In this document: in pieces, positions 1-64,000 of the stretch
Numbering within the stretch: position 1 is the stretch's first letter
Layout of the letters: the number at the start of each line of letters is the position of its first letter
Assembly: GCF_014066305.1 (NCBI RefSeq)
Contig: NW_023501052.1
Location: 747,001-811,000, forward strand
Source: Letharia columbiana
Taxonomy: Eukaryota > Ascomycota > Lecanoromycetes > Lecanorales > Parmeliaceae
Length of the DNA stretch: 64,000 bases
Direction of reading: 5' to 3'
Position numbers and translations under genes: made by a program
The notes under the pieces: generated by a model
The model's database searches: none
What the model was told of the DNA's origin: nothing
What the model saw: only the letters and a program-made list of their open reading frames with translations

Positions 1-3000
1 AGTACTATTAATTAAATAAAATTATAATTTTACTTTAAAATTATCTTTTTCGAATTAGAGTAATTCTTAGAAAATACTCTAAAAAACGACTTAATATTAT
101 TAACGTTTTAATATAGATTAATAATAGATTTTAAATAGAAAGCTAAATCTTTAAAGACGTTTATAGATATTATGATTAAGTGTAATTTAGAGAAAATACT
201 AAATAAGAAAGTTAAATTATTAGATACTTAAGAAAGACTTAATTAATTCGTTCGTTAAAGAATTGAGAAATATATATTAAATAAGTAAAAAACTCTCTTT
301 AATATCTTTACTAAGAAATTTTAATTATTTATTAAAAAGAATTTTAAAAACCTTAATAAGACGACTATCTATATTTTACGAAATTATTATAAATTAATAA
401 AGTCTATATTAGAAAAGAAAGAGAGTATTTTATAATTAAGATATTAATAAATATAATTTAAAAAGAGATTCTATAGTTATTAAATAATAAAGATTATTCT
501 CTATTAAAGTAGTAATAATATTATTCTTTATAATAATAGCTAATTTAGTCGTAATAGTTTTATTAGCCTTATCGATTAAAGAATATTACTTCTCTCTCTT
601 TATAATCGCCTTATTAACTAGAGAATTTTACTTCGATTCTCTCTCTAATTTTAAATTATAGTCTAAATTATTAAATTCTATATCTATTACTCTTATCTTA
701 TTAAATTATTTAGAATTTTAAAATTAAATAAAATTATAATTATAATAAGAAATTTATTATATTAGTTAAATTATATATAAATAAAAAGAAATATAATAAA
801 AGTTCTATTAAGAGTCTTAGCTATAAATTTATAATTTTTATAAATCTCTATATAAAAGTCGAGATCTCTTAATAGATTCTTTAAATAATATTTTTAATTA
901 TATTAAAATCTATAGTATTAAAATATTACTACTCTAGCTATTAAGAAATTAATCTTATTATTTAATAACTCTATAATTAATTTTAGAGCTATTTCGAGAG
1001 AGAAGAATATTATTATTTTATATTTTATAAATAAAATAATATTAATATAAGAGGTTTTACTTTAATCTAGTCTTAAAAAAAAAAATATTATTTTTAATAA
1101 TATAATTTAATAACTTCGTTAAATTTAAAGAGAATTAAATTACGAACTTTAGTTAAATATAATACTTCGAAATAAAATAGTTATCTCTTATAGTAATATT
1201 CTTATATATAATCTTATAATCTTATAATATATAATTATGATTATAAGATTAATTAATAATATCTATACTATAATCGAGAATTATAAAAAGACTATAAAGA
1301 TTAAAAAATTCGAGTTATTTAAGTTTATAATATATTTTATTAATCGAAAGTATTATATTAATTAATTTTTAAATTAAAATTATTATAGTAAATCTTTTTA
1401 TAAATAAACAACTTTTAAAAATAATAATATTTAATTTATAAAAAGATAGATTACTAATTAATTAAGTATATCGATAAAAAATATTAAAAGTTCTCGAAAT
1501 AAGTTTACTAAGCGATTTTTCGACTTTATTAATAAAAGATATAATATTTATATTTAAGAGTTTAAAGATAAAAAGAATAAGAATGAAATTTTTAAGAGTT
1601 CGAAATTTTAATTCTCGATATCTAAAAGACTAATATAAAAGAGATTAAAAACTTTATTACGACTATTTTTATAATTATATTAAACTAAATTTAAGTATAT
1701 TATTTAAAGCTTTTTAATTATTTTATATATTTTTACGAATTTTTTTTAATTTATTTATAAAGGTCTATAAATTAAATTTATAATTATTTTTTTAATTAGG
1801 GCTATCGAGTAAGTAGGTAAGCGATCTTTAATAAGCGATCTTTGATAAGCGAACTTTGGTGAGCGATATTTGAATTCCTTGCGCTTTAATAATTATAAGA
1901 CTAAATTTCAAAATTCTTAAAAATTCGAAAAGCACAAATAGCGCTTTAAAACTAAAAAAAAGCTTAAAATTTTAATAGAAAATAAAAAAGTAATTCTATG
2001 TATTAATAATGTACACCTATTTTTTTAATACGAGATTTTAATAATTGCGAACGCTAATTTATTTATTCGCGATAAATTAGTCGATCTAATTAAAGAGCGT
2101 AGCGAACTCGAATTAATAATTGGCTACACATATAAATTTAAGATTTTCAAGCTTAGTTCTATCTTATTCTTTTATATATACTAATAATATTATTAAGTTT
2201 AATAATTTTTTTTATTATTAATTAATATATTTTAAAATAATTTTATAATATTATATTAGATATCGAATTTATATATATATTTATTATTAAATATAATTAA
2301 ATAAAAGTTTATATAAGAGAATTCGATATATAATTAAATATTATCTCTATTAATAGTATTATTATCTAATTTAAAATTAAGATAATAATATTAATTAAAG
2401 CTTTTATAGTAAATTTATTTATTAGCTAAATCGACTTTCACGTAATATAGACTAATATCTTATTTCTACTATATACTTAAAATATAAATAAATTAGAAAT
2501 CTATTTAAATAATCTTAATAATTAAATTATTTTAAGAAATAAATCTACGATCTTAATTATTTATTCTTATAAATATTTATTCTTAATATAAGATTTTATA
2601 TTAGTTAACTATCTAATTAATATTAACTTATATTAATTATATTATTAATTCGATTATCTTTTAATTAATAAATTTATTTATAATCTAGAAAAAGTTAAAT
2701 ATAATAATTTTAAGTATTAATATACTTAAATAAATTATCGAGTTTTATACGCTTTATTAAAAATACTCTCGATTTTTAAACTACTTTAAATTTTCGCTAA
2801 AGAATAAAAATAATACTTATTTTAATTATATAATTATTATCGATATTCTCTATATTAATAATAGTCTAATTCTTTAAATCGTTAATAAGAGAATTTTATT
2901 TTAGATCGCCTACTAACTAATAAATTAATTATCTTTTATATATAAGATATATTTAAATTATATTAAATAGATATATATATTAAATTTTTCGATATTATTA

Positions 3001-5640
3001 TTTATAACGCTAGAATTAATTTTAATAATATCGAGTTTAGATAAAACGCTAGAATTTTAAATATTTAAATAAAATATATATTAGTTAAAACCGCTAATTC
3101 TATCGACTTAATAAAATAATATTATACTCTATTAAGATAAGTCTATCTATTTAATAAATATTACGAAATTAGAAAATTAGTTTATTAAGAAGAAGATTTT
3201 TTATATTTATAAATAGCTATTAAGATTATTAATAATATAGTCGAACATAATAATCTTATTTCTTTATTACTAGATTTTAAAATCTTTTCTTATATTATAA
3301 ATAATAATATATTAATTTAATTTATTATTAAGAGAGTAAAAAGCTATTAATATAGTAATAGCTAAAGTTATAAAATTTTATATTAAAAGATAAATTAATA
3401 AGGCTTTATATTAGCGAAATAATTTTTAAATTATAAAAATATATAATACTCTAATTAATTTCTTAATATTAATATAAAGAATATATTAAAAGAAGTAGAT
3501 TTAATCGTATAAATTGCTAGTTACTTCTCGAGAAATATATAATATTAAATTATCTAGTAATTTTATAGACTTTCGAATTACTATTATTAAGTTATATTTA
3601 AAAGAATTAGATATTTAAATTAAGTCTTTTAATTAAGATTCTCTTAAGTCTCTTAAATAAGATACTTTAGAGTTAAACGATACTTAGTAGATTAATAATA
3701 ATTATTAAATTATTAAGATTCTCTTTAAGACGTCTTTACTATATTATAACTCTTCTTAATATTAATATATTTTAACTTATTTTTAAAATTTAGCTAATAT
3801 TATTATTTATATATTTAAATCTATTTTTTTTTAAACTTTTAGATATTCTAATTAAAAGAACTTAATAAATTATTTAAAAAGAGTATATTTAAGATTATAA
3901 AGATCGAAGATATTCTCATAGTAGTATAAATATTTAATAAATATTTTATAGATTAAGTTAAGAATAATAATATTAATAAGATCTTTAAGAAGTCGTAATT
4001 AGTAGTTTAAGTATTTAATAACTAAAAAAAGTATAAGATTCTTATTTAAATCTTTATTATTTAACGAGTAAGTTAATAATTTATTATCGCTTTATTATTA
4101 ATTATTCTATAACTATTTCTATATCTATATAATATTATTTAAATATATATATAATCTTAATTTAAATTAATTAAAAATATCTTTATTTTAATCTTAGCTA
4201 AAATAGAATTATTATCGAGAATAATTCTTTATACTATTTTCTCTCTCTATAAAATTATTAAGTTCGATATCTATTAATTTTAGATATATTATAGATATTA
4301 TATAGAGAAGCTAGAAATAATCTCGTCTATATTTAATATTTACTTATTATTTAATAATAATATAATAGTAATTATTAGTTTATAAATCGATAACTCTCTT
4401 ATCGCGAATATTATTAAGTTTATAAATATGAAATTATAAGAATTATATATCGCTAAATTAATAACTAAACTATATAAAAGCTTCTTTAAAATAATTTCTT
4501 AAATTTCTTAAATTTATTTATTACTTTTAAAGATAATATAAGAATTAATTAACTTAGATAAATAAAGAAGATTTAATTATTTTTAAAATTATTTATAAAA
4601 GAATAGTATATTATCTAGCGAGCTTAAGAAATATATATCTTAACTATATTATAGCTATAAATAATATTTACTCTATTATATATTATTTAAATTATAGAAT
4701 TTATATATAAGAATACTTAGTATTAAAATTATTATTTTTATAATATAAAAAAAAAAAAGAGATTCTATATTCGTTAAGTTAGATATAATATCTTTAAAAA
4801 GTAAAATTTTTATAAATTCGTTATTCGCTAATAATAAAGATTTTTTTTTAAATTAGTTATATAATAGCTCTAGCTAATATTATTAATTAATAATTAATTA
4901 AATATTATTAAATTACTAAAAGCGTATTAATCTTTAAACTTTACGCTTTATCTCTAAGATTCGATATTATAATTATTATAGAGTTTACTTTAAATTAAAT
5001 CTTCTTTAATACTTTTTAGATAAAAATATCTCTCTCTATATATATAGATTTAATTTTTATATATAAATATCTTATTAAGCTAAAGACGATTTAGAAGAAG
5101 AGATTAATAATAGATATCTTATACTTAAAATAATCTTATAAGTAATAAGAGTTTATTAAGTTTCTCTAAATTAAAGAAGATAAGAATTTAATTAATATAA
5201 TAATAAAGAATAAGAGATAGAATATATTATAAAGATTAATAAATGTAAATTAATTAGATCTAGATTTAAAAGAATAGATTAAAAAATAAAATATTAATTA
5301 ATAAAAGATTATCTTTCTTTTATTACTATTAGAAATATATTTAATATAATTAAATCTACGCTTACTATGATAAGAAGAGTAATTATAACTATAAAGAGTA
5401 TTATAGAAAAGAATTTAAAGAAGTAATATTTTAATAGTATATGAATAGTCTTACTTTTTCTATTTCTTACTAATATTAAAACGACTTAATACTCGTTATT
5501 ACTAGTACTTATTTAGCCTAATATATTAATATATAAAAACTCTTTCTATATATAGTATTCTTCTTTCTTAGATATTATTAGAAATATTATAACTAGTAAT
5601 AGATCTCATAGTAGTAATTATATACCGAGGTATTTATTAA
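1..5640. mobile_element. RIP-degraded LTR-type retroelement, copy 1
   Basis: Very AT-rich block with stop codons in every frame and no usable ORF. TpA is abundant while CpA and TpG are nearly missing, yet CpG still occurs, which fits RIP acting on CpA. Long stretches are the reverse complement of 7546-13488: for example 165-260 matches about 12990-13090 inverted, and 5440-5600 matches about 7600-7760 inverted. The right end (about 5520-5620) carries the sequence that forms the terminal direct repeats of copy 2, so it is probably an LTR. The left end lies outside the window. Copia or gypsy membership cannot be decided because the coding sequence is destroyed. A shorter repeat is inserted at about 1745-2190. 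Confidence 0.8.
1745..2190 (+). repeat. Short nested repeat, family S, copy 1
   Basis: A sequence beginning near AAGGTCTATAAATT and ending near CTTATTCTTTTATATATA interrupts retroelement copy 1. It recurs at 8851-9375 (same strand), 13668-13885 (opposite strand, one end only), 14592-14720 (opposite strand, other end only) and about 16780-16856 (opposite strand, one end). The matching position in retroelement copy 2 has no insert, so this is a later insertion. No ORF is visible, so it is probably a non-autonomous element; no clear terminal inverted repeat or target duplication could be fixed. Confidence 0.65.
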
Positions 5641-6009
5641 TAGATATTTATACGATCTCTCTTAAAACTAATATTCTAGATATTAATATACGGATAACGG
5701 GCATCTAAATACAGCTATCGCCGTCATCGATGAGAATTATATATTCACCCCTCTATTAATAACCAAGTAAAGTTATTATTCTAAGTTTCTAGTCTTTATA
5801 GATAAGAGATATTATATATTTATCTTAACCCTTGATTTACGTATCTAGTAACTCGAGTGATATAGAGTTATAGAGGGTATACTACGAAATCTAGTACTTT
5901 ATTCCTGCACTTTAATCTTCGACCAACGTTTTGACAACATTGCTTCTAATACAATCTCCCTAATGTTTTAACATCTCTTACAGCAGCATTTTACCATAAC
6001 CAGGAACGT
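5641..6009. other. Intergenic, no gene seen
   Basis: Transition from the RIP block to more balanced base composition. No ORF, RNA gene or repeat was recognised. Confidence 0.5.
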
Positions 6010-6991
6010 ATCAAACCATGAAGACTCGGAGAACTTCTGAAAAGTCCCAGCCAGTGATTTGGAGTTTTGGGATGCCTACGTCTCAACACGCCCAAACTAC
6101 AGCCAACCTTTTTACGAAATCATGTACAAGTATCATGCAGCACACTCGTCCTCTTACGTCGTTGTCCACGACGTCGGCTGCGGCGCCGGCCAAATCGCTA
6201 CCGAGCTGGCTTCTCACTTTTCTTACGTCGTCGCGTCGGATAACAATAACAGCCACCTCACCGTGGCTTAAGGGCGCCTGTAACCCGACTTCGACGCATC
6301 GCGGATCTGGTTCACCCATTCAAAGGCGAAGACCTTTCCTCCCATCACCCCCGGGGCTCCGCCGATATGATCGCTACCGCTGAAGCTATCATCCTGATGA
6401 ACGCAGACCGGGGTCTGCGGAGCTTCGCCGATTTGCTTAAGCCAGGCGACACTCTCGCGACTTGATTCTACGGTCGCCCAACGTTTTCGGAGCCTGCGTA
6501 TTTCGCCAAGGGCCAGCCGATTCTCGACGCTATCTATGGTACGTAATTAGGCCAAGGTGATTCATGGCAGTGGGCCGACGCGCGTTTGGGGGTTTAAGCG
6601 CTGCGCCGATAGTATAAAGAGCTGGCTCGACTACGTACGCTTTCTAGCCGACACTTGGACAGACGTGTAGCGTTTCAAGTGGAACATGCATGGGACACTA
6701 CCGTTCTTTGGGAAAGAGGCGTGCGGTTTTGACATTGAGCCTGTATTAAACATTTCTGAGGGGGAAAAAGTTACCATAAGCGAGGATCCGGAATTTTGGA
6801 TGAATGGATGGGATGTGACGGCGGTGAAGAGATACTTTAGCGTGCTGTTTCCGGGGTTCAAGGAGGCGAATGGCGAAGGGGACGCAAAGATTGATGGGCT
6901 TTTCAAGGAATTGACAGAGATTATGGGCGGGGAAGATGCTGTCAGGCGGTTCACCTGGCCGTGCGTCCTTTTGATGGCGACGCGCCGATGA
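6010..6991 (+). pseudogene. Broken class I SAM-dependent methyltransferase
   Basis: Two stretches resemble fungal small-molecule methyltransferases. At 6056-6271 the frame reads LEFWDAYVSTRPNYSQPF and then the SAM-binding motif VHDVGCGAGQIATELA (motif I, GxGxG-like). At 6686-6990 a second frame reads like the C-terminal part, with WNMHGTLPFFGKEACG and DPEFWMNGWDVTAVKRYF. Between them are in-frame stops (about 6269 and several at 6280-6670) and frame changes, and a stop sits just upstream of the first block. The expected length is about 280-310 residues, so both ends are represented but the middle cannot be read. The gene is sandwiched between two inverted retroelement copies and probably decayed through RIP leakage. 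Family assignment is good; the substrate is unknown. Confidence 0.7.
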
Positions 6992-7545
6992 TCGAGGTGT
7001 CAGCCTGATAACGGATAATACTTTTGAGAACGTTGTTGATTTTCTGTCTGCTGTATGAACCAGGAAAGTTTCGTTAGAGCTGAGCTTAGCTCAACTCGAG
7101 AGGAGATGGAACCGTCTTCAAGCTTATACCTGCTCGTGTGTTGCGTTCTGAGGCCTACATTGGGCAGATTACTTTTAGTTCACCAGTTGTCGACAGAAGT
7201 CCGAACACCAAGATTTACCCGGCATATGTGACCTTCTTGCAACCAACTTCACGCCGTCTAAATATGATTAATTAAATTCAAAATCAGAAATGTTAGAGGG
7301 GAGACTCTACGCTATTTGATGATATTGATTTAAAATATTTTACGTAAATTTCGTGATGATAATCAGATATGAAGAGAGGACTTTTTTGATGTTCTTGACT
7401 CCACCGAAATTAAGCGAGCCTCGGTATTCAGACTTCTATCGAGACGTGGTGGTTATTGCAGTATCAATGGTGAAGAAAATATCATCTTAGGCAGACGCGA
7501 TATCTAGACCGTATGCCAAGGTTCTCTATGATGTAGCGGTTTTAT
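6992..7545. other. Intergenic island, no gene seen
   Basis: Moderate GC sequence between the methyltransferase remnant and retroelement copy 2. No convincing ORF was found. Confidence 0.4.
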
Positions 7546-10500
7546 TAATAAGTACTTAGTACTGTAGTTACTTATATAATAAGACTTATTACTAGATATA
7601 GTATTCTTAATAGTATCTAAGAAAGAAGAATATCTATATATAGAGAATACCTTTATATACTTATAATTAGATCGAATAAGTATTAGTAATAGCGAGTATT
7701 AAGTCGTTTTAATACTAGTAAAAAATAGAAAATAAGACTATTTATATACTATATTTCTTCTTTATAATCTCTATAATTATAATTACTCTCTCTACTATAA
7801 TAAGCGTAGATTTAATTATATTAGACGTATTTCTAATAGTATTACGCTAAGACGACTTTCTATTAATTAGTATTAATATCTTATTTTTTTATCTAATCTT
7901 CTAAATCTAATTCTAGATAATTTATATTTACTAGATATTATAGTATATTATATTTCTTATTCTTTATTATTAAATCGACTAGATTCTTATCTTCTCTAAT
8001 TTATAGAATTTCGATAATCTCTTATTATTTATATAACTATTTTAGATATAGAATATCTATTATTAATCTCTTCTCTTATATTATTTTTAGCTTAATAAGA
8101 TATTTATATAAAGATTTCGAGTTTATATATATAGAAAGAAGTATCTTTCTTTAGAGAGTATTAGAGAAGATTTAATCTAGAGTAGATTTTATAATAGCTA
8201 TAATATCGAATTTTAGAGATAATATATAAAGTTCGAAGACTAATACGCTTCTAGTAACTCGACGATATTTAATTAATTATTAATAAATAATATTAGCCTT
8301 ATTCTAAGCGTTAGCTAGAGCTATTATATATTCGATTTAAAAAGAGAGATCTTTATTATTAATAAATAACGAATTTATAAAAGTTATAATTCTTAGAGAC
8401 GTTATATCTAACTTAATAAATATAAAATCTCTTTCTTTTATTTATTATAAAAGAAAGTAATTTAGATACTAAGTATTCTTATATATAAACTCTATAATCT
8501 AGATAATATATAATAAGATAAATATCGCTTATAGCTATAATATAGTAATAATATATACTTCTTATACTCGCTAGACGATATATTATTCTTTTATAAATAA
8601 TTTTATAAATAATTAAATCTTCTTTACTTCTCTAAGTTAATTAATTCTTATATTATTCTCGAGAGTAATAATAAATCTATTAAATTCGAGAGATTATTTT
8701 AAAATAAGTCTCTTATATAACTTAGTTAATAATTCGACGATATATAATTCTTATAATTTTAGATTTATAAACTCGGTAATATCGGCGATAAGAGAGTTAT
8801 CGATTTATAAGTTAATAATTATTATTATATTATTATTAAACGAGTAAAGATCTATAAATTAAATTTATAATTTTTTTTTTAATTAGAGCTATCGAGTAAA
8901 TAGATAAGCGTATTAGAAAATAATATAATTATATTATAATTTAATATGTAATATAAAAGATATTAATTATTCTATATATCTATAGAATAGATATATGTAA
9001 TATTAAGTCTACGCTAGATAGCTCTAGTTCTAAGTCGAGGTAAGGCCTTAACGTATCGTAATAGAGCGATCTTTAATGAGCGATATTTGAATTCCTTGCG
9101 CTTTAATAATTATAATACCAAATTTTAAAATTCTTTCATTTTTAAGAAGCGTAAATTACGGGCTATAATTTAAAAAAAAAAAATTTAATAGAGAATAGTA
9201 AAGTTATTGAAGGGTTAAAAGTAGAAGAAAAGATTTTTAATAGTTGCGAACGCTAATTTATTTACCCGCGATATCTAATCAAAAAGCGTAGACCTAATGA
9301 ATTTATAATTGACTGTATATATAAATTTAAGATTTTCTAGTTTAGCTCTATCTTATTCTTTTATATATATTAATAAAAGATAAATATCGAATATAGATAA
9401 GGTTATTCTTAGCTTCTTTATATAATATTTATAATATATTTAAAATTAGTAGATATCGAACTTAGTAACTTTATAGAGAGGGAGAATAATATAAAGTATT
9501 ATTTTTAAGAATAGTCTTATTTTAGCTAAGACTAAAATAAAGATATCTCTAATTAACTTAAATTAAGATTATATATATATTTAAGTAATATCGCGTAGAT
9601 ATAGAGATAGCTATAGAACAGCTAACGCTAGAGTAATAATAAGTTATTAATTAACTCGTTAAATAATAGAAGTTTAAGTAAGAATTCTATACTTCTTCGA
9701 GTTATTAAATATTTATATTACTAGTTATAACTTCTTAAAGACTTTCTTAATACTCTTATTTTTAATTTAATTTATAAAATAACTATTAAATATCTATACT
9801 TTTATAGAAATATCTTCGATCTTTATAATCTTAAATATATTCTTTTTAAGTAGTTTATTTAATTCTTTTTATTAAGATATCTAAAAGTTCGATAAAGATA
9901 ATTATAATATAAATTTAGATATATAGATTATAATATTAATAGAGTTTCGAAAATAAGTGAGAATATATTAATATCGAGAAGGGTTATAACGTAGTAGAGT
10001 ATTCTAAAAAGAGTTTTAATAATCTTAATTATCGTTATTTTTATATTAAGTATTATCTAACTATAGAGATTCTTATTTAAGAAACTTAAGAGGCTTAATT
10101 AAGATATCTATTTTTTTTAAATATAACTTAATAATAGTAACTTGAAAGTTTATAAGATTATTAGATAATTTAATAATATATATCTCTTAAGAAGTAGCTA
10201 GTAGTTTATATAGTTTAGTTTACTTCTTTTAATATATTCTTTATATTAGTATTAAGAAATTAATTAGAGTATTATATATTTTTATAATTTAAGAGTTATT
10301 TCGTTAATATAGAGTATTATTAATTTATCTCTTAGCGTGAAATTTTATAATTTTAGTTATTACTATATTAATAGCTTTTACTCTCTTAATAATAAATAGA
10401 GTTAATATATTATCGTTTATAATATAAGAAAAGATTTTAAAAACTAGTAATATAAGAATAATATCGTTATATTTAATTATAATATTAATAGTCTTAATAG

Positions 10501-13488
10501 TTATTTATAAATAAATCTTCTTCTTAATATCTTAATTTTTTAATTTTATAGTAATTATCGAATAGACTTATCTTAATAAAATATAATATCGTTTTATTAG
10601 ATTAATAGAATTAGCGATCTTAACTAATATATATTTTATTTAAATACTTAGAGTTCTAGCGTTTTATTTAAATTCGATATTATTAAAGTTAATTTTAGCG
10701 TTATAAATAATAATATCTAAAGATTTAATATATATATTTATTTAGTATAATCTAAGTATATTTTATATATAGAAGATAGTTATATTCGTTAGCTATCAAG
10801 TAATTTAAAATAAAATTTTCTTATTAATAATTTATAAAATTAAGCTATTATTAATATAGAGAATATCGATAATAATTATATAATTAAAATAGATATTATT
10901 CTTATTCTTAAGTAAGAATTTAAAATAATCTAAAAGATTAAGAGTGCTTTTAATAGAGTATATAGAACTCGATAATTTATTTAAATATATAATAATATTT
11001 AAAATCGTTATAGCTAGCTTTTTTCTAGAATTTAAATAAGTCTATTAATTAAGAAATAATTAAATCGATAATATAATTAATATAACTCGATATCGATTAG
11101 ATAGTTAACTAATATAGAATCTTATATTAAAAATAGATATTTATAAAAGCGAATAATTAAGATTATAGAACTATTTCTTAAAATAATTTAATTCTTAAGA
11201 TTATTTAGATAGATCTCTTAGTTTATTTATATCTTAAATATATAGTAAAAATAAGATATTAGTCTATATTATATAAAAGTCGACTCGATTAATAAACGAA
11301 TTTACTATAAGTTTTTTAATTAATATTATTATTCTAATTTTAAATTAAATAATAATACTATTAATAATAATATTTAATTATATATTAAATTCTCTTATAT
11401 AAACTTTTACTTAATTATATTTAATAATAAATATATATATAACTTCGATATCTAATATAATATTATAAAATTATTTTAAAGATATATTAATTAATATTAA
11501 GAAAGCTATTAAATTTAATAATATTATAATATATAAAATAATTAAAAAGCTTTAAATAATATATTTAGACTTAATTTAATATAATTATAAAAGTAATTAT
11601 AATAAAGTTTTTGATCTTCTTTAAGTTATTATTTTAAATATCGAGAGTTAAAATCTTAAGATTCTCGATCTTATTCTTTTAATCTTTAAACTCTTAAATA
11701 TAAAAGTTATATCGCTTATTAATAAAGTCGATAAACCGCTTAGCGAACTTATTTCGAGACTTCTAATATTTCTTATTAATATACTTAATTAATTAATAGT
11801 CTATCTTTTTATAGATAAAGTATCGCTTTTTTTAAAAGCTATTTATTTATGAGAATAATCTACTATAATTATTTTAATTTAAAGATTAATTAATATAATA
11901 CTTTTAATTAGTAAAATATATTATAGATTTAAATAACTCGAATCTTTTAGTCTTTATAGTCTCTTCGTAATTCTTAATTATAGTATAGATATTATTAATT
12001 AATCTCGTAATTATAATTATCTATTATAGAATTATAATACTATATATAGAGATATTACTATAAGAAGATAATTATCTTATTTCGAAGTATTATATCTAAT
12101 TAAAATTTATAATCTAATTCTCTTTAAATTTAATAAAGTTATTAAATTATCTTATTAAAGATAATTTCTTTATTCTTTTTAAGACTAGCTTAAAGTAAGT
12201 CTTTTAGATTAATATTATTTTACTTATAAAGTATAAGATAATAATATTCTTCTCTCTCGAAATAGTTCTAAAATTAATTAAAGAGTTATTAAATAATAAG
12301 GTTAATTTCTTAATAGCTAGAGTAATAATATTTTAGTATTATAGATTTTAATATAATTAGAAATACTATTTAAAGAATCTACTAAGGGAATCTCGACTCT
12401 TATATAAAGATTTATAAAAATTATAAATTTATAGCTAAGACTCTTAATAAGATTTTTATTATACTTCTTCTTATTAATATATAATTTAATTAAAATAATA
12501 AGTTTCTTATTATAATTATAATTTTATTTAATATCGAAGTTTTAAATAACTTAATAAGGTGAGAGTAATAGATATAAGACTCGATAATTTAGATCGTAAG
12601 TTTAGATGTTAGAAGAGAGAATCTAGAATAGAATTCTTCGATCGATAAGATGATTATAAGGGAGAGAGAAATAGTATTCTTCGATTAATAAGACTATTAT
12701 TTCTATATTAGTTAAATTAATTATTACTAAGAATAGTAATAAGATAATTTTAATAGAGGACAATCTTCGTCGTCTAATAGCTATAAGATCTCTTTTTAAT
12801 TACATCCGCTAATTCTTTAGCTATTAAGAGTTCTCTTTCTTTTTTAATATAGACTTTATTAATTTATAGATAATCTCGTAGATTAATAATAATATTCTTA
12901 CTAAGAATCTTAAAGTTCTCTCTAATATATTAAATAAAGTCGTTAATAAAGACGTTAGAGAGTATTCTAAATTTATATATTATATATTATTATATCCTTT
13001 AACGAATAAATTTCTTAAGCTTCTCTTAGATATCTAATAATTTAGCTTCTTATAGTTTCTCTAATTTACGCTTAATTATAATATCTAATAATATCTCTAA
13101 AGAATTAGATTTCTTATTCTTAAAGTTTATTTTAGATATATATTATATATTAATATAATATAAAAGCTTAGTAATATTTAATATTTTCTAAGTATTTTCT
13201 CTATTAAATAGAAGTTATAGAAATTATAGAAGTAGAAATTATAGTTTTATTCGATCGAATCGTTATAATAAGCGAAATCGATTAAGTAATATAGAATCGT
13301 ATAAAATATCGCGATAATATTAAGATAAACTTTCTTTAGAGTATAATCTAGCTAATTTATATACTATTATTAAAGTATATTAATTAATATTAATAAATAT
13401 TTAATACTATAGTTACTTACTATAATAAGACTTATTATTAATATATATATATTCTTAATAATATCTAAGAAAGAAGAATATCTATATA
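7546..13488. mobile_element. RIP-degraded LTR-type retroelement, copy 2 (inverted relative to copy 1)
   Basis: AT-rich, stop-filled and CpA-depleted like copy 1, and colinear with it in reverse complement. It is bounded by terminal direct repeats: about 7560-7650 and 13400-13488 share blocks such as TAGTTACTTA, ATAATAAGACTTATTA and ATCTAAGAAAGAAGAATATC. These are read here as LTRs, the right one cut off by the insertion at 13489. The internal part is about 5.5 kb without the nested repeat at 8851-9375, close to the size of a complete element. No protein domain can be translated. Confidence 0.8.
8851..9375 (+). repeat. Short nested repeat, family S, copy 2
   Basis: The same element as at 1745-2190, with matching ends (ATCTATAAATTAAATTTATA at the left, CTTATTCTTTTATATATATT at the right) and an extra internal stretch of about 150 bp (roughly 8915-9065). 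It is inserted into retroelement copy 2 at a point where copy 1 is continuous. Confidence 0.65.
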
Positions 13489-14041
13489 TTTCGGGGCTTA
13501 ATACCTTTATTAAGCTAAAAGAAGTATCTAAAATCCTATTTATACGCTATAAGAAGATATTTCTAGACTTCCCTTTATAGGGCCGCTTTTTGAAAGTAAG
13601 GTTAAGGCTATACTAGTGCGGGTATAAAACTTTCAATGTAGACCTCTATAGTAATAACTTTTTTATTTTCTATTGAAATTTTGAATTTTTTTTTTAAAAA
13701 TTTTGAAGCGCTATTTGCGCTTTCCGAATTTTTAAGAATTCTAAAAATTTGTCTTATAATCATCAAAGCGCAAGGAATTCAAATATCGCTCATTAAAGTT
13801 CGCACATTAAAGATCGCTTATCTATTTACTCGATAGCCTTAATTAAAAAAATAATTATGAATTTAATTTATAGACCTTTATAGAGGTCTATATCGAAAAT
13901 TCTATATATACGCTAGTATAGCCTTAATTCTACTTTTAGAAAGCGGCTCTATAGAGGAGAAGTTTAGAAATATCTTCTTATAGCGTATAAATGGAACTTT
14001 AGATACTTCTTTTAGCTTGATAGAGATATTAAGCCCCGAAA
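13489..14041. mobile_element. Element with about 165 bp terminal inverted repeats
   Basis: The left end starts TTTCGGGGCTTAATACC and the right end finishes ATTAAGCCCCGAAA. The arms 13489-13655 and 13869-14041 align over about 165 bp in inverted orientation, with shared blocks such as AAGCTAAAAGAAGTATCTAAA and ACGCTATAAGAAGATATTTCT. The centre is a partial copy of repeat family S. There is no transposase ORF, so this is a MITE-like or internally deleted DNA element that landed in the right LTR of retroelement copy 2. A target-site duplication was not resolved. Confidence 0.65.
13668..13885 (-). repeat. Family S repeat, partial copy inside the inverted-repeat element
   Basis: Reverse complement of the left half of the family S element, including CAAGGAATTCAAATATCGCT and the end TATGAATTTAATTTATAGAC. 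Only one end is present. Confidence 0.6.
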
Positions 14042-14590
14042 CCTGACTAGAACTAGATGCGATTTCGAAGAACTCTAGTATTATTTAGATAGTTCTTTAG
14101 ATAAGACGTTATTCGAAGTCTAAGCGTAAGAGTCTTAACGGATATAGAACTTTTAATATAGACCTCTATACTCGTATAATTTAAAAGAATAATTTAAAAC
14201 GAAAAAGATAATAATTTAATAGACTAATCATATAGAATAATACTTAGCCTTATCGATCGTTTACGAATTAAATATTATTTTATAATATAAAATAGTAATT
14301 TATATATATAGTTATCTAATTAGATTTTCGTATTATAAGATTTAAGAGATCTTATCTCTAAGATAGTTTAAAGCTCTTTTTATCTTATTCTATTATATAG
14401 CGTAATAATTAACTATCGAATAAAATAACTTATATAATTAATATTATAGAAAAAGAGTATACGATTTTAATTATATTAAAGTTATTAAGTTTCGATAGAA
14501 ATTTATTTAATTATTAAGATAATAAGAACTACGTTAATATTAAATTAATTATTATATAAGATACTATTATATAGTCGAAGCGTTTATCTA
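14042..14590. repeat. AT-rich RIP-affected remnant
   Basis: AT-rich sequence with the same CpA depletion and no ORF. Its parent element was not identified. Confidence 0.5.
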
Positions 14591-14591
14591 A

Positions 14592-14720
14592 TTAATATAT
14601 ATAATAGAATAAGATAGAGCTGAGCTTGAAAACCTTGAATTTGTATGTGCAGCCAATCATCAATTCGGGTCCTGTACGCTTTTTGGTTAGACCGGCTGAG
14701 TCAGCCCGGTAGCCCTCCCG
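14592..14720 (-). repeat. Family S repeat, weakly mutated right end
   Basis: Reverse complement of the right end of copy 1 (about 2060-2185), but much less mutated. Where this copy reads GCAGCCAATCATCAATTC, copy 1 in the same orientation reads GTAGCCAATTATTAATTC. The differences are CA to TA, which shows RIP directly. Confidence 0.65.
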
Positions 14721-15039
14721 CGCCTCCCTCATCAAAAATTTGTATGTAGAAGTTTTACACTTTGAAGTACTCAGCTTGCGATACATACAGTTACTTCATA
14801 ATTCCTCAAATTGTAGAGCTCGCTTTACGCTTTCTAACGCTGTAAAAATTATGAAGTTTGGCCTACTATTGGTGGATTAAATGAACATTCAAATATGATA
14901 GTCATGGTAGTCACACCAGACGCGTCCGGGATCGGATAATAATTGTTTGTGTAACCATTCTTCTTCCACCATTCTATCAATTCTACCAATTCTACCAATT
15001 CCATCAATATAAACACATTTACCCTCGGTACCCTCGCAC

Positions 15040-15570
15040 TTAGTTAAACAAGAGGAGGATCTACAATAGGCGAATGCGGAGAACACTGCGGAGAACATTG
15101 CGGAGACAGTCATCAGCAGCAGTGACACAACAGACTTACTCTCCACGATCTCACATCAATCCACTCAGCCAGTGCAAGAGAAGTCAATACAGCAGGCGAA
15201 TGCGGAGAACACTGCGGAGAAACCAAGCGGCAACAAGGCCCCCAGCACCAAGAACACGGCTCAGCTCTCCAAGATCCCACGTCATATGCTCTTCACGGTT
15301 CCACATCAAATCATCACTCAGCAAGCGGAGAACACCACTGCAACTTGGCCTATCATCCCCACTGCATTGAGGAGCAAGAGGAGGAACTACAACAGGCAAA
15401 TGCGGAGAACACTACGGAGAAACCAAGCGGCAACAAGGCCACCATCGTCAAGAACACGGCTCAGCTCTCCAAGATCCCACGTCATATACTCTCCACGGTT
15501 CCACATCAAATCATCACTCAGCAAGCGGAGAACACCACTGCAACTTGGCCTGTCATCCCCACTGCATTAA
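15040..15570. repeat. Tandem repeat, 200 bp period
   Basis: The segment 15193-15367 recurs at 15393-15567 with few changes, and the start of the unit (GCGAATGCGGAGAACACTGC) appears once more at about 15070. The unit is open in frame, rich in Asn, Thr, Lys, Pro and Gln when read on the plus strand (for example NAENTAEKPSGNK), but has no good start, intron signal or recognised domain. It could be a repeat-rich gene fragment or simply satellite-like DNA. Confidence 0.6.
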
Positions 15571-15949
15571 TTGGAAAGCTTGCTTTCTCAATGCTCAAGA
15601 CTTGAAAATGAGAATGGGTGCTACGCTAAGAGGCTAGTGACCAATCAGATCATCAAATTCCATCATTTCTAGTCTAAAACACACCTTATTTCTTCATTTT
15701 CGATCTAAACACGGGTACACACGGGTACGTCCAAAAGAGGAAGCACCATAAGGCTGAACCTCGAACATCAACTTTATCAATTTATTCTATTTAATTCCTT
15801 TAACGTTACGTAATAAATGATAATAAAGTAAATTTATAGAATTATAGAGTTAATTATACGCTTTCAAATAATGCAGAGAAGACGAAATTTGATAAAGTAT
15901 TCGTAAGAATATACTAAAAACTAAGATTTATCGAACTCGCGAGAAGAGC
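15571..15949. other. No gene seen
   Basis: Mixed composition, AT-rich towards the right. No supported feature. Confidence 0.4.
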
Positions 15950-16330
15950 CCCTTCGGCAGGAGCCCTCGGAGAGCCCTCGGAGAGCCCCCGGAGGGTTAG
16001 GGGGTTTCAGGGGGTCTCCCCCTGAGTATGTCAAATAAATTACAACGTCTCTCTCGATTCTCAGTGAACTATAACGTCTCTCTCTAACGTCTCTCTCGAT
16101 TCTCAGGGTTAGATCCCTTAAAATCCCTTAAACCCTTCGGAGCTCTTTAAGGGCTCTCCGAGAGCTTCTGTCGAGGGGCTGTCAAAGCAAGCTTGAAATC
16201 AATCAAATATCACTAAAATAATTAAATTTCGAGCTTGCTTTGACAGCCCCTCGACAGAAGCTCTCGGAGAGTTAAAACCTCTAAAGAGCTCCGAAGGGTC
16301 CGAGGGGTTTTAGGAGATCTTCCTGAGAAT
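15950..16330. repeat. GC-rich repeat with long inverted arms
   Basis: Starts with repeated GAGCCCTCGGA units (15960-15995). The arms at about 16158-16195 and 16232-16272 are perfect inverted copies over about 38 bp (CTCTCCGAGAGCTTCTGTCG and onwards), separated by about 37 bp of AT-rich loop. The pairing continues less perfectly outwards through CTTCGGAGCTCTTTA for about 70 bp per arm. It would form a strong hairpin or cruciform and may be the joined ends of a DNA element. Confidence 0.65.
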
Positions 16331-16549
16331 CAAAAATAGTTAAAAACCAGTACTTGGATTAAAGCTTTTTCACTACTGGGAAGGACACGCCCCAGCACAT
16401 ATTATGATATATCACTGCAATAACATCACAAGAGGAGGCTCTACTGCGACGCTCACAGTCAATTAGGCCTTCTGCAGGAGGAACCTCGGACGATGCATAT
16501 TTAGACGAATTAAAGCTATTTCATTATTCGAAAGATTTCACTGCGGCGG

Positions 16550-16649
16550 GGGAAATTATGGAAAAAAACACCAAAAAAAAAAACATCCTCTTTTTTTTCC
16601 TCTATTTTTTAAAAAATCCTTAAAAAAAAAAAAAGGCCTCTTTTTTTTT

Positions 16650-16685
<36 letters not shown>

Positions 16686-16723
16686 AAAAAAAAACCAAAA
16701 AAAAAGCCCCCCCCCCCCCCCCC

Positions 16724-16769
<46 letters not shown>

Positions 16770-16856
16770 TTCGATTTGACTTAGGGCTAGGGCTAAAATT
16801 CGATTTAACTTAGAAAAATCCAACTCCATGAATTTAATTCATGGGCCTTTACTTGT
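16550..16856. repeat. Poly-A / poly-C low-complexity tract ending in a family S terminus
   Basis: Runs of A (16648-16698, 16725-16766) with an 18 bp run of C at 16707-16724. To the right, CCATGAATTTAATTCATGG is a perfect palindrome and is the unmutated form of the family S end (compare TTATGAATTTAATTTATAG at 13860). The homopolymers may be real or an assembly artefact. Confidence 0.5.
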
Positions 16857-18220
16857 TCTTATTTAAAATTATATTTTATATATAAAGAAGTTTTATAATA
16901 CTATAATATCGTATAATTTAAGACGTTAGTTTACGATCTTACTAAGCTCGCTATCGTTAATTAGAGAGTAGAGACGTATAAGAGAATATCTTTAAAAGAA
17001 AGATAATATTTAATTTTAGGGCGTAGAATATCGTAAATAATCTATATCTACTTCGACTACTTATTATTTTACTTATCTTACTATTAAGATTTTACTTAAT
17101 TAATTATCGATAGATTTAAATATTACGAAGAGAATTACGAAGAGAATATTTATAATTTTATTCTAGAGTTTTAGTATAATTAAGTATTATTACTTAGTAA
17201 ACTATTAAAATCTCTATCTTATAGTTTAATTATAATCTACGTCTAAAAATCGATATTTTAAACGATATCTTATATGTAAAGAGATCTTATAATAATATAG
17301 TCTTTTATATATTAATTAATTCGATAGGTTTCTAAGTTAAGAGGGGATTTTCCGAGGTATAACCTCTTAAAATTCTCTAAAACCTACCCATTAGATAATT
17401 ACGTGTAATACCTTTTGAGGTAATTCACTTTCTTACCTTATTGAGTAAAGTCGTAGGGCTGTAAGGCTGTTCCCGCTTTGTATTATTTTATTGAATCACG
17501 TTGCTAAACCTGTCTACTGGCAAGACTTACAGTAGGTTTTCTTGGCTGAGCTGGACTTCACTGAGGGTGGCTGGGTATTCTACCGAGAGCGCGAATGATG
17601 AGCTGGACCCAACGGTTTAAAAAGCGCATGTGAGCGATCTGAATGATTGAGTTGCTTTATATATGCGCCGTCATTCGATTGGACCAGTGTTTTGTAGGCC
17701 AAAAACGCAATCCTTTCTTTATGCACCAATCGATTGAGTGACCCTGAGGCATCCCATGACAGGGCCAATCCAAATGTCTTAACCTCCATGTCGGCGGTGT
17801 GCCTAATCATAGTCTAGGTACAACGACATTGACATTTCACAACTCGGGTCTAAAGCGTACTTGGCGCAGTCACCTGCAGACATCAAGGAAACTTTCGATC
17901 CCACGGTAATCTCCGAAAAGTGCCTACACACTCACCGGTAGTACGACGGACTGCGTCAAGGCATGTCAGGCAACCTGAATAAACATCTGCCTAATATTAT
18001 GCGAATCCTGGTCCAAGAGTCTTTATCCATACGTGGGTCCCAATGTGAGATAGACCTTCTCTTGCCGCCTTAACGACGTGTTTGCGGTAGAGCTTGTCCC
18101 AGCAGAACTTTTGCATCGGTGCGAAAGGTGGGACGTTGATGAGACTCCTTTCTTCCGGTGATCGTTGCAAGTTTGTGGTCTTTGATGCAAAACCTCTTTC
18201 ATGCGCCTGTGTGTCCAGTC
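16857..18220. other. AT-rich remnant, then intergenic DNA
   Basis: 16857-17390 is again AT-rich with RIP-like composition. 17400-18220 is of normal composition but shows no convincing gene. It includes the 5' flank of the first UstYa-type gene. Confidence 0.4.
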
Positions 18221-19324
18221 ATGTCAGAAGCAGACAAGAGAGAAAGTGCTAGCCCCCTACTGGGCGACGTAGAATCCACGCCGAAGTGTAGTTCCGGACC
18301 GCTGCCTCAGTCGCCATCCGCGCAATCTTGGAGACACAATGTCTGCTCGCACAACACGTTTCTCGCTTTCGCCTATGCGGTGCTCTGCTTCTTGTACCTT
18401 GGCCTCTTTTATGGCTGGATGCCGTCGAGCCACCACGCAAATACTGCCTGCGCAAATAGTCACGACCTCTTTCCATGTAAGCGTTGAATCATATCCAGCT
18501 TCAAGCTCAGGCGCCGAGCAAGCTAATTGTAGAGCGACCCAGCGATTGCGGATAGTGACGCCGTGCACTATGAGCGCAGGCCCTTCCCTGTTCGGATTCA
18601 CGGCAACGCATTTGCAGGGGAGCCGCGTCCTGAGCTCGACGCTGCTTGGCATGAGCTGTTCGAAGGTATATATCACCCAAAACCCGTCGCTGTTTGCTCC
18701 CCATTTGGTCAGGAATACGGCTTGCTTGGAATAAACTAATACTGTATTCAGATATCAGGATCCGCGTGTCAGCTGCAGATCTTATGTATTTCAACTTGAG
18801 CTCGATACCATTAGCAAACGGGTCCGGGTTTGCAGCAGAGTTAGGCGTGCATCATGAACTTCACTGCTTGGTCCGTCACTCTCCACCGCCCCGTTTCCAG
18901 AGGTGGACTCGACATTGATCCAAGCGAACAGAAAAAAATCCGCCATTGGATCTACAGAGACTATTACCTTGCCGACGAGCCCGAGTCAGAGCTGGTGGAG
19001 TGGAGGGCCCACATACGTGCGTACCGAGATCCGACGCTCTGTCTTGCTCCGTGACTCCATAGACGGAGGAAGGAAGATTGAGCTGCCGCATCAGAAGCAC
19101 ACGTCTGACCTACAACCCTAGATCACTGCCTGGAGATGCTCCGCGAGTCCATCATGTGCCGCGGCGACACCTCACTCACCACGTTCCAACACCTACCGAC
19201 CACGCCGCCGCGGCTGACGGCCGTCGCTCTCGGGCATCACCAGTGCGTAGACTGGGACCGCTTGATGCAGTGGGTGCGGGCGCGCGCGGTGCCCATATTC
19301 GAGCCCGGGGTCCTGGCGGAGTGA
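18221..19324 (+). CDS. UstYa/DUF3328-family oxidase, module A type I
   Basis: UstYa-family proteins are membrane-anchored oxidases that cyclise or oxidise ribosomal peptides in dikaritin pathways such as ustiloxin. My model joins 18221-18476, 18543-18665, 18752-18870, 18932-19016 and 19122-19324, all GT-AG and in phase, giving 261 residues. A polar N-terminus with SPLL is followed by one membrane segment (about 46-65). Next come HYE, PELDAAWHELF and two HxxHC motifs, HELHC (about 161-165) and HIHHC (about 193-197), thought to bind the metal. WIYRDYYLADEPE and LTAVALGHHQCV are also typical. The start at 18221 was chosen because it gives the usual short cytosolic tail; 18185 is an in-frame alternative. 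The gene converges on the next UstYa-type gene. The exon 2 acceptor is the least certain boundary. Confidence 0.88.
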
Positions 19325-19713
19325 GGAAGTGGTCGGACTGCTCGTTCAAGGACTCGAGGTGGTCATGTCTTTCGATTTCTTTATCCTGGCAGGGTTCGCG
19401 TTTCGGGGATCGGAGTTGCGGGGACCGTTCACGCGTCTGGAGTCCGAGTTCCGGGGTCGAGTCCCTGAACCCCTAGGTGGGGGTTAGGGCATTAGTCCCC
19501 AAAGAAGGGCCTTCAAACTCCCCGTTCACAACTTATTATAAGTCTATAACGAATGAAGTTACAAGAAACATTCGAACTGGTACCTTTTTTATCTATCAAA
19601 GTATCCAGAAACTAAGAGGCAGGATTTGTGCGGTATATCTCGTTTTTGGAAACCTATCGCATTGCAAAGACAACCCAGCGTGCCAAAACATGGGACCATT
19701 TGGTATAAAACTC

Positions 19714-20652
19714 TCAAGCATCAGCTTCAGAACGCAACCCCTCATCCCAACTCCCCCACTCTTCCGCCCACTCCTTCACCGCTCCAAAATCCCTACACGT
19801 GCGCCGAAAACTCCACCCCGTCACACCCCCCAACTCCATATCCACAGGCTCGAGGTTCGTGTCCGCGGCGCACATGAGGGACTGACGCAGGTAATCGAAA
19901 CAGTGCCGCAGGTGGTGCGGATCCGGGCGCTTGTTGTGATCGTGCACGTGCTGCATCTCCGCAATGGTCCCGTCCAACGCCGCGTAATACCCGACGCGTA
20001 GCATGTTCTGACGCCCCGGAGGATTCAGCCGAGCGGGCAGGCAGGGCATCCGAGACGGGGCGGAGAGGGGACGTTCTTCGAAAATTCGGGGGGGGTTAAA
20101 CGTACCACGCAATGGAGCTCGTGGAAGACGGCGAGGCCGGAGAGGGCGGGCGCGATCGTGGGGTGTTTGACGAAACCGACGTCGCCTGCTCCACGGTGAT
20201 CAGCGATCCTTTTCGTACCGAGAGCGTTTCAGGGGCGAGAGATGTCTGCGGGGGGGGCACGGGCGCGTACTGGGGAACATGGAGTCCCAGGCGGCGTTGC
20301 TCTCGGCCGAGGGTGCCTGCGAGAAGGTCCGGTTGTAGACCATGGGATAGTCCGTATGGCCGGATGGAACTACGAGGACTGGTCAATCGACGGTCGGACG
20401 GACAAGCTGGTCTGGAGACGTACCGAGCGGTCCGGAGTATTGGGGCTGGCGAGCGAGGTAGCCCACGGCAAGTCCAATGGTTATGGAAAGCGCGCTCGAA
20501 AGGAGGAGGAGGAGGCGCACTTGGAAGGTGGACCAGGGAGTGGCGGGTTGAGATTCTGGCCAAAGACCGTTGGGTTCCTCTTTGCTGCCGTCGTCTGAGG
20601 TCTTGAGGAGAGCATACCGGCTTGTTCGAAAATGGTGCGAAAATGGTGCCAT
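19714..20652 (-). CDS. UstYa/DUF3328-family oxidase, module A type II
   Basis: Second UstYa-type oxidase. The model on the minus strand joins 20652-20424, 20378-20271, 20188-20106 and 20007-19714 (237 residues), phases consistent throughout. It has one membrane segment at about 46-67, then YPMVYNRTF, AESNAAWDSMFP, GFVKHP, HELHC (about 135-139) and HLRHC (about 172-176), followed by TNLEPVDMELGGVTGW. Exons 2, 3 and 4 have exactly the same lengths (108, 83, 294 bp) as those of the paralogue at 30114-31052, so the two are duplicates. The gene is divergent from precursor 1, 794 bp away, an arrangement repeated in module B. It probably acts with the type I protein on the secreted precursor in the endomembrane system. 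Confidence 0.9.
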
Positions 20653-21446
20653 GGTCTTTGAGCGAGGACTGTTTAATGGTTCGTTTGAACAGCCCGAAGA
20701 AGGACGTGTACTGTTCTCAATACTCGATATTAAGGATTGATCCCTAGCCAGCGAGCCTTAGAACGCATATGGCCAAAGAAGACCCGGGAGGTTGTAAAAG
20801 CGGCGGCGGGTTGACTTTTGCTATCGACAGCTGTCAACCGACAAACTTCGAGGAGGGTTTCTGCAGCCTGGCTGACTACAGGAACCAGGAGGCCACGTCA
20901 TTGGAGGGGTTAAGAGGACCCCGCCAGCGTACATGAGCTTACCATGCATACTAATCGAGCTAGCTATTGGCCTCGACGATGTCACTCACCACGGAACCAT
21001 ACACGAAACACGTTTCGAGCATGCTTTGGTCGACAAGCCACTCGCACTGGTTTCCGTTTACAGACCCGAGGGCCGTATGTATACTTTTCTCTTGGCGTGG
21101 GGTGGGGCCCTTCGCTAGTGATGGCATCCTAACAATGGTGGTGCGCAGCTGATCAACAGGACCATCGCCCTGGAGCCAGCACTTCGCTGAATCCTACACT
21201 AGCGGTTACTGCAGTAGGCCGGAGGGGAAGCAATGAGCGGTGGGGCTCCCTTCCACATGTCAGGTCTGGTTAGAAGTCGTGGGCCTCTAATGAACTCACT
21301 CAGGCTCAGACTTGCCTTGCATCAATAAGACATCCGACCGTCGTCTGAACATAAAGCTTTACGGTCACAATAATTCTCATCTTCCAGATCCAATTCCTAC
21401 ACCTACTCCCGATTCCGGACTCAACCATAAGACGACTTATTTCGCC
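20653..21446. promoter_or_regulatory. Divergent intergenic region between UstYa type II and precursor 1
   Basis: The 794 bp between the two start codons must hold both promoters. No binding site was recognised. Small ORFs here lack support. Confidence 0.4.
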
Positions 21447-21762
21447 ATGAGATTCAACACGCTTGTTTGCGGCCTCCTTCTGGCTGCCGTCTCTGCCACT
21501 GCTCTTCCCGTGGAGAAAGGTGAGACACTTATGGTATATTCCGAGGATGATGGGGACTAATTAATCATTTCTCTTAGCAAAATCAATCCGTACAATGACT
21601 GAGATCGATGGAGATGATGCGGTAGTATACACATGGTCCCGCCCAGAGGAAAAGGCAAAGCGATCAGAGAAGGTGACGGATGGGGATGACCAAGTCGTGT
21701 ACACATGGTCTCGCCCGGAGGAGAAAGGCAAAGCGATCAGAGAAGGTGACGGATGGGGATGA
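21447..21762 (+). CDS. Dikaritin-type RiPP precursor peptide 1
   Basis: Small secreted precursor. Two exons, 21447-21519 and 21578-21762, are split by a 58 bp intron (GTGAGA...TTAG, branch-like GGACTAAT) and encode 85 residues. Residues 1-20 form a signal peptide (MRFNTLVCGLLLAAVSATAL). Two repeats follow, 24 residues apart: GDDAVVYTWSRPEEK (36-50) and GDDQVVYTWSRPEEK (60-74). The first ends KAKR, a Kex2-type site; the second reads KGK and then leaves the repeat frame. A third unit lies just downstream at 21758-21798 but is out of frame by one base, so translation stops at 21760-21762. Signal peptide, acidic repeats with an aromatic core, dibasic site and a neighbouring UstYa pair match the architecture of ustiloxin-family precursors. 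The core VVYTW is not one I recognise. Confidence 0.85.
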
Positions 21763-21798
21763 TCAAGTTGTTTACACGTGGTCGCGTCCCGAGTGAAA
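21613..21798 (+). repeat. 72 bp core repeats of precursor 1
   Basis: Units start with GATGAT/GATGAC at 21613, 21685 and 21758. The first spacing is 72 bp, the second 73 bp; the extra base lies in GAGGAGAAAGGC (21718-21729), where the first unit has GAGGAAAAGGC. The third unit keeps the codons for VVYTWSRPE in a shifted frame and is followed by TGA. Confidence 0.85.
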
Positions 21799-22458
21799 TG
21801 CATCATGGTTGCAGGCGGAGGTAGGGGAGGATGATCAAAGAATTTGTTCATGGTTTGGAGTGTTGGGGAGTCTTGAAGCCATGACCTAGCTCTGTCGTGT
21901 TGGAGAGGGTTTGACAAGACCTTAACGTCCTGTCCAACTGCAGCATAGAGAAGAACTTCTCCAGTGTAGCACGCTCATCGTCTCTGCCGTTTTCTATCAA
22001 GCCTCTAGAGACAAGACCCACTGAAGAAAGTTATTCTGGGTGCAAGATTCAATTGATGTTGAGGCCTAGCTGTAGCCAGTTGTGGAAGGTCTTGGCTTTG
22101 CGCCATAGCTCGACTAAGGCTTGTGCGAGGGGTACAAAAACAGTGGGGCAATTTTCATTCAAAGAACACCAATTTTTTCGCCACGAGAGAAAGATAAAGG
22201 GGGTTTTCTTTGGGACTGGACGTTAGCTGCGTTCCATTGTGGTGGACTGTTTTTTACTATCTGTAATCAGACGTGAAGCCCCGGTCATGATAGTTTCCAA
22301 CGCAACATCTTAGATTATACGCTTAGGATTGGAAGAAGTTGCAATGATTACAGAAGCTCGTGGAAGTTATTTCCGCACCGGACCTCGACTTTGGAGTGCG
22401 TAGACCAAGATTCGGCTCGAGCTCAGGCAGAGAACTCGTGCTTATATTTAGTAGAAAC
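21799..22458. other. Intergenic, no gene seen
   Basis: 3' flank of precursor 1 and of the convergent SDR gene. No supported feature. Confidence 0.4.
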
Positions 22459-23400
22459 TTACCAGGCCCAGTCCTCGCCTTCAATAGATGGGAAATGGCC
22501 AGAAGTCTTATCTCTAGTGGCACCGTCAATCTGCAATTCACATCCATTAGCGATGCGGCTCCCAAGGCTGAGATATCAGACGAGATCCTGACCGTAGCGA
22601 CCAGGAATTCAACACTCTTCTTCACTGGTACGGGCGCCTCTCCCATGCCGAAAGCACGAGCCGCTTCGTTGCCTGAGGCGGTCTGTACGAACCTAAAGCC
22701 AGGCAACGTTAGATCTCTCCCCCCCCCATCATCTTTACAAACACGGAATGTCAGGGATCTCACCCGGGATCAACAGCGAAAGCAATCAGTCCCTCATTCT
22801 CGAAATGCATCTTCCTCACGAGATAGTGAGCCGCGGTCTTGGAGACGCCATACGCACTCATCGGCACAGGTCGCTTCTCCATGCCACCGATGCTCCCAAT
22901 AGGCGACCCCAACACGACAAACTTCGGCTGCGATGCTTTTTGGAGCAGCGGTAAAACGGCTTGGAAAAGCAGTAGCGACCCGATGGCGTTGATGGAGAGG
23001 TGCTCCTGCACCTGCGCCGGGTCGACATCGGCCAATGTGGCAAAGACTAGATTCTGCACCGCGGCGTTGGCGATGACCGTGTCGAGTTTCGAGATTTTGT
23101 GCTCGGACTGCAGGAAAGCGACCGCGGTTTTGGCGTCGGTGGCGGAGGTGTTGTCGATCTTGACAATGATGAGGGTGCTGCTAGGGTCTCTGTGGACGCC
23201 GGAGAGAGCTTTTGACGAAGGGGTTGAAGGGTCGCGGACTCCTGCGATGACGGTGGTATTGGGTCGTGAGAGATAGGTGGTGATTAGACTTAGACCGATG
23301 CCTGAGACTCGAATTAAGCATGGCTGGGATACGACAGGAAGGATCTCTTGCCTCGATTGGCGCCCGTCACCAGGTAGGTGTGGCTGTTGGGTGAGGCCAT
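22459..23400 (-). CDS. Short-chain dehydrogenase/reductase
   Basis: NAD(P)H-dependent reductase of the classical SDR superfamily, similar in layout to fungal ketoreductases of secondary metabolism. The model joins 23400-23352, 23301-22764, 22692-22593 and 22530-22459 (252 residues, the usual length). Motifs: TGANRGIG at 12-19 (Rossmann glycines), NAAVQN at 95-100, GSPIGS around 148-153, catalytic Tyr167 and Lys171 in YGVSK, then DPGFVQT after the catalytic site and a C-terminus ending GHFPSIEGEDWAW. The first intron is a GC-AG type (donor GCAAGA after the codons for NRG); reading it this way keeps TGxxxGIG intact. The gene lies between precursor 1 and the GMC gene. It may reduce a carbonyl made during peptide modification; this role is inference. 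Confidence 0.88.
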
Positions 23401-23867
23401 TGGGGCTGATTGAACTTTGGTCAACAAGAGAATAGGCTCGAAATCAACTTGGCTATGATGAACTCTATGTAAGATGGTTTGGTGTGGAGTTGGGGTCAGG
23501 TGTTGTTGTGACTGGTAGACAGAAGGCGCCGCGGTTGGGTGGGGTAAGAATGATGGAGGTCAAGTGGTTGATGCCTACAGAGGTACTCTAAAAGGTAGAC
23601 TGATCAGGCTGAACCAGTCCTCCGTTCCCCATTTCTATTTTCTGATACTAAATGCTGACATACATATCTGAAGCACTGCAATGGCAACAGTCCAAGTCTA
23701 TTGTACTACTTTCTGTAAGCCCAAATTCGCTGCAACCTGAAATGTGCGACATGCGACATGCAAGGCAATGCAATGCGAGGCAATGCAATGCACATGTGAG
23801 TCTCAACCAACCGAGTCCCCCCTTTGTTTGCCTCCCACCTTCACTCGAAAATTACGTCTCTACACTC

Positions 23868-25536
23868 TCATCCCTTCAAGATTATCTCTGCTGCCTGTTC
23901 CGCTACTGCATATAACGTCGCCTGTGGATGCCCGCCAATTGCTACTGGAAACACGCTCGCGTCCGCAACCCGCAATCCCTCAACTCCATAGACTTTTAGA
24001 TCAGGTCCCACGACCTTTCCCATCGCCGCTGTACCCGAGGCATGAGCATGCGACACGCCAGCAGCCCTGATACGTTCGTCGATTTCCTTATCCCCGGACT
24101 GCAAATTTAATTCTGGCATCCCTGGTGGCGTCACTTCGCACGCGATGAACTCTTTGCCCCCTGCTGTGTCCAGCATTGCCTTCATGACTCGTCGGGCGCC
24201 GTATATGAGCGCCGCGTGATCAGTAGACGTGGCGTAATAGTTTGGGTTGATGACAGGCGGGTCGATAGCGGAGGTGGAGGCGAGAGAGATCGTCCCGCGT
24301 GAAGTAGGTAGGAGGAGCATCACGGAGCTTGCGACGTGAGTGCCATCCATCGGTAGGCTTAATCCAACATGATCAGCGCCAGCAGGAGCGTAGATGATCT
24401 GGGTCTCGAGATGGCAGCGTGTGGGGTGCAAGAGGGCCGCAGCGTCGACATCGGAGACGGAGTCAGCGCGTAAAGCAGTCGAGAGGAGGTCTGTGGGTAC
24501 GGCTTCTTTCACTGCCCAGTCGCAGGGCATGCCTTTGTAGTAGGCAGGAGAGGTCCAATGTGGAGTACCCATTGCGAGGCCTCTTGAGGGATCAAGTAAT
24601 TTCCAGAACTGAAAAAGGGCGAAGTGGTCGAACATATTTCGGCCGACTTGTGATGCGTCTGTCAGGAGAGGAATGTTGTGTTTCAACAGCTCGTCTGCGG
24701 GCCCAATGCCGGATAGCATTAGCAGCTGTGGTGTTCGGTGTGCACCAGCCGATAGAATGACTTCCTTGCGTGCAGATATCCGACTACCATCCGCAAGCTC
24801 AACTCCCGATATTACGTGCTTGCCTTCGCTATTGGTGGAAAATAGAACGCGATGGACCATTGTATCTGTGAGGACCTGCACCCCTTTGAGCCCGTACGCC
24901 TGATGAGACGGCTGCCGAAGCCCACTGCGCCAACTTTCTTCGATTTCTGAGATACCGGCCAAGCGGCCGCTGTTGGCGTCAGGGTTATGCTTTACTCCCA
25001 ACTCCGTCCATGCAGCATGTACTGGCTTACGGAGAAGGTACTGTCGCTCTGGATCGCTGCCGGATACCGAGACGTAATGTATAGGCCCTTCGAAGCCATG
25101 CTGTTGCGGATCTGAGTTGGCATCAAAGTGATGCTCTGACTTCTTGAAATAAGGAAGCAAGCCTTTGTAGCTCCAGCGAGGGTCTTTCACAACGTTAGCC
25201 CATTCGTCATAATCACTAGCATCACCGCGAGTCCAGGCGCCGTAGTTCAGGGTGCTACCTCCTCCGAGGGTCTTGCCGGCAGCGTTGTAGTGAGCACGGT
25301 TCTTGGTATGTGACTGAGGGATCAGTTTGATAGGCCCAGTCAAGTTCGGAGTGAGAGAGCGCGAAGCAACCCATGGGAGCCGTGGTGCGAGGATCGCCAG
25401 TGGCATCAACACCAGCTTCGATGAGGAGTATGTTGAGCGATGCATCGCCCTGTTTGAGACGAGATGCAAGCGCGCATCCAGTCAGGCCGCCTCCGACGAC
25501 GATGTAATCGGCCTCTGTTGGCGCCATATTTTGCAT
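23868..25536 (-). pseudogene. GMC-family FAD oxidoreductase, frame-disrupted
   Basis: Glucose-methanol-choline family flavoprotein. The N-terminus (start at 25536 or 25527) reads TEADYIVVGGGLTGCALASR, the FAD-binding GxGxxG fold, up to LDWAYQT at about 25322. From there homology continues in another frame: PQSHTKNR, GKTLGGGSTLNYG, and at the C-terminus HASGTAAMG (catalytic His region) and IGGHPQATLYAVAEQ, stopping at 23868. The two parts differ by one extra base and no intron fits, so as written the protein ends after about 110 residues. The combined length of about 550 residues is normal. This is either a recent inactivating insertion or an assembly indel. The rest is well conserved, with no other stop. 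In the cluster it would be a candidate alcohol or side-chain oxidase. Confidence 0.85.
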
Positions 25537-26165
25537 GAGCTTTTTATGTAGTACCAGGAAGGAGTGTGGTGAGAGGGCGGAGTGAAAAGGGGGGATGGTA
25601 AATATACAAACAGTCGAAGCTAAGGCAGCTCTTTCGCACATTCCCCCACCATCACTCGGATCGGAACTCGGAGCTTTTCACTGCCGAATGTACCTTACTT
25701 CACTACCAAGGTTGCATAGCCGTATGCAGCTCGCAGACATCTAGTGGCCACCCTGGAGCTATCGCCAGTCACGTTGTTTTGTGCCAGTCACGCAGATACA
25801 TCATGAAACATCTATTATACAGGTGGCTACAAGAGAGACACAGCGTGCGGATTCGTACAAAGACTTAACGCCGTTACACCCGCGCTATGAGCAAGTAGCC
25901 ACCAAACGCTTTGTCAAAAACTCGATCTTGGATCAGATTGCAGCTTCAGAGACCCCGTCATGGACCGCTGTCCGACTGAATCCTGAAGGGATGTGTTTCG
26001 TACCAAACCCCGTTCTGCATCTTGCCCTGCAACGTTGCACACTCCGTGCTTTCGCGTCCGCAAGCCATGATTTGAAGGCGGCAGCATGGCGCGGGTCCCA
26101 TTGAAAGGTACCTGTATAACGTGTCGAATGGAGAAAACATCTTTCAAAAGGCCATCATCAATATA
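25537..26165. other. Intergenic, no gene seen
   Basis: 5' flank of the GMC gene and 3' flank of the rhodopsin-domain gene. Short ORFs here are unsupported. Confidence 0.4.
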
Positions 26166-27491
26166 TTAGACATGCTCAATGTTCTGATGAACCATTATGA
26201 CTCCCACTTCTGGCAATTCCAGATTTTCGGCATCAGGTCCCTTGATGTGGGTATGCACAGCAGGCTCCAAAGCTTTGAGCACTGGAATCTCGTAGTCGTC
26301 ACTTCTCGAAGCCGAGCGTCCGTAAGGATGTCTACCGTAGCGGAAGGAACCAAAGGACTTGTATGCCGACACTCCACTTTCTTGCGAATTGGGTTTGGTC
26401 CTGTATCGCAGAAAGATAGGGCGAAGAGTTGGTAGACACGCACTGATGACGCCAAGAGCAAGTTCAATTACGCTCCAGATGAAGACCGGAGATGTGTAAT
26501 CTGAAAGACTTAGTGAGCGCTGAGTTTGAAGGACAAAGAGGCTTACACGTTTCATCGTTGAAATGGACAGCCAGAATATTGCCGACTTGGACGTACACCA
26601 CCAAGCGCGCAACGCTCGAAGCAGTGGCTCTGATGACGATCAGTAAGGCCATCCTCAGCGCACGACGAATGACTATAATGTACTTACAATGCACCCAAAA
26701 GAAGCATACATATGACACCTATCTTCTGCTTTTGGGGAAGTTGTAATTTCAGGACCATCGGTATGGGCAAGGCGAGAATCAGGCAATCCAACAGGATGTC
26801 CGTTGAGCTGCCAACATACCACAGCGGAATCGCGTTCACACATTTCTTACCGTAAAACGGCTCGATCAAGGGTGTTATTGGATAACATTGAAACAAACTT
26901 GCAAAAAAAAAGGAGATGGTCCATGCGGTGACAACCACCAAGAGAATTTTCGCTCGTATACGAAATGCTCGAACATCGAAGATGCGCATATAGAGGACGA
27001 GAATCGAAGCTTTGGCGAGACCATAGCCGGAGTACGTGAGCATCTGTAACGCAAATTTGCACTGGTGATGGATCATGTTACTACACGGGCCTGAGCAGGG
27101 CAGTGTCCTCCTTACCGTCTCGTAGCGCAAAAAGCGAGGGTCGTTCAGGATTGGCATGCCATTTGGCGCGTCCGTCTGATGCTGGCCGAGCTGTCCATCA
27201 ATCGCAGCTATTCACCACGTGTTAGGAAACAGAGTCGACGTTTAGGCATAGAGTGTACATACCTATGAGTTGAACTACACAAGACCCTATCGTAGTCGCC
27301 TAGGTAGTCTTAGAAACTTGATCGCAAACGTAGAGTCAAAGCCTTACCAGAGCCAATAAGATCAGGTAATCATCCCATCCAAAGCCTCGACGGCTCATGG
27401 TCTTTGCCCATATCCGCAGACCCACAACAGACGTAGGCAATACCATAAATATGACGGCGATGGCGATGGTCTGCCCACGGGAGTAGCCCAT
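26166..27491 (-). CDS. Rhodopsin-domain (Pth11-like) integral membrane protein
   Basis: Seven-helix fungal membrane protein of the large SAT4/rhodopsin-domain family, of generally unknown function; some members (Pth11) sense surface cues. The model joins 27491-27348, 27299-27263, 27207-27116, 27061-26688, 26629-26547 and 26500-26166, giving 354 residues. Helix-rich segments include GQTIAIAVIFMVLPTSVVGL, a WDDYLILLAL motif, YGLAKASILVLYMRIF, TAWTISFFFASLFQCYPI, and FIWSVIELALGVISACLPTLRP, the hallmark near the last helix, followed by a polar cytosolic tail. The 58 bp intron at 26630-26687 skips an in-frame stop and rejoins the family sequence at TASSVARLVVYVQVGN. It lies inside the RiPP-like cluster but is not a known transporter class, so a role there is open. 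Confidence 0.85.
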
Positions 27492-28963
27492 GTCGAGTCG
27501 CAAATACCCCTCGTCGCTCTCTTCTTCACGGCTTCTCTTTGTACGCCTTTGGGAGGAGGATTAAGATTAGGGCTGACAAAGATGATTTGTGTGTGCAGGG
27601 GTGAGAGAAGACCTCTGGATTATTTGTAGTTTAAGGTAGCGAATTATGTAGAAACAGGGACTGTTCACGTATCAAATGGAGGTAGATTCAACAATGAAGG
27701 AATTATAACATCAAGGTAACTGAAAGAGAGTCTCAACCACTGCCGTGATACTCTGGGTGAGGCAAAGCCATTGACGCAGGACTATACCTTAATCTGAAAT
27801 GACCGTGGAAGGATTTAGGAAGGTAGGTACTGTAGGTAGAGACAACGTGCCGAGAATGATCCTCGGCATCTACCCATCTACCCCACACACACCTCCACAC
27901 CTCCAAACCACTTTATCCGCTCCGGAATGCGCAAAAACAGATGGACAAGATAGATTGGTCAGAATGCTGCTTTCACGTCCGGGAAGCACCGGAACTGCCG
28001 GCACATGGGCAGTGGGTGGCAGTGTTCCAGGTAGGTAACCTCTCAGAAGGCGAGCCTCGTGGGTCCCCACACCGCCCATATACTTCTGCAGCTACACGGC
28101 CCCAACTTCCAATTTGCGAAGTGAAGCAGAGCCGACTGGTGTAGAGGTGGAGGGTGTGCGGATGGTTTGGCCAAGCCTTGCGGCTGAATTGCTTTTGCTC
28201 CACCAATGGAAAAATGATATGCATATGAAAAAGTGGGGAGGGGAGCGGATTCGCAAATCCTTGCCTGATAACGCACACGCTACCTGCATATGAAGTTATG
28301 GCTACTGGCGCAGGGAAGTCTCCGAGTGGTCCTGTTGTCAGCAGTATTCTAATTCAATTCCAACGAGATACGCACGGTATGCCCGATCATACTCTGCGGG
28401 GTTGGAAGGGACGAACCGAATTGAATTGATTGCGTAGGACTTGTTTTGGCCGTTCTGACGCAAAGCGACGCTGCTCTCTTCTCTGATTCGCCATCGAGCT
28501 ATAAAACGTACAGTAGGTAGTAATGGGACACCCGCTGACAGGACCTTGCAGCGCAAATGGTGCTAGGTACATACTACTTTAGTCCCGGCATTTTCCATTT
28601 CTTCGCTTGCAGTTGCCATGTGGCATCCCGCTCTGACAGCCTTCGGGGTCCTACACTTCGCATCCTTTATTAATCTTTTCACTTCCAATGCATTGCGCGT
28701 TGCAAAAACAGTTATTGATGCGGCACACTGTCGGCTTACGCAGTAAGCCTGAATGCCCACTGTCATTAGATTGTTCTCGCTGCTTTTACACAGCGGCTGT
28801 CAAGCGTGTCTTAATTTAATGTAAATATGTTGTATGTACGACTTGTTGTGCGAAAGGGGGACCCCAACTGACGCTCCAATTGATATTTTCCACACGCGTG
28901 GCAGACCTTTTCACCGCCTTGTCAGTGTTTCATTCCAAAAGAAAACCCCAGCTAGCTTCTGCC
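27492..28963. other. Intergenic, no gene seen
   Basis: About 1.5 kb between the rhodopsin-domain gene and module B. Several short ORFs exist on both strands, but none has recognised sequence or a consistent exon structure. Confidence 0.4.
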
Positions 28964-29989
28964 ATGTCTCCAATGTTTTCTAACCGCGCGGTTTTACTAG
29001 ACGAAGAAAATTACCCAGACGTTCAGCCTCTTCTCGGACAGCAGGAGGAAAAGGATACAAGCTCCAGTCTCGGTTCCAATGCCATCTTGCAGGAAAGTGT
29101 GGGCCAAAAGAAAAGAGCCACAACCTTTACCAATGGCTTTACCATATCCTCACATTCGCCCACGTTCCCCTCCTTATCCTCTCCCTTCTCCTGTATCTCA
29201 AAGCACCAGTGCGTAGCCAGTGTGTGAACAGCCGACTTGACAACCATCTTCCCCCGTAAGTAGCTTGCCACCCTCGCATCCTAGCTCTTCCACATCGGAC
29301 CGTACCTGCTCGCTCACCACAAAAGCCCTCGCCCACAGTAACGCTGTCCAGTTCGAGCGCCGCAATCCAGCAGTCAAAGTGCACACCGGCCCCACGCGAC
29401 CCACAGCTCGATGCCGCCCGGCACACGTTTTTCGAAAGTGCGCCGGAACCCCCTCACGGACAATCACGCTCGACTTTTGCTGACCTAGAACCACAGACAC
29501 CCAGGATCCGAGTCCCGCGTGAAGATCTCGAATACTACAACCTGACCTCTGTACCTGTGGCAGGTGGGTTCGGGCCACGCGACAGAGCTGGGCGCGCACC
29601 ATGGGTTGCACCGCCTGGTGAGTCGCACTCAAGCATGGCTCGAATAGCAATACGGTGCTGATGATGGCGGGTTAGAAAACGATCAGGCGATGGAATACAA
29701 AGACGACTTTTTGTCGACGAAAGGGAAGCGGAGATGGAGGAGTGGAGAGCGCACATCGGTACGTCCCAATTCGTGCGACTGTCTGAGGTGGAAGGACAAC
29801 CTGACGGGAAGATAGATCATTGGCATGGAGATGATGCGAGTGTCTATCATGTACAGGGGTCGTCCTTCGCCCGGCACCTTCCACTATCTTTCTGAGAATC
29901 GACCACGGTTGACGGCCGTCGCCTTGGGATGTCATCAGTGTGTGAACCGGGACAGCCTTTTGGAATGGGTAGGAGTCGAACCGTGCTAA
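28964..29989 (+). pseudogene. Decayed UstYa/DUF3328-family gene, module B type I
   Basis: Counterpart of the gene at 18221-19324, in the same position relative to its convergent partner. Recognisable pieces in order: MSPMFSNRAVLLDEENYPD (28964), a membrane segment HVPLLILSLLLYL (about 29157) in another frame, NAVQFERRNP (about 29341), DPQLDAARHTFFES (about 29398) in a third frame, RVPREDLEYYNLTSVPV (about 29510), GAHHGLHRL (about 29592), AEMEEWRAHI (about 29730), and GRPSPGTFHYL to LTAVALGCHQCV before the stop at 29987-29989. Successive pieces need several single-base frame changes that introns do not explain. The first HxxHC motif has become HGLHR, losing the Cys, and the second is broken by an extra G (CATTGGCATGGAG). 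This is very likely a dead copy. Confidence 0.8.
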
Positions 29990-30113
29990 CAGGACCTGAG
30001 TTGGCGTTGAAAGAACATGGAACCGGACCATCTCGATTAAAAACTTCATATGACGTGACGATAACAAAAACATGCATCTCGACCTATTCAACATCGACCC
30101 GGACGTACCGCTT

Positions 30114-31052
30114 CTACAGACGCTCCGACTCGCCGATCCCCTCGGGCCAGCTCCGCCACTCTTCCGCCCACCCCTTGACCCGCTCGAAATCCCGGCACGT
30201 GCGCCGAAACTCCCAGCCGGTGACCCCGCCCAACTCGAAGTCCACCGGCTCCAGGTTCGTGTCGACGCTACACATCAGGGATTGGCGGAGGTAATCAAAA
30301 CAGTGCCGCAGGTGGTGCGGGTCCGGCCGTTTGTTGTGGTCGTGGACGCGTTGCATGTCCGCGAGGTTGCCGTTCAGGGCTGCGTAATAGCCCACCCGCA
30401 ACATATTCTAAAGGGGGGGGGAATAGCACGGTCAGTCTTTGGCCGCGGCGAGTTGCGATTGGGGTAGGGGTTGTATCGTTGTTGGTTGAAAGGCGGGTTT
30501 CGGGATCGCTTACCACGCAGTGGAGTTCGTGGAAGACTGCGAGACCGGAGAGGTTCGGCGACACCTCTGGGTGTTTTACAAAACCGACGCCCTCTGCTTC
30601 GAAGTCAGTATGGCTCACGGCCTGGGATCCGTCTCCGCTTACTCGGGAACATGGAGTCCCAGGCTGCGTCCGTCTCGGGGGAGGGCTCCTCCGTGTAGGT
30701 CAGGTTGTACACCATTGGATATCTGACGTCTCCCGGCGGTATCAAAAAGTCTGCCCCGGTCAGTATCCTTCACCCTGACTTTGTCGTGACGGATCGTAAA
30801 ACCATCAACGTTGCCCTTTGAGGCGCTCCATCTGCGGTTTCCCAAGGCGAAACCAATGCCCCCGGAACCAATCATAGAGGTTATAACGAGAAGGGTAACA
30901 CATATGATATACCATTTAGACTTCTTCCCAGGCCTCAAGTCGGCTCCCGGCTCTTCTTTATTTTCCTCAGATGTGCGTAGAGGTACATAGTCCTTCCCTC
31001 CGGACTTTGAAAGATACGCTCCGAGAAAGCCCCGCTGCCAATCCACAGACAT
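30114..31052 (-). CDS. UstYa/DUF3328-family oxidase, module B type II
   Basis: Paralogue of the gene at 19714-20652. The model joins 31052-30803, 30750-30643, 30596-30514 and 30407-30114 (244 residues). The last three exons match the paralogue's lengths exactly, and most of the final exon is the same protein sequence (for example HDHNKRPDPHHLRHCFDYLR). One membrane segment lies at about 47-69, followed by YPMVYNLTYTEEP, TDAAWDSMFP, GVGFVKHPEV, HELHC (about 142-146) and HLRHC (about 179-183). The donor of intron 1 is the least certain site: GTTTTA fits phase and length, but GTCACG is possible. The gene is divergent from precursor 2. It is intact and could act on either precursor. Confidence 0.88.
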
Positions 31053-31601
31053 TCCGCAGAGTCCTGTATGCTGTGGACGAGGATTCGGAGAGACAGTCGT
31101 AGGAATGGTATACCTAGGTCTACGGTCGTATGGATGAGATGGCCAAGGAAAAAAGGTGGGGTTTAGAGTACCGGATCCGATTGCAAGCGGTTAAAGCAGC
31201 ACTTACTCGGATTCGACATCTTTGGAACGATGTCAGATGACGAGTTTCGGAAGGGGCAAGTAGTCCTGAACTTGCGAAATGGCCCGGATGGTCAACGACC
31301 AACGCGCGTTGGGCAATGCAAGGATGAGAAATCGATGGGAAGGGACTAAGGAAGCAAGAGAAAGACGAGCAATGCAAGTAGGTATGAGCAATCGATGGAG
31401 AAGGGACTAAGAAAGCAAGAGAAAGACAACACAGGCTGCATGCAATGATGCACCTAAATCTAGAAGGTGACCCGCTCACAAACTCAGTTATAACAGGTGC
31501 CTTTCCACAATCCTAGCCATTCAAACCCGTCTCCAAACTCGTTCAACTTCCCAACACCAATAAGGGGGTCAAAAAGATTCATCTTTGCGAATTTCGAGAC
31601 G
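31053..31601. promoter_or_regulatory. Divergent intergenic region between UstYa type II and precursor 2, with a tandem repeat
   Basis: The 549 bp region shared by two divergent genes. It contains a directly repeated 60 bp unit at about 31313-31430; both copies include AATCGATGG, AAGGGACTAA and AAGCAAGAGAAAGAC. Such a duplication could carry repeated regulatory sites, but no known motif was recognised. Confidence 0.5.
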
Positions 31602-31894
31602 ATGAAAGCGACTATCTACGTGTGGGGATGTCTCGCCCTCAGCCTTGCCTGCAACGCTCTTCCCGTTAGCCGCCGCGAAGGTATGGTAAACCATCTGGCC
31701 ACGCGGATCCAACCGTACGCTGACCACCGACAGGCCTCCTCCCACGAGCAGAGTCAGTAGACGGCGATGATCAAGTCGTCTACACGTGGTCTCTGCCGGA
31801 CGAGAAGAGCAAGCGTGCCGAATCGGCGGACGGCGATGATCGAGTGGTCTACACCTGGTCTCTGCCGGACGAGAAATCGAAAGTCAAGGGTTAG
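31602..31894 (+). CDS. Dikaritin-type RiPP precursor peptide 2
   Basis: Paralogue of precursor 1. Exons 31602-31680 and 31758-31894 (78 bp GT-AG intron, branch-like GCTGACC) encode 71 residues. A signal peptide (about 1-19, ending CNAL) is followed by PVSRRE with a dibasic site at 24-25. Two repeats come next, 23 residues apart: GDDQVVYTWSLPDEK (29-43) then SKR, and GDDRVVYTWSLPDEK (52-66) then SK and a stop. The intron falls at the same place as in precursor 1, just after ALPV plus a few residues. The gene is intact. It differs from precursor 1 mainly at the residue before Pro (Leu instead of Arg) and in Asp for Glu, so the two could give related products. Confidence 0.87.
31766..31886 (+). 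repeat. 69 bp core repeats of precursor 2
   Basis: Two units starting GATGAT at 31766 and 31835, in frame, each encoding VVYTWSLPDEKSK. Confidence 0.85.
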
Positions 31895-32828
31895 GACTGA
31901 GGGGCAACTGTGGGAAGGAATGGAAAGTTGCGGTGACGGCAGTCGGGAGAGTGGGGCTGAGAGCGAGAGCGTAAGCATGTATCAGCTGAGGCTCGGAAGG
32001 ACGACTTCATAGGGCCGTAAGATGATGATTCACGATCCGTTTGCCTTGTTTTGCCTCGTTTTTCGATCCGTTATTCTCAACGGAGTAGGTAGTGCCGCGC
32101 CACTGATTTTGTCACTGACCCCAAACCCCACCGCCACAATGTACATGTACTTAAGGCAGAAGAAGCAACAAAAAGCGAAGATGATTTTGACCACGTTAGT
32201 AATCCGCAGATGGGATTGGATTTCCCTTGCTAGATATCAAGATTGTAAAATTATAATTATACGAGAATGATTTGGTCTGTGAATGTGAGCCCACCTACCT
32301 TAGTCTCACAGCTTTCCCGCTCCTAGGCCCTGCTTTCGGCGTCCCGGGCGTCTGTGTCTGGTGCAGCCGGGGAACACCACCCCCATTCCATTCTCCCGAG
32401 AGTAGCGTAAATAACACGTCAGGTCGGGTAGAAAGCACCAAACATGCTCCCGACGAAAGAGGTCAAAGCTTCCTTCCACTTGCGTACCTACAATAATAAA
32501 GAAAGACCCGCGCAGATATTCGGCCGTGTTTAATACCAGTAGACGGTGGAGCCCATGCCACCATCACATTTGAAGCTTTCCCACCTCACACTGGTGAGGC
32601 TAATCCCAAGAATGGCTGTGCCCTGGGATCGGCATCGCATCGGCAAGAATTGTAAGACGCTCCTTCCTAAAGGGTGAGAATGGCGCACCAAGCGGGAGTT
32701 GGAGTTACATTCACCACGCGACCAGGCTGGCTTGAGACAACGACCTCCATTGTCTTTCGCCTTTTAAACCTCATCACATCCTTTTCCCACTTCTTATCAG
32801 CTTTCAAGTTCCGGCATTGCAAGCAGAC
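31895..32828. other. Intergenic, no gene seen
   Basis: 3' flank of precursor 2 and 5' flank of the FAD oxidase. No supported ORF or repeat. Confidence 0.4.
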
Positions 32829-34422
32829 ATGTGGCCGTTATCACCGTTATCATTGTACATCCTACCCTTCCTTCTGTCTCTTGTGTCTGCCGTCGTTCTA
32901 CCCACAAGTCCCGCCAACTCCACTTGCAACCAGCAGTGCCAAATCGACAAGAATCTTGGCCCGGAGTTGTCGAGACATGCATCGATCGTGCACACCACCT
33001 CCGCGATTCCAAGATGGAGCGATTTTGACGCGCCAAATCCCGGTACGGTTGTGAATGTGGCATCGGAACATGATGTGTTATTGACAGTGCGTTTCTCCTT
33101 TCCTTCTTCGTCGTTGATCCGACTTCGATGTTCATGAGAAGGCAGGTCAAATATTGTATTGCACACAATCTGCGCTTTCTGGCCCAGAATGGCGGAAATG
33201 CCTGGGGTACCACCTTCACCATAGGACAGAATGACGTGCTCATCAACCTGAGAGGCATTCGAAAAATCCGATTCAATGCCAACAAAACTCAGGTCACGTT
33301 CCAAGGAGGAGCTATTGTATCAGAGGTCGTGGATGCCGCCTACGGAAACGGAACGCAAGTGTTGACAGGCAATTGCAACTGCATTGGGACACTTGGTGCA
33401 GCTCTTGGCGGCGGATATAGCCGTCTGATGGGTTTGTATGGATTCGGGGTTGACAACATCCTCTCCATGAATCTTGTGACACCGTCCGGTACCGCTATCG
33501 AGGTGGGGCCCAAAGATACAGACCTCTGGTGGGCTCTTCGAGGCGCCGGTCCCAATTTCGGCATTGTCACCTCCGCAACGATGAAGTCCTATCCTGTCCC
33601 AACTGCGCAGAACGGTGCCTGGCTTGGCCCACTCATCTTCACGGAAGACAAGATCGAAGCGCTTGTCCAAGCCATCAACGATCTGGATCTTTTACCTCCC
33701 ATGGCCATTTTTCTGTACTTTGCAACCTTGCCACCGAACAACACGGCTACCGTCATCGCGATCCCATTCTATCTTGGCAATGAGACCCAGGGCAAAGCTG
33801 CCTTTGCTTCCATTTCCGCCGTAGGTCCAGTTGCGGATGAGACTGCCTGGATACCTTACAACCTTATCAATGCAGGAAGCGACACTTTCTGCGCGAAGGG
33901 AGGCCGAAAACCTTCATACGGTGCTGGCTTTGCGCAAATGGATCCTGCGACTTGGCGCTCGATTTGGAATGAATACAACACCTTCATACAGAATCCAGGT
34001 ACGCAGAACACAAGTGTCTTGGTGGAGTGCTACTCGTTATATAAAGCCACGTCGTTCGGCAACGCATCGTCCTCGTACGCATTCCGTTCATCTATCAAGT
34101 ACAATGCTGTAGTCAACACCTGGTATGCGGATCCGGCTTTGGATTCCAGAGCGGAGGCATTCGGCTCTGCGGTCCGAGATCTATGGCGGTCCACTGATAA
34201 TTTGCCTTCAAATGAGACGTGAGTGACTCGTAATCTTCTTTGTGATGTTACCGGTATCATGCGAAAGCAGCATTCACTTACCCCTTTTATAGCTACATCA
34301 ACTATGCCAATGGTGATGAGCCTTTGGAAACCGTCTATGGAGGGAACGTTGCAAGATTGCAGAAGATCAAGCGAGAACATGATCCGCGAGGACGGTTCAA
34401 TCAATTCTTTCCCCTTACGTGA
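32829..34422 (+). CDS. Secreted FAD-linked oxidase (BBE/VAO type)
   Basis: FAD-dependent oxidoreductase of the berberine-bridge-enzyme-like group. Exons 32829-33086, 33146-34218 and 34293-34422 give 486 residues, typical for the family. A signal peptide (about 1-22) is followed by a stretch that starts PGTVVNVASEHDVLLT. The FAD domain includes NCNCIGTLGAALGGGYSRL, LWWALRGAGPNFGIVT, and the C-terminal BBE motif YINYANGD with DPRGRFNQFFP. The loop that normally reads SGGH, whose His binds FAD covalently, reads AQNGGNAWG here, so that His is absent; the Cys-rich NCNC motif remains. Such enzymes oxidise amines, alcohols or phenols, and similar genes occur in RiPP and polyketide clusters. No stop or frame break is seen. 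Confidence 0.9.
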
Positions 34423-34951
34423 ATGTATTGAGTTTTAAAAGGCGTTGCACAAGGATCATGGGAGCATATCTGACCATTTGCGTGGTCCAACTTCAGATAA
34501 GAACATTCGTCCAATTAGTTGCATAAGGAATCATGTAGATAAGCCGCGTCCGGTGGTGACTAGTGCAGACAGAAATCGAAGGATTCGACCTGCAGCTTCG
34601 CACCTTTTATAATGCTTTCTTCCGAAATAGTGCGAGCGCCAGCATCGTACCGCCACCCGAAAACACCCCAGGATCCGACCGGGTGCCTCATGTACCCCAC
34701 CGCTCAGCGTCCATCCTCCCCCCGTGTGCAGCACAGCAGCTGCCCCCCCCCCCGGTAGAACAAACCCGCTGATGCAGTCCAGGTGCACCCGAAGCTGGGG
34801 CGTGCACGTGAAGTGCGGCCCGCACCACCGTTGGGATTGTTCACGTGAGCGGCGGTGCAGGACGCCATCCGAGTCTGATTTGACGAAGCTTCTCCCCCCG
34901 ATCCATCACCGGGATCCACCGTTTACTCACACGCAACTTTCGATCCCAGAA
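34423..34951. other. Intergenic, no gene seen
   Basis: Contains a C-rich stretch (34740-34754) but no supported gene. Confidence 0.4.
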
Positions 34952-36491
34952 ATGGAAACGCGCTACGGACAGGATCACCGAGCTCGCCGCCATCATCTCC
35001 CAGAACACGGAGCGCATCAGTAACTACCTTGAACGGACACGACCTGCCGCCGTTATCGTTCGCAGCCGACGCGCCCCCGGGCTTACCGGAAGTGCTGGCG
35101 AGCGCACGCGCTGCCGTCGTGGAGGCTGCCGACGAGCTCAAGCTGCTCGTGCAAGGGCCGAAGGAGGCACTGCAATCCGAAGGGGTTCGCTTCCCCTTTT
35201 TCCGCGATGGTGGCACCGAGTGCATCGAGATGTTGTTGTACGCGAGGCTGACCTTTCGCCCACCGCTTCGCCGCGCTCCAGCAGCACGATCTCGTCAGCC
35301 TGCACGTCGTCGTGGACTACGGCATCGCCCGATCCTTCCCCGTCGGGCAGGAAGCGACGTTTGCGGACATCGGCGGGGCGTGCGGGCTCGGGGAGCGAGA
35401 GGTCCGTCGCGTGCTCCGCCATGCCATGACGAAGCGTGTGTTTCGGGAGTCGAGGAAGGGCGTCGTGGAGCATACCGCCGCGTCGAGGCTGTTGGCGCAG
35501 GATGAGGCGTTCGCCGATTGGGCAAATGTCAATCTCGGGGAGGCCTGGCCGGCGGCAGCTCAGGTGAGCGTGGACTGTGGTTTTCATGGACGGTGGGCGG
35601 CTTTTTTCCTGCTGACGGGACGGGATAGACGGTCAATGCGATGCGGAAGTGGCCTGGGTCGCAAAGAGCAGCTCAGAGTGTATTCTGCCCCGAGCGACGT
35701 TATGGTGGTGCGGAAAGCTGAATGTGTGAGCTAGGGCTTTTCCTGCTCCAGGGGTACGGACGACACGCTCTTTGATTACTTGGGCAAGCATCCGGAGCGA
35801 GCGACAAAGTTCGCCAGCGGTATGTCGGCCTTCAGTACAGGGCCTGGGTATAAACTGGACCACATCGTCGACGATCCGCTCTGGACCGACCTTGGAGAAG
35901 CCGTCGTTGTGGATCTCGGTGGTTCGACGGGGGAGGCGATGATTGCGCTCACGAGCAAATTCCCTCGACTCGTCGCCGTGGTGCAGGACTTACCGAATCC
36001 TATCGCTAGGCATCTCGTGCCTCCGACTGCGATACAGGGACGAATTCGGTTCATGGCCCATGACTTCTTCAACGAGCAACCTGTCAAGGACGCCGATGTG
36101 TACTTTTTCCGCTTGGTGTTGCATAATTGGTCCGACGAAGATTGCTCCCGGATCCTCAGAGCGCTCGTGCCGGCGTTGAAACCTGGGGCCAGGATTATCG
36201 TCAACGAGTGGTGTCTACCGGAAATACACACGATTTCCATCATGGAGGAACGAAGATTGAGGTCTGCACTCTTTCCGCACCAGATTTTGGTGGGTTACAG
36301 AGCTGACTGGGGGTCTTTTGCTGTGTAGGGCGATGGACATGCATATGCTGTCGCTTCTGAACGCGCGAGAGAGGGATAGCGATGACTGGGCAGATTTGTT
36401 CAACCATGCCCACCCAAAGTTCCAACTGAAGAGTATCACAACACCTAGAGGATCAAACCTCTCAGTTATAGAAGTCGTATGGACGGGCTAA
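34952..36491 (+). pseudogene. COMT-like O-methyltransferase with a disrupted 5' end
   Basis: SAM-dependent O-methyltransferase of the plant-COMT-like type common in fungal clusters. The N-terminal part is spread over three frames: the ATG at 34952, then RITELAAIISQNTERISNYL (about 34972), then NGHDLPPLSFAADAPPG (about 35029). No introns fit these changes. Downstream the gene reads well with introns: QHDLVSLHVVVDYGIARSFP and the winged-helix part (about 35283-35560), TVNAMRKWPGSQ (about 35629), GTDDTLFDYLGKHPERA (about 35752), the SAM motif VVVDLGGSTGEA (about 35905), VVQDLP, FFRLVLHNWSDEDC with the catalytic His, and after an intron at about 36260-36330 AMDMHMLSLLNARERD to the stop at 36489. 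The catalytic domain is intact. Whether a functional start exists is doubtful. Confidence 0.75.
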
Positions 36492-36617
36492 TAAGCTGCT
36501 CCATTGAGTTTGAAATCAGAACCGGTATAGGCAATCTTTTCTGTCTATATAACCCATAGAAAATCCAGCACGCTGTTTACTATGGCCATGATTTCCTGGC
36601 TCCATGTTTCCTATTCC

Positions 36618-38387
36618 CTACTTCTTTATCGCCTTTTCCGGATTCTTCGCAAAAGCCTTACACCACTTATCCCATTCCTTTGACGCCTTTCCCAGAGTAT
36701 TCTTCATATCCTCCTTTACCTCCTCAGTCTCCCATTGCTCATCTTCCCAGTTTTTCTCATTACCACCAGTCTGACTCGGCGCCCATCCGATCGCTGCCAA
36801 CACCTCCGACTCAGTAGGCGCCATCTCCACGCTCGGGAAATGTCTGTGGTCGTAGTCTCGACATCTAGCCATGAGGTAGTGGTTGAGCACTTCGAGACGT
36901 GGCGATTGGGTGAAGGTGAGGCGGAGCTTATCTCCTGCCATTTCTTGCTCTTCGGTTTGAGCGTGTGTGTTTCCAGATTGAGTTGAAGATGTCAAGCGCT
37001 TCGTCACGGATCTCGCGGTTTTAGCGCCTCGAATAGAAGAGTAAGCCCAGACACCGTCGACTTCCAATAGCCCACCAAATGGCCACACCACTGTTGCCAA
37101 AAGATCAATGGCGCCGGAGACAGGTAGGAGACCGGTGGCTATGATGGAGTCGCGCTGGGCTTTGGACTTGGTACGCATCATAGTGTTGATGAACTCCGCC
37201 TTGACCTGTTCCGGAGAAGCCGCATAAGACGATGGGTAAATCAGGACCATCTCTTCCAGACCAACCGTCTTGTGTGTGGTATCGCCTTCATTTACGCCGT
37301 CTTCAGTGTGCTTGTCATGTGAGTCTGATTTCGCTCCGGGGATGCGGTTCACGAAATCCAGATTCGAGCTCGTCGTTTTCCCAATGGCCCAGCTGATACC
37401 CTTGGTAGCCTTGCTCTTGACGCCTTTCCAACTTGCAGTCTTCGCGTCACTGGTCTTGGCCGCCCGAACCTCATTTTGCCATTTGCGTTGCACCTTGTGA
37501 AACTTGTCCTCCTTCTCACCCTCGGCAGGTGCAGAAAGGGGAGGTGGTGGAGGCGTGTAGATGAGAAAGCGGTCTGGAATCGATGAAGGCTCGACACCCT
37601 TAATTACAGGCTTCGGGAAGGGTACTAGGTAGGCGACCAGCTTATGAGGATCGCGGGTGTAATGAATAGGACTAGAAGGGTCATCATCGCCGAAATTCAT
37701 GCTTTGCGCGCTTGGTCTTCGAGGAGGTAGCGGCGGTTGGAATCCAGTGTTGAGGCTTTGACCAGAGAGTCCTACTCCAGCTGGAGCGTGAGATTGCTGA
37801 GGCGGTGGTGGGTAGTATTCTTGAGATGCTTGCCCAGGACCGCCAGAAGATGGCATCTGCTGCCCTTGAGGAGGTGGCGGTGGATAGTATTCTTGAGATT
37901 GTTGTCCGGGTATTCCAGAAGCTGGCATCTGGTGGGAAGGCGCTGGGTCTTGCCCAGGAGCTCCCGAAGTTGGCATGTGCTGACCCGGAGGAGGCGGCGG
38001 TGGGTAATACCCTTGAGACTCCTGTCCAGACATGCCAGAAGCATACATTTGCTGAGGCGGCGGTGTGTAATCCTGAGCCCCTTCTGCCGAAGAATGCTGT
38101 TGCTGCTGAGGTGGTGGAGCGTAACCGTAACCCTGAGCCCCTCCAGCCGAACTATGCTGTCCCTGCTGCACCCCCGGTGTCTGATCCGCACCCATATACT
38201 GCTGATTCACCGGCAAACCCGCGCCGATCTGATAGCCACCCTGCTGGTTTGCTTGCGGGGAGGGCGCATGTCCCTGCTGCGGATAGTCTGTAGCAGGACG
38301 TCCGTCAGCGGCACCGCGAGCGTCTTCTTCAGCCTGTAGCTGTTGCGCATAGCGAGCGTCTTGGTCGATGTAGTCGTGAGAGGACAT
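36618..38387 (-). CDS. Pro/Gln-rich conserved protein of unknown function
   Basis: Single-exon ORF of 589 residues. I do not recognise a named family. The N-terminus (YIDQDARYAQQLQAEEDAR) resembles the short acidic helices seen in ubiquitin-binding proteins. Residues about 40-225 are low-complexity Pro, Gln, Gly and Tyr, with repeats of roughly 25 residues built on QSQEYYPPPP and GQQMPSSGGPGQ. The C-terminal half is ordered: DRFLIYTPPPPPL, KWQNEVRAAKTSDAKTASWK, a central stretch with GLEEMVLIYPSSY, a hydrophobic segment SGAIDLLATVVWPFGGLLEV, and a charged tail ending KNPEKAIKK. The layout suggests a cytoplasmic protein with a disordered N-terminus. It is divergent from the I78-like gene, 284 bp away. 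Confidence 0.75.
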   Translation of the reverse strand: MSSHDYIDQDARYAQQLQAEEDARGAADGRPATDYPQQGHAPSPQANQQGGYQIGAGLPVNQQYMGADQTPGVQQGQHSSAGGAQGYGYAPPPQQQQHSSAEGAQDYTPPPQQMYASGMSGQESQGYYPPPPPPGQHMPTSGAPGQDPAPSHQMPASGIPGQQSQEYYPPPPPQGQQMPSSGGPGQASQEYYPPPPQQSHAPAGVGLSGQSLNTGFQPPLPPRRPSAQSMNFGDDDPSSPIHYTRDPHKLVAYLVPFPKPVIKGVEPSSIPDRFLIYTPPPPPLSAPAEGEKEDKFHKVQRKWQNEVRAAKTSDAKTASWKGVKSKATKGISWAIGKTTSSNLDFVNRIPGAKSDSHDKHTEDGVNEGDTTHKTVGLEEMVLIYPSSYAASPEQVKAEFINTMMRTKSKAQRDSIIATGLLPVSGAIDLLATVVWPFGGLLEVDGVWAYSSIRGAKTARSVTKRLTSSTQSGNTHAQTEEQEMAGDKLRLTFTQSPRLEVLNHYLMARCRDYDHRHFPSVEMAPTESEVLAAIGWAPSQTGGNEKNWEDEQWETEEVKEDMKNTLGKASKEWDKWCKAFAKNPEKAIKK

Positions 38388-38671
38388 GTTGGGCGGTCAA
38401 TGAGTGGATGTGAATGTGAATGTGATTGTGGATGGCGAGGGTATCGAGGAGGTGGACGGACCGGAGATAAGTACAAAGAATGGACCCCTCGGACCCTGAG
38501 CTTGGCAACGTCATTTGGCGGGGCGGAGTGTGGCTTGTGACTCAGCCTCAAGGCTGCCTGCGTAATGTAAACAACATTCCAACTTACGCCGTAGCAGCTT
38601 CACTATCTTCCATTTCAAAATAGAAAAGCACACATCACTCTCACCACACGTAACTCCTCGAGCCACCCATC

Positions 38672-39036
38672 ATGCCACTCGTCGTCCCCGGCCTCATGAG
38701 CTCAGGCGGCTCCAACAATCAGCAAGAAGACTGGATGAATAAGCTCGTGGGGAAGAAGCTCAGCGACAGCACTTCTGATACGACGGTTCGCTCCACGCTG
38801 AGGTATTATGTGGTGGCTGAGTGAGCTGACGTGAACGTACACAGAGCTTCGCAAAGCAGGATCTGCCAAAGGAGCATCGAGTCATTGAGCATGGGAGTAT
38901 GGTTACGCAGGACTTCAAGCCGGATAGGTCACTTCCCTCTGGCCATTACTCTGAATGGAAGGGAGCTGACGACGAGAATAGGTTGAATGTGCATTTGGCA
39001 GAGGATGGTACGGTCAGGCAGGTTGACTTTAAGTGA
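38672..39036 (+). CDS. I78 protease-inhibitor-like small protein
   Basis: Exons 38672-38785, 38845-38927 and 38982-39036, all GT-AG and in phase, encode 83 residues. The C-terminal half shows the I78 inhibitor pattern: a Trp and Lys-rich helix (DWMNKLVGKKLSD), then LPKEHRVIEHGSMVTQDFKP, DRLNVHLAEDGTVRQVDF. There is no signal peptide, so it should be cytosolic. I78 members are known as inhibitors of serine peptidases, and related fungal proteins are often annotated this way without experiments. It is shorter than an ORF search would list because of its three small exons. Confidence 0.75.
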
Positions 39037-39190
39037 TTGTCTCCAAGCACGGGGTTAGGAGCGGGTTTGCGTCCAATTGCCACTTTCACTTCCTGTGTGT
39101 CGATGATTATAATGCTGTAGTAAAACGTCTAGTGGTATGCAAAGCAAAGTTTTTTGTGATTAGAATTCGTTGCAACATGATCAAGTCTAT

Positions 39191-42100
39191 TCAAAGCCCA
39201 AAGTCATCTCCCACAGCGTCTAATACCTCCCTTAACGCGTTTGTCATTTCCTCGTCCCTCCAAGCAGCCTTTAATGCCTTTGTCACTAATGGATACAGTC
39301 TATGCAAGTGCTTCTTGCGCTCCGAAGTAATCCCAGGCGCAGCAGGTATGGCCTTCGGTTCCGAGTCCAAGTCAACTAATTTGCGCAGAACGTGCAGCAT
39401 TTCTTTCTTTTGCGACCATGGTTGGGGCATACGCCCTCGCAGCGGATGATCCATGATATATGCTTTCAGTGTAAGGCCTGCACGCAAGATCAGGTAGGGA
39501 GCAGCTGCCTGTGCTAATCGTACGCGCTCAAGCGAGCCATCATGAACAGCGACGAGACCGAAGAGCTCATCGAGGAGTATGTAGCTAAGCTTAGACCGAG
39601 GCGAAGGCGGGAGCTCTTGGACCCGGCCAATGTGTGTGCTGCGTAGGCCCTCAAGAAGCTCCTGATCCGGCCTGGCAAGGTCATCTGGATGGGGCTCATG
39701 TATCATCGAATGCGTGAAGATGGACTCCGCGTACTTTCGTCGTATGGCATCGGTTATCGATGACGACCCAAGAGCAGGTATGATGAGCTTCTGCAGCCTT
39801 GTGAAAGCATCAACGTCAAAGACTTGATCTTTAGACATCTCTTGCCAGCGGGCGCATGCGTCGCAATCAGCCGCTAGAATGCCATCGCTGATTCTGACGA
39901 CCACTTCCCAAAACGGCGAGTCGGATTGCTTGCCATCTTGAGAGGCATAAATGGTAGGCATGAACGCTTCCAGTATCGCGAGTGCCGTCGACGTAGCCTT
40001 TCGCCAGGGTGATGGCCCCTTGCCTTCGGTCTGCCACCTGTACTTGAGGTGTAATGGTATAGCAAGGGCAGAACAGGCCTTAGAGACCAGATCTGTGGCA
40101 TTGACATCCGGACGTCTGGTTTGATTTGTAATGCATGAGTCAAGTAGATCCATTGCAGCTTTGGAGAGAGCAATATAAGTTTGAGCTTTTCCTGAAGGTT
40201 GGCCTTTCTGTTCATAAGCTAGGGTCACAAAACCATCAATGGATCCGACGAGCTCTGGCACCAACTCTGGAGTATTGGTGGGTATAGAGTTCAGAATCTC
40301 CAATACCAAGCCCTGCACAGGCGTCACGCGATCAACATCTGTACTGTAGGCCGCGGCATTCGATTCCACTACGCAGGCTCTTAGTTGCAACATAATTATG
40401 TGCGCCTGGTCAAGTTGAAGGTCCTGCGATATCAGGCGCAAGAGCTGCCCCAAGCAGAGCATGTAGGCCATCAAGGCGTCTTGATTACCATTCTTCCTTT
40501 TGGAATCATCGACGTGAGAAGCGGGATTACCGTCCTTCCACAATTGCCACGCTTTGACCAATAGAGGTTTCCCTAAGCTTTCGAGGCTCTCGATCTCCGC
40601 AAGGATTTTGCTCATTCCAGTAAAGACAGCGTTGCTAACAGTCAATGACTGCCGTTTCAGGCAGCCGATCAGTTGCCCAAAGAATTCTTGGAACATCGGG
40701 GCGAGTGATTCGTTGCTCTTGTAAGTATCTAGCCACTGGGTAAACAAGCCCGATAAGCCTTCAATCTCAACAATTGCTGACTCATTCCAGCTGTCTGTCA
40801 ATCCCTCATTGGAAACAGATTGCAGAGATGTCTTCAAAGCTAGTCGTCGCAGCTCATTTGATTCAAGCAATTTTACTAAAATAACGTTGAAACAGATCCG
40901 TACTGCTGCGGCTGGCAATTGATCACTACACGCGTCGAAGATTCTGAAAAGTGTATGCAAGGCACCTGGGTATTTGTTATAGACTGGTAAACCAAGGCAT
41001 CATCGTTGGTATACTTACTGTGGCGAACTTCAAGCCTGCTATCAGTGGACAACAGCGTCAAACGCAGCAATAGGTATAGCCACAAAGCTTGGGTCGATTT
41101 CTCGTCATATTGAGCTTTTGCCCACTGCTTCAGATCAGCTTCCGTCGGATGATGGGTATTCAAGAAGTTCAAGTTCAATCCTTCCGCCGTCGCGCTGTAG
41201 AAAGTCTGAAACATTACGAAAGAACGTGGCTGTCTGTTGATGTCGTCAGTGGTAGGCCAGACTTAGACTAGCTCCCCAAGCACTCACAGTAAGGGAGATG
41301 TTCAAGTCCTGGTCTTGAGCGCTAAAAGAATGAAGGGTGTCTAATAAGGACAGAATATGCGAAGGAGGTACAGAGCTTAGAAAATCGGAACAAATGAGCT
41401 GTAACGATCCAAACGCAGGCGAGACGAGCTTTTGCGATCGACTACGAGGCGAGGTTGCATCAGTCGTATGGTCGCTTACTGGTGTAGCGAAGATGCTGTT
41501 GATGATTGTGAGAACGCTGGTCCATCCAATCTCGAGTGAATCACCACAATGTTCCAGGATTGATCGTAAAGCTTCCAATGAAAGTCGATGTATCTCAATC
41601 TCACAGCTTTGGGAGTTCCTCGTGCTCTGCGGTCCAGAAACGCTGAGGCATGAGACTTCGTTCGCCAAGGCTTCTAGGCTTCTACCTCTGACAGCGTCAC
41701 GCTCTTCCGAAGACATCTCCTCTTCGGAGACTGCCACAATCACGACCAAGTCGTCCAAAGCTCTCGCTGCTTTGATGCGAACGTCCGAGGGTAAGGGACC
41801 ACTCCTTAAAACGCTGGTAAGCTTCTCTAAGAGGAAGTCCCAACCCGTCTCCGTCGTCTCTGGTTGAAGTAGTCGCCCAACATTACTTTGGATGGCGTCA
41901 TCGATCTTGTCCAGCACGAATCCACTGCTGTGGCCTGCCACATCTGCGTCCATGGCAATGCCAGATACGCTGCGCACTCTCTGGTGCTTCCGTGCCGCAG
42001 GTTTCGCGTTGAGCATCCCATCGATCGGTGTTCCTCCAGACGAACCCTCACCGACCGGAAGTAGAGAGCAGATACATGTCAGAAAATCCATAAAAGCTTC

Positions 42101-44571
42101 GTTCGGTAAGTCGGCCGTACTCTCAAACAATCTAGATGCAGCAGTCTCGGCAGCCGTGATCTCTAGTCTCAAGTCATCGGCACCATCTCCAAGTTCCGCG
42201 GCGGAATCCTTTTCCAATCCACCTGTTGATCGTCTGCTCTGTTTTCGGCGACCTGGGGCAGCAAGAGAAATTATTAGATCTGCCTGCTGGAGAGTCTCGA
42301 GGATGATCGTCCAGGACTGCTGCAACACCGGACCCAGAGCGATGCCCAGATTCAGGAGAGCTCTTAAGCAGAGAAGATGCCGGGTATTCAGTGTGGGCAA
42401 CGATAAATCCATAGACTTTCGAGTGTGGCGAGGTTTACTATTCCGCGCTGGGCTTGAATCACGGTCACTGTCCGTAAGCTCGCCTGCTAGAGATCCAAAC
42501 TCTTGTCCATTGGTCTGCGGAGATGCTACCGTGGTATTCATCAAGGGCACAGCACTTTTACCAAGGGTTGTCAGAAACGCATCTCGAGGAGTCGCCAGAT
42601 CGAGAAGGCCAGCGATTTGAGTGAATTTTTGGAAAGATCGGATTAGCGCATGATAGTTGTCCGAGTCCAAGGTCGCGTTGAGATACGTAGAGGAGGCCGC
42701 AAGTAGCGCTGGCCAACAGTGCTCTACCATGTGGCCAGAGGTCGAGATCTGTGTGTACAGAACATGATCCTTGAGTGTGAGTGGATTTACAGGCATTCTG
42801 CGGCCCCCAAAAGACTGAGTCCTTTCGGCCTTCTTTTCTGCCCGGCTTTCCACAACAACATCCTTCAAAGATAGGTTGTTTTCGTTTCGCCTTATTGTCT
42901 GTAGGCACGGTAAACGGCAACAAAAATCTTGCGAGACCCTCAGAAAACGTGGTGATACAAGTCAAGGCAAGACTGTAAATGTACGTCGCAGGCAATGTTG
43001 GGGGCTCTGACTTATCGAGTTGATCAATGCACGGTATTCTGATAGCACTCCATTGAGAACTTATACCAGACTTGTTGGTATTGTTTTCCATGGGAATGGC
43101 GCCAATGCCTATCAGACCACCAGCCTGGATAGCGGCTTGCTCGTCTGAAGTGTCATCTTGCGTAGTCGAGACAGGGACTGATGACTGCTGCCCTAGTCCA
43201 ATGATTGCAGGCTTTTCCGAGGCCAGTCGTACAAGGCTTCCCAAGTGGTCACGAATGATGTTCCTTTGTTCCTCTGCTTCGTCAAAGTGAGCATATATGC
43301 TCCTGACCAGTGTAGGCTCGGAATGAATTCCACGAAGTACCTCGAGGCAAAGAGCACGCTTCCAAAGAGCGGCAGCGTCCGGGTCAAGCATGTGATTCAG
43401 TAGACTCAAGACCATCTCGCATTCAGGTGCAAGTGCAAACAGCAGGCGACTAACGATCAATCTGAGTAGTCTCATCGTGCGGACTGTGCTCGAAAAGCTT
43501 GATTTTTCCGACAAGATCTTGACGATCAACGGCATCAGCCGGAGACGTAATACATGGATCTGCTCCGGATGAGCCATGACAGTATCCGCGTGATTTGCAA
43601 GCATGGACTCCAGCAACTCCAGGCCGTAATTTTGAACAAGATTTACCGCAGGGAGAAACTTTGGCTTTTGTCCATCAGTCAAGAGACAAATGTCGTCCAG
43701 GAGCTGGAGAACGGCGTCAGAAGAAATTGCTCAAAGCATGCTATGAAAACGTACACGATACGCATCCAGTGATGTGCCGTATATTGATGTCGTGCCGTCT
43801 CCAATCGCAACCTCGACAGAGGGCTCATGCTCGAACTGTCCATCTGTGTTGCATGAGCGTGTATAGCATATGAGTACCAGAATATTAAAATACCATTCTC
43901 TATCGCAGCTTTCTCCAAGGTAGAGCTCACAAGCTGTTGTATAGCAGCCGCTGCGGTATTCGACACAACAGCAGTCCTGCTACTGTAGAGAAGAAAGCAA
44001 ACTTGGAAAGCTGCCACCAGAAGCTGTCCACTCAAGCTGCTTGCATAGTTCTGTAGCAAGGATGGAAGCGCCTGCAACACCTTGAGCTGAATATCAGGAG
44101 CTGTGGAAGGTCAATGACTAATGGAAGTGGAGTCAAAGCCGGAGAACTTACCTAAAGTCGAGCATTCTCGAAAAGCTCCTAGGACCTCAGGTAGGGTTTC
44201 CTTGGGCAATGCATTGGCAACGACTATCCGCTGTAGGCAGACAGCAGCGGTACCTGCAAACTTTGGGTTGCGAGTACTGCAGGCGAGCAAGAAGGGCTTC
44301 ACGAACGCCGGTCGGCATTTCAAATCTCTTTCAAAGTCAGTCTTTTTTCGGCAGCTCCAGGATCCAGACAGACCTGCTGCTATTTGAGCTTCGGACGTCC
44401 TTGGGAGAGCCTTGAGATCGTTCAGTGACTTTTCAGCAGCCTGCACACCTTGTTAGAAACATGGCACCGCCATCAGTGAGATTACGAACGTGCCGCTCTT
44501 AATTCTGGGTTCTTCCTCTTGGACTCCTGTATAAGGGTTGACAGTTCGGAGGTGAGCAATTGGGCGGTCAT
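39191..44571 (-). CDS. MON2: MON2 homologue, Sec7/BIG-related trafficking protein
   Basis: Large scaffold protein related to the non-catalytic parts of BIG/Sec7 Arf-GEFs; in yeast Mon2 works with Dop1 and Neo1 in endosome-to-Golgi transport. The start at 44571 gives MTAQLLTSELSTLIQESKRK, then after a 41 bp intron AAEKSLNDLKALP, the typical MON2 N-terminus. Later blocks, in order and mostly separated by short introns, are LVQNYGLELLESMLANHAD (about 43640), ALWKRALCLEVLRGIHSEP (about 43370), DNYHALIRSFQKFTQIAGLL (about 42660), LSLEALRSILEHCGDSLEIGW (about 41590), and a C-terminal part from about 40960 to the stop at 39191. About 1,650-1,700 residues are expected. Helical HEAT-like repeats dominate and no membrane segment is seen. 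Only the outer ends and first two introns were modelled precisely. Confidence 0.85.
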
Positions 44572-44905
44572 GGCCAGTCCACACCCATTGAAGAGCAACA
44601 AGCGGCTACAACCTACATCTGTTAGAATCCATATATTTTACGTGAATAAAAAGTTCCACGAGTAAAAAGAGGAGGAAATGAAAAGCATTCAATGATGGAG
44701 AAGAGGCCAGCAAGTGGAACTCGATTGCCTAAATCCGAAAAATTACCGCTAGAAACCTGCGGGTATCGTAATCTAAAGTGGGCTTTTGGCATAATGCATT
44801 TGGCAATCCACTCCAGTCCTCGTGCAACATCAACATTTCCTCGACTCACATTTGCAGAATCATTATCTCCAAACCGTCAGGCGAACATACAAAGATTCAG
44901 CGGAC

Positions 44906-45546
44906 ATGGGAGCGAAGGTACCCAGGAACTTTCGTCTCCTGGAAGAGTTGGAGAAGGGCGAGAAGGGGCTTGGAGCAGGTACGCTTTGAGATTGAGGCGT
45001 CACACCAACTGGAACGGGACTGATGCTGCTGTGTAGAGGCTTGTTCCTACGGGCTGTCGGATGGAGATGACCTGTTGATGTCGAATTGGAATGGCACGAT
45101 ACTTGGACCCCCTCACGTACGCTGGACGTCTGACATGCTGCTATGAGACACGGAGGCTGATGTTACATGAAATAACAGAGTGCTCATGAGAATCGGATCT
45201 ACAGCCTGAACATTCACTGTGGAGAAACCTACCCTGATACACCACCAACGGTCCAATTCGTCTCCAAAATCAATCTACCCTGCGTTGATCAGAGGACTGG
45301 AAAGGTGGGCTACATTCTCAAAAGTGTGAGCTGTGTTTAACAGATCCTAGGTGGACCCGCAACGATTGCCATGTCTGTATCAGTGGAAGAGGGAGAACAC
45401 AATGGAAACCATCTTGATCGAGTTGAGGAGGTGAGATGCCTACCCTGACGACTTCATGCCCACATGGCTGACCGTGTGCCCCTAGATTCATGGCATTACC
45501 ACAACACAAGAAGCTTCCTCAGCCTCCCGAAGGCTCCACATTTTGA
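44906..45546 (+). CDS. MMS2: Ubiquitin-conjugating enzyme variant MMS2/UEV
   Basis: UEV partner of Ubc13 for Lys63-linked ubiquitin chains in error-free DNA damage tolerance. Five exons: 44906-44978, 45037-45116, 45179-45304, 45351-45430 and 45486-45546 (139 residues). All junctions are in phase, and none of the exons is long enough to stand out as an ORF. The sequence is diagnostic: [94 protein letters not shown] and the tail [17 protein letters not shown]. As expected for a UEV, the active-site Cys of true E2 enzymes is missing. It is divergent from MON2, 334 bp away, and upstream of the LYR-motif gene. Confidence 0.92.
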
Positions 45547-45876
45547 TTACCGGAAGAGAGGAGTGATGGGAAAGAGGGAAACAACAGGTCACGAAGTTAC
45601 GACAAGCGGGCACTGTTGGTTCCACATTTGCATGGCTGGAGTACGACAGCATTTTCCAGACGGTCCTTCTCGAGATAGATGGGCGTAGCAAACAAAGACA
45701 TCTTACTCGTATATGTGACCTCTGCCAAAATTTTGCATCGTAATCCTGCCACGCATTCGCTCGTCCCACGATAAGGCTGCGTTGGCACGTGACCGCGGTT
45801 CAGAACTAGCGATCGCCTCGATTTCCGTTTCCCTGCCCTCTTCATGTCGCAATACTTCACGTCTATGGAACCTTGA

Positions 45877-47322
45877 ATGCCGAGGTACCTGGTTCTCAGA
45901 AGATCAGGAGTGCATCGCGCTGCATGTAAGTAATAGTACATTGGACTGCTTGCTATCCCCTAACCATGCCCCAGGCTTCGCGCTTTACCGTGCGATCCTC
46001 CGGCAGAAGCACAAACTACAATTGAATGAACACCACCAGCACCTCTTTCGCAAGCCAATACGGGCAATTTTCAAGCGAAACTCGAAGCTCCAGAGCCCAC
46101 CTCAGATCTCTACAGCTCTTCAATTGGGCTATGAGGTGAATCTCGAGAATTACGGAGACCGGTCCTGGTTGCTCTAACGTGAACGTAGACGCTTGACGGT
46201 CTTAACGATGGCGTAAGGCAACAACGTCTTTTGAATCGCATCTTGGAGCTCGCTTCTCCTGCAAGCACGAGCGCGCAGCCCGAAGATCTTCCCTCGTCAC
46301 CTCAAACTAAGATTGCTCCAGCGCAAAAGACTCCGAGAAGACATGCAGCACGCTACCCTGGCGCCAGGCGTACCCTCGATCGTCCATTCTTTCACCTGTC
46401 CGGCCGCCGCCACGTTCCAAAGCTCATCAACGCCAATAGGGTGCCTTTCCTCCGGCTAAAGAAGCCCCAGCCTCCCTTCCTCAGCCGCGTCATTCGCGAT
46501 ACCGTCAAGACGCGCGAACACCGAATCTTGAGAGCCGCGAGGCTGACCAGCGAGCTTCCAACCGCTGCAGATGAAGACGAGTGGGATGAAATCCTTGACG
46601 AGCAATTTGAATCGGATTGCCGGGGCCCAGAGGTACATCCTTGGCAACATGAAGTCCAGCGAGCCCTGGACTCAAATCACAAATTGCAAGTTGAAGCTAT
46701 ACAAAAGCGAGCAGACATTTCTGCGAATATGTACACCATCCAGGAACAAGAGAAGGCGCTGGCAGAAGAGGAAAAGCTGAGGATCAGAGACAAGAAGCAT
46801 AAAGCAACGAAGGCAAGACGGCTGGCTAGGAGAGGATTGACAGAGTCAGAGGTTCAAGAGAGACTGTACCCAAAAATCGAAGACAAGGAAGTGGCGAAGC
46901 AAGGACAGGAAGAAGCTCGACAGCCAAAGATGAAACAGGAATGGCGCCTAAGAGGTGGCAAGTACAAAACATCGGATGAATTGAGGCGGATCAAGGAAGC
47001 TAGCCTCCGGCCAAAGACGGATGCAGAAATAGCCAAGATTAAAGAGGCAAGGGCCAGAAGAAAAGAAGAAGAATCCGAAAAGAAGGCTGAAAAACTGAAC
47101 CGTAAACAAGAAAACGCTTCTTTCTGGGAGCAGAAGCTCAATAAAGCCAAGCATTCCACGAACAAGCGACTGGGCTCGGAGAAACAGGCAAAGCCTCCCA
47201 AGCCCGGAGTAGTCAGACGAAATGACTACGAAAGCATACAACCACAGCCTGAAATCCCACCGCTATTGGAGGAGTTGGTCGAGTCACGAAAAGCAGCGGT
47301 CTGGCATCAGGTGCATGGTTGA
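45877..47322 (+). CDS. LYR-motif protein, Cup1-like
   Basis: Exons 45877-45925, 45975-46135 and 46189-47322 give 447 residues. The first 70 residues carry a LYR motif (FALYRAILRQ) with a following KRNSKLQSPPQISTALQLGY, the pattern of LYRM proteins that act in mitochondrial Fe-S or respiratory-complex assembly; fungal proteins with this domain plus a long charged tail are annotated as Cup1-like. The N-terminus (MPRYLVLRRSGVHRAA) is basic and could be a mitochondrial presequence. From about residue 220 the protein is Lys/Glu/Arg-rich with predicted coiled coil (KARRLARRGLTESEVQERLY, AKIKEARARRKEEESEKK). The intron at 46136-46188 removes an in-frame stop. Confidence 0.78.
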
Positions 47323-47422
47323 GCGCTGACAAGACTGGTGCTCAGAGGTTGGAAATGCTTCATTCGTCAGTGTTTAAAGAGAAAGCCAAGAGTCCCTAAC
47401 AGAGGGACCGATCTTAATCCCA

Positions 47423-48446
47423 TCAACCTCCCTCCTTCGCCCTTGCCTTCTCCACCAACACCCTAATTGCAACATTTACACACTTCCCCACCGCTACCCC
47501 GTCCCTCACAACCTGCGAATGCTTCCCCTCAACCTCCACCAATCTCACCACCTCCCCCTCCCCCTCCCCCTCCCTCTCCCTCTCAAGCACCCCAATCAAC
47601 CTCTGCCCCTGCTCCCACTCCACCAACTCATCATCCCTACTATGCCCCACAACCACAGCCTCCACCCCATCTCTAACCCTCCTCTTACACCTCAACACGT
47701 CCCCCCTCTCCCATCCCCCCTCCTCCTCAGGCCCAAAAGCCCCCGTAGTGAAAGCATCATACATATCCCGCAACCGCGGATGTGCGTCCCGGCACGCGGT
47801 GAAGTCGTAAATACCTTCTAGAGACACAACAGCCTTCAACCCATCCATACCGCCTTCTTCCCCCCAAACACCCCTTTCCCACTCCTTTCCCTCCTTTCCT
47901 CCCCGCCCGTCATCTCCCCCACCCCCCGTCCCATCCATCCCAACCATCACAGCCATAGTGCCCCCCACACTGTGCCCGCACACAATCCACTCCCCCCCTC
48001 CCAACCCCTCTTCTTTTTTCAACCAGCGTATCGCATCCCTCACGTCCTCAATCGCGTCCGGCCATTCCGCGTTCCGGGCCCCGTCGCACGGGTCGCTGGG
48101 ATCCGTGGGATGGGTCGGGTGGGGCGAGAGGCGGTAGTTGAGGGAGGCGATACCGGCGACGTGGGGGTTTTGGAAGAGGGCGGGCAGGGAGGGGGTGAGG
48201 GATAGGGAGCTCACGAGGGGGTCACGGAAGGCGCCGCCGTGGATGTAGCTGGTGGGAAGGGGGAGTCAGTGCGATGTTGTATTGGGTGTGGGAGAGGTGA
48301 GAGGGGAGGGATGGGGGGCGTATTACACGAGCCGGTAGGATGGGGAGTGGGGTGAGTGGGTGGGTGAGTGGATGTCGAGGGTGTTGAGGGAGGATTTGGT
48401 GGAGTAGGGGGAGGGAGAGGCGGGAGGTGTAGAGTGGGGTGGACAT
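47423..48446 (-). CDS. Kynurenine-formamidase-like alpha/beta hydrolase
   Basis: Hydrolase resembling fungal kynurenine formamidase (Bna7), which cleaves N-formylkynurenine in tryptophan breakdown. Visible: SLNTLDIHSP near the N-terminus, oxyanion-hole motif YIHGGAF (about 48240, after an intron), nucleophile elbow GHSVGG (about 47970), an Asp in HSRDDELVEWEQ and a His in GKHSQVV. The tail contains a Gly/Glu low-complexity insert. The ATG at 48446 opens a frame (MSTPLYTSRLSLP) that is one base out of register with SLNTLDIHSP, across the C-rich run CTCCCCCTAC at about 48406. So either the start lies elsewhere or one base is extra. The rest is intact. Confidence 0.7.
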
Positions 48447-48774
48447 GGCGGGGATGGCAGGGGTGATGGAAGAGGATGGTTATTGACTGAATAATGCTTT
48501 GGATAGTTGAGTTTTGACCCTCTTTTTGTTCAGTCTTGAGATGGAATGGTGAACTATACGGTCAAGATGTTCTTCTACATTTTCTATCGTAGATCGCCTA
48601 TGCGGTGTGCTATGGGGTGGTCCATGGCACGTAGTGGAGATTCTTGGCTAATTCCCCTCTCGAACTAGGATCTCGCTAGCTGTAGACGCCATAATTATGC
48701 AGCCTCGCAACAGGTCGACGAGCTCACACCATGGCCTTCGTTGATATCCTGCAGATGCGGTGTCTTAACCAGGC
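48447..48774. other. Divergent intergenic region, nothing recognised
   Basis: Lies between the hydrolase (-) and the CorA-like gene (+). No feature beyond presumed promoters. Confidence 0.4.
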
Positions 48775-50924
48775 ATGGTAGACATTACAGAGTTCGCTAT
48801 CCGACTACCCCAAGGGAAGGCTCACACTCGCAATTATGCCCTTCCTTTACCCGTCGTGCCGCCTCGCGTACCTCGAGACCAAGAAATAAGTAACAGCGTA
48901 CTCGATAGCATATGGAGCAAGTTGCTCTATCGAAGACGACCTGTGGCCCCAGACGGCTTCGAGACCTTTTTGAGGGACCTGAAAGAGGTCACGTTAGCCG
49001 ATATCTACCACACACTGAACGAGAAGCCTGCTGCATCTTTCGAAGGCCTAATCTGGTTCGCGGTATCAAGTCAAGGTTTGTTCGCCTTGTTGTTGCCTGG
49101 CCGCAAACAACTGATGGGAATGAAGATTCTTCGAATGTAACGTTCACCTCGTTCTTTCCAAATGAGAATGTCAGCAGCCTGTCAGTATATGAAGCATTCC
49201 ATCAATTCCGAGCGGACTATGAGCAAGCTTCCCCAGGTACACTTCGATTATGGTATGTTTCTAAGCCTGCCCGGTTTGGTCGGTGCCATATAACATGTCA
49301 CAGTTGCTTAACGAAGACTGCACCCGTAATCAAGCGGCTCTTTTCGTACTTCCGTCTGTTCACTCTCTCAGCTTACTCTGAGCCGCAATTCTGGGCCCGA
49401 ACTCTCCTTGCATTTCTTCTCTGTTGGAGTGGTTACGCAAGCCAGGAGTTCGTCGATATCATATTGCAGAGCTCAGATAGCAAGAGCAACGCCGATAGGA
49501 ATCGCGTCTTTCGCCTTCCTTCTCAAGGTAAGTTTCTTTTGCATTTTTCGATTCATTATCCAGCAACTCAGTAGTATGCAACAGTCGTGCCAGCCTCGTC
49601 CAGCTGGGGTTTTGAATACGTTTGGCCATTTAATGTGCCCGATTTTAGCGTATTTGATATCCATACAAGGCGGCCTTACAAAGCAAAGCCAACCATGGAG
49701 ATCATTCAGCTGTTCAATCATTTCAAAGACGATGGCTCCTGTAACACGACTTTATCATTTGACTCCACTAGAGCTTTGGCGAGGTTCAGGATACTCCTCA
49801 CGCACCCTCTACCTCAGGATGGCGGAGTAACCCAGCCTGAAAATTTAGTAGACGTGGTTCCTTTGAAATGTTTGTATGAGATCATTTTGATTATCCATGA
49901 GCAAATGAACGAGGAATCGCTTGAGTTCATAGGGAAGGTTTTCGACCGAGCGACTGAGATAGTATACACTGTCTGCTACCACCAAATTGAGCTTTTACTT
50001 ACGACCCATCAGGTTATACACAGCCGTGATCACCCTGGCAGGGCCGAGTATCTCTACCTACTAATGTTGCAAGACTCTATTACCTTGACACTTCACCATA
50101 TTCAAGCTGCCAAAGAACAACTTTGCCGACAGCTTTCAAGTACAGCAGGGGAGGCATTAACGACTCGAAAGGACAATGTTTTGAAAGACACAGACTATCT
50201 CATCGAATCTTTAAACTTGACGATGGTGCATCTGGGCGAATGTCAACAACAGGTAAGGTTTGCAAGACCGCTGGGTCATCAAATTAACACATCTCGCCAG
50301 GCAAAATCACTGGAAGAACTAAAGCAGAATCAAATCGCTGGAATCATCGGTTTCCTTGTCGCCATTTACGTGCCAGTCGCCTTCGTGTCCTCATACTTTG
50401 GCATGAACACTGTCGAGATTCTGACCGGGAACCTACACAATTCGCTATTCTGGCAGATCGCCATCCCCCTCATGGTCTTGACCATCATGCTCCCGCTCAG
50501 TCTGAGCATCATCGCCCGTGTCACTCGCGCCTTGAGCCTCTCCGCTGGCGCGTTCTCGTTGCGCCAATGGCCCATGATCGTCGATCTTTGTTTGACGTTT
50601 TTTTGCCTCAGCCTCGCGGCCGCGCACATTGTCCACTGGAGGCGTTCCCAACACCATCAGTTCCAAGAGCTCTTTCGTCGTATCTCGCCGCACGAAACAG
50701 TCATCGTTGACGGTATCTTTGCGTGCTTCGGCCTGCTGAAAGCCGTCGAGAATAGTGTTTTGCGCAATCGGCGGGGCCGGAAGTGGTGTTTTCTCTGGCT
50801 CGTCATGACTTTTGTCATAGCGCTCTGCGCCGGATTGAGCCTTCTTGATGATTCTTTTGCTACACTTTTGACGCCATTCGGATTCGTGTTTGTCACTTTG
50901 GCAGTTCGGCCATTGATTTTTTGA
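48775..50924 (+). CDS. CorA-like metal-ion transporter protein
   Basis: Fungal CorA-type membrane protein (Mg2+ or related divalent-cation transport by family). The ATG at 48775 starts MVDITEFAIRLPQGKAHTRN. Pieces separated by short introns follow: WSKLLYRRRPVAPDGFETFL, SFFPNENVSSLSVYEAF (about 49150), a Ser/Cys-rich stretch, and from about 49590 a long final part. The C-terminal region has QNQIAGIIGFLVAIYVPVAF, then YFGMNT, the fungal version of the CorA YGMN signature at the pore, then IAIPLMVLTIMLPLSLSII as the second pore helix. Two or three additional hydrophobic segments after that are unusual for CorA (which has two) but common in fungal CorA-like proteins. Stop at 50922-50924. The inner exon limits were not fixed. 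Confidence 0.75.
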
Positions 50925-51353
50925 AGTTGAATTTTGTGCGGGCTCAGGCCATGCTGCCAGCAGCTTCTGTTCTGCGATTCGACTTGCTCGCACCGCGATT
51001 TTCTGACCTGAAAATAATCCATAGCATTGATGTCAAGTATAATATTTCCCCTTGCGTCTGCTTCGGATACAAAGCCGTCTCTGCATGCTTCGAGGAACCA
51101 GTTCTCCGCTTGTTTTTCCGACATCGCGGCTAGTCGTGCTGCTAGGAAAGACCACAAATGGCTGTATGGTATCACAATCGACTCGCTTGTATAGGTTGTG
51201 GGTCTTTTCGTCTTTTACAGTTAAGATATATAGAAATGATAGAGTACAAAGTGATCCATCCGATCAATCATGCTCCCAGCCTCTGTACCGACAACGCCTT
51301 CATCGCTCCCACAGATGCAATTAATGGGTATAATGCAGGCAAACCACTCCACG
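50925..51353. other. Convergent intergenic region
   Basis: Shared 3' flank of the CorA-like and sirtuin genes. No gene seen. Confidence 0.4.
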
Positions 51354-53120
51354 CTATGCCTTAACAACCTTGAAAGAAAATCGAGAGTCGTAGCCCTCTT
51401 TCAGCTGCACGTCAACTTTCTCATCATGGGGGATCATCTCATGCTGCAGATCCCATCCAGCACGTCGACAGAGCTCGGTGACGACGGCATCACAATCACC
51501 CAGAAGGTCGATGTCAAAGTTGGCGTGATTGCATGGCTGAAAGTAGATGAGTATCGCTAGTACGAGGCGAAAATGACAGGTGCTTACCTCTCTGGAAATA
51601 TACAGCTGAGGCACATGATGCGGCAACACCCCAACAACCTCCGACACAGGCGCCACTTTCAGCGAAGTCCCAATAACAAGTACAAGATCTACGAGGTCCC
51701 TATCATGATCCATCAATCGATTGTGAAAGGTCGCTGGGAGATCCTCGCCGAAGAAGGTGATATCCGGCTTCATGACTCCTGCAGTTGCAATATCGTCATC
51801 CTCATCATCCGTACTATCCTCATAGCTTTGCCGTTTTTTCCTCGAACCAGACGACCCATTGGAGCTTCGTTTCCGCTTGAGACCCGGTTTCGCTTGTCTT
51901 ATAGATTGAATACATCGATCGCAACGCGCTACCCTTCCGGCTTTCAATTCCTTGTATATCGCTTCGCATTTGACCCTATATGTACACTCAATGCACGTTG
52001 CAGTGGCGAAGGATCCATGACACTGAATTAGCTTCTCTGGCAGAATCCCCGCATGGCCCTCCAGATTGTCGATATTTTGCGTGAAGTTTGTTAAGAGCCT
52101 GTTCTTATCCTGCAGCAGTCGTATGAATGCGTGAGTCGGCGAAAATTTCTTGCTCGACGGCAGAATGTCTTTGGCAACGCTGTAGAAAATGCTGGGATCT
52201 TCACGGAAGAGGCTGATATCAAACACCTCCTGCGGGTCACCGAGACCGAGATGCTGTAGCTGGGAGTACAGACCGGTTTCTTTGGATCGAAAGTCTGGGA
52301 TACCGAGACTTGTTGATATCTATGCCGATCAGCCGTAATCCAACAATCTGCCACGATATCCTTACACCAGCTCCAGTGAGGACAATGATATTCCGTGACT
52401 TCTTCAACAACGATACCGCATCCTCAATGGTGTTATGTTGTGGCAGTTTGGCCCTTTTCGATAGCTCACGACACATTGCAAGGTCCAGTAGAGAGTAGTA
52501 CGCCTCATCTGGTTCCCCGTCCAAGAAGAATGGTGGCCGGATGCCGAACGCCGTACACAGCTTCTTGGCCGTTATGTTGCCTGCTTCCACCGTCTCTGCA
52601 ATAAACCTGTCACCTCCAATGAGTCTTAGTCGTTTGCGGAATGCCAAGGATTCTTCGAGAGTGCACGAGCCGTCACCTGCATATGTTAGCACTGCAAGCA
52701 ACAGACCAGGGTGAGAATATCCGTACCAGAACGTACCACCATCTCATCTTCGTCTCCACCCAGCGCATCCTCGTAGAGAGACCATTGACTATCCTCATCG
52801 CTATCGCTTCCTTCCACTGACGCGTCGCGCGCCTTGACATCTTCACCGCTCACGAGGACCTCGCCCATTCCCGTCGATACATCTAGCGGGAGCGGATCGT
52901 CGAGCTCAATCACAGGAGCCTTGAGAGGTGCACGCCATTGTATATCGTCATCCGCCGTGCCCTTCGCTCTCAAGACTGTGCTGTACGCGTCGTGCTTTCC
53001 TGTGTGCTCGCTGGTTCTCGGCGGAGTGCAAGTGGATTCCGAGTCGGAGAGCAGGTCAACGACTTCGATAGCCGGTGCCTTGAGCGGTGGATGCCATCGG
53101 ACTTTGTCGTGGGCGGCCAT
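51354..53120 (-). CDS. SIR2-family NAD-dependent protein deacetylase
   Basis: Class I sirtuin of the Sir2/Hst1 type, acting on acetyl-lysine of histones with NAD+. The catalytic core reads NIIVLTGAG then, after an intron, [36 protein letters not shown] with the catalytic His, zinc Cys pairs CIEC and [16 protein letters not shown] and [14 protein letters not shown]. Upstream, [20 protein letters not shown] is typical of this subfamily. The N-terminal extension from 53120 has two similar blocks, [19 protein letters not shown] and [20 protein letters not shown], then an acidic region ([14 protein letters not shown]). [12 protein letters not shown] looks like a SUMO-interacting motif. A Lys/Arg-rich insert ([17 protein letters not shown]) between the zinc Cys pairs and KPDITF could be a nuclear signal. 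Introns lie near 52690, 52365 and 51590. Confidence 0.87.
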
Positions 53121-53407
53121 CGCTGAAGATCCTGTTGCGGTCAGGAGGCCCGAAGTTGATGTTCGAGTACAATGTCGGCAGTACGAAGTAATTCCCGACT
53201 GCCGATGTCATTACGGTTGGCCAGTTATACCATAATGAATTATCAATCATCAGTGACTACGATGTCAACTTGCAATAATCACTCTCACAAACACTACTGG
53301 TGCAGCAAGTCACTCGGTCTATATTTACACGTATAGATTCGACACCTCGCCAAGTGATAATACACCACCAATCCGTCTTTGTTTCCGGAAAGCGAAATCC
53401 GAAGGTT

Positions 53408-53790
53408 TTACCTCAACTGTAAAGGCCGAGGCACCCTCCCATCTCTCGATCCACAGCATTCGTTCGACATGTACGTCGAGTTACAACGACACTGATATGC
53501 CATTTCCCTCTCATTCACATACCCTGAAACACTTCTTCCATTTAGCGGGCTGCTAATAGTCGTCATAGCCAAAATTAGACAAACAGCAACCGGATCGACA
53601 ATGTCCAAGCCAAGAGTCCTGGAGTCTGCAGGCGAAGGTATGGCACAGAAGCAGCTTTCCATGACATCTGAGCTTCCACAGTCCTGAGGACCGTTGCAGT
53701 AGCTGCCGCATACTGTCAGGTTTTTCGATCCCGTGGTCGTAGGCTTGACAATCATACCGCAGTGCAGAAGCCATACTTTCCAACAAGACT
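53408..53790 (-). CDS. Cysteine-rich protein, partial gene model
   Basis: One open stretch on the minus strand reads SCWKVWLLHCGMIVKP, TVCGSYCNGPQDCGSS, ESCFCAIPSPADSR and near the end YQCRCNSTYMSNECCGSRDG, with a stop at 53408. Twelve or more Cys in about 125 residues, in CxxxC and CC patterns, suggest a secreted or extracellular domain. A possible acceptor (CCACAG) just upstream of the first Cys means a first exon with a signal peptide may exist, but I could not place it. Family not recognised. Confidence 0.4.
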
Positions 53791-54380
53791 GTGGCCCGCG
53801 TCATCCCGGCAATGTCAAGCTTCTTCTTTCTTTGCTATCTAACATGTCATAGCACATCAGATGAGTGAGATCATCTTGGTCTCTTTTTCAGCGGCGTGAT
53901 ATATATTTAATGCCTTGAGCCCCAGGGCTGGGGTGTCGAGACTGATAGACGTGTTGCGATAATGCAGCCTCAAGGCGAAGAGCAGACGTGAATGATGTCT
54001 TTCGAAGAAACTCGTAGTTCAAGGCGCTGTGTCCCGATCTCTTTTGCTGTCGACAGACATTCTTCGAAAGATAGAGACGTCTCGACAAGACTATTGATTC
54101 GGATGAGAAGAAGGGAAATGGACTCCGACGCCTATACTGCCTTCTTCATGTGTGATATGGCACAATATGGACTCAAGTAGTAAGCGCTAACGCAGAGGCA
54201 GATGTACTGTACTCGATATATCTAAGAATTGAAGGAGAAAAGCATACCTTAGAAAAGCTCAATCAATAGCACGCTACTACAAATTAGGCCTGGACCAGTA
54301 TCTCAGCACTAGTCCGAATTGAGCCTATTCATTAGCACTTTGCTAGCCGAATTATTCGTTGGTGCGTCGTTCAGTCACAA

Positions 54381-55046
54381 ATGTCAGCATCGTCACTTTC
54401 ACAACCATTTCCAATCCTTTCACAGCAACCCCCAGCCATGTCCGACAAACCTCATCTACTGACACTCCCAATGGAGATACGATGCCACATCTACTCATTC
54501 ATCTATCTTGAGGACCGTATCGTGGAATTCCTCCACCCAAAGTCTCACTACACCAAGACCGCTCTTTTCTTCGCCTGCCATCAGCTCTACCAAGAAACCT
54601 TGGAGTACTATTATGGCAGAAACACGTTCTCCCTTCCGCTTCGGAAACCGTTCGCCATGTCGGGCTGGCGCTTCCTTCCTCGGCACTTCAATCTGGTCAA
54701 AATGCTGCACCTGGAGGCGAACACATTTTTCTGGATATCCTCGAGCAACAGCGCAAAAGCCGCGGAGCATGAGAAACACTGCAAGCGACGACTAAAAAAC
54801 TACCTCAGCGCCATACTCTGGGCAAACCCGGGGGTAGTGGCCCCAAGTCTGAAAACATTGATTTTTGCGGATAGTGTGCCACCAAGTCACGACCAAATGC
54901 ACTGGCCCCAGAGTACAGAAAGGTCCCAAGAGTTACTAGAGGGGTACATCCAAGTGTTTGAGGAATTGAACGTCCGGGTTGGGCAGGTGCTGTTCAAAAT
55001 CGATCAAGACTCCAGATCATCCTGTTCTTCCTATGCAGAAACGTGA
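54381..55046 (+). CDS. F-box-like domain protein
   Basis: Single-exon ORF of 221 residues. The region LLTLPMEIRCHIYSFIYLED (about 26-45) is the F-box-like opening common in fungal proteins that recruit Skp1, and TALFFACHQLYQETLEYYYG is the next conserved block. The rest, with NLVKMLHLEANTFFW and SLKTLIFADS, may be a degenerate leucine-rich region. It is short for an F-box substrate receptor. An alternative start is the Met at residue 20, just before SDKPHLLTLP. The substrate is unknown. Confidence 0.75.
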   Translation: MSASSLSQPFPILSQQPPAMSDKPHLLTLPMEIRCHIYSFIYLEDRIVEFLHPKSHYTKTALFFACHQLYQETLEYYYGRNTFSLPLRKPFAMSGWRFLPRHFNLVKMLHLEANTFFWISSSNSAKAAEHEKHCKRRLKNYLSAILWANPGVVAPSLKTLIFADSVPPSHDQMHWPQSTERSQELLEGYIQVFEELNVRVGQVLFKIDQDSRSSCSSYAET

Positions 55047-56173
55047 TAAAGTACACGGTGCCTGGTTGTTATTTCTGAGCTTCCGGCGGACAGCTTCTGG
55101 CCTAGTGTTCCGCTAAATTTTTGTCTGAGTCTCCGATTGGAAAGCCACAGGTGATCATCTAGGAATACGGCAATCCTGATTTTTTTCTTTTTGGGTTTTT
55201 CCCTTGCTCTCAAGGAGGCGATAGCGGACACAGATCGACAAAGATCACATAGTGGTGTGTTGATTATCGTCATCAGCAAGTTCCTTCGACCACTAGTTCA
55301 AATACAAGCTCTGCGGCGTTCCTCGTCTCCGGAAAACGACTCTCACGTGGTTCACAACTTCACGGCTGCAGGGATTTATGAAACCCTAACAATAAGGCAA
55401 AGCAGAGTTTTCTTTTTCGCTAGCAATTCTGGGAGAAGTGTTTCTCATTTTACATGGCACGTCTTCTACTGCATGAATACGAAAGAATGGGCAGTTCTCG
55501 GGATAGCGTGCACTGGCCACAAGGCCGGACACTGGGTCTGTTGAACTCTCCGAATCTACCAATCAGATTTCTCAAAGTTCGTCCGAGCTTCTCATGCTTC
55601 CAGGGGGCGGGCCGGCTCAAATCGCGATGGTGCGGAGGTGTGTGGGGGAAGCGTGGCACAGCTGGCTTCAAGAACCCTGACTCCAACCTTCTTTTTGATT
55701 GAATCCACCGTCTTCTAACCATATCAAGCCTGGCATCGCGTGATTTTGCACTCCATCCTTGAGCTCAATCCAGGAACCTCATACACCAGCCCAAGCGCGT
55801 TTCCTTGCATTCAACTTGGAATCGTAAGCGTCATTTCAGACGCAAAAGACGGGATAGCTCTAGGCAACTTCGGCTCTAGCTTTGGCAATTTCACCTTGTG
55901 GCATGAGTTTCGACTAGGATATGACCTTTCCCAACGTCAAATTTTGTGGCACATCACATGTATGTTCCAGAGTCCAGACACACGGCAAAAACGAGGCATC
56001 TAGTTCTTAGACTACTGTAGCTCAAATGAAGATATTCCGCCACCTTTCTTGACGTTCATCTCTGCTACCTATTCGCATTCCTTTCAGCATCATGGTGTCG
56101 ACGTAGTATCTTATGGACAGGGCACGAGGTGTCGACATCGCGCATTGGCATCAATAGCATTCACACAGGTGCC
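55047..56173. other. Intergenic, no gene seen
   Basis: About 1.1 kb with short unsupported ORFs on both strands. Confidence 0.4.
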
Positions 56174-57933
56174 ATGGCGGACACACCTCCTCCTGGCATC
56201 GACTTGAACGCGGACCAAGGGCCAAGACTGGTCGGATCTATGATCACCCTCATAGTACTGCCAACATTGTTCGTCATCGCGCGCCTGGTATCGAGAAAGG
56301 TCGCTCGCGCCGGCTACTGGTGGGATGACTTCTTCGTGGTCCTTGCTTGTGTTGGTGACGCCCAAAGTTGGACAATATTGGGTGTGCGTCGCTGAAGGAA
56401 ATGATCTAGGCTCTGTGTTACATCCAATGCATATGCGTCCTCATCTGTCAGTGCTCGGGCCCGACAAGATCTGGTGCGTTGGGCTGACATTCTCCTAGCG
56501 GAGCGGCGCAATGACTTTGGCAAGCACATATATGGCCTCAAGGACCCCGCGGACAACACTGTCGAGTTCCTCAAGATCCTGTACATCTATCTCATTGGAT
56601 ACTTTTCTGCCACTTCCGTTGTAAAACTCGCTATGTAAGCCAATTTCCCCGCAAGAGAAGTTCAGAATGTCAATTAGCTGAACCATGGCGTCTTTCAGTC
56701 TTGCATTCTATAGACGCATTTTTCCTGTCCAACAGCTGAAGCTACTCCTGTTCATCGCAGTCGGCATCGTACTGTGCTATTTCCTGGGATCCCTACTGAC
56801 GGCGATCTTCCAATGGTGAGCTCTAATTTGACAGACAGGAAGGGGCATAAAGCTTATCATGCATGAAGTCAACCGATACACCACTTTTGGAACAGGTTGG
56901 GACCGGGCAAGTGTGCCAACGGCGACCTTGTACAAATCGTTCCTGGAGCCATCAATTGCGTTATAGACTTCTTTATTATAATGCTCGTAAGTCACCCGGC
57001 TCACTCACGTGCGCAGTGCTAACAGCAATACAGCCGATACCTTTGCTTTGGCGGCTGCGGACAACGGCTTCGCAAAAAGGAGTGTTGACTGGGATATTCG
57101 TTTGCGCAGGATTGTAAGTCAAGCCCACGTTAAGCCCGCGGCCGAGAAAGGAAGCTGTCTCTCGGCGTCGGTGTACCTTGATCTTTCGGACAACACTGGC
57201 TGGTAGCCGGAAAGACGCGTGCAACGTGTCTTCCCAACGGTTCCTGTGCTCGAAATTTCAGTGTCGCCGACGCCCGCGACTGCCACTCCCTCTAACCGCA
57301 CGCCTCACAAAAGTCACACACTTGCTAACCGTCATCGCAGCGTCTGCATCATCAGCATCATCCGCCTCGTCGTGCTATCCCGACTCGCCGCCGTCGACGT
57401 CACATGTACGTACCAAACCCCTTCTCAACCCGCCCACCCGGGAGCCCCTCTAACAAGCCGCCCAACCAGGGAACTACGTCGACTCGGCCATCTGGTCCGC
57501 CGCCGAACCCTCCATGGGCGTCATCAGCGCCTGCATCCCCAGCCTCCGGCCCCTCATCTCCCTCCTCGCCCGCGGCACGACCCGCGGCGTCGGCGTCAGC
57601 AAGACGCCCAGGAGCAAACCCAGCGCCCAGGACACCACCAGCAGCGCGGCGTCGCGGATCGCCTGGCGCAGTCCGCGCGTCGGCCCCGAGGACTGCCGCG
57701 AGGGCTATTTCGAGCGGCTGGAGGACCCGTCGGAGGCGGTCAGTCCGGGGGGCGCGCGGCCGGGGTTTTTCCGCCACGAGGCCAACGTGCGCGGGGGGAA
57801 GGTGGTGGGGAGGGGGAGGGAGGATGAGATCAGTCTCGAGGAGATGAATGTGCCGGCTGGGGGCATCAGGGTCAAGGATGAGGTCGTCGTTACGAGTAGT
57901 GATTGGTTGGAGTATAAGGATAAGGTGTTTTGA
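56174..57933 (+). CDS. Second rhodopsin-domain integral membrane protein
   Basis: Same broad family as 26166-27491 but not a close duplicate. The ATG at 56174 gives MADTPPPGIDLNADQGPRL, then SMITLIVLPTLFVIARLVSR and a WWDDFFVVLAC motif. Further exons: ALCYIQCICVLI (about 56400), ERRNDFGKHIYGLKDPADNT (about 56503), AFYRRIFPVQQLKLLLFIAV (about 56704), GPGKCANGDLVQIVPGAINC (about 56896), PIPLLWRLRT (about 57033), VCIISIIRLVVLSRLAAVD (about 57341), and YVDSAIWSAAEPSMGVISAC with IPSLRPLIS (about 57478), which is the family's hallmark near the last helix. A long polar C-terminal tail ends at 57933. Seven or so short introns; the limits were only partly checked. Function unknown. Confidence 0.8.
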
Positions 57934-58590
57934 GGGGGGAGGGAATATGTGCATCTGTTGTAATGATGGACTGAGGCGTTGGTTGAGCGAGGATTCGGGG
58001 AAGGGTGTCGTTTCTGTGTGTATATGAGCTCGAATGAGACACTGGTCATATGAATCGCTACCGCGAAGACACAACGTGCGCGCGAACTTTGTTAGGACCC
58101 TTGACTCGTTGGGATGATGGTTCGTAATAGCGGCTCAGACCTCCATTTCCATCAAAGGCTACCAAAGGCCTGGCCGACGGAAATCCCCATTCAGAAAGAA
58201 AGTCGTACATGCTAACTATCACAGATCGCTCAGCTGTCTCAATCTGCCGAGTTTCATCACCATGATTCCGTACCTCTTCTCCAAGGCCTCACAGCTCTCA
58301 CACCATCAGATCGTATCTGTATTCGCCATCCCTATCGTCAGCCCCTTTCGAGCCGTAGGCTTGCAGCTGGACGATGCATGTAGCTGTCTAGCATCAACGT
58401 TCACGTTGCCGCGCTTGCTCTGGATATATCCCGCCCCTGAAGCGAGACTCTCCTGCTTTCTGAACTTCGTGTGGCTGGACTTGGCCTTGACATCCGGGTG
58501 TGTCTCCTGTTTCACGTTCGTGAAGCTCACTGGTGTACATTGAGTGCAAGGCTTGTCAGAATGTGATAGATAGGAACCAGGTGCAGCAGA
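57934..58590. other. Intergenic, no gene seen
   Basis: A 93-residue ORF at 58262-58543 lacks any recognised sequence and was left out. Confidence 0.4.
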
Positions 58591-58832
58591 CTATACTTCT
58601 TCGATGGGACGTCTCTTGGGCCGACTGGTGCCGTTGGGGTTGACGATAGTCACGTCTTAGGCATCAAGTGATTCAGCCGTGATATTCGGCATATAGATCG
58701 CGCCATGAAGGAGACGTGAGACTCACCGTGGCCGTCTATTTGGTCAATGAGATGTCTCACCAATTTCAAGATCTTGGTGTAGATAATCAAAGGGCCGTGG
58801 TTTGCGGGAACTGTTGCGCCAACGTGGGACAT
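58591..58832 (-). CDS. Very small two-exon gene, unknown function
   Basis: The ATG at 58832 opens MSHVGATVPANHGPLIIYTK and continues LVRHLIDQIDGH to a good donor (GTGAGT) at 58726. A 71 bp intron ending CTAAG leads to DVTIVNPNGTSRPKRRPIEE and a stop at 58591-58593. Exons 58832-58727 and 58655-58591 join in phase to 56 residues. There is no signal peptide; the end is basic (SRPKRRP). I do not recognise it. Support is the clean intron and phase only. Confidence 0.4.
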
Positions 58833-59330
58833 CTTTCCCGGCGTGATTGGATTTCAGTATCTAATCGTATCTCACATGTGCTCCGGTGACGAGGTAAGTG
58901 CATGGCGCGATGAGACGCTCCTCAGCCAGCCTCAGCCATTCACCGACAAGCTGGCATTTCGCAGATGACTTGCATTTTGGCACGCGTGGTTGATGAGCGC
59001 GCTGTGGGAAAGTCGAACTCATTGTAATACAGATACTGACCTTTGTGTTGCTCAGAAACTGAATTGGCAGAAGTTCATCAAGGTGTGCTAAACATGCGTT
59101 GCGTGAACATCAATTATGTTGGAGACCTGAAAGAGTTCGACCCTTGAATGCGAACTGGTTCCTTCATCGAAATCTCATCGTATAGACATAGAACCAGACG
59201 CTTTAATTCGGCTTCCGAAGATCGGGGTGGCACGGTGGGTATGACGTATCTTTCGAATGCTTCAAGAAGTCGATCCGACTGCTGATCGGACAGCGCCCAT
59301 TGTTTTAGTGGGGGTAGGTCCTCACCATCT
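58833..59330. other. 3' flank of the NLR gene
   Basis: An 88-residue ORF at 59114-59380 on the minus strand (QNARKYPSNFEDGEDLPPL) overlaps the end of the NLR frame and might be its real C-terminus if one more frame change or intron exists near 59370. Confidence 0.35.
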
Positions 59331-62300
59331 TCAAAATTCGATGGATATTTCCGTGCATTTTGCATGATAAAAAGCACCATTGAGCATACAGGCTGAAAGA
59401 ATATCTGCAGAGTCGGGCGAGTCGCCCAAGTAGTACCGAATCAGTGTTGGAACAGACACACTGATGGGAAATTGAAGGTAGCACCAAATTCCTAGCACTT
59501 TTCTAAATCTCGAAGAACCATTCGGAAGTCTGTGAAGGTCACGTTCTTCGATTTCAAACTTTAGGAAGTTCCACCTCTGCATGGAAAGTATGCCATTCGT
59601 GTCAGCCCCATGCTCGATGAAACAGTTGAACGCTGTTCTCCAGGGCCTTTCCATAGTATGTGCAAGCTCATGGTCCATCCATCTTCGGTCGTCCTTCGCA
59701 AAGACCATCCGTGCCAGAAAATGACCCCAGACAGTGCTTTCACATACCGGCACGTTTGGGTTTGCACCGTGTCTCAAAAGCGCACAAACGAGGTCAAGGA
59801 ATCTCGAAGTCTGCGAAGGGCCGATGTCGTCGAAGCGAGAAGAAATTATTGTACATCGTAACAAGTAAGTTGCTGTAGATGATTGAAAGTCGGCTGGGAG
59901 TAACGTTATTTGCTGCTGCACGTACAACTTCAAACCATTGGACACTGCAAAGCCAAGGTAGTCGATTGGCCGATCTGACGCTGGCCTCGACGAGCCGTCT
60001 TCTTTAGCTTGATTGCTGGTATAGCGAAATTGATTGCTTAGGCTACGCTCCAAGTAACTATACCGTACTCCATAACTCCAACGCGAAGCCCACTTATTTA
60101 TGCGTGTACACCAGTGCGACCCTGGTACAGGGACTCCTCTTTTCTGATCTAGGATTGTCACGGCGAGCTCTATATAGGCACAGATTGCCGTCTGAGCCAC
60201 ACCAGTTTTGTATTCGGCATCAGAGGCGGCTGTCATGATGTCTTCAATGGTTAAAGCTTCAATCAAATTTGTGTCCTGAGTAAACCCAAGCATTCGTACT
60301 TTAGCCACTAGCACTTTGGCCCATACTACATAAATGTTTCGATTTGGTGACGTGTTTGCACCTAGAAACTTTCTTCCTTGCTCGGATTCGTTTAGAAAAT
60401 CTGCGACGGTGCGATGCAGGAATGAGACCACAAACTGGACTTCTGGGATCGTGTCTTCTGGATTGGTGTCTTCTGAATCGGTGTCTTCTGAATCGGTGTC
60501 TTCTAATATCGGTGTCTTCTGGATCGGTGTCTTCTGGATTGGCGCCTTCTGGATCGGTGTCTTCTGAACTGGTGTTTTCTGGGGAACTTTGCGCGGTGCT
60601 TCTGCCGAATGTTGGTTGGTGGACTTCAAGAAGGCCAGCGCAGGTCGTTGCGATCCTTCTTCTCGTCCACTGGCAATGATCCATCACATTTTGCGAAGGA
60701 AAATCCGCTGAAGACTCAAGATCACGGTCCAGACATTTATAGACTGCAAGCGTGAAGTCGAGAAGATCGTTCGACCGGTGCGAACACGCGTTCGACTGCT
60801 GATGAAGTGCAATTTGTAGGAACCAAGCCGCTTCTTCCTGATGGACTTTGTCGATTTTACTGAGCATCTGTGCGTAGAGATCTTCAAGTCTTGTTGGTAA
60901 GAAGTCAAGCCTTTCTTTCAGTTGTTCTAGGCTGTCTTCATCGTTGATCCCTCGTATCAGGTCCTTGACAGCCAAGTCGACCCAAAGAAAGACACCGTCA
61001 GATTTCCAGACAATATCATTGATCAAATCATAAAGGTCGTGCTCGAAGGCATTCTGAGGCTCTTGGGCTGCCATTGACTGAATTTTCGGATGAGCGAAGA
61101 ACTTATCCAACACAAACTTCTTAATATCGGCTCTAGTCAGGTCTTGCAGTTTAAGCATAGCTCTGGAGCCAAATGCTCGATCGAATGTTGGGTACGGCCG
61201 ACTAGACAGTACCACTTTGATTTTCTCATCCTGCACCAGCTCCTGAAACATCTCAATCAGTGCGTCGTGATCACCGCTGAACTCGTCCAGTCCATCAATA
61301 AAGAAGCAAATGCGATATGAGCTCGATATATCACGAGTTAAGTTCTGAAAAATCCTTCGAAGCCGTTTCTCCGTCCAATCTGAGAGGGATTCGTTTCTTG
61401 TCGGCAGTGGAACACTCTCAGGATACTCCTGAAATATCTGATAGAGAAGAGACCGAAGCAATCCCACGGAAGTCTTTTGCATCGGGCTGCCGGGACTCCA
61501 GAAGAAGAATCTCGGCGTAACCACTGTTGAAACTTTTGGTCCTGCCCAGATCTTTAGGGACCTCATGGTCCGTGAATCCCCGCAGATATAGCTCATCAAA
61601 GTCGACTTCCCAGACCCCGCTTTGCCGGAGATCCTATTTCATTCAGCTAATATAAGACGCACGAAAGCAGGAACACTTGCCAATATGTTCCCCGGCCTGT
61701 CTTGAGCCACTCCACGAAATTGGGCCAAGGGCGCACTGCATCGCCGGAGTCATCAAAAATCCACTGAAACGTCTCTTGGTGAGCATCGGCAATTTCTTCT
61801 TCACGGGACACTATTGCGGGGAAGTGGAGGCCATCGAGAAATTTTTGGACATCTATATGAAGATACGCTCTGTCAAATACTGACCACCATGAAGCCATCT
61901 TGAAGACAAGCTTAGCTCACCGACTACGTACATCCTTGTGCGTGTAAATGATCGCGAGATTGATCGGCAGCAGTCTTCTTCTGCTCGGCGATAGCATGAT
62001 CTGCCAGCATTCCAATAGCACGTTTGATAGGCTCAAACTTGTCATCGTCATCCTCGAACTTACAGACCTCTGAATGGTTCGAGTTGACAGTCAGAAGCTT
62101 TTCCCGAGTGCCTGGCAATCCCAAAGTCGCAGACCTTTCGTCGACAACGACCTGTACTAATTGTCAGCTCGGTGTGCTAATGATAGTTCGGCAGAGCTGT
62201 AAAATCACCAAAGCCGTTGCCTTGCCAAGAAATCTGGTAAGCTTCGTTGGCTTGTCCTCGCAGACCGAGACTATCTGGTAGTCTTCCAGCTGATGCTTAA

Positions 62301-63020
62301 AGAATGCCGTCTGGCTTTCCTGAAAGAGAGAATTCGACTTCAGTGACTCTATGAGGTCGTTGTTCGCATCACCCGTCAGCGACAACACGATATTCTTTGC
62401 GATCGCGCCGAGACCAGCTCCATGGCCGCCTTGATGGGGTACAGCGAAGAAGACAAGGCCATAGGTTGCTTTTCTGAGATTAATGTATGTGTCATCAATC
62501 TTAGCAGTGACGAGTGCCTGTTTGACCACTAGGCCTCCGAGACTGTGTGCGACGAAGATGATGGGTACACTGTAGTTTTTCTGTGGCTATCTCATTAGCA
62601 TGTCTTCTGTCGAACCACATATGTGGGCGCACACATCAGCAAGTCTGGACTCTCTAGCTCCGGAGAGCCGATCAAGCAGGTTATTGGCGTGTTTTTGAAT
62701 CCCGTTCTTACTGGTGTCCCAGGCTACCTGTGAGTTGTAGGAGAAGACAAGGATGCGAGCTGATGGGACACGCTTCGGGAGCTGTTTGGTAGGCCAGAAA
62801 TTCCCGTTCTCGTGGGTCCAGGTAGCATTGGCAAAATCGGCATTGCTGTGGGGGTTCAGCCCGTGTACGAATACGATGCTTGTTGAGTTAGCATGATGAA
62901 AAATCAGTCCCGTATGCGCAAGTACTCAATAAGATGCTGGGCCAGCTCTCCCTGCACGTCAGGCTCATACAAAGTGCGAAGGTATTCTTCTTGGCGCTTG
63001 CCATGCTTCGATGTCGACAT
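59331..63020 (-). pseudogene. NLR protein: lipase-like domain, NACHT, C-terminal repeats; frame broken in a minisatellite
   Basis: Fungal NLRs act in self/non-self recognition and cell death. From the ATG at 63020, exon 1 (to 62926) joins to IVFVHGLNPHSNADF, an alpha/beta-hydrolase domain with nucleophile elbow FVAHSLGGLVVKQAL (about 62545), like SesB-type N-terminal domains. LGLPGTREKLLTVNSNHSEV and FVEWLKTGRG form the linker. The NACHT domain has Walker A GKAGSGKST (about 61620), Walker B ICFFIDGLDEF (about 61310) and VVLSSRPYP. It continues to LLEVHQPTFGRST (about 60620), enters a 15 bp minisatellite encoding EDTDP-like units, and changes frame there. The other frame carries FLHRTVADFL (about 60395), typical of NLRs, and weak ankyrin-like pieces (LLRHGANPN, FIEHGADTN), ending at 59331. 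As written the protein stops soon after the repeat. Confidence 0.8.
60450..60586 (-). repeat. 15 bp minisatellite inside the NLR gene
   Basis: About nine units of GGTGTCTTCTGGATC (plus strand) start near 60451, 60466, 60481, 60496, 60512, 60527, 60542, 60557 and 60572. All spacings are 15 bp except one of 16 bp between 60496 and 60512 (unit TTCTAATATC), which shifts the reading frame. Confidence 0.85.
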
Positions 63021-64000
63021 TGTGACGCCAAAATTTCACGCATTCAGAGATAATACTAGAGGAAGAGATGAAAGAGCAGAGACGGAGCGACGAGGCTGAC
63101 GATGCGGGGCCATTTGAAAGGCTGCAATAGCTGGCTTTTTCCGGATTAGCGTCAGCGCTCCGTGTGACATTCAGTGATAGCCTGATAGGTGAAATTGAAT
63201 GAAGGTATTCCGCTTTGAACTCAGGATATGTCAGGCCTGACCTGACACCTAAGCACCTATTATAGGGTTCGATAGGGTGAATCGTGCATGAAGCGCGATA
63301 CCCTCGCATTTTTGAGCCTATGGCCTAGTGGTTAACAGTGCTGACAGGATACCATCAGATCACGGGCTCGTTTGCCATATACCGTACAATACTCCAAAAT
63401 TGGTATACTGTATCTTAACATCTTACAAATTTATTCTAAACACAGTTCACAGATGGAACGAAGATACGTACGAATTGTAGATAATAAGATAGAACAAATC
63501 AATGAAAAGAGAAAACAAAGAGCCAACAGGAAGGCGAAAGCAAATCTGATCGTGCCACAAACTTAAGTACATTGCTAAATCGACTTTATAGAAGAAAAGT
63601 ACGTGACACAAAGAGAGAAAGTAAGGTACCTTTCAGGTACAGCATTAGGCGCATTCAGCCCTACGAGGCGTTAGCGCGTTTGTGACTATCATATTCTGCC
63701 AAGAAAGGCAATAACGACAACAAATACATCTAATACATCTCTGCTAGTGTCCTGGCTATGGCCCGGGATAAGTTGGGAACCCTGAACCATGTCAAGGCAG
63801 ACATAGCTAAGACGGTAAACCTTGTTGCCATCTGATTAACAAATGGCCGCAGGAACAGGCCCAAAGATCTATTTGAAGACACCAACAATCAAGTCAGAGA
63901 TCAAAGATGTCGAGGCCGCTGAGGGACGTAAGCCGGCCCACCATGGCGAGAAAAATACATCATCCGGACCACACTTGCTCTTGAGGAAACGGAACCCCAA
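63021..64000. other. 5' flank of the NLR gene and unassigned DNA
   Basis: No gene seen apart from a weak tRNA-like stretch at about 63313-63375. The last 300 bp of the window show no supported ORF. Confidence 0.4.
63313..63375 (+). other. tRNA-like sequence (degenerate or SINE head)
   Basis: TGGCCTAGTGG matches the RNA polymerase III A-box consensus TRGCNNAGYGG, and GGGCTCGTTTGCC about 35 bp later resembles a weak B box. The acceptor stem does not close (no TAGGCTC partner for GAGCCTA), so it is not a functional tRNA. It may be a tRNA relic or the head of a SINE. Confidence 0.3.

Follow-up and report, generated by a model that had tools for sequence, protein, structure and literature searches.

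Dikaritins such as ustiloxin, phomopsin and asperipin-2a are made from a secreted repeat precursor with Kex2 sites, encoded near UstYa (DUF3328) genes, and their cores contain a Tyr preceded by acidic residues (PMC7329392, PMC6339444). In ustiloxin and phomopsin, the ether crosslink joins this core Tyr to the Ile of a YxI sequence. The five-gene definition of dikaritins (Ding et al., cited in PMC12048977) comprises a precursor, DUF3328 proteins, a tyrosinase, a methyltransferase and a transporter or peptidase. In a wider survey of Kex2-repeat proteins (KEPs), DUF3328 genes were found near 1758 of the 7878 members (PMC7329392). As for the enzymes, the two HxxHC motifs of the DUF3328 protein CctR, which hydroxylates a non-ribosomal cyclic peptide, form a binuclear copper site, and mutating this site abolishes the activity (PMC12435403). 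Within the family Parmeliaceae, the RiPP clans R1 and R2 carry UstYa-type signature genes, and R1 combines two of them with an O-methyltransferase and a tyrosinase, in a study whose main text does not mention Letharia (PMC12048977).

We compared these systems with a locus from the Parmeliaceae lichen fungus Letharia columbiana, located in a window of 64,000 nucleotides (contig NW_023501052.1, positions 747,001 to 811,000). Its assignment as a putative UstYa-linked Kex2-repeat RiPP locus, in the ust-RiPS/KEP sense, is well supported, since KR-flanked repeat precursors adjoin UstYa genes, the precursor/UstYa pair was retained after an old duplication, and in three further named genomes the locus tags of a precursor and a UstYa gene follow directly on each other. 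The genes are arranged as follows, in positions of the window.

18221..19324, + strand: UstYa1, 261 aa, module A; five modelled exons; PF11807 143.7 bits; HELHC and HIHHC
19714..20652, - strand: UstYa2, 236 aa, module A; four modelled exons; PF11807 92.3 bits; HELHC and HLRHC
21447..21762, + strand: precursor A, 85 aa, module A; two in-frame VVYTWSRPEE repeats
22323..23400 (ends approximate), - strand: short-chain dehydrogenase (SDR), candidate member; PF00106 58.8 bits
23868..25677, - strand: GMC oxidoreductase, candidate member; PF00732 and PF05199 on one frame, nucleotide-binding N-terminal piece on another
26166..27490 (ends approximate), - strand: fungal rhodopsin-domain membrane protein, candidate member; PF20684 118.2 bits, 26684-27211
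28964..29990, + strand: UstYa3, module B; pseudogene and copy of UstYa1, which it matches
30114..31052, - strand: UstYa4, 243 aa, module B; four modelled exons; PF11807 93.4 bits; two HxxHC motifs
31602..31894, + strand: precursor B, 79 aa, module B; two VVYTWSLPDE repeats
32830..34422 (ends approximate), + strand: FAD-binding oxidase of BBE type, candidate member; PF01565 54.9 bits
34954..36491 (start approximate), + strand: O-methyltransferase, candidate member; PF00891 73.7 bits

The PF11807 matches (cut-off 25 bits) and the uninterrupted spliced models of UstYa1, UstYa2 and UstYa4 bear out the sequence-only reading, which had counted four UstYa-type genes, three of them intact; its SDR, GMC, BBE-type oxidase and O-methyltransferase genes likewise have Pfam support, and its two small, secreted-looking precursors with repeated aromatic cores and dibasic sites indeed both contain VVYTWS repeats and KR. 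That description had included neither the module duplication nor the rhodopsin-domain gene, and it had left out the third precursor A repeat and the interrupted frame of the GMC gene.

The HxxHC(x)nHxxHC motif is present in UstYa1, UstYa2 and UstYa4 and is missing from UstYa3, in which the Cys of the first motif is substituted and the frame is lost at the second. When UstYa2/4 were used as queries, 118 of the 120 relatives listed (the best 120 of 275) carried both HxxHC motifs. In the structure predicted with moderate confidence for the orthologue P0040 (pLDDT 67.7, pTM 0.50), a single long N-terminal helix is followed by helices that bear the two motifs, as in the CctR/DUF3328 copper enzymes, although CctR acts on a non-ribosomal peptide (PMC12435403). 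By sequence, no convincing solved structure of a UstYa relative was found, the two PDB matches being weak (E 0.05 and 0.12). The last splice junction of UstYa4 agrees with the public relative P0041, with 121 of 123 residues in common across it.

Precursors A and B each have a hydrophobic, signal-like start (the signal peptide being judged from the letters alone), one modelled intron, and KR between two in-frame repeats, and each adjoins a DUF3328 gene, UstYa2 in the case of A and UstYa4 in the case of B. Precursor A is identical, letter for letter, to the end of the NCBI protein HO173_005142 (P0026). Precursor B matches P0018 at 78 and P0002 at 76 of its 79 residues, with an identical splice junction in both comparisons. 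The spliced public relatives P0002, P0016, P0018 and P0041 suggest transcription in close relatives. Chance repeats were ruled out: across the six frames of 18.0-36.6 kb, all nine of the 8-residue words that recur 10-60 residues on with KR or RR between them fell inside the two precursors, such words occurred in none of 100 order-1 Markov sequences, and relatives reached E 1e-61 against the profile. Among the scored candidates of the genome, no further VVYTWS precursor was found outside the window, the three matches at E <= 10 all lying within it. The two cores, which differ after Trp (SR versus SL), suggest two related products.

The module of two UstYa genes and a precursor is present twice, collinear and alike in order and strands, and a blastn comparison of the two stretches gave four matches, all within UstYa and precursor genes. 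UstYa4 shares 61% identity with UstYa2 over 218 aa; for this pair, dN/dS was 0.25 overall (dS 1.42) and 0.09 for the part that starts at the first HxxHC region. The module copies are thus old (dS about 1.4), and the catalytic part of UstYa2/4 has been under purifying selection since the duplication, an average that says little of recent time. Between precursors A and B, pN was 0.18 in the repeats versus 0.52 in the leaders, with synonymous sites saturated. Module A is complete, whereas module B retains UstYa4 and its precursor and has lost the UstYa1-type enzyme; a duplicated module with one UstYa1-type copy gone offers a natural means to tell what each of the two kinds of UstYa does.

UstYa3 has become a pseudogene, the reading frame of the GMC gene breaks within the overlap of two open frames (25258-25481), and the third repeat of precursor A, reaching about 21798, lies in another frame, whereas the relative P0016 has three repeats, all in frame. 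Part of the locus is thus decaying, and these lesions could mean that the cluster as a whole is being lost from L. columbiana and yields no product now. However, UstYa1, UstYa2 and UstYa4 are open, each precursor keeps two in-frame repeats, and the selection on UstYa2/4, as far as such an average reaches, speaks against such a loss, and we consider the loss of the product very unlikely.

A profile search gave 37 public matches to the precursors, 36 of which contain DxDDxxxYxW, so the conservation in relatives that the sequence-only reading had named as its own test was indeed found. The core defines a conserved precursor family, which on these matches spans lichen fungi, Leotiomycetes and Eurotiomycetes, and whose genes seem small and often unannotated. 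In Acarospora aff. strigata, Cudoniella acicularis and Talaromyces islandicus, the precursor and a UstYa2/4 relative have consecutive locus tags, on contigs listed with equal lengths. A second Cudoniella precursor (g9741) had no UstYa partner among the UstYa matches listed (120 of 275), and no L. columbiana (HO173) name appeared among these same 120. An Integrase_DNA label on P0014 and P0020 was below its cut-off and was taken as spurious. The large KEP types G-5 and G-6 (PMC7329392) are probably distinct from this family, since they are found in genera such as Colletotrichum and Cordyceps, which do not appear among the names given for the 37 matches, although most of these matches are nameless. 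The motif DxDDxVVYTWSxP provides a search handle for the family.

Taken with the genes, the pairing of precursor and UstYa2/4 points to a scheme that we regard as fairly probable, in which an anciently duplicated three-gene module (UstYa1-type, UstYa2/4-type and precursor) gave rise to the present locus, UstYa2/4 oxidises the core, and Kex2 cuts at KR. The precursor would enter the secretory pathway, where UstYa2/4, anchored in the membrane and holding a copper site on the lumenal side formed by its two HxxHC motifs, with chemistry presumed by analogy with CctR, would recognise the acidic DxDD stretch and oxidise the adjoining VVYTWS core. The oxidation would most likely occur at the near-invariant Tyr and Trp, with the site and type of any crosslink predicted from these residues, and would be followed by putative Kex2 cleavage at KR and trimming of the ends. 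The probable outcome of this twice-repeated gene set is small peptides that carry oxidative modifications and derive from a secreted precursor whose core is Tyr-Thr-Trp. More tentatively, UstYa2/4 may link the near-invariant Tyr with the Trp at Tyr+2, affording a Tyr-Trp-crosslinked fungal ribosomal peptide, a narrower proposal that we hold to be rather doubtful. To our knowledge, this ring type does not occur in any characterised UstYa product.

The precursors might instead yield linear, uncyclised signalling peptides of the pheromone-like Kex2-repeat kind, with UstYa performing another change, for example hydroxylation, or acting elsewhere. DUF3328 proteins are indeed described as also hydroxylating, halogenating and isomerising (PMC12435403), and 6120 of the 7878 Kex2-repeat proteins have no DUF3328 neighbour (PMC7329392). 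However, UstYa is tied to the precursor both by the paired duplication and by the consecutive tags in three other genomes, and mating-factor and pheromone precursors have no DUF3328 neighbours, with three exceptions (PMC7329392), so that linear peptides appear unlikely. Core oxidation by UstYa2/4 is preferred in what follows.

The locus would work like a dikaritin pathway, with leader-bearing precursors of repeated cores and multiple DUF3328 proteins (three intact genes and one broken), and yet lies outside the strict definition, because no tyrosinase match was found on the contig (the genome's three PF00264 matches are on contigs C38 and C62, with none on C17) and because the core reads YTW (Trp at Tyr+2) in place of YxI. 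Of the dikaritin-type cluster proposed earlier, the UstYa-type RiPP locus thus holds and the strict dikaritin label does not. The duplicated module with two precursors is a further difference from the dikaritins. A scan of selected long open frames in 18-37 kb gave no transporter or peptidase match. The methyltransferases of known dikaritin pathways are N-methyltransferases; the candidate adjoining the modules is of the O-methyltransferase type (PF00891).

The anatomy is the same as that of UstYa-linked KEPs/ust-RiPS, but the VVYTWS repeat was not found in the text compared from PMC7329392 and may sit unnamed in its supplementary type table. Within the paper text compared, neither the VVYTWS precursor family nor an identical core was found, in keeping with the earlier view that the core is unlike those of described members. 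The core pattern resembles that of Kex2-repeat peptides with the core YVW[GA][GS], which likewise have Tyr-x-Trp in secreted repeats bounded by Kex2 sites; their flanks differ, and the word DUF3328 is absent from the main text of that report (PMC6339444). Clans R1 and R2, as described in PMC12048977, show no repeat precursor, unlike the Letharia locus, and R1 has the tyrosinase that the Letharia contig lacks. The Letharia locus thereby supplies an evident precursor from the Parmeliaceae, with a conserved core that is searchable by mass and a paired enzyme that is testable.

Finally, the extent of the cluster was considered. The pathway could consist of the two three-gene modules alone, with the SDR, GMC, rhodopsin-like, BBE-type and O-methyltransferase genes as unrelated neighbours, an arrangement compatible with the preferred scheme and only somewhat short of an even chance. 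The confinement of the blastn matches indicates that the neighbours were not duplicated with the modules, and the break in the GMC gene also fits this smaller extent. SDR-, GMC-, BBE- and O-methyltransferase-like enzymes are, however, usual in fungal clusters, which counts against it, as does the placement of these genes between the modules, where the rhodopsin-domain gene lies, or directly beside them. In addition, one RiPP clan of the Parmeliaceae has O-methyltransferases as a recurring component (PMC12048977).

The sequence-only reading had placed two precursor genes with repeated cores and dibasic sites at this locus, and we indeed modelled both:

21447-21762, plus strand: precursor A gene, with a hydrophobic start, one modelled intron and KR-separated repeats
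31602-31894, plus strand: precursor B gene, with a hydrophobic start, one modelled intron and KR-separated repeats

In both precursors, the hydrophobic start reaches to about Ala-Leu-Pro, and the repeat units, separated by KR, read DGDDxVVYTWS[R/L]P[E/D]E. Within 18.0-36.6 kb, all nine cases of recurring 8-residue words with KR or RR between them fell inside these two genes, and none of 100 order-1 Markov sequences yielded such words. Precursor A contains two repeats in frame and a third copy in another frame, and the C-terminal part of the NCBI L. columbiana protein HO173_005142 (P0026) equals it letter for letter. The splice sites are models, with agreement from the public proteins P0026, P0018, P0002 and P0041 only where these match. 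The precursor intron is removed as modelled in P0018, P0002 and P0016, and P0041 contains the last splice junction of UstYa4 while retaining letters modelled as part of the preceding intron. By eye, another relative, P0003 (labels lgn and ncbi), runs on into the intron, as would be expected had its genes been called without regard to splicing; because of this, the spliced relatives (P0018, P0002, P0016 and P0041), whose source label lgn presumably denotes Logan, probably derive from RNA of close relatives.

We searched for the precursor family with the single precursor B model, which retrieved 11 proteins (E ≤ 10), and a profile of these plus the window sequence matched 37 proteins at E ≤ 1 among 7983 scored candidates. 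The motif D.D[DEN]...[YF].W was present in 36 of the 37, the sole protein without the repeat unit being P0037 (E 0.07). A pattern search of this family together with precursors A and B, one of them equal to P0026, afforded 91 units, with a pattern that requires the first D and an aromatic residue or His at position 8 and skips degenerate copies, for example in P0008, P0032 and P0035. Among these units, position 2 was G or A in 89 and position 3 was D in 91, and the core was conserved as Y (89), T/S (87), W (88) and P (84). By a count less tied to this pattern, Y.W was correctly placed after 83 of the 89 D[GAS][DN][DEN] stretches that the 37 proteins contain. The named sources were L. columbiana, a lichen-forming fungus of the Parmeliaceae, Cudoniella acicularis (two proteins), Acarospora aff. 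strigata, Aspergillus aculeatus and Talaromyces islandicus. In the main texts of the 5.39 million papers searched, the strings VVYTWS, VYTWSL, YTWSLP, YTWAVP, DGDDQVVY, DGDDKVVY, VVYTWA and DDQVVYTW did not occur.

The four UstYa-type genes, three of them intact, were also borne out. Against PF11807 (cut-off, 25 bits), the full models of UstYa1, UstYa2 and UstYa4 scored 143.7, 92.3 and 93.4 bits, and each has two HxxHC motifs. UstYa3 appears to be broken, with the first-motif Cys gone and the frame lost at the second motif. A search with a UstYa2/UstYa4 profile retrieved 275 matches at E ≤ 1e-20, the best 120 of which carry two HxxHC motifs in 118 cases and one in 2. The predicted model of the orthologue P0040, at moderate confidence, has a single long N-terminal helix (40-70) and both HxxHC motifs on helices (130-149 and 168-185). 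Among the matches listed, the third (MMC16_006707, Acarospora), fifth (G7Y89_g9558, Cudoniella) and eleventh (PISL3812_06218, T. islandicus) directly follow, by tag, the precursors MMC16_006706, g9557 and 06217, respectively, with contig sizes equal within each pair (79,278, 25,807 and 2,165,932). Tags are consecutive in three of the four named non-Letharia species, the A. aculeatus tag carrying no gene-order information. However, the second Cudoniella precursor, g9741, had no UstYa partner and no HO173 (L. columbiana) name appeared among the best 120 of the 275 matches, and the close UstYa relatives from Ramalina, Rutstroemia, Bacidia and Thelotrema lacked a named precursor match, perhaps owing to unannotated small genes; these observations count against the pairing as a full rule.

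The matches between 17.7-22.4 kb and 28.0-32.6 kb are collinear and on the same strands, in the order UstYa(+), UstYa(-), precursor(+), and the UstYa1-type copy survives only in the first of these modules, with precursor A. UstYa2 and UstYa4 share 61% identity over 218 aa (dS 1.42, dN 0.36, dN/dS 0.25, Nei-Gojobori count), with a dN/dS of 0.09 from the first HxxHC region onward and 0.47 upstream of it. Between the precursors, pN was 0.18 for the repeats, compared with 0.52 for the leader, with synonymous differences saturated. These selection figures indicate long retention of both UstYa2/4 copies and both precursors. Among proteins from other sources, P0016, P0019 and P0024 resemble precursor A, and P0002 and P0018 resemble precursor B, as judged by eye, with identities computed for P0016, P0002 and P0018.

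The locus appears to operate like a dikaritin pathway, and it shows the features described for UstYa-linked Kex2-repeat RiPPs (PMC7329392). We stop short of classing it as a strict-sense dikaritin, because tyrosinase, part of the five-gene definition as cited in PMC12048977, had no match on the contig carrying the window, and because its VVYTWS core is not the dikaritin YxI. A lichen RiPP survey, whose main text makes no mention of Letharia, reports no repeat precursor for its two Parmeliaceae clans (PMC12048977).

As for the mechanism, CctR is a membrane-bound DUF3328 enzyme with binuclear copper, and replacing its HxxHC residues with alanine abolishes activity (PMC12435403). UstYa2/4 would oxidise the VVYTWS core, and the acidic DxDD ahead of this core resembles EDYxI in the repeats of ustiloxin and phomopsin (PMC6339444). 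Since Tyr is linked to Ile in YxI (PMC7329392), we propose that UstYa2/4 would most likely join the core Tyr to the second residue after it, which is Trp in this core; UstYa1 may install a second modification.

In the whole L. columbiana genome (52,243,142 bases, 161 contigs), 35 UstYa matches (exon pieces) lie on 14 contigs, and therefore several more UstYa loci are present. On contig C62, tyrosinase matches (42204-42835) have UstYa matches close by (47119-47719 and 52917-53243), and this region (42204-53243) seems to resemble a classical dikaritin or clan R1 cluster more closely than the present locus does.

Beside the modules, the SDR, GMC, BBE-type and O-methyltransferase genes noted earlier were each identified, along with a rhodopsin-like gene, as candidate cluster members; the GMC gene has an apparent frame break. 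The rhodopsin-like gene, absent from the sequence-only reading, encodes a fungal rhodopsin-domain membrane protein and lies between the two modules (26166-27490, minus strand). The cluster region has 49-58% GC, and the left 14 kb beside it (1-14000) is AT-rich, with six 2-kb steps at 14-21% GC and one (6001-8000) at 42%. A tandem pair of a 200-bp unit (15174-15568, 92% matching) lies at the edge between this block and the cluster. Further along, a NACHT/NPHP3_N ATPase gene with DUF7791 (59331-61638, minus strand) is split over two frames, whose overlap contains a 15-bp repeat array (60451-60581).
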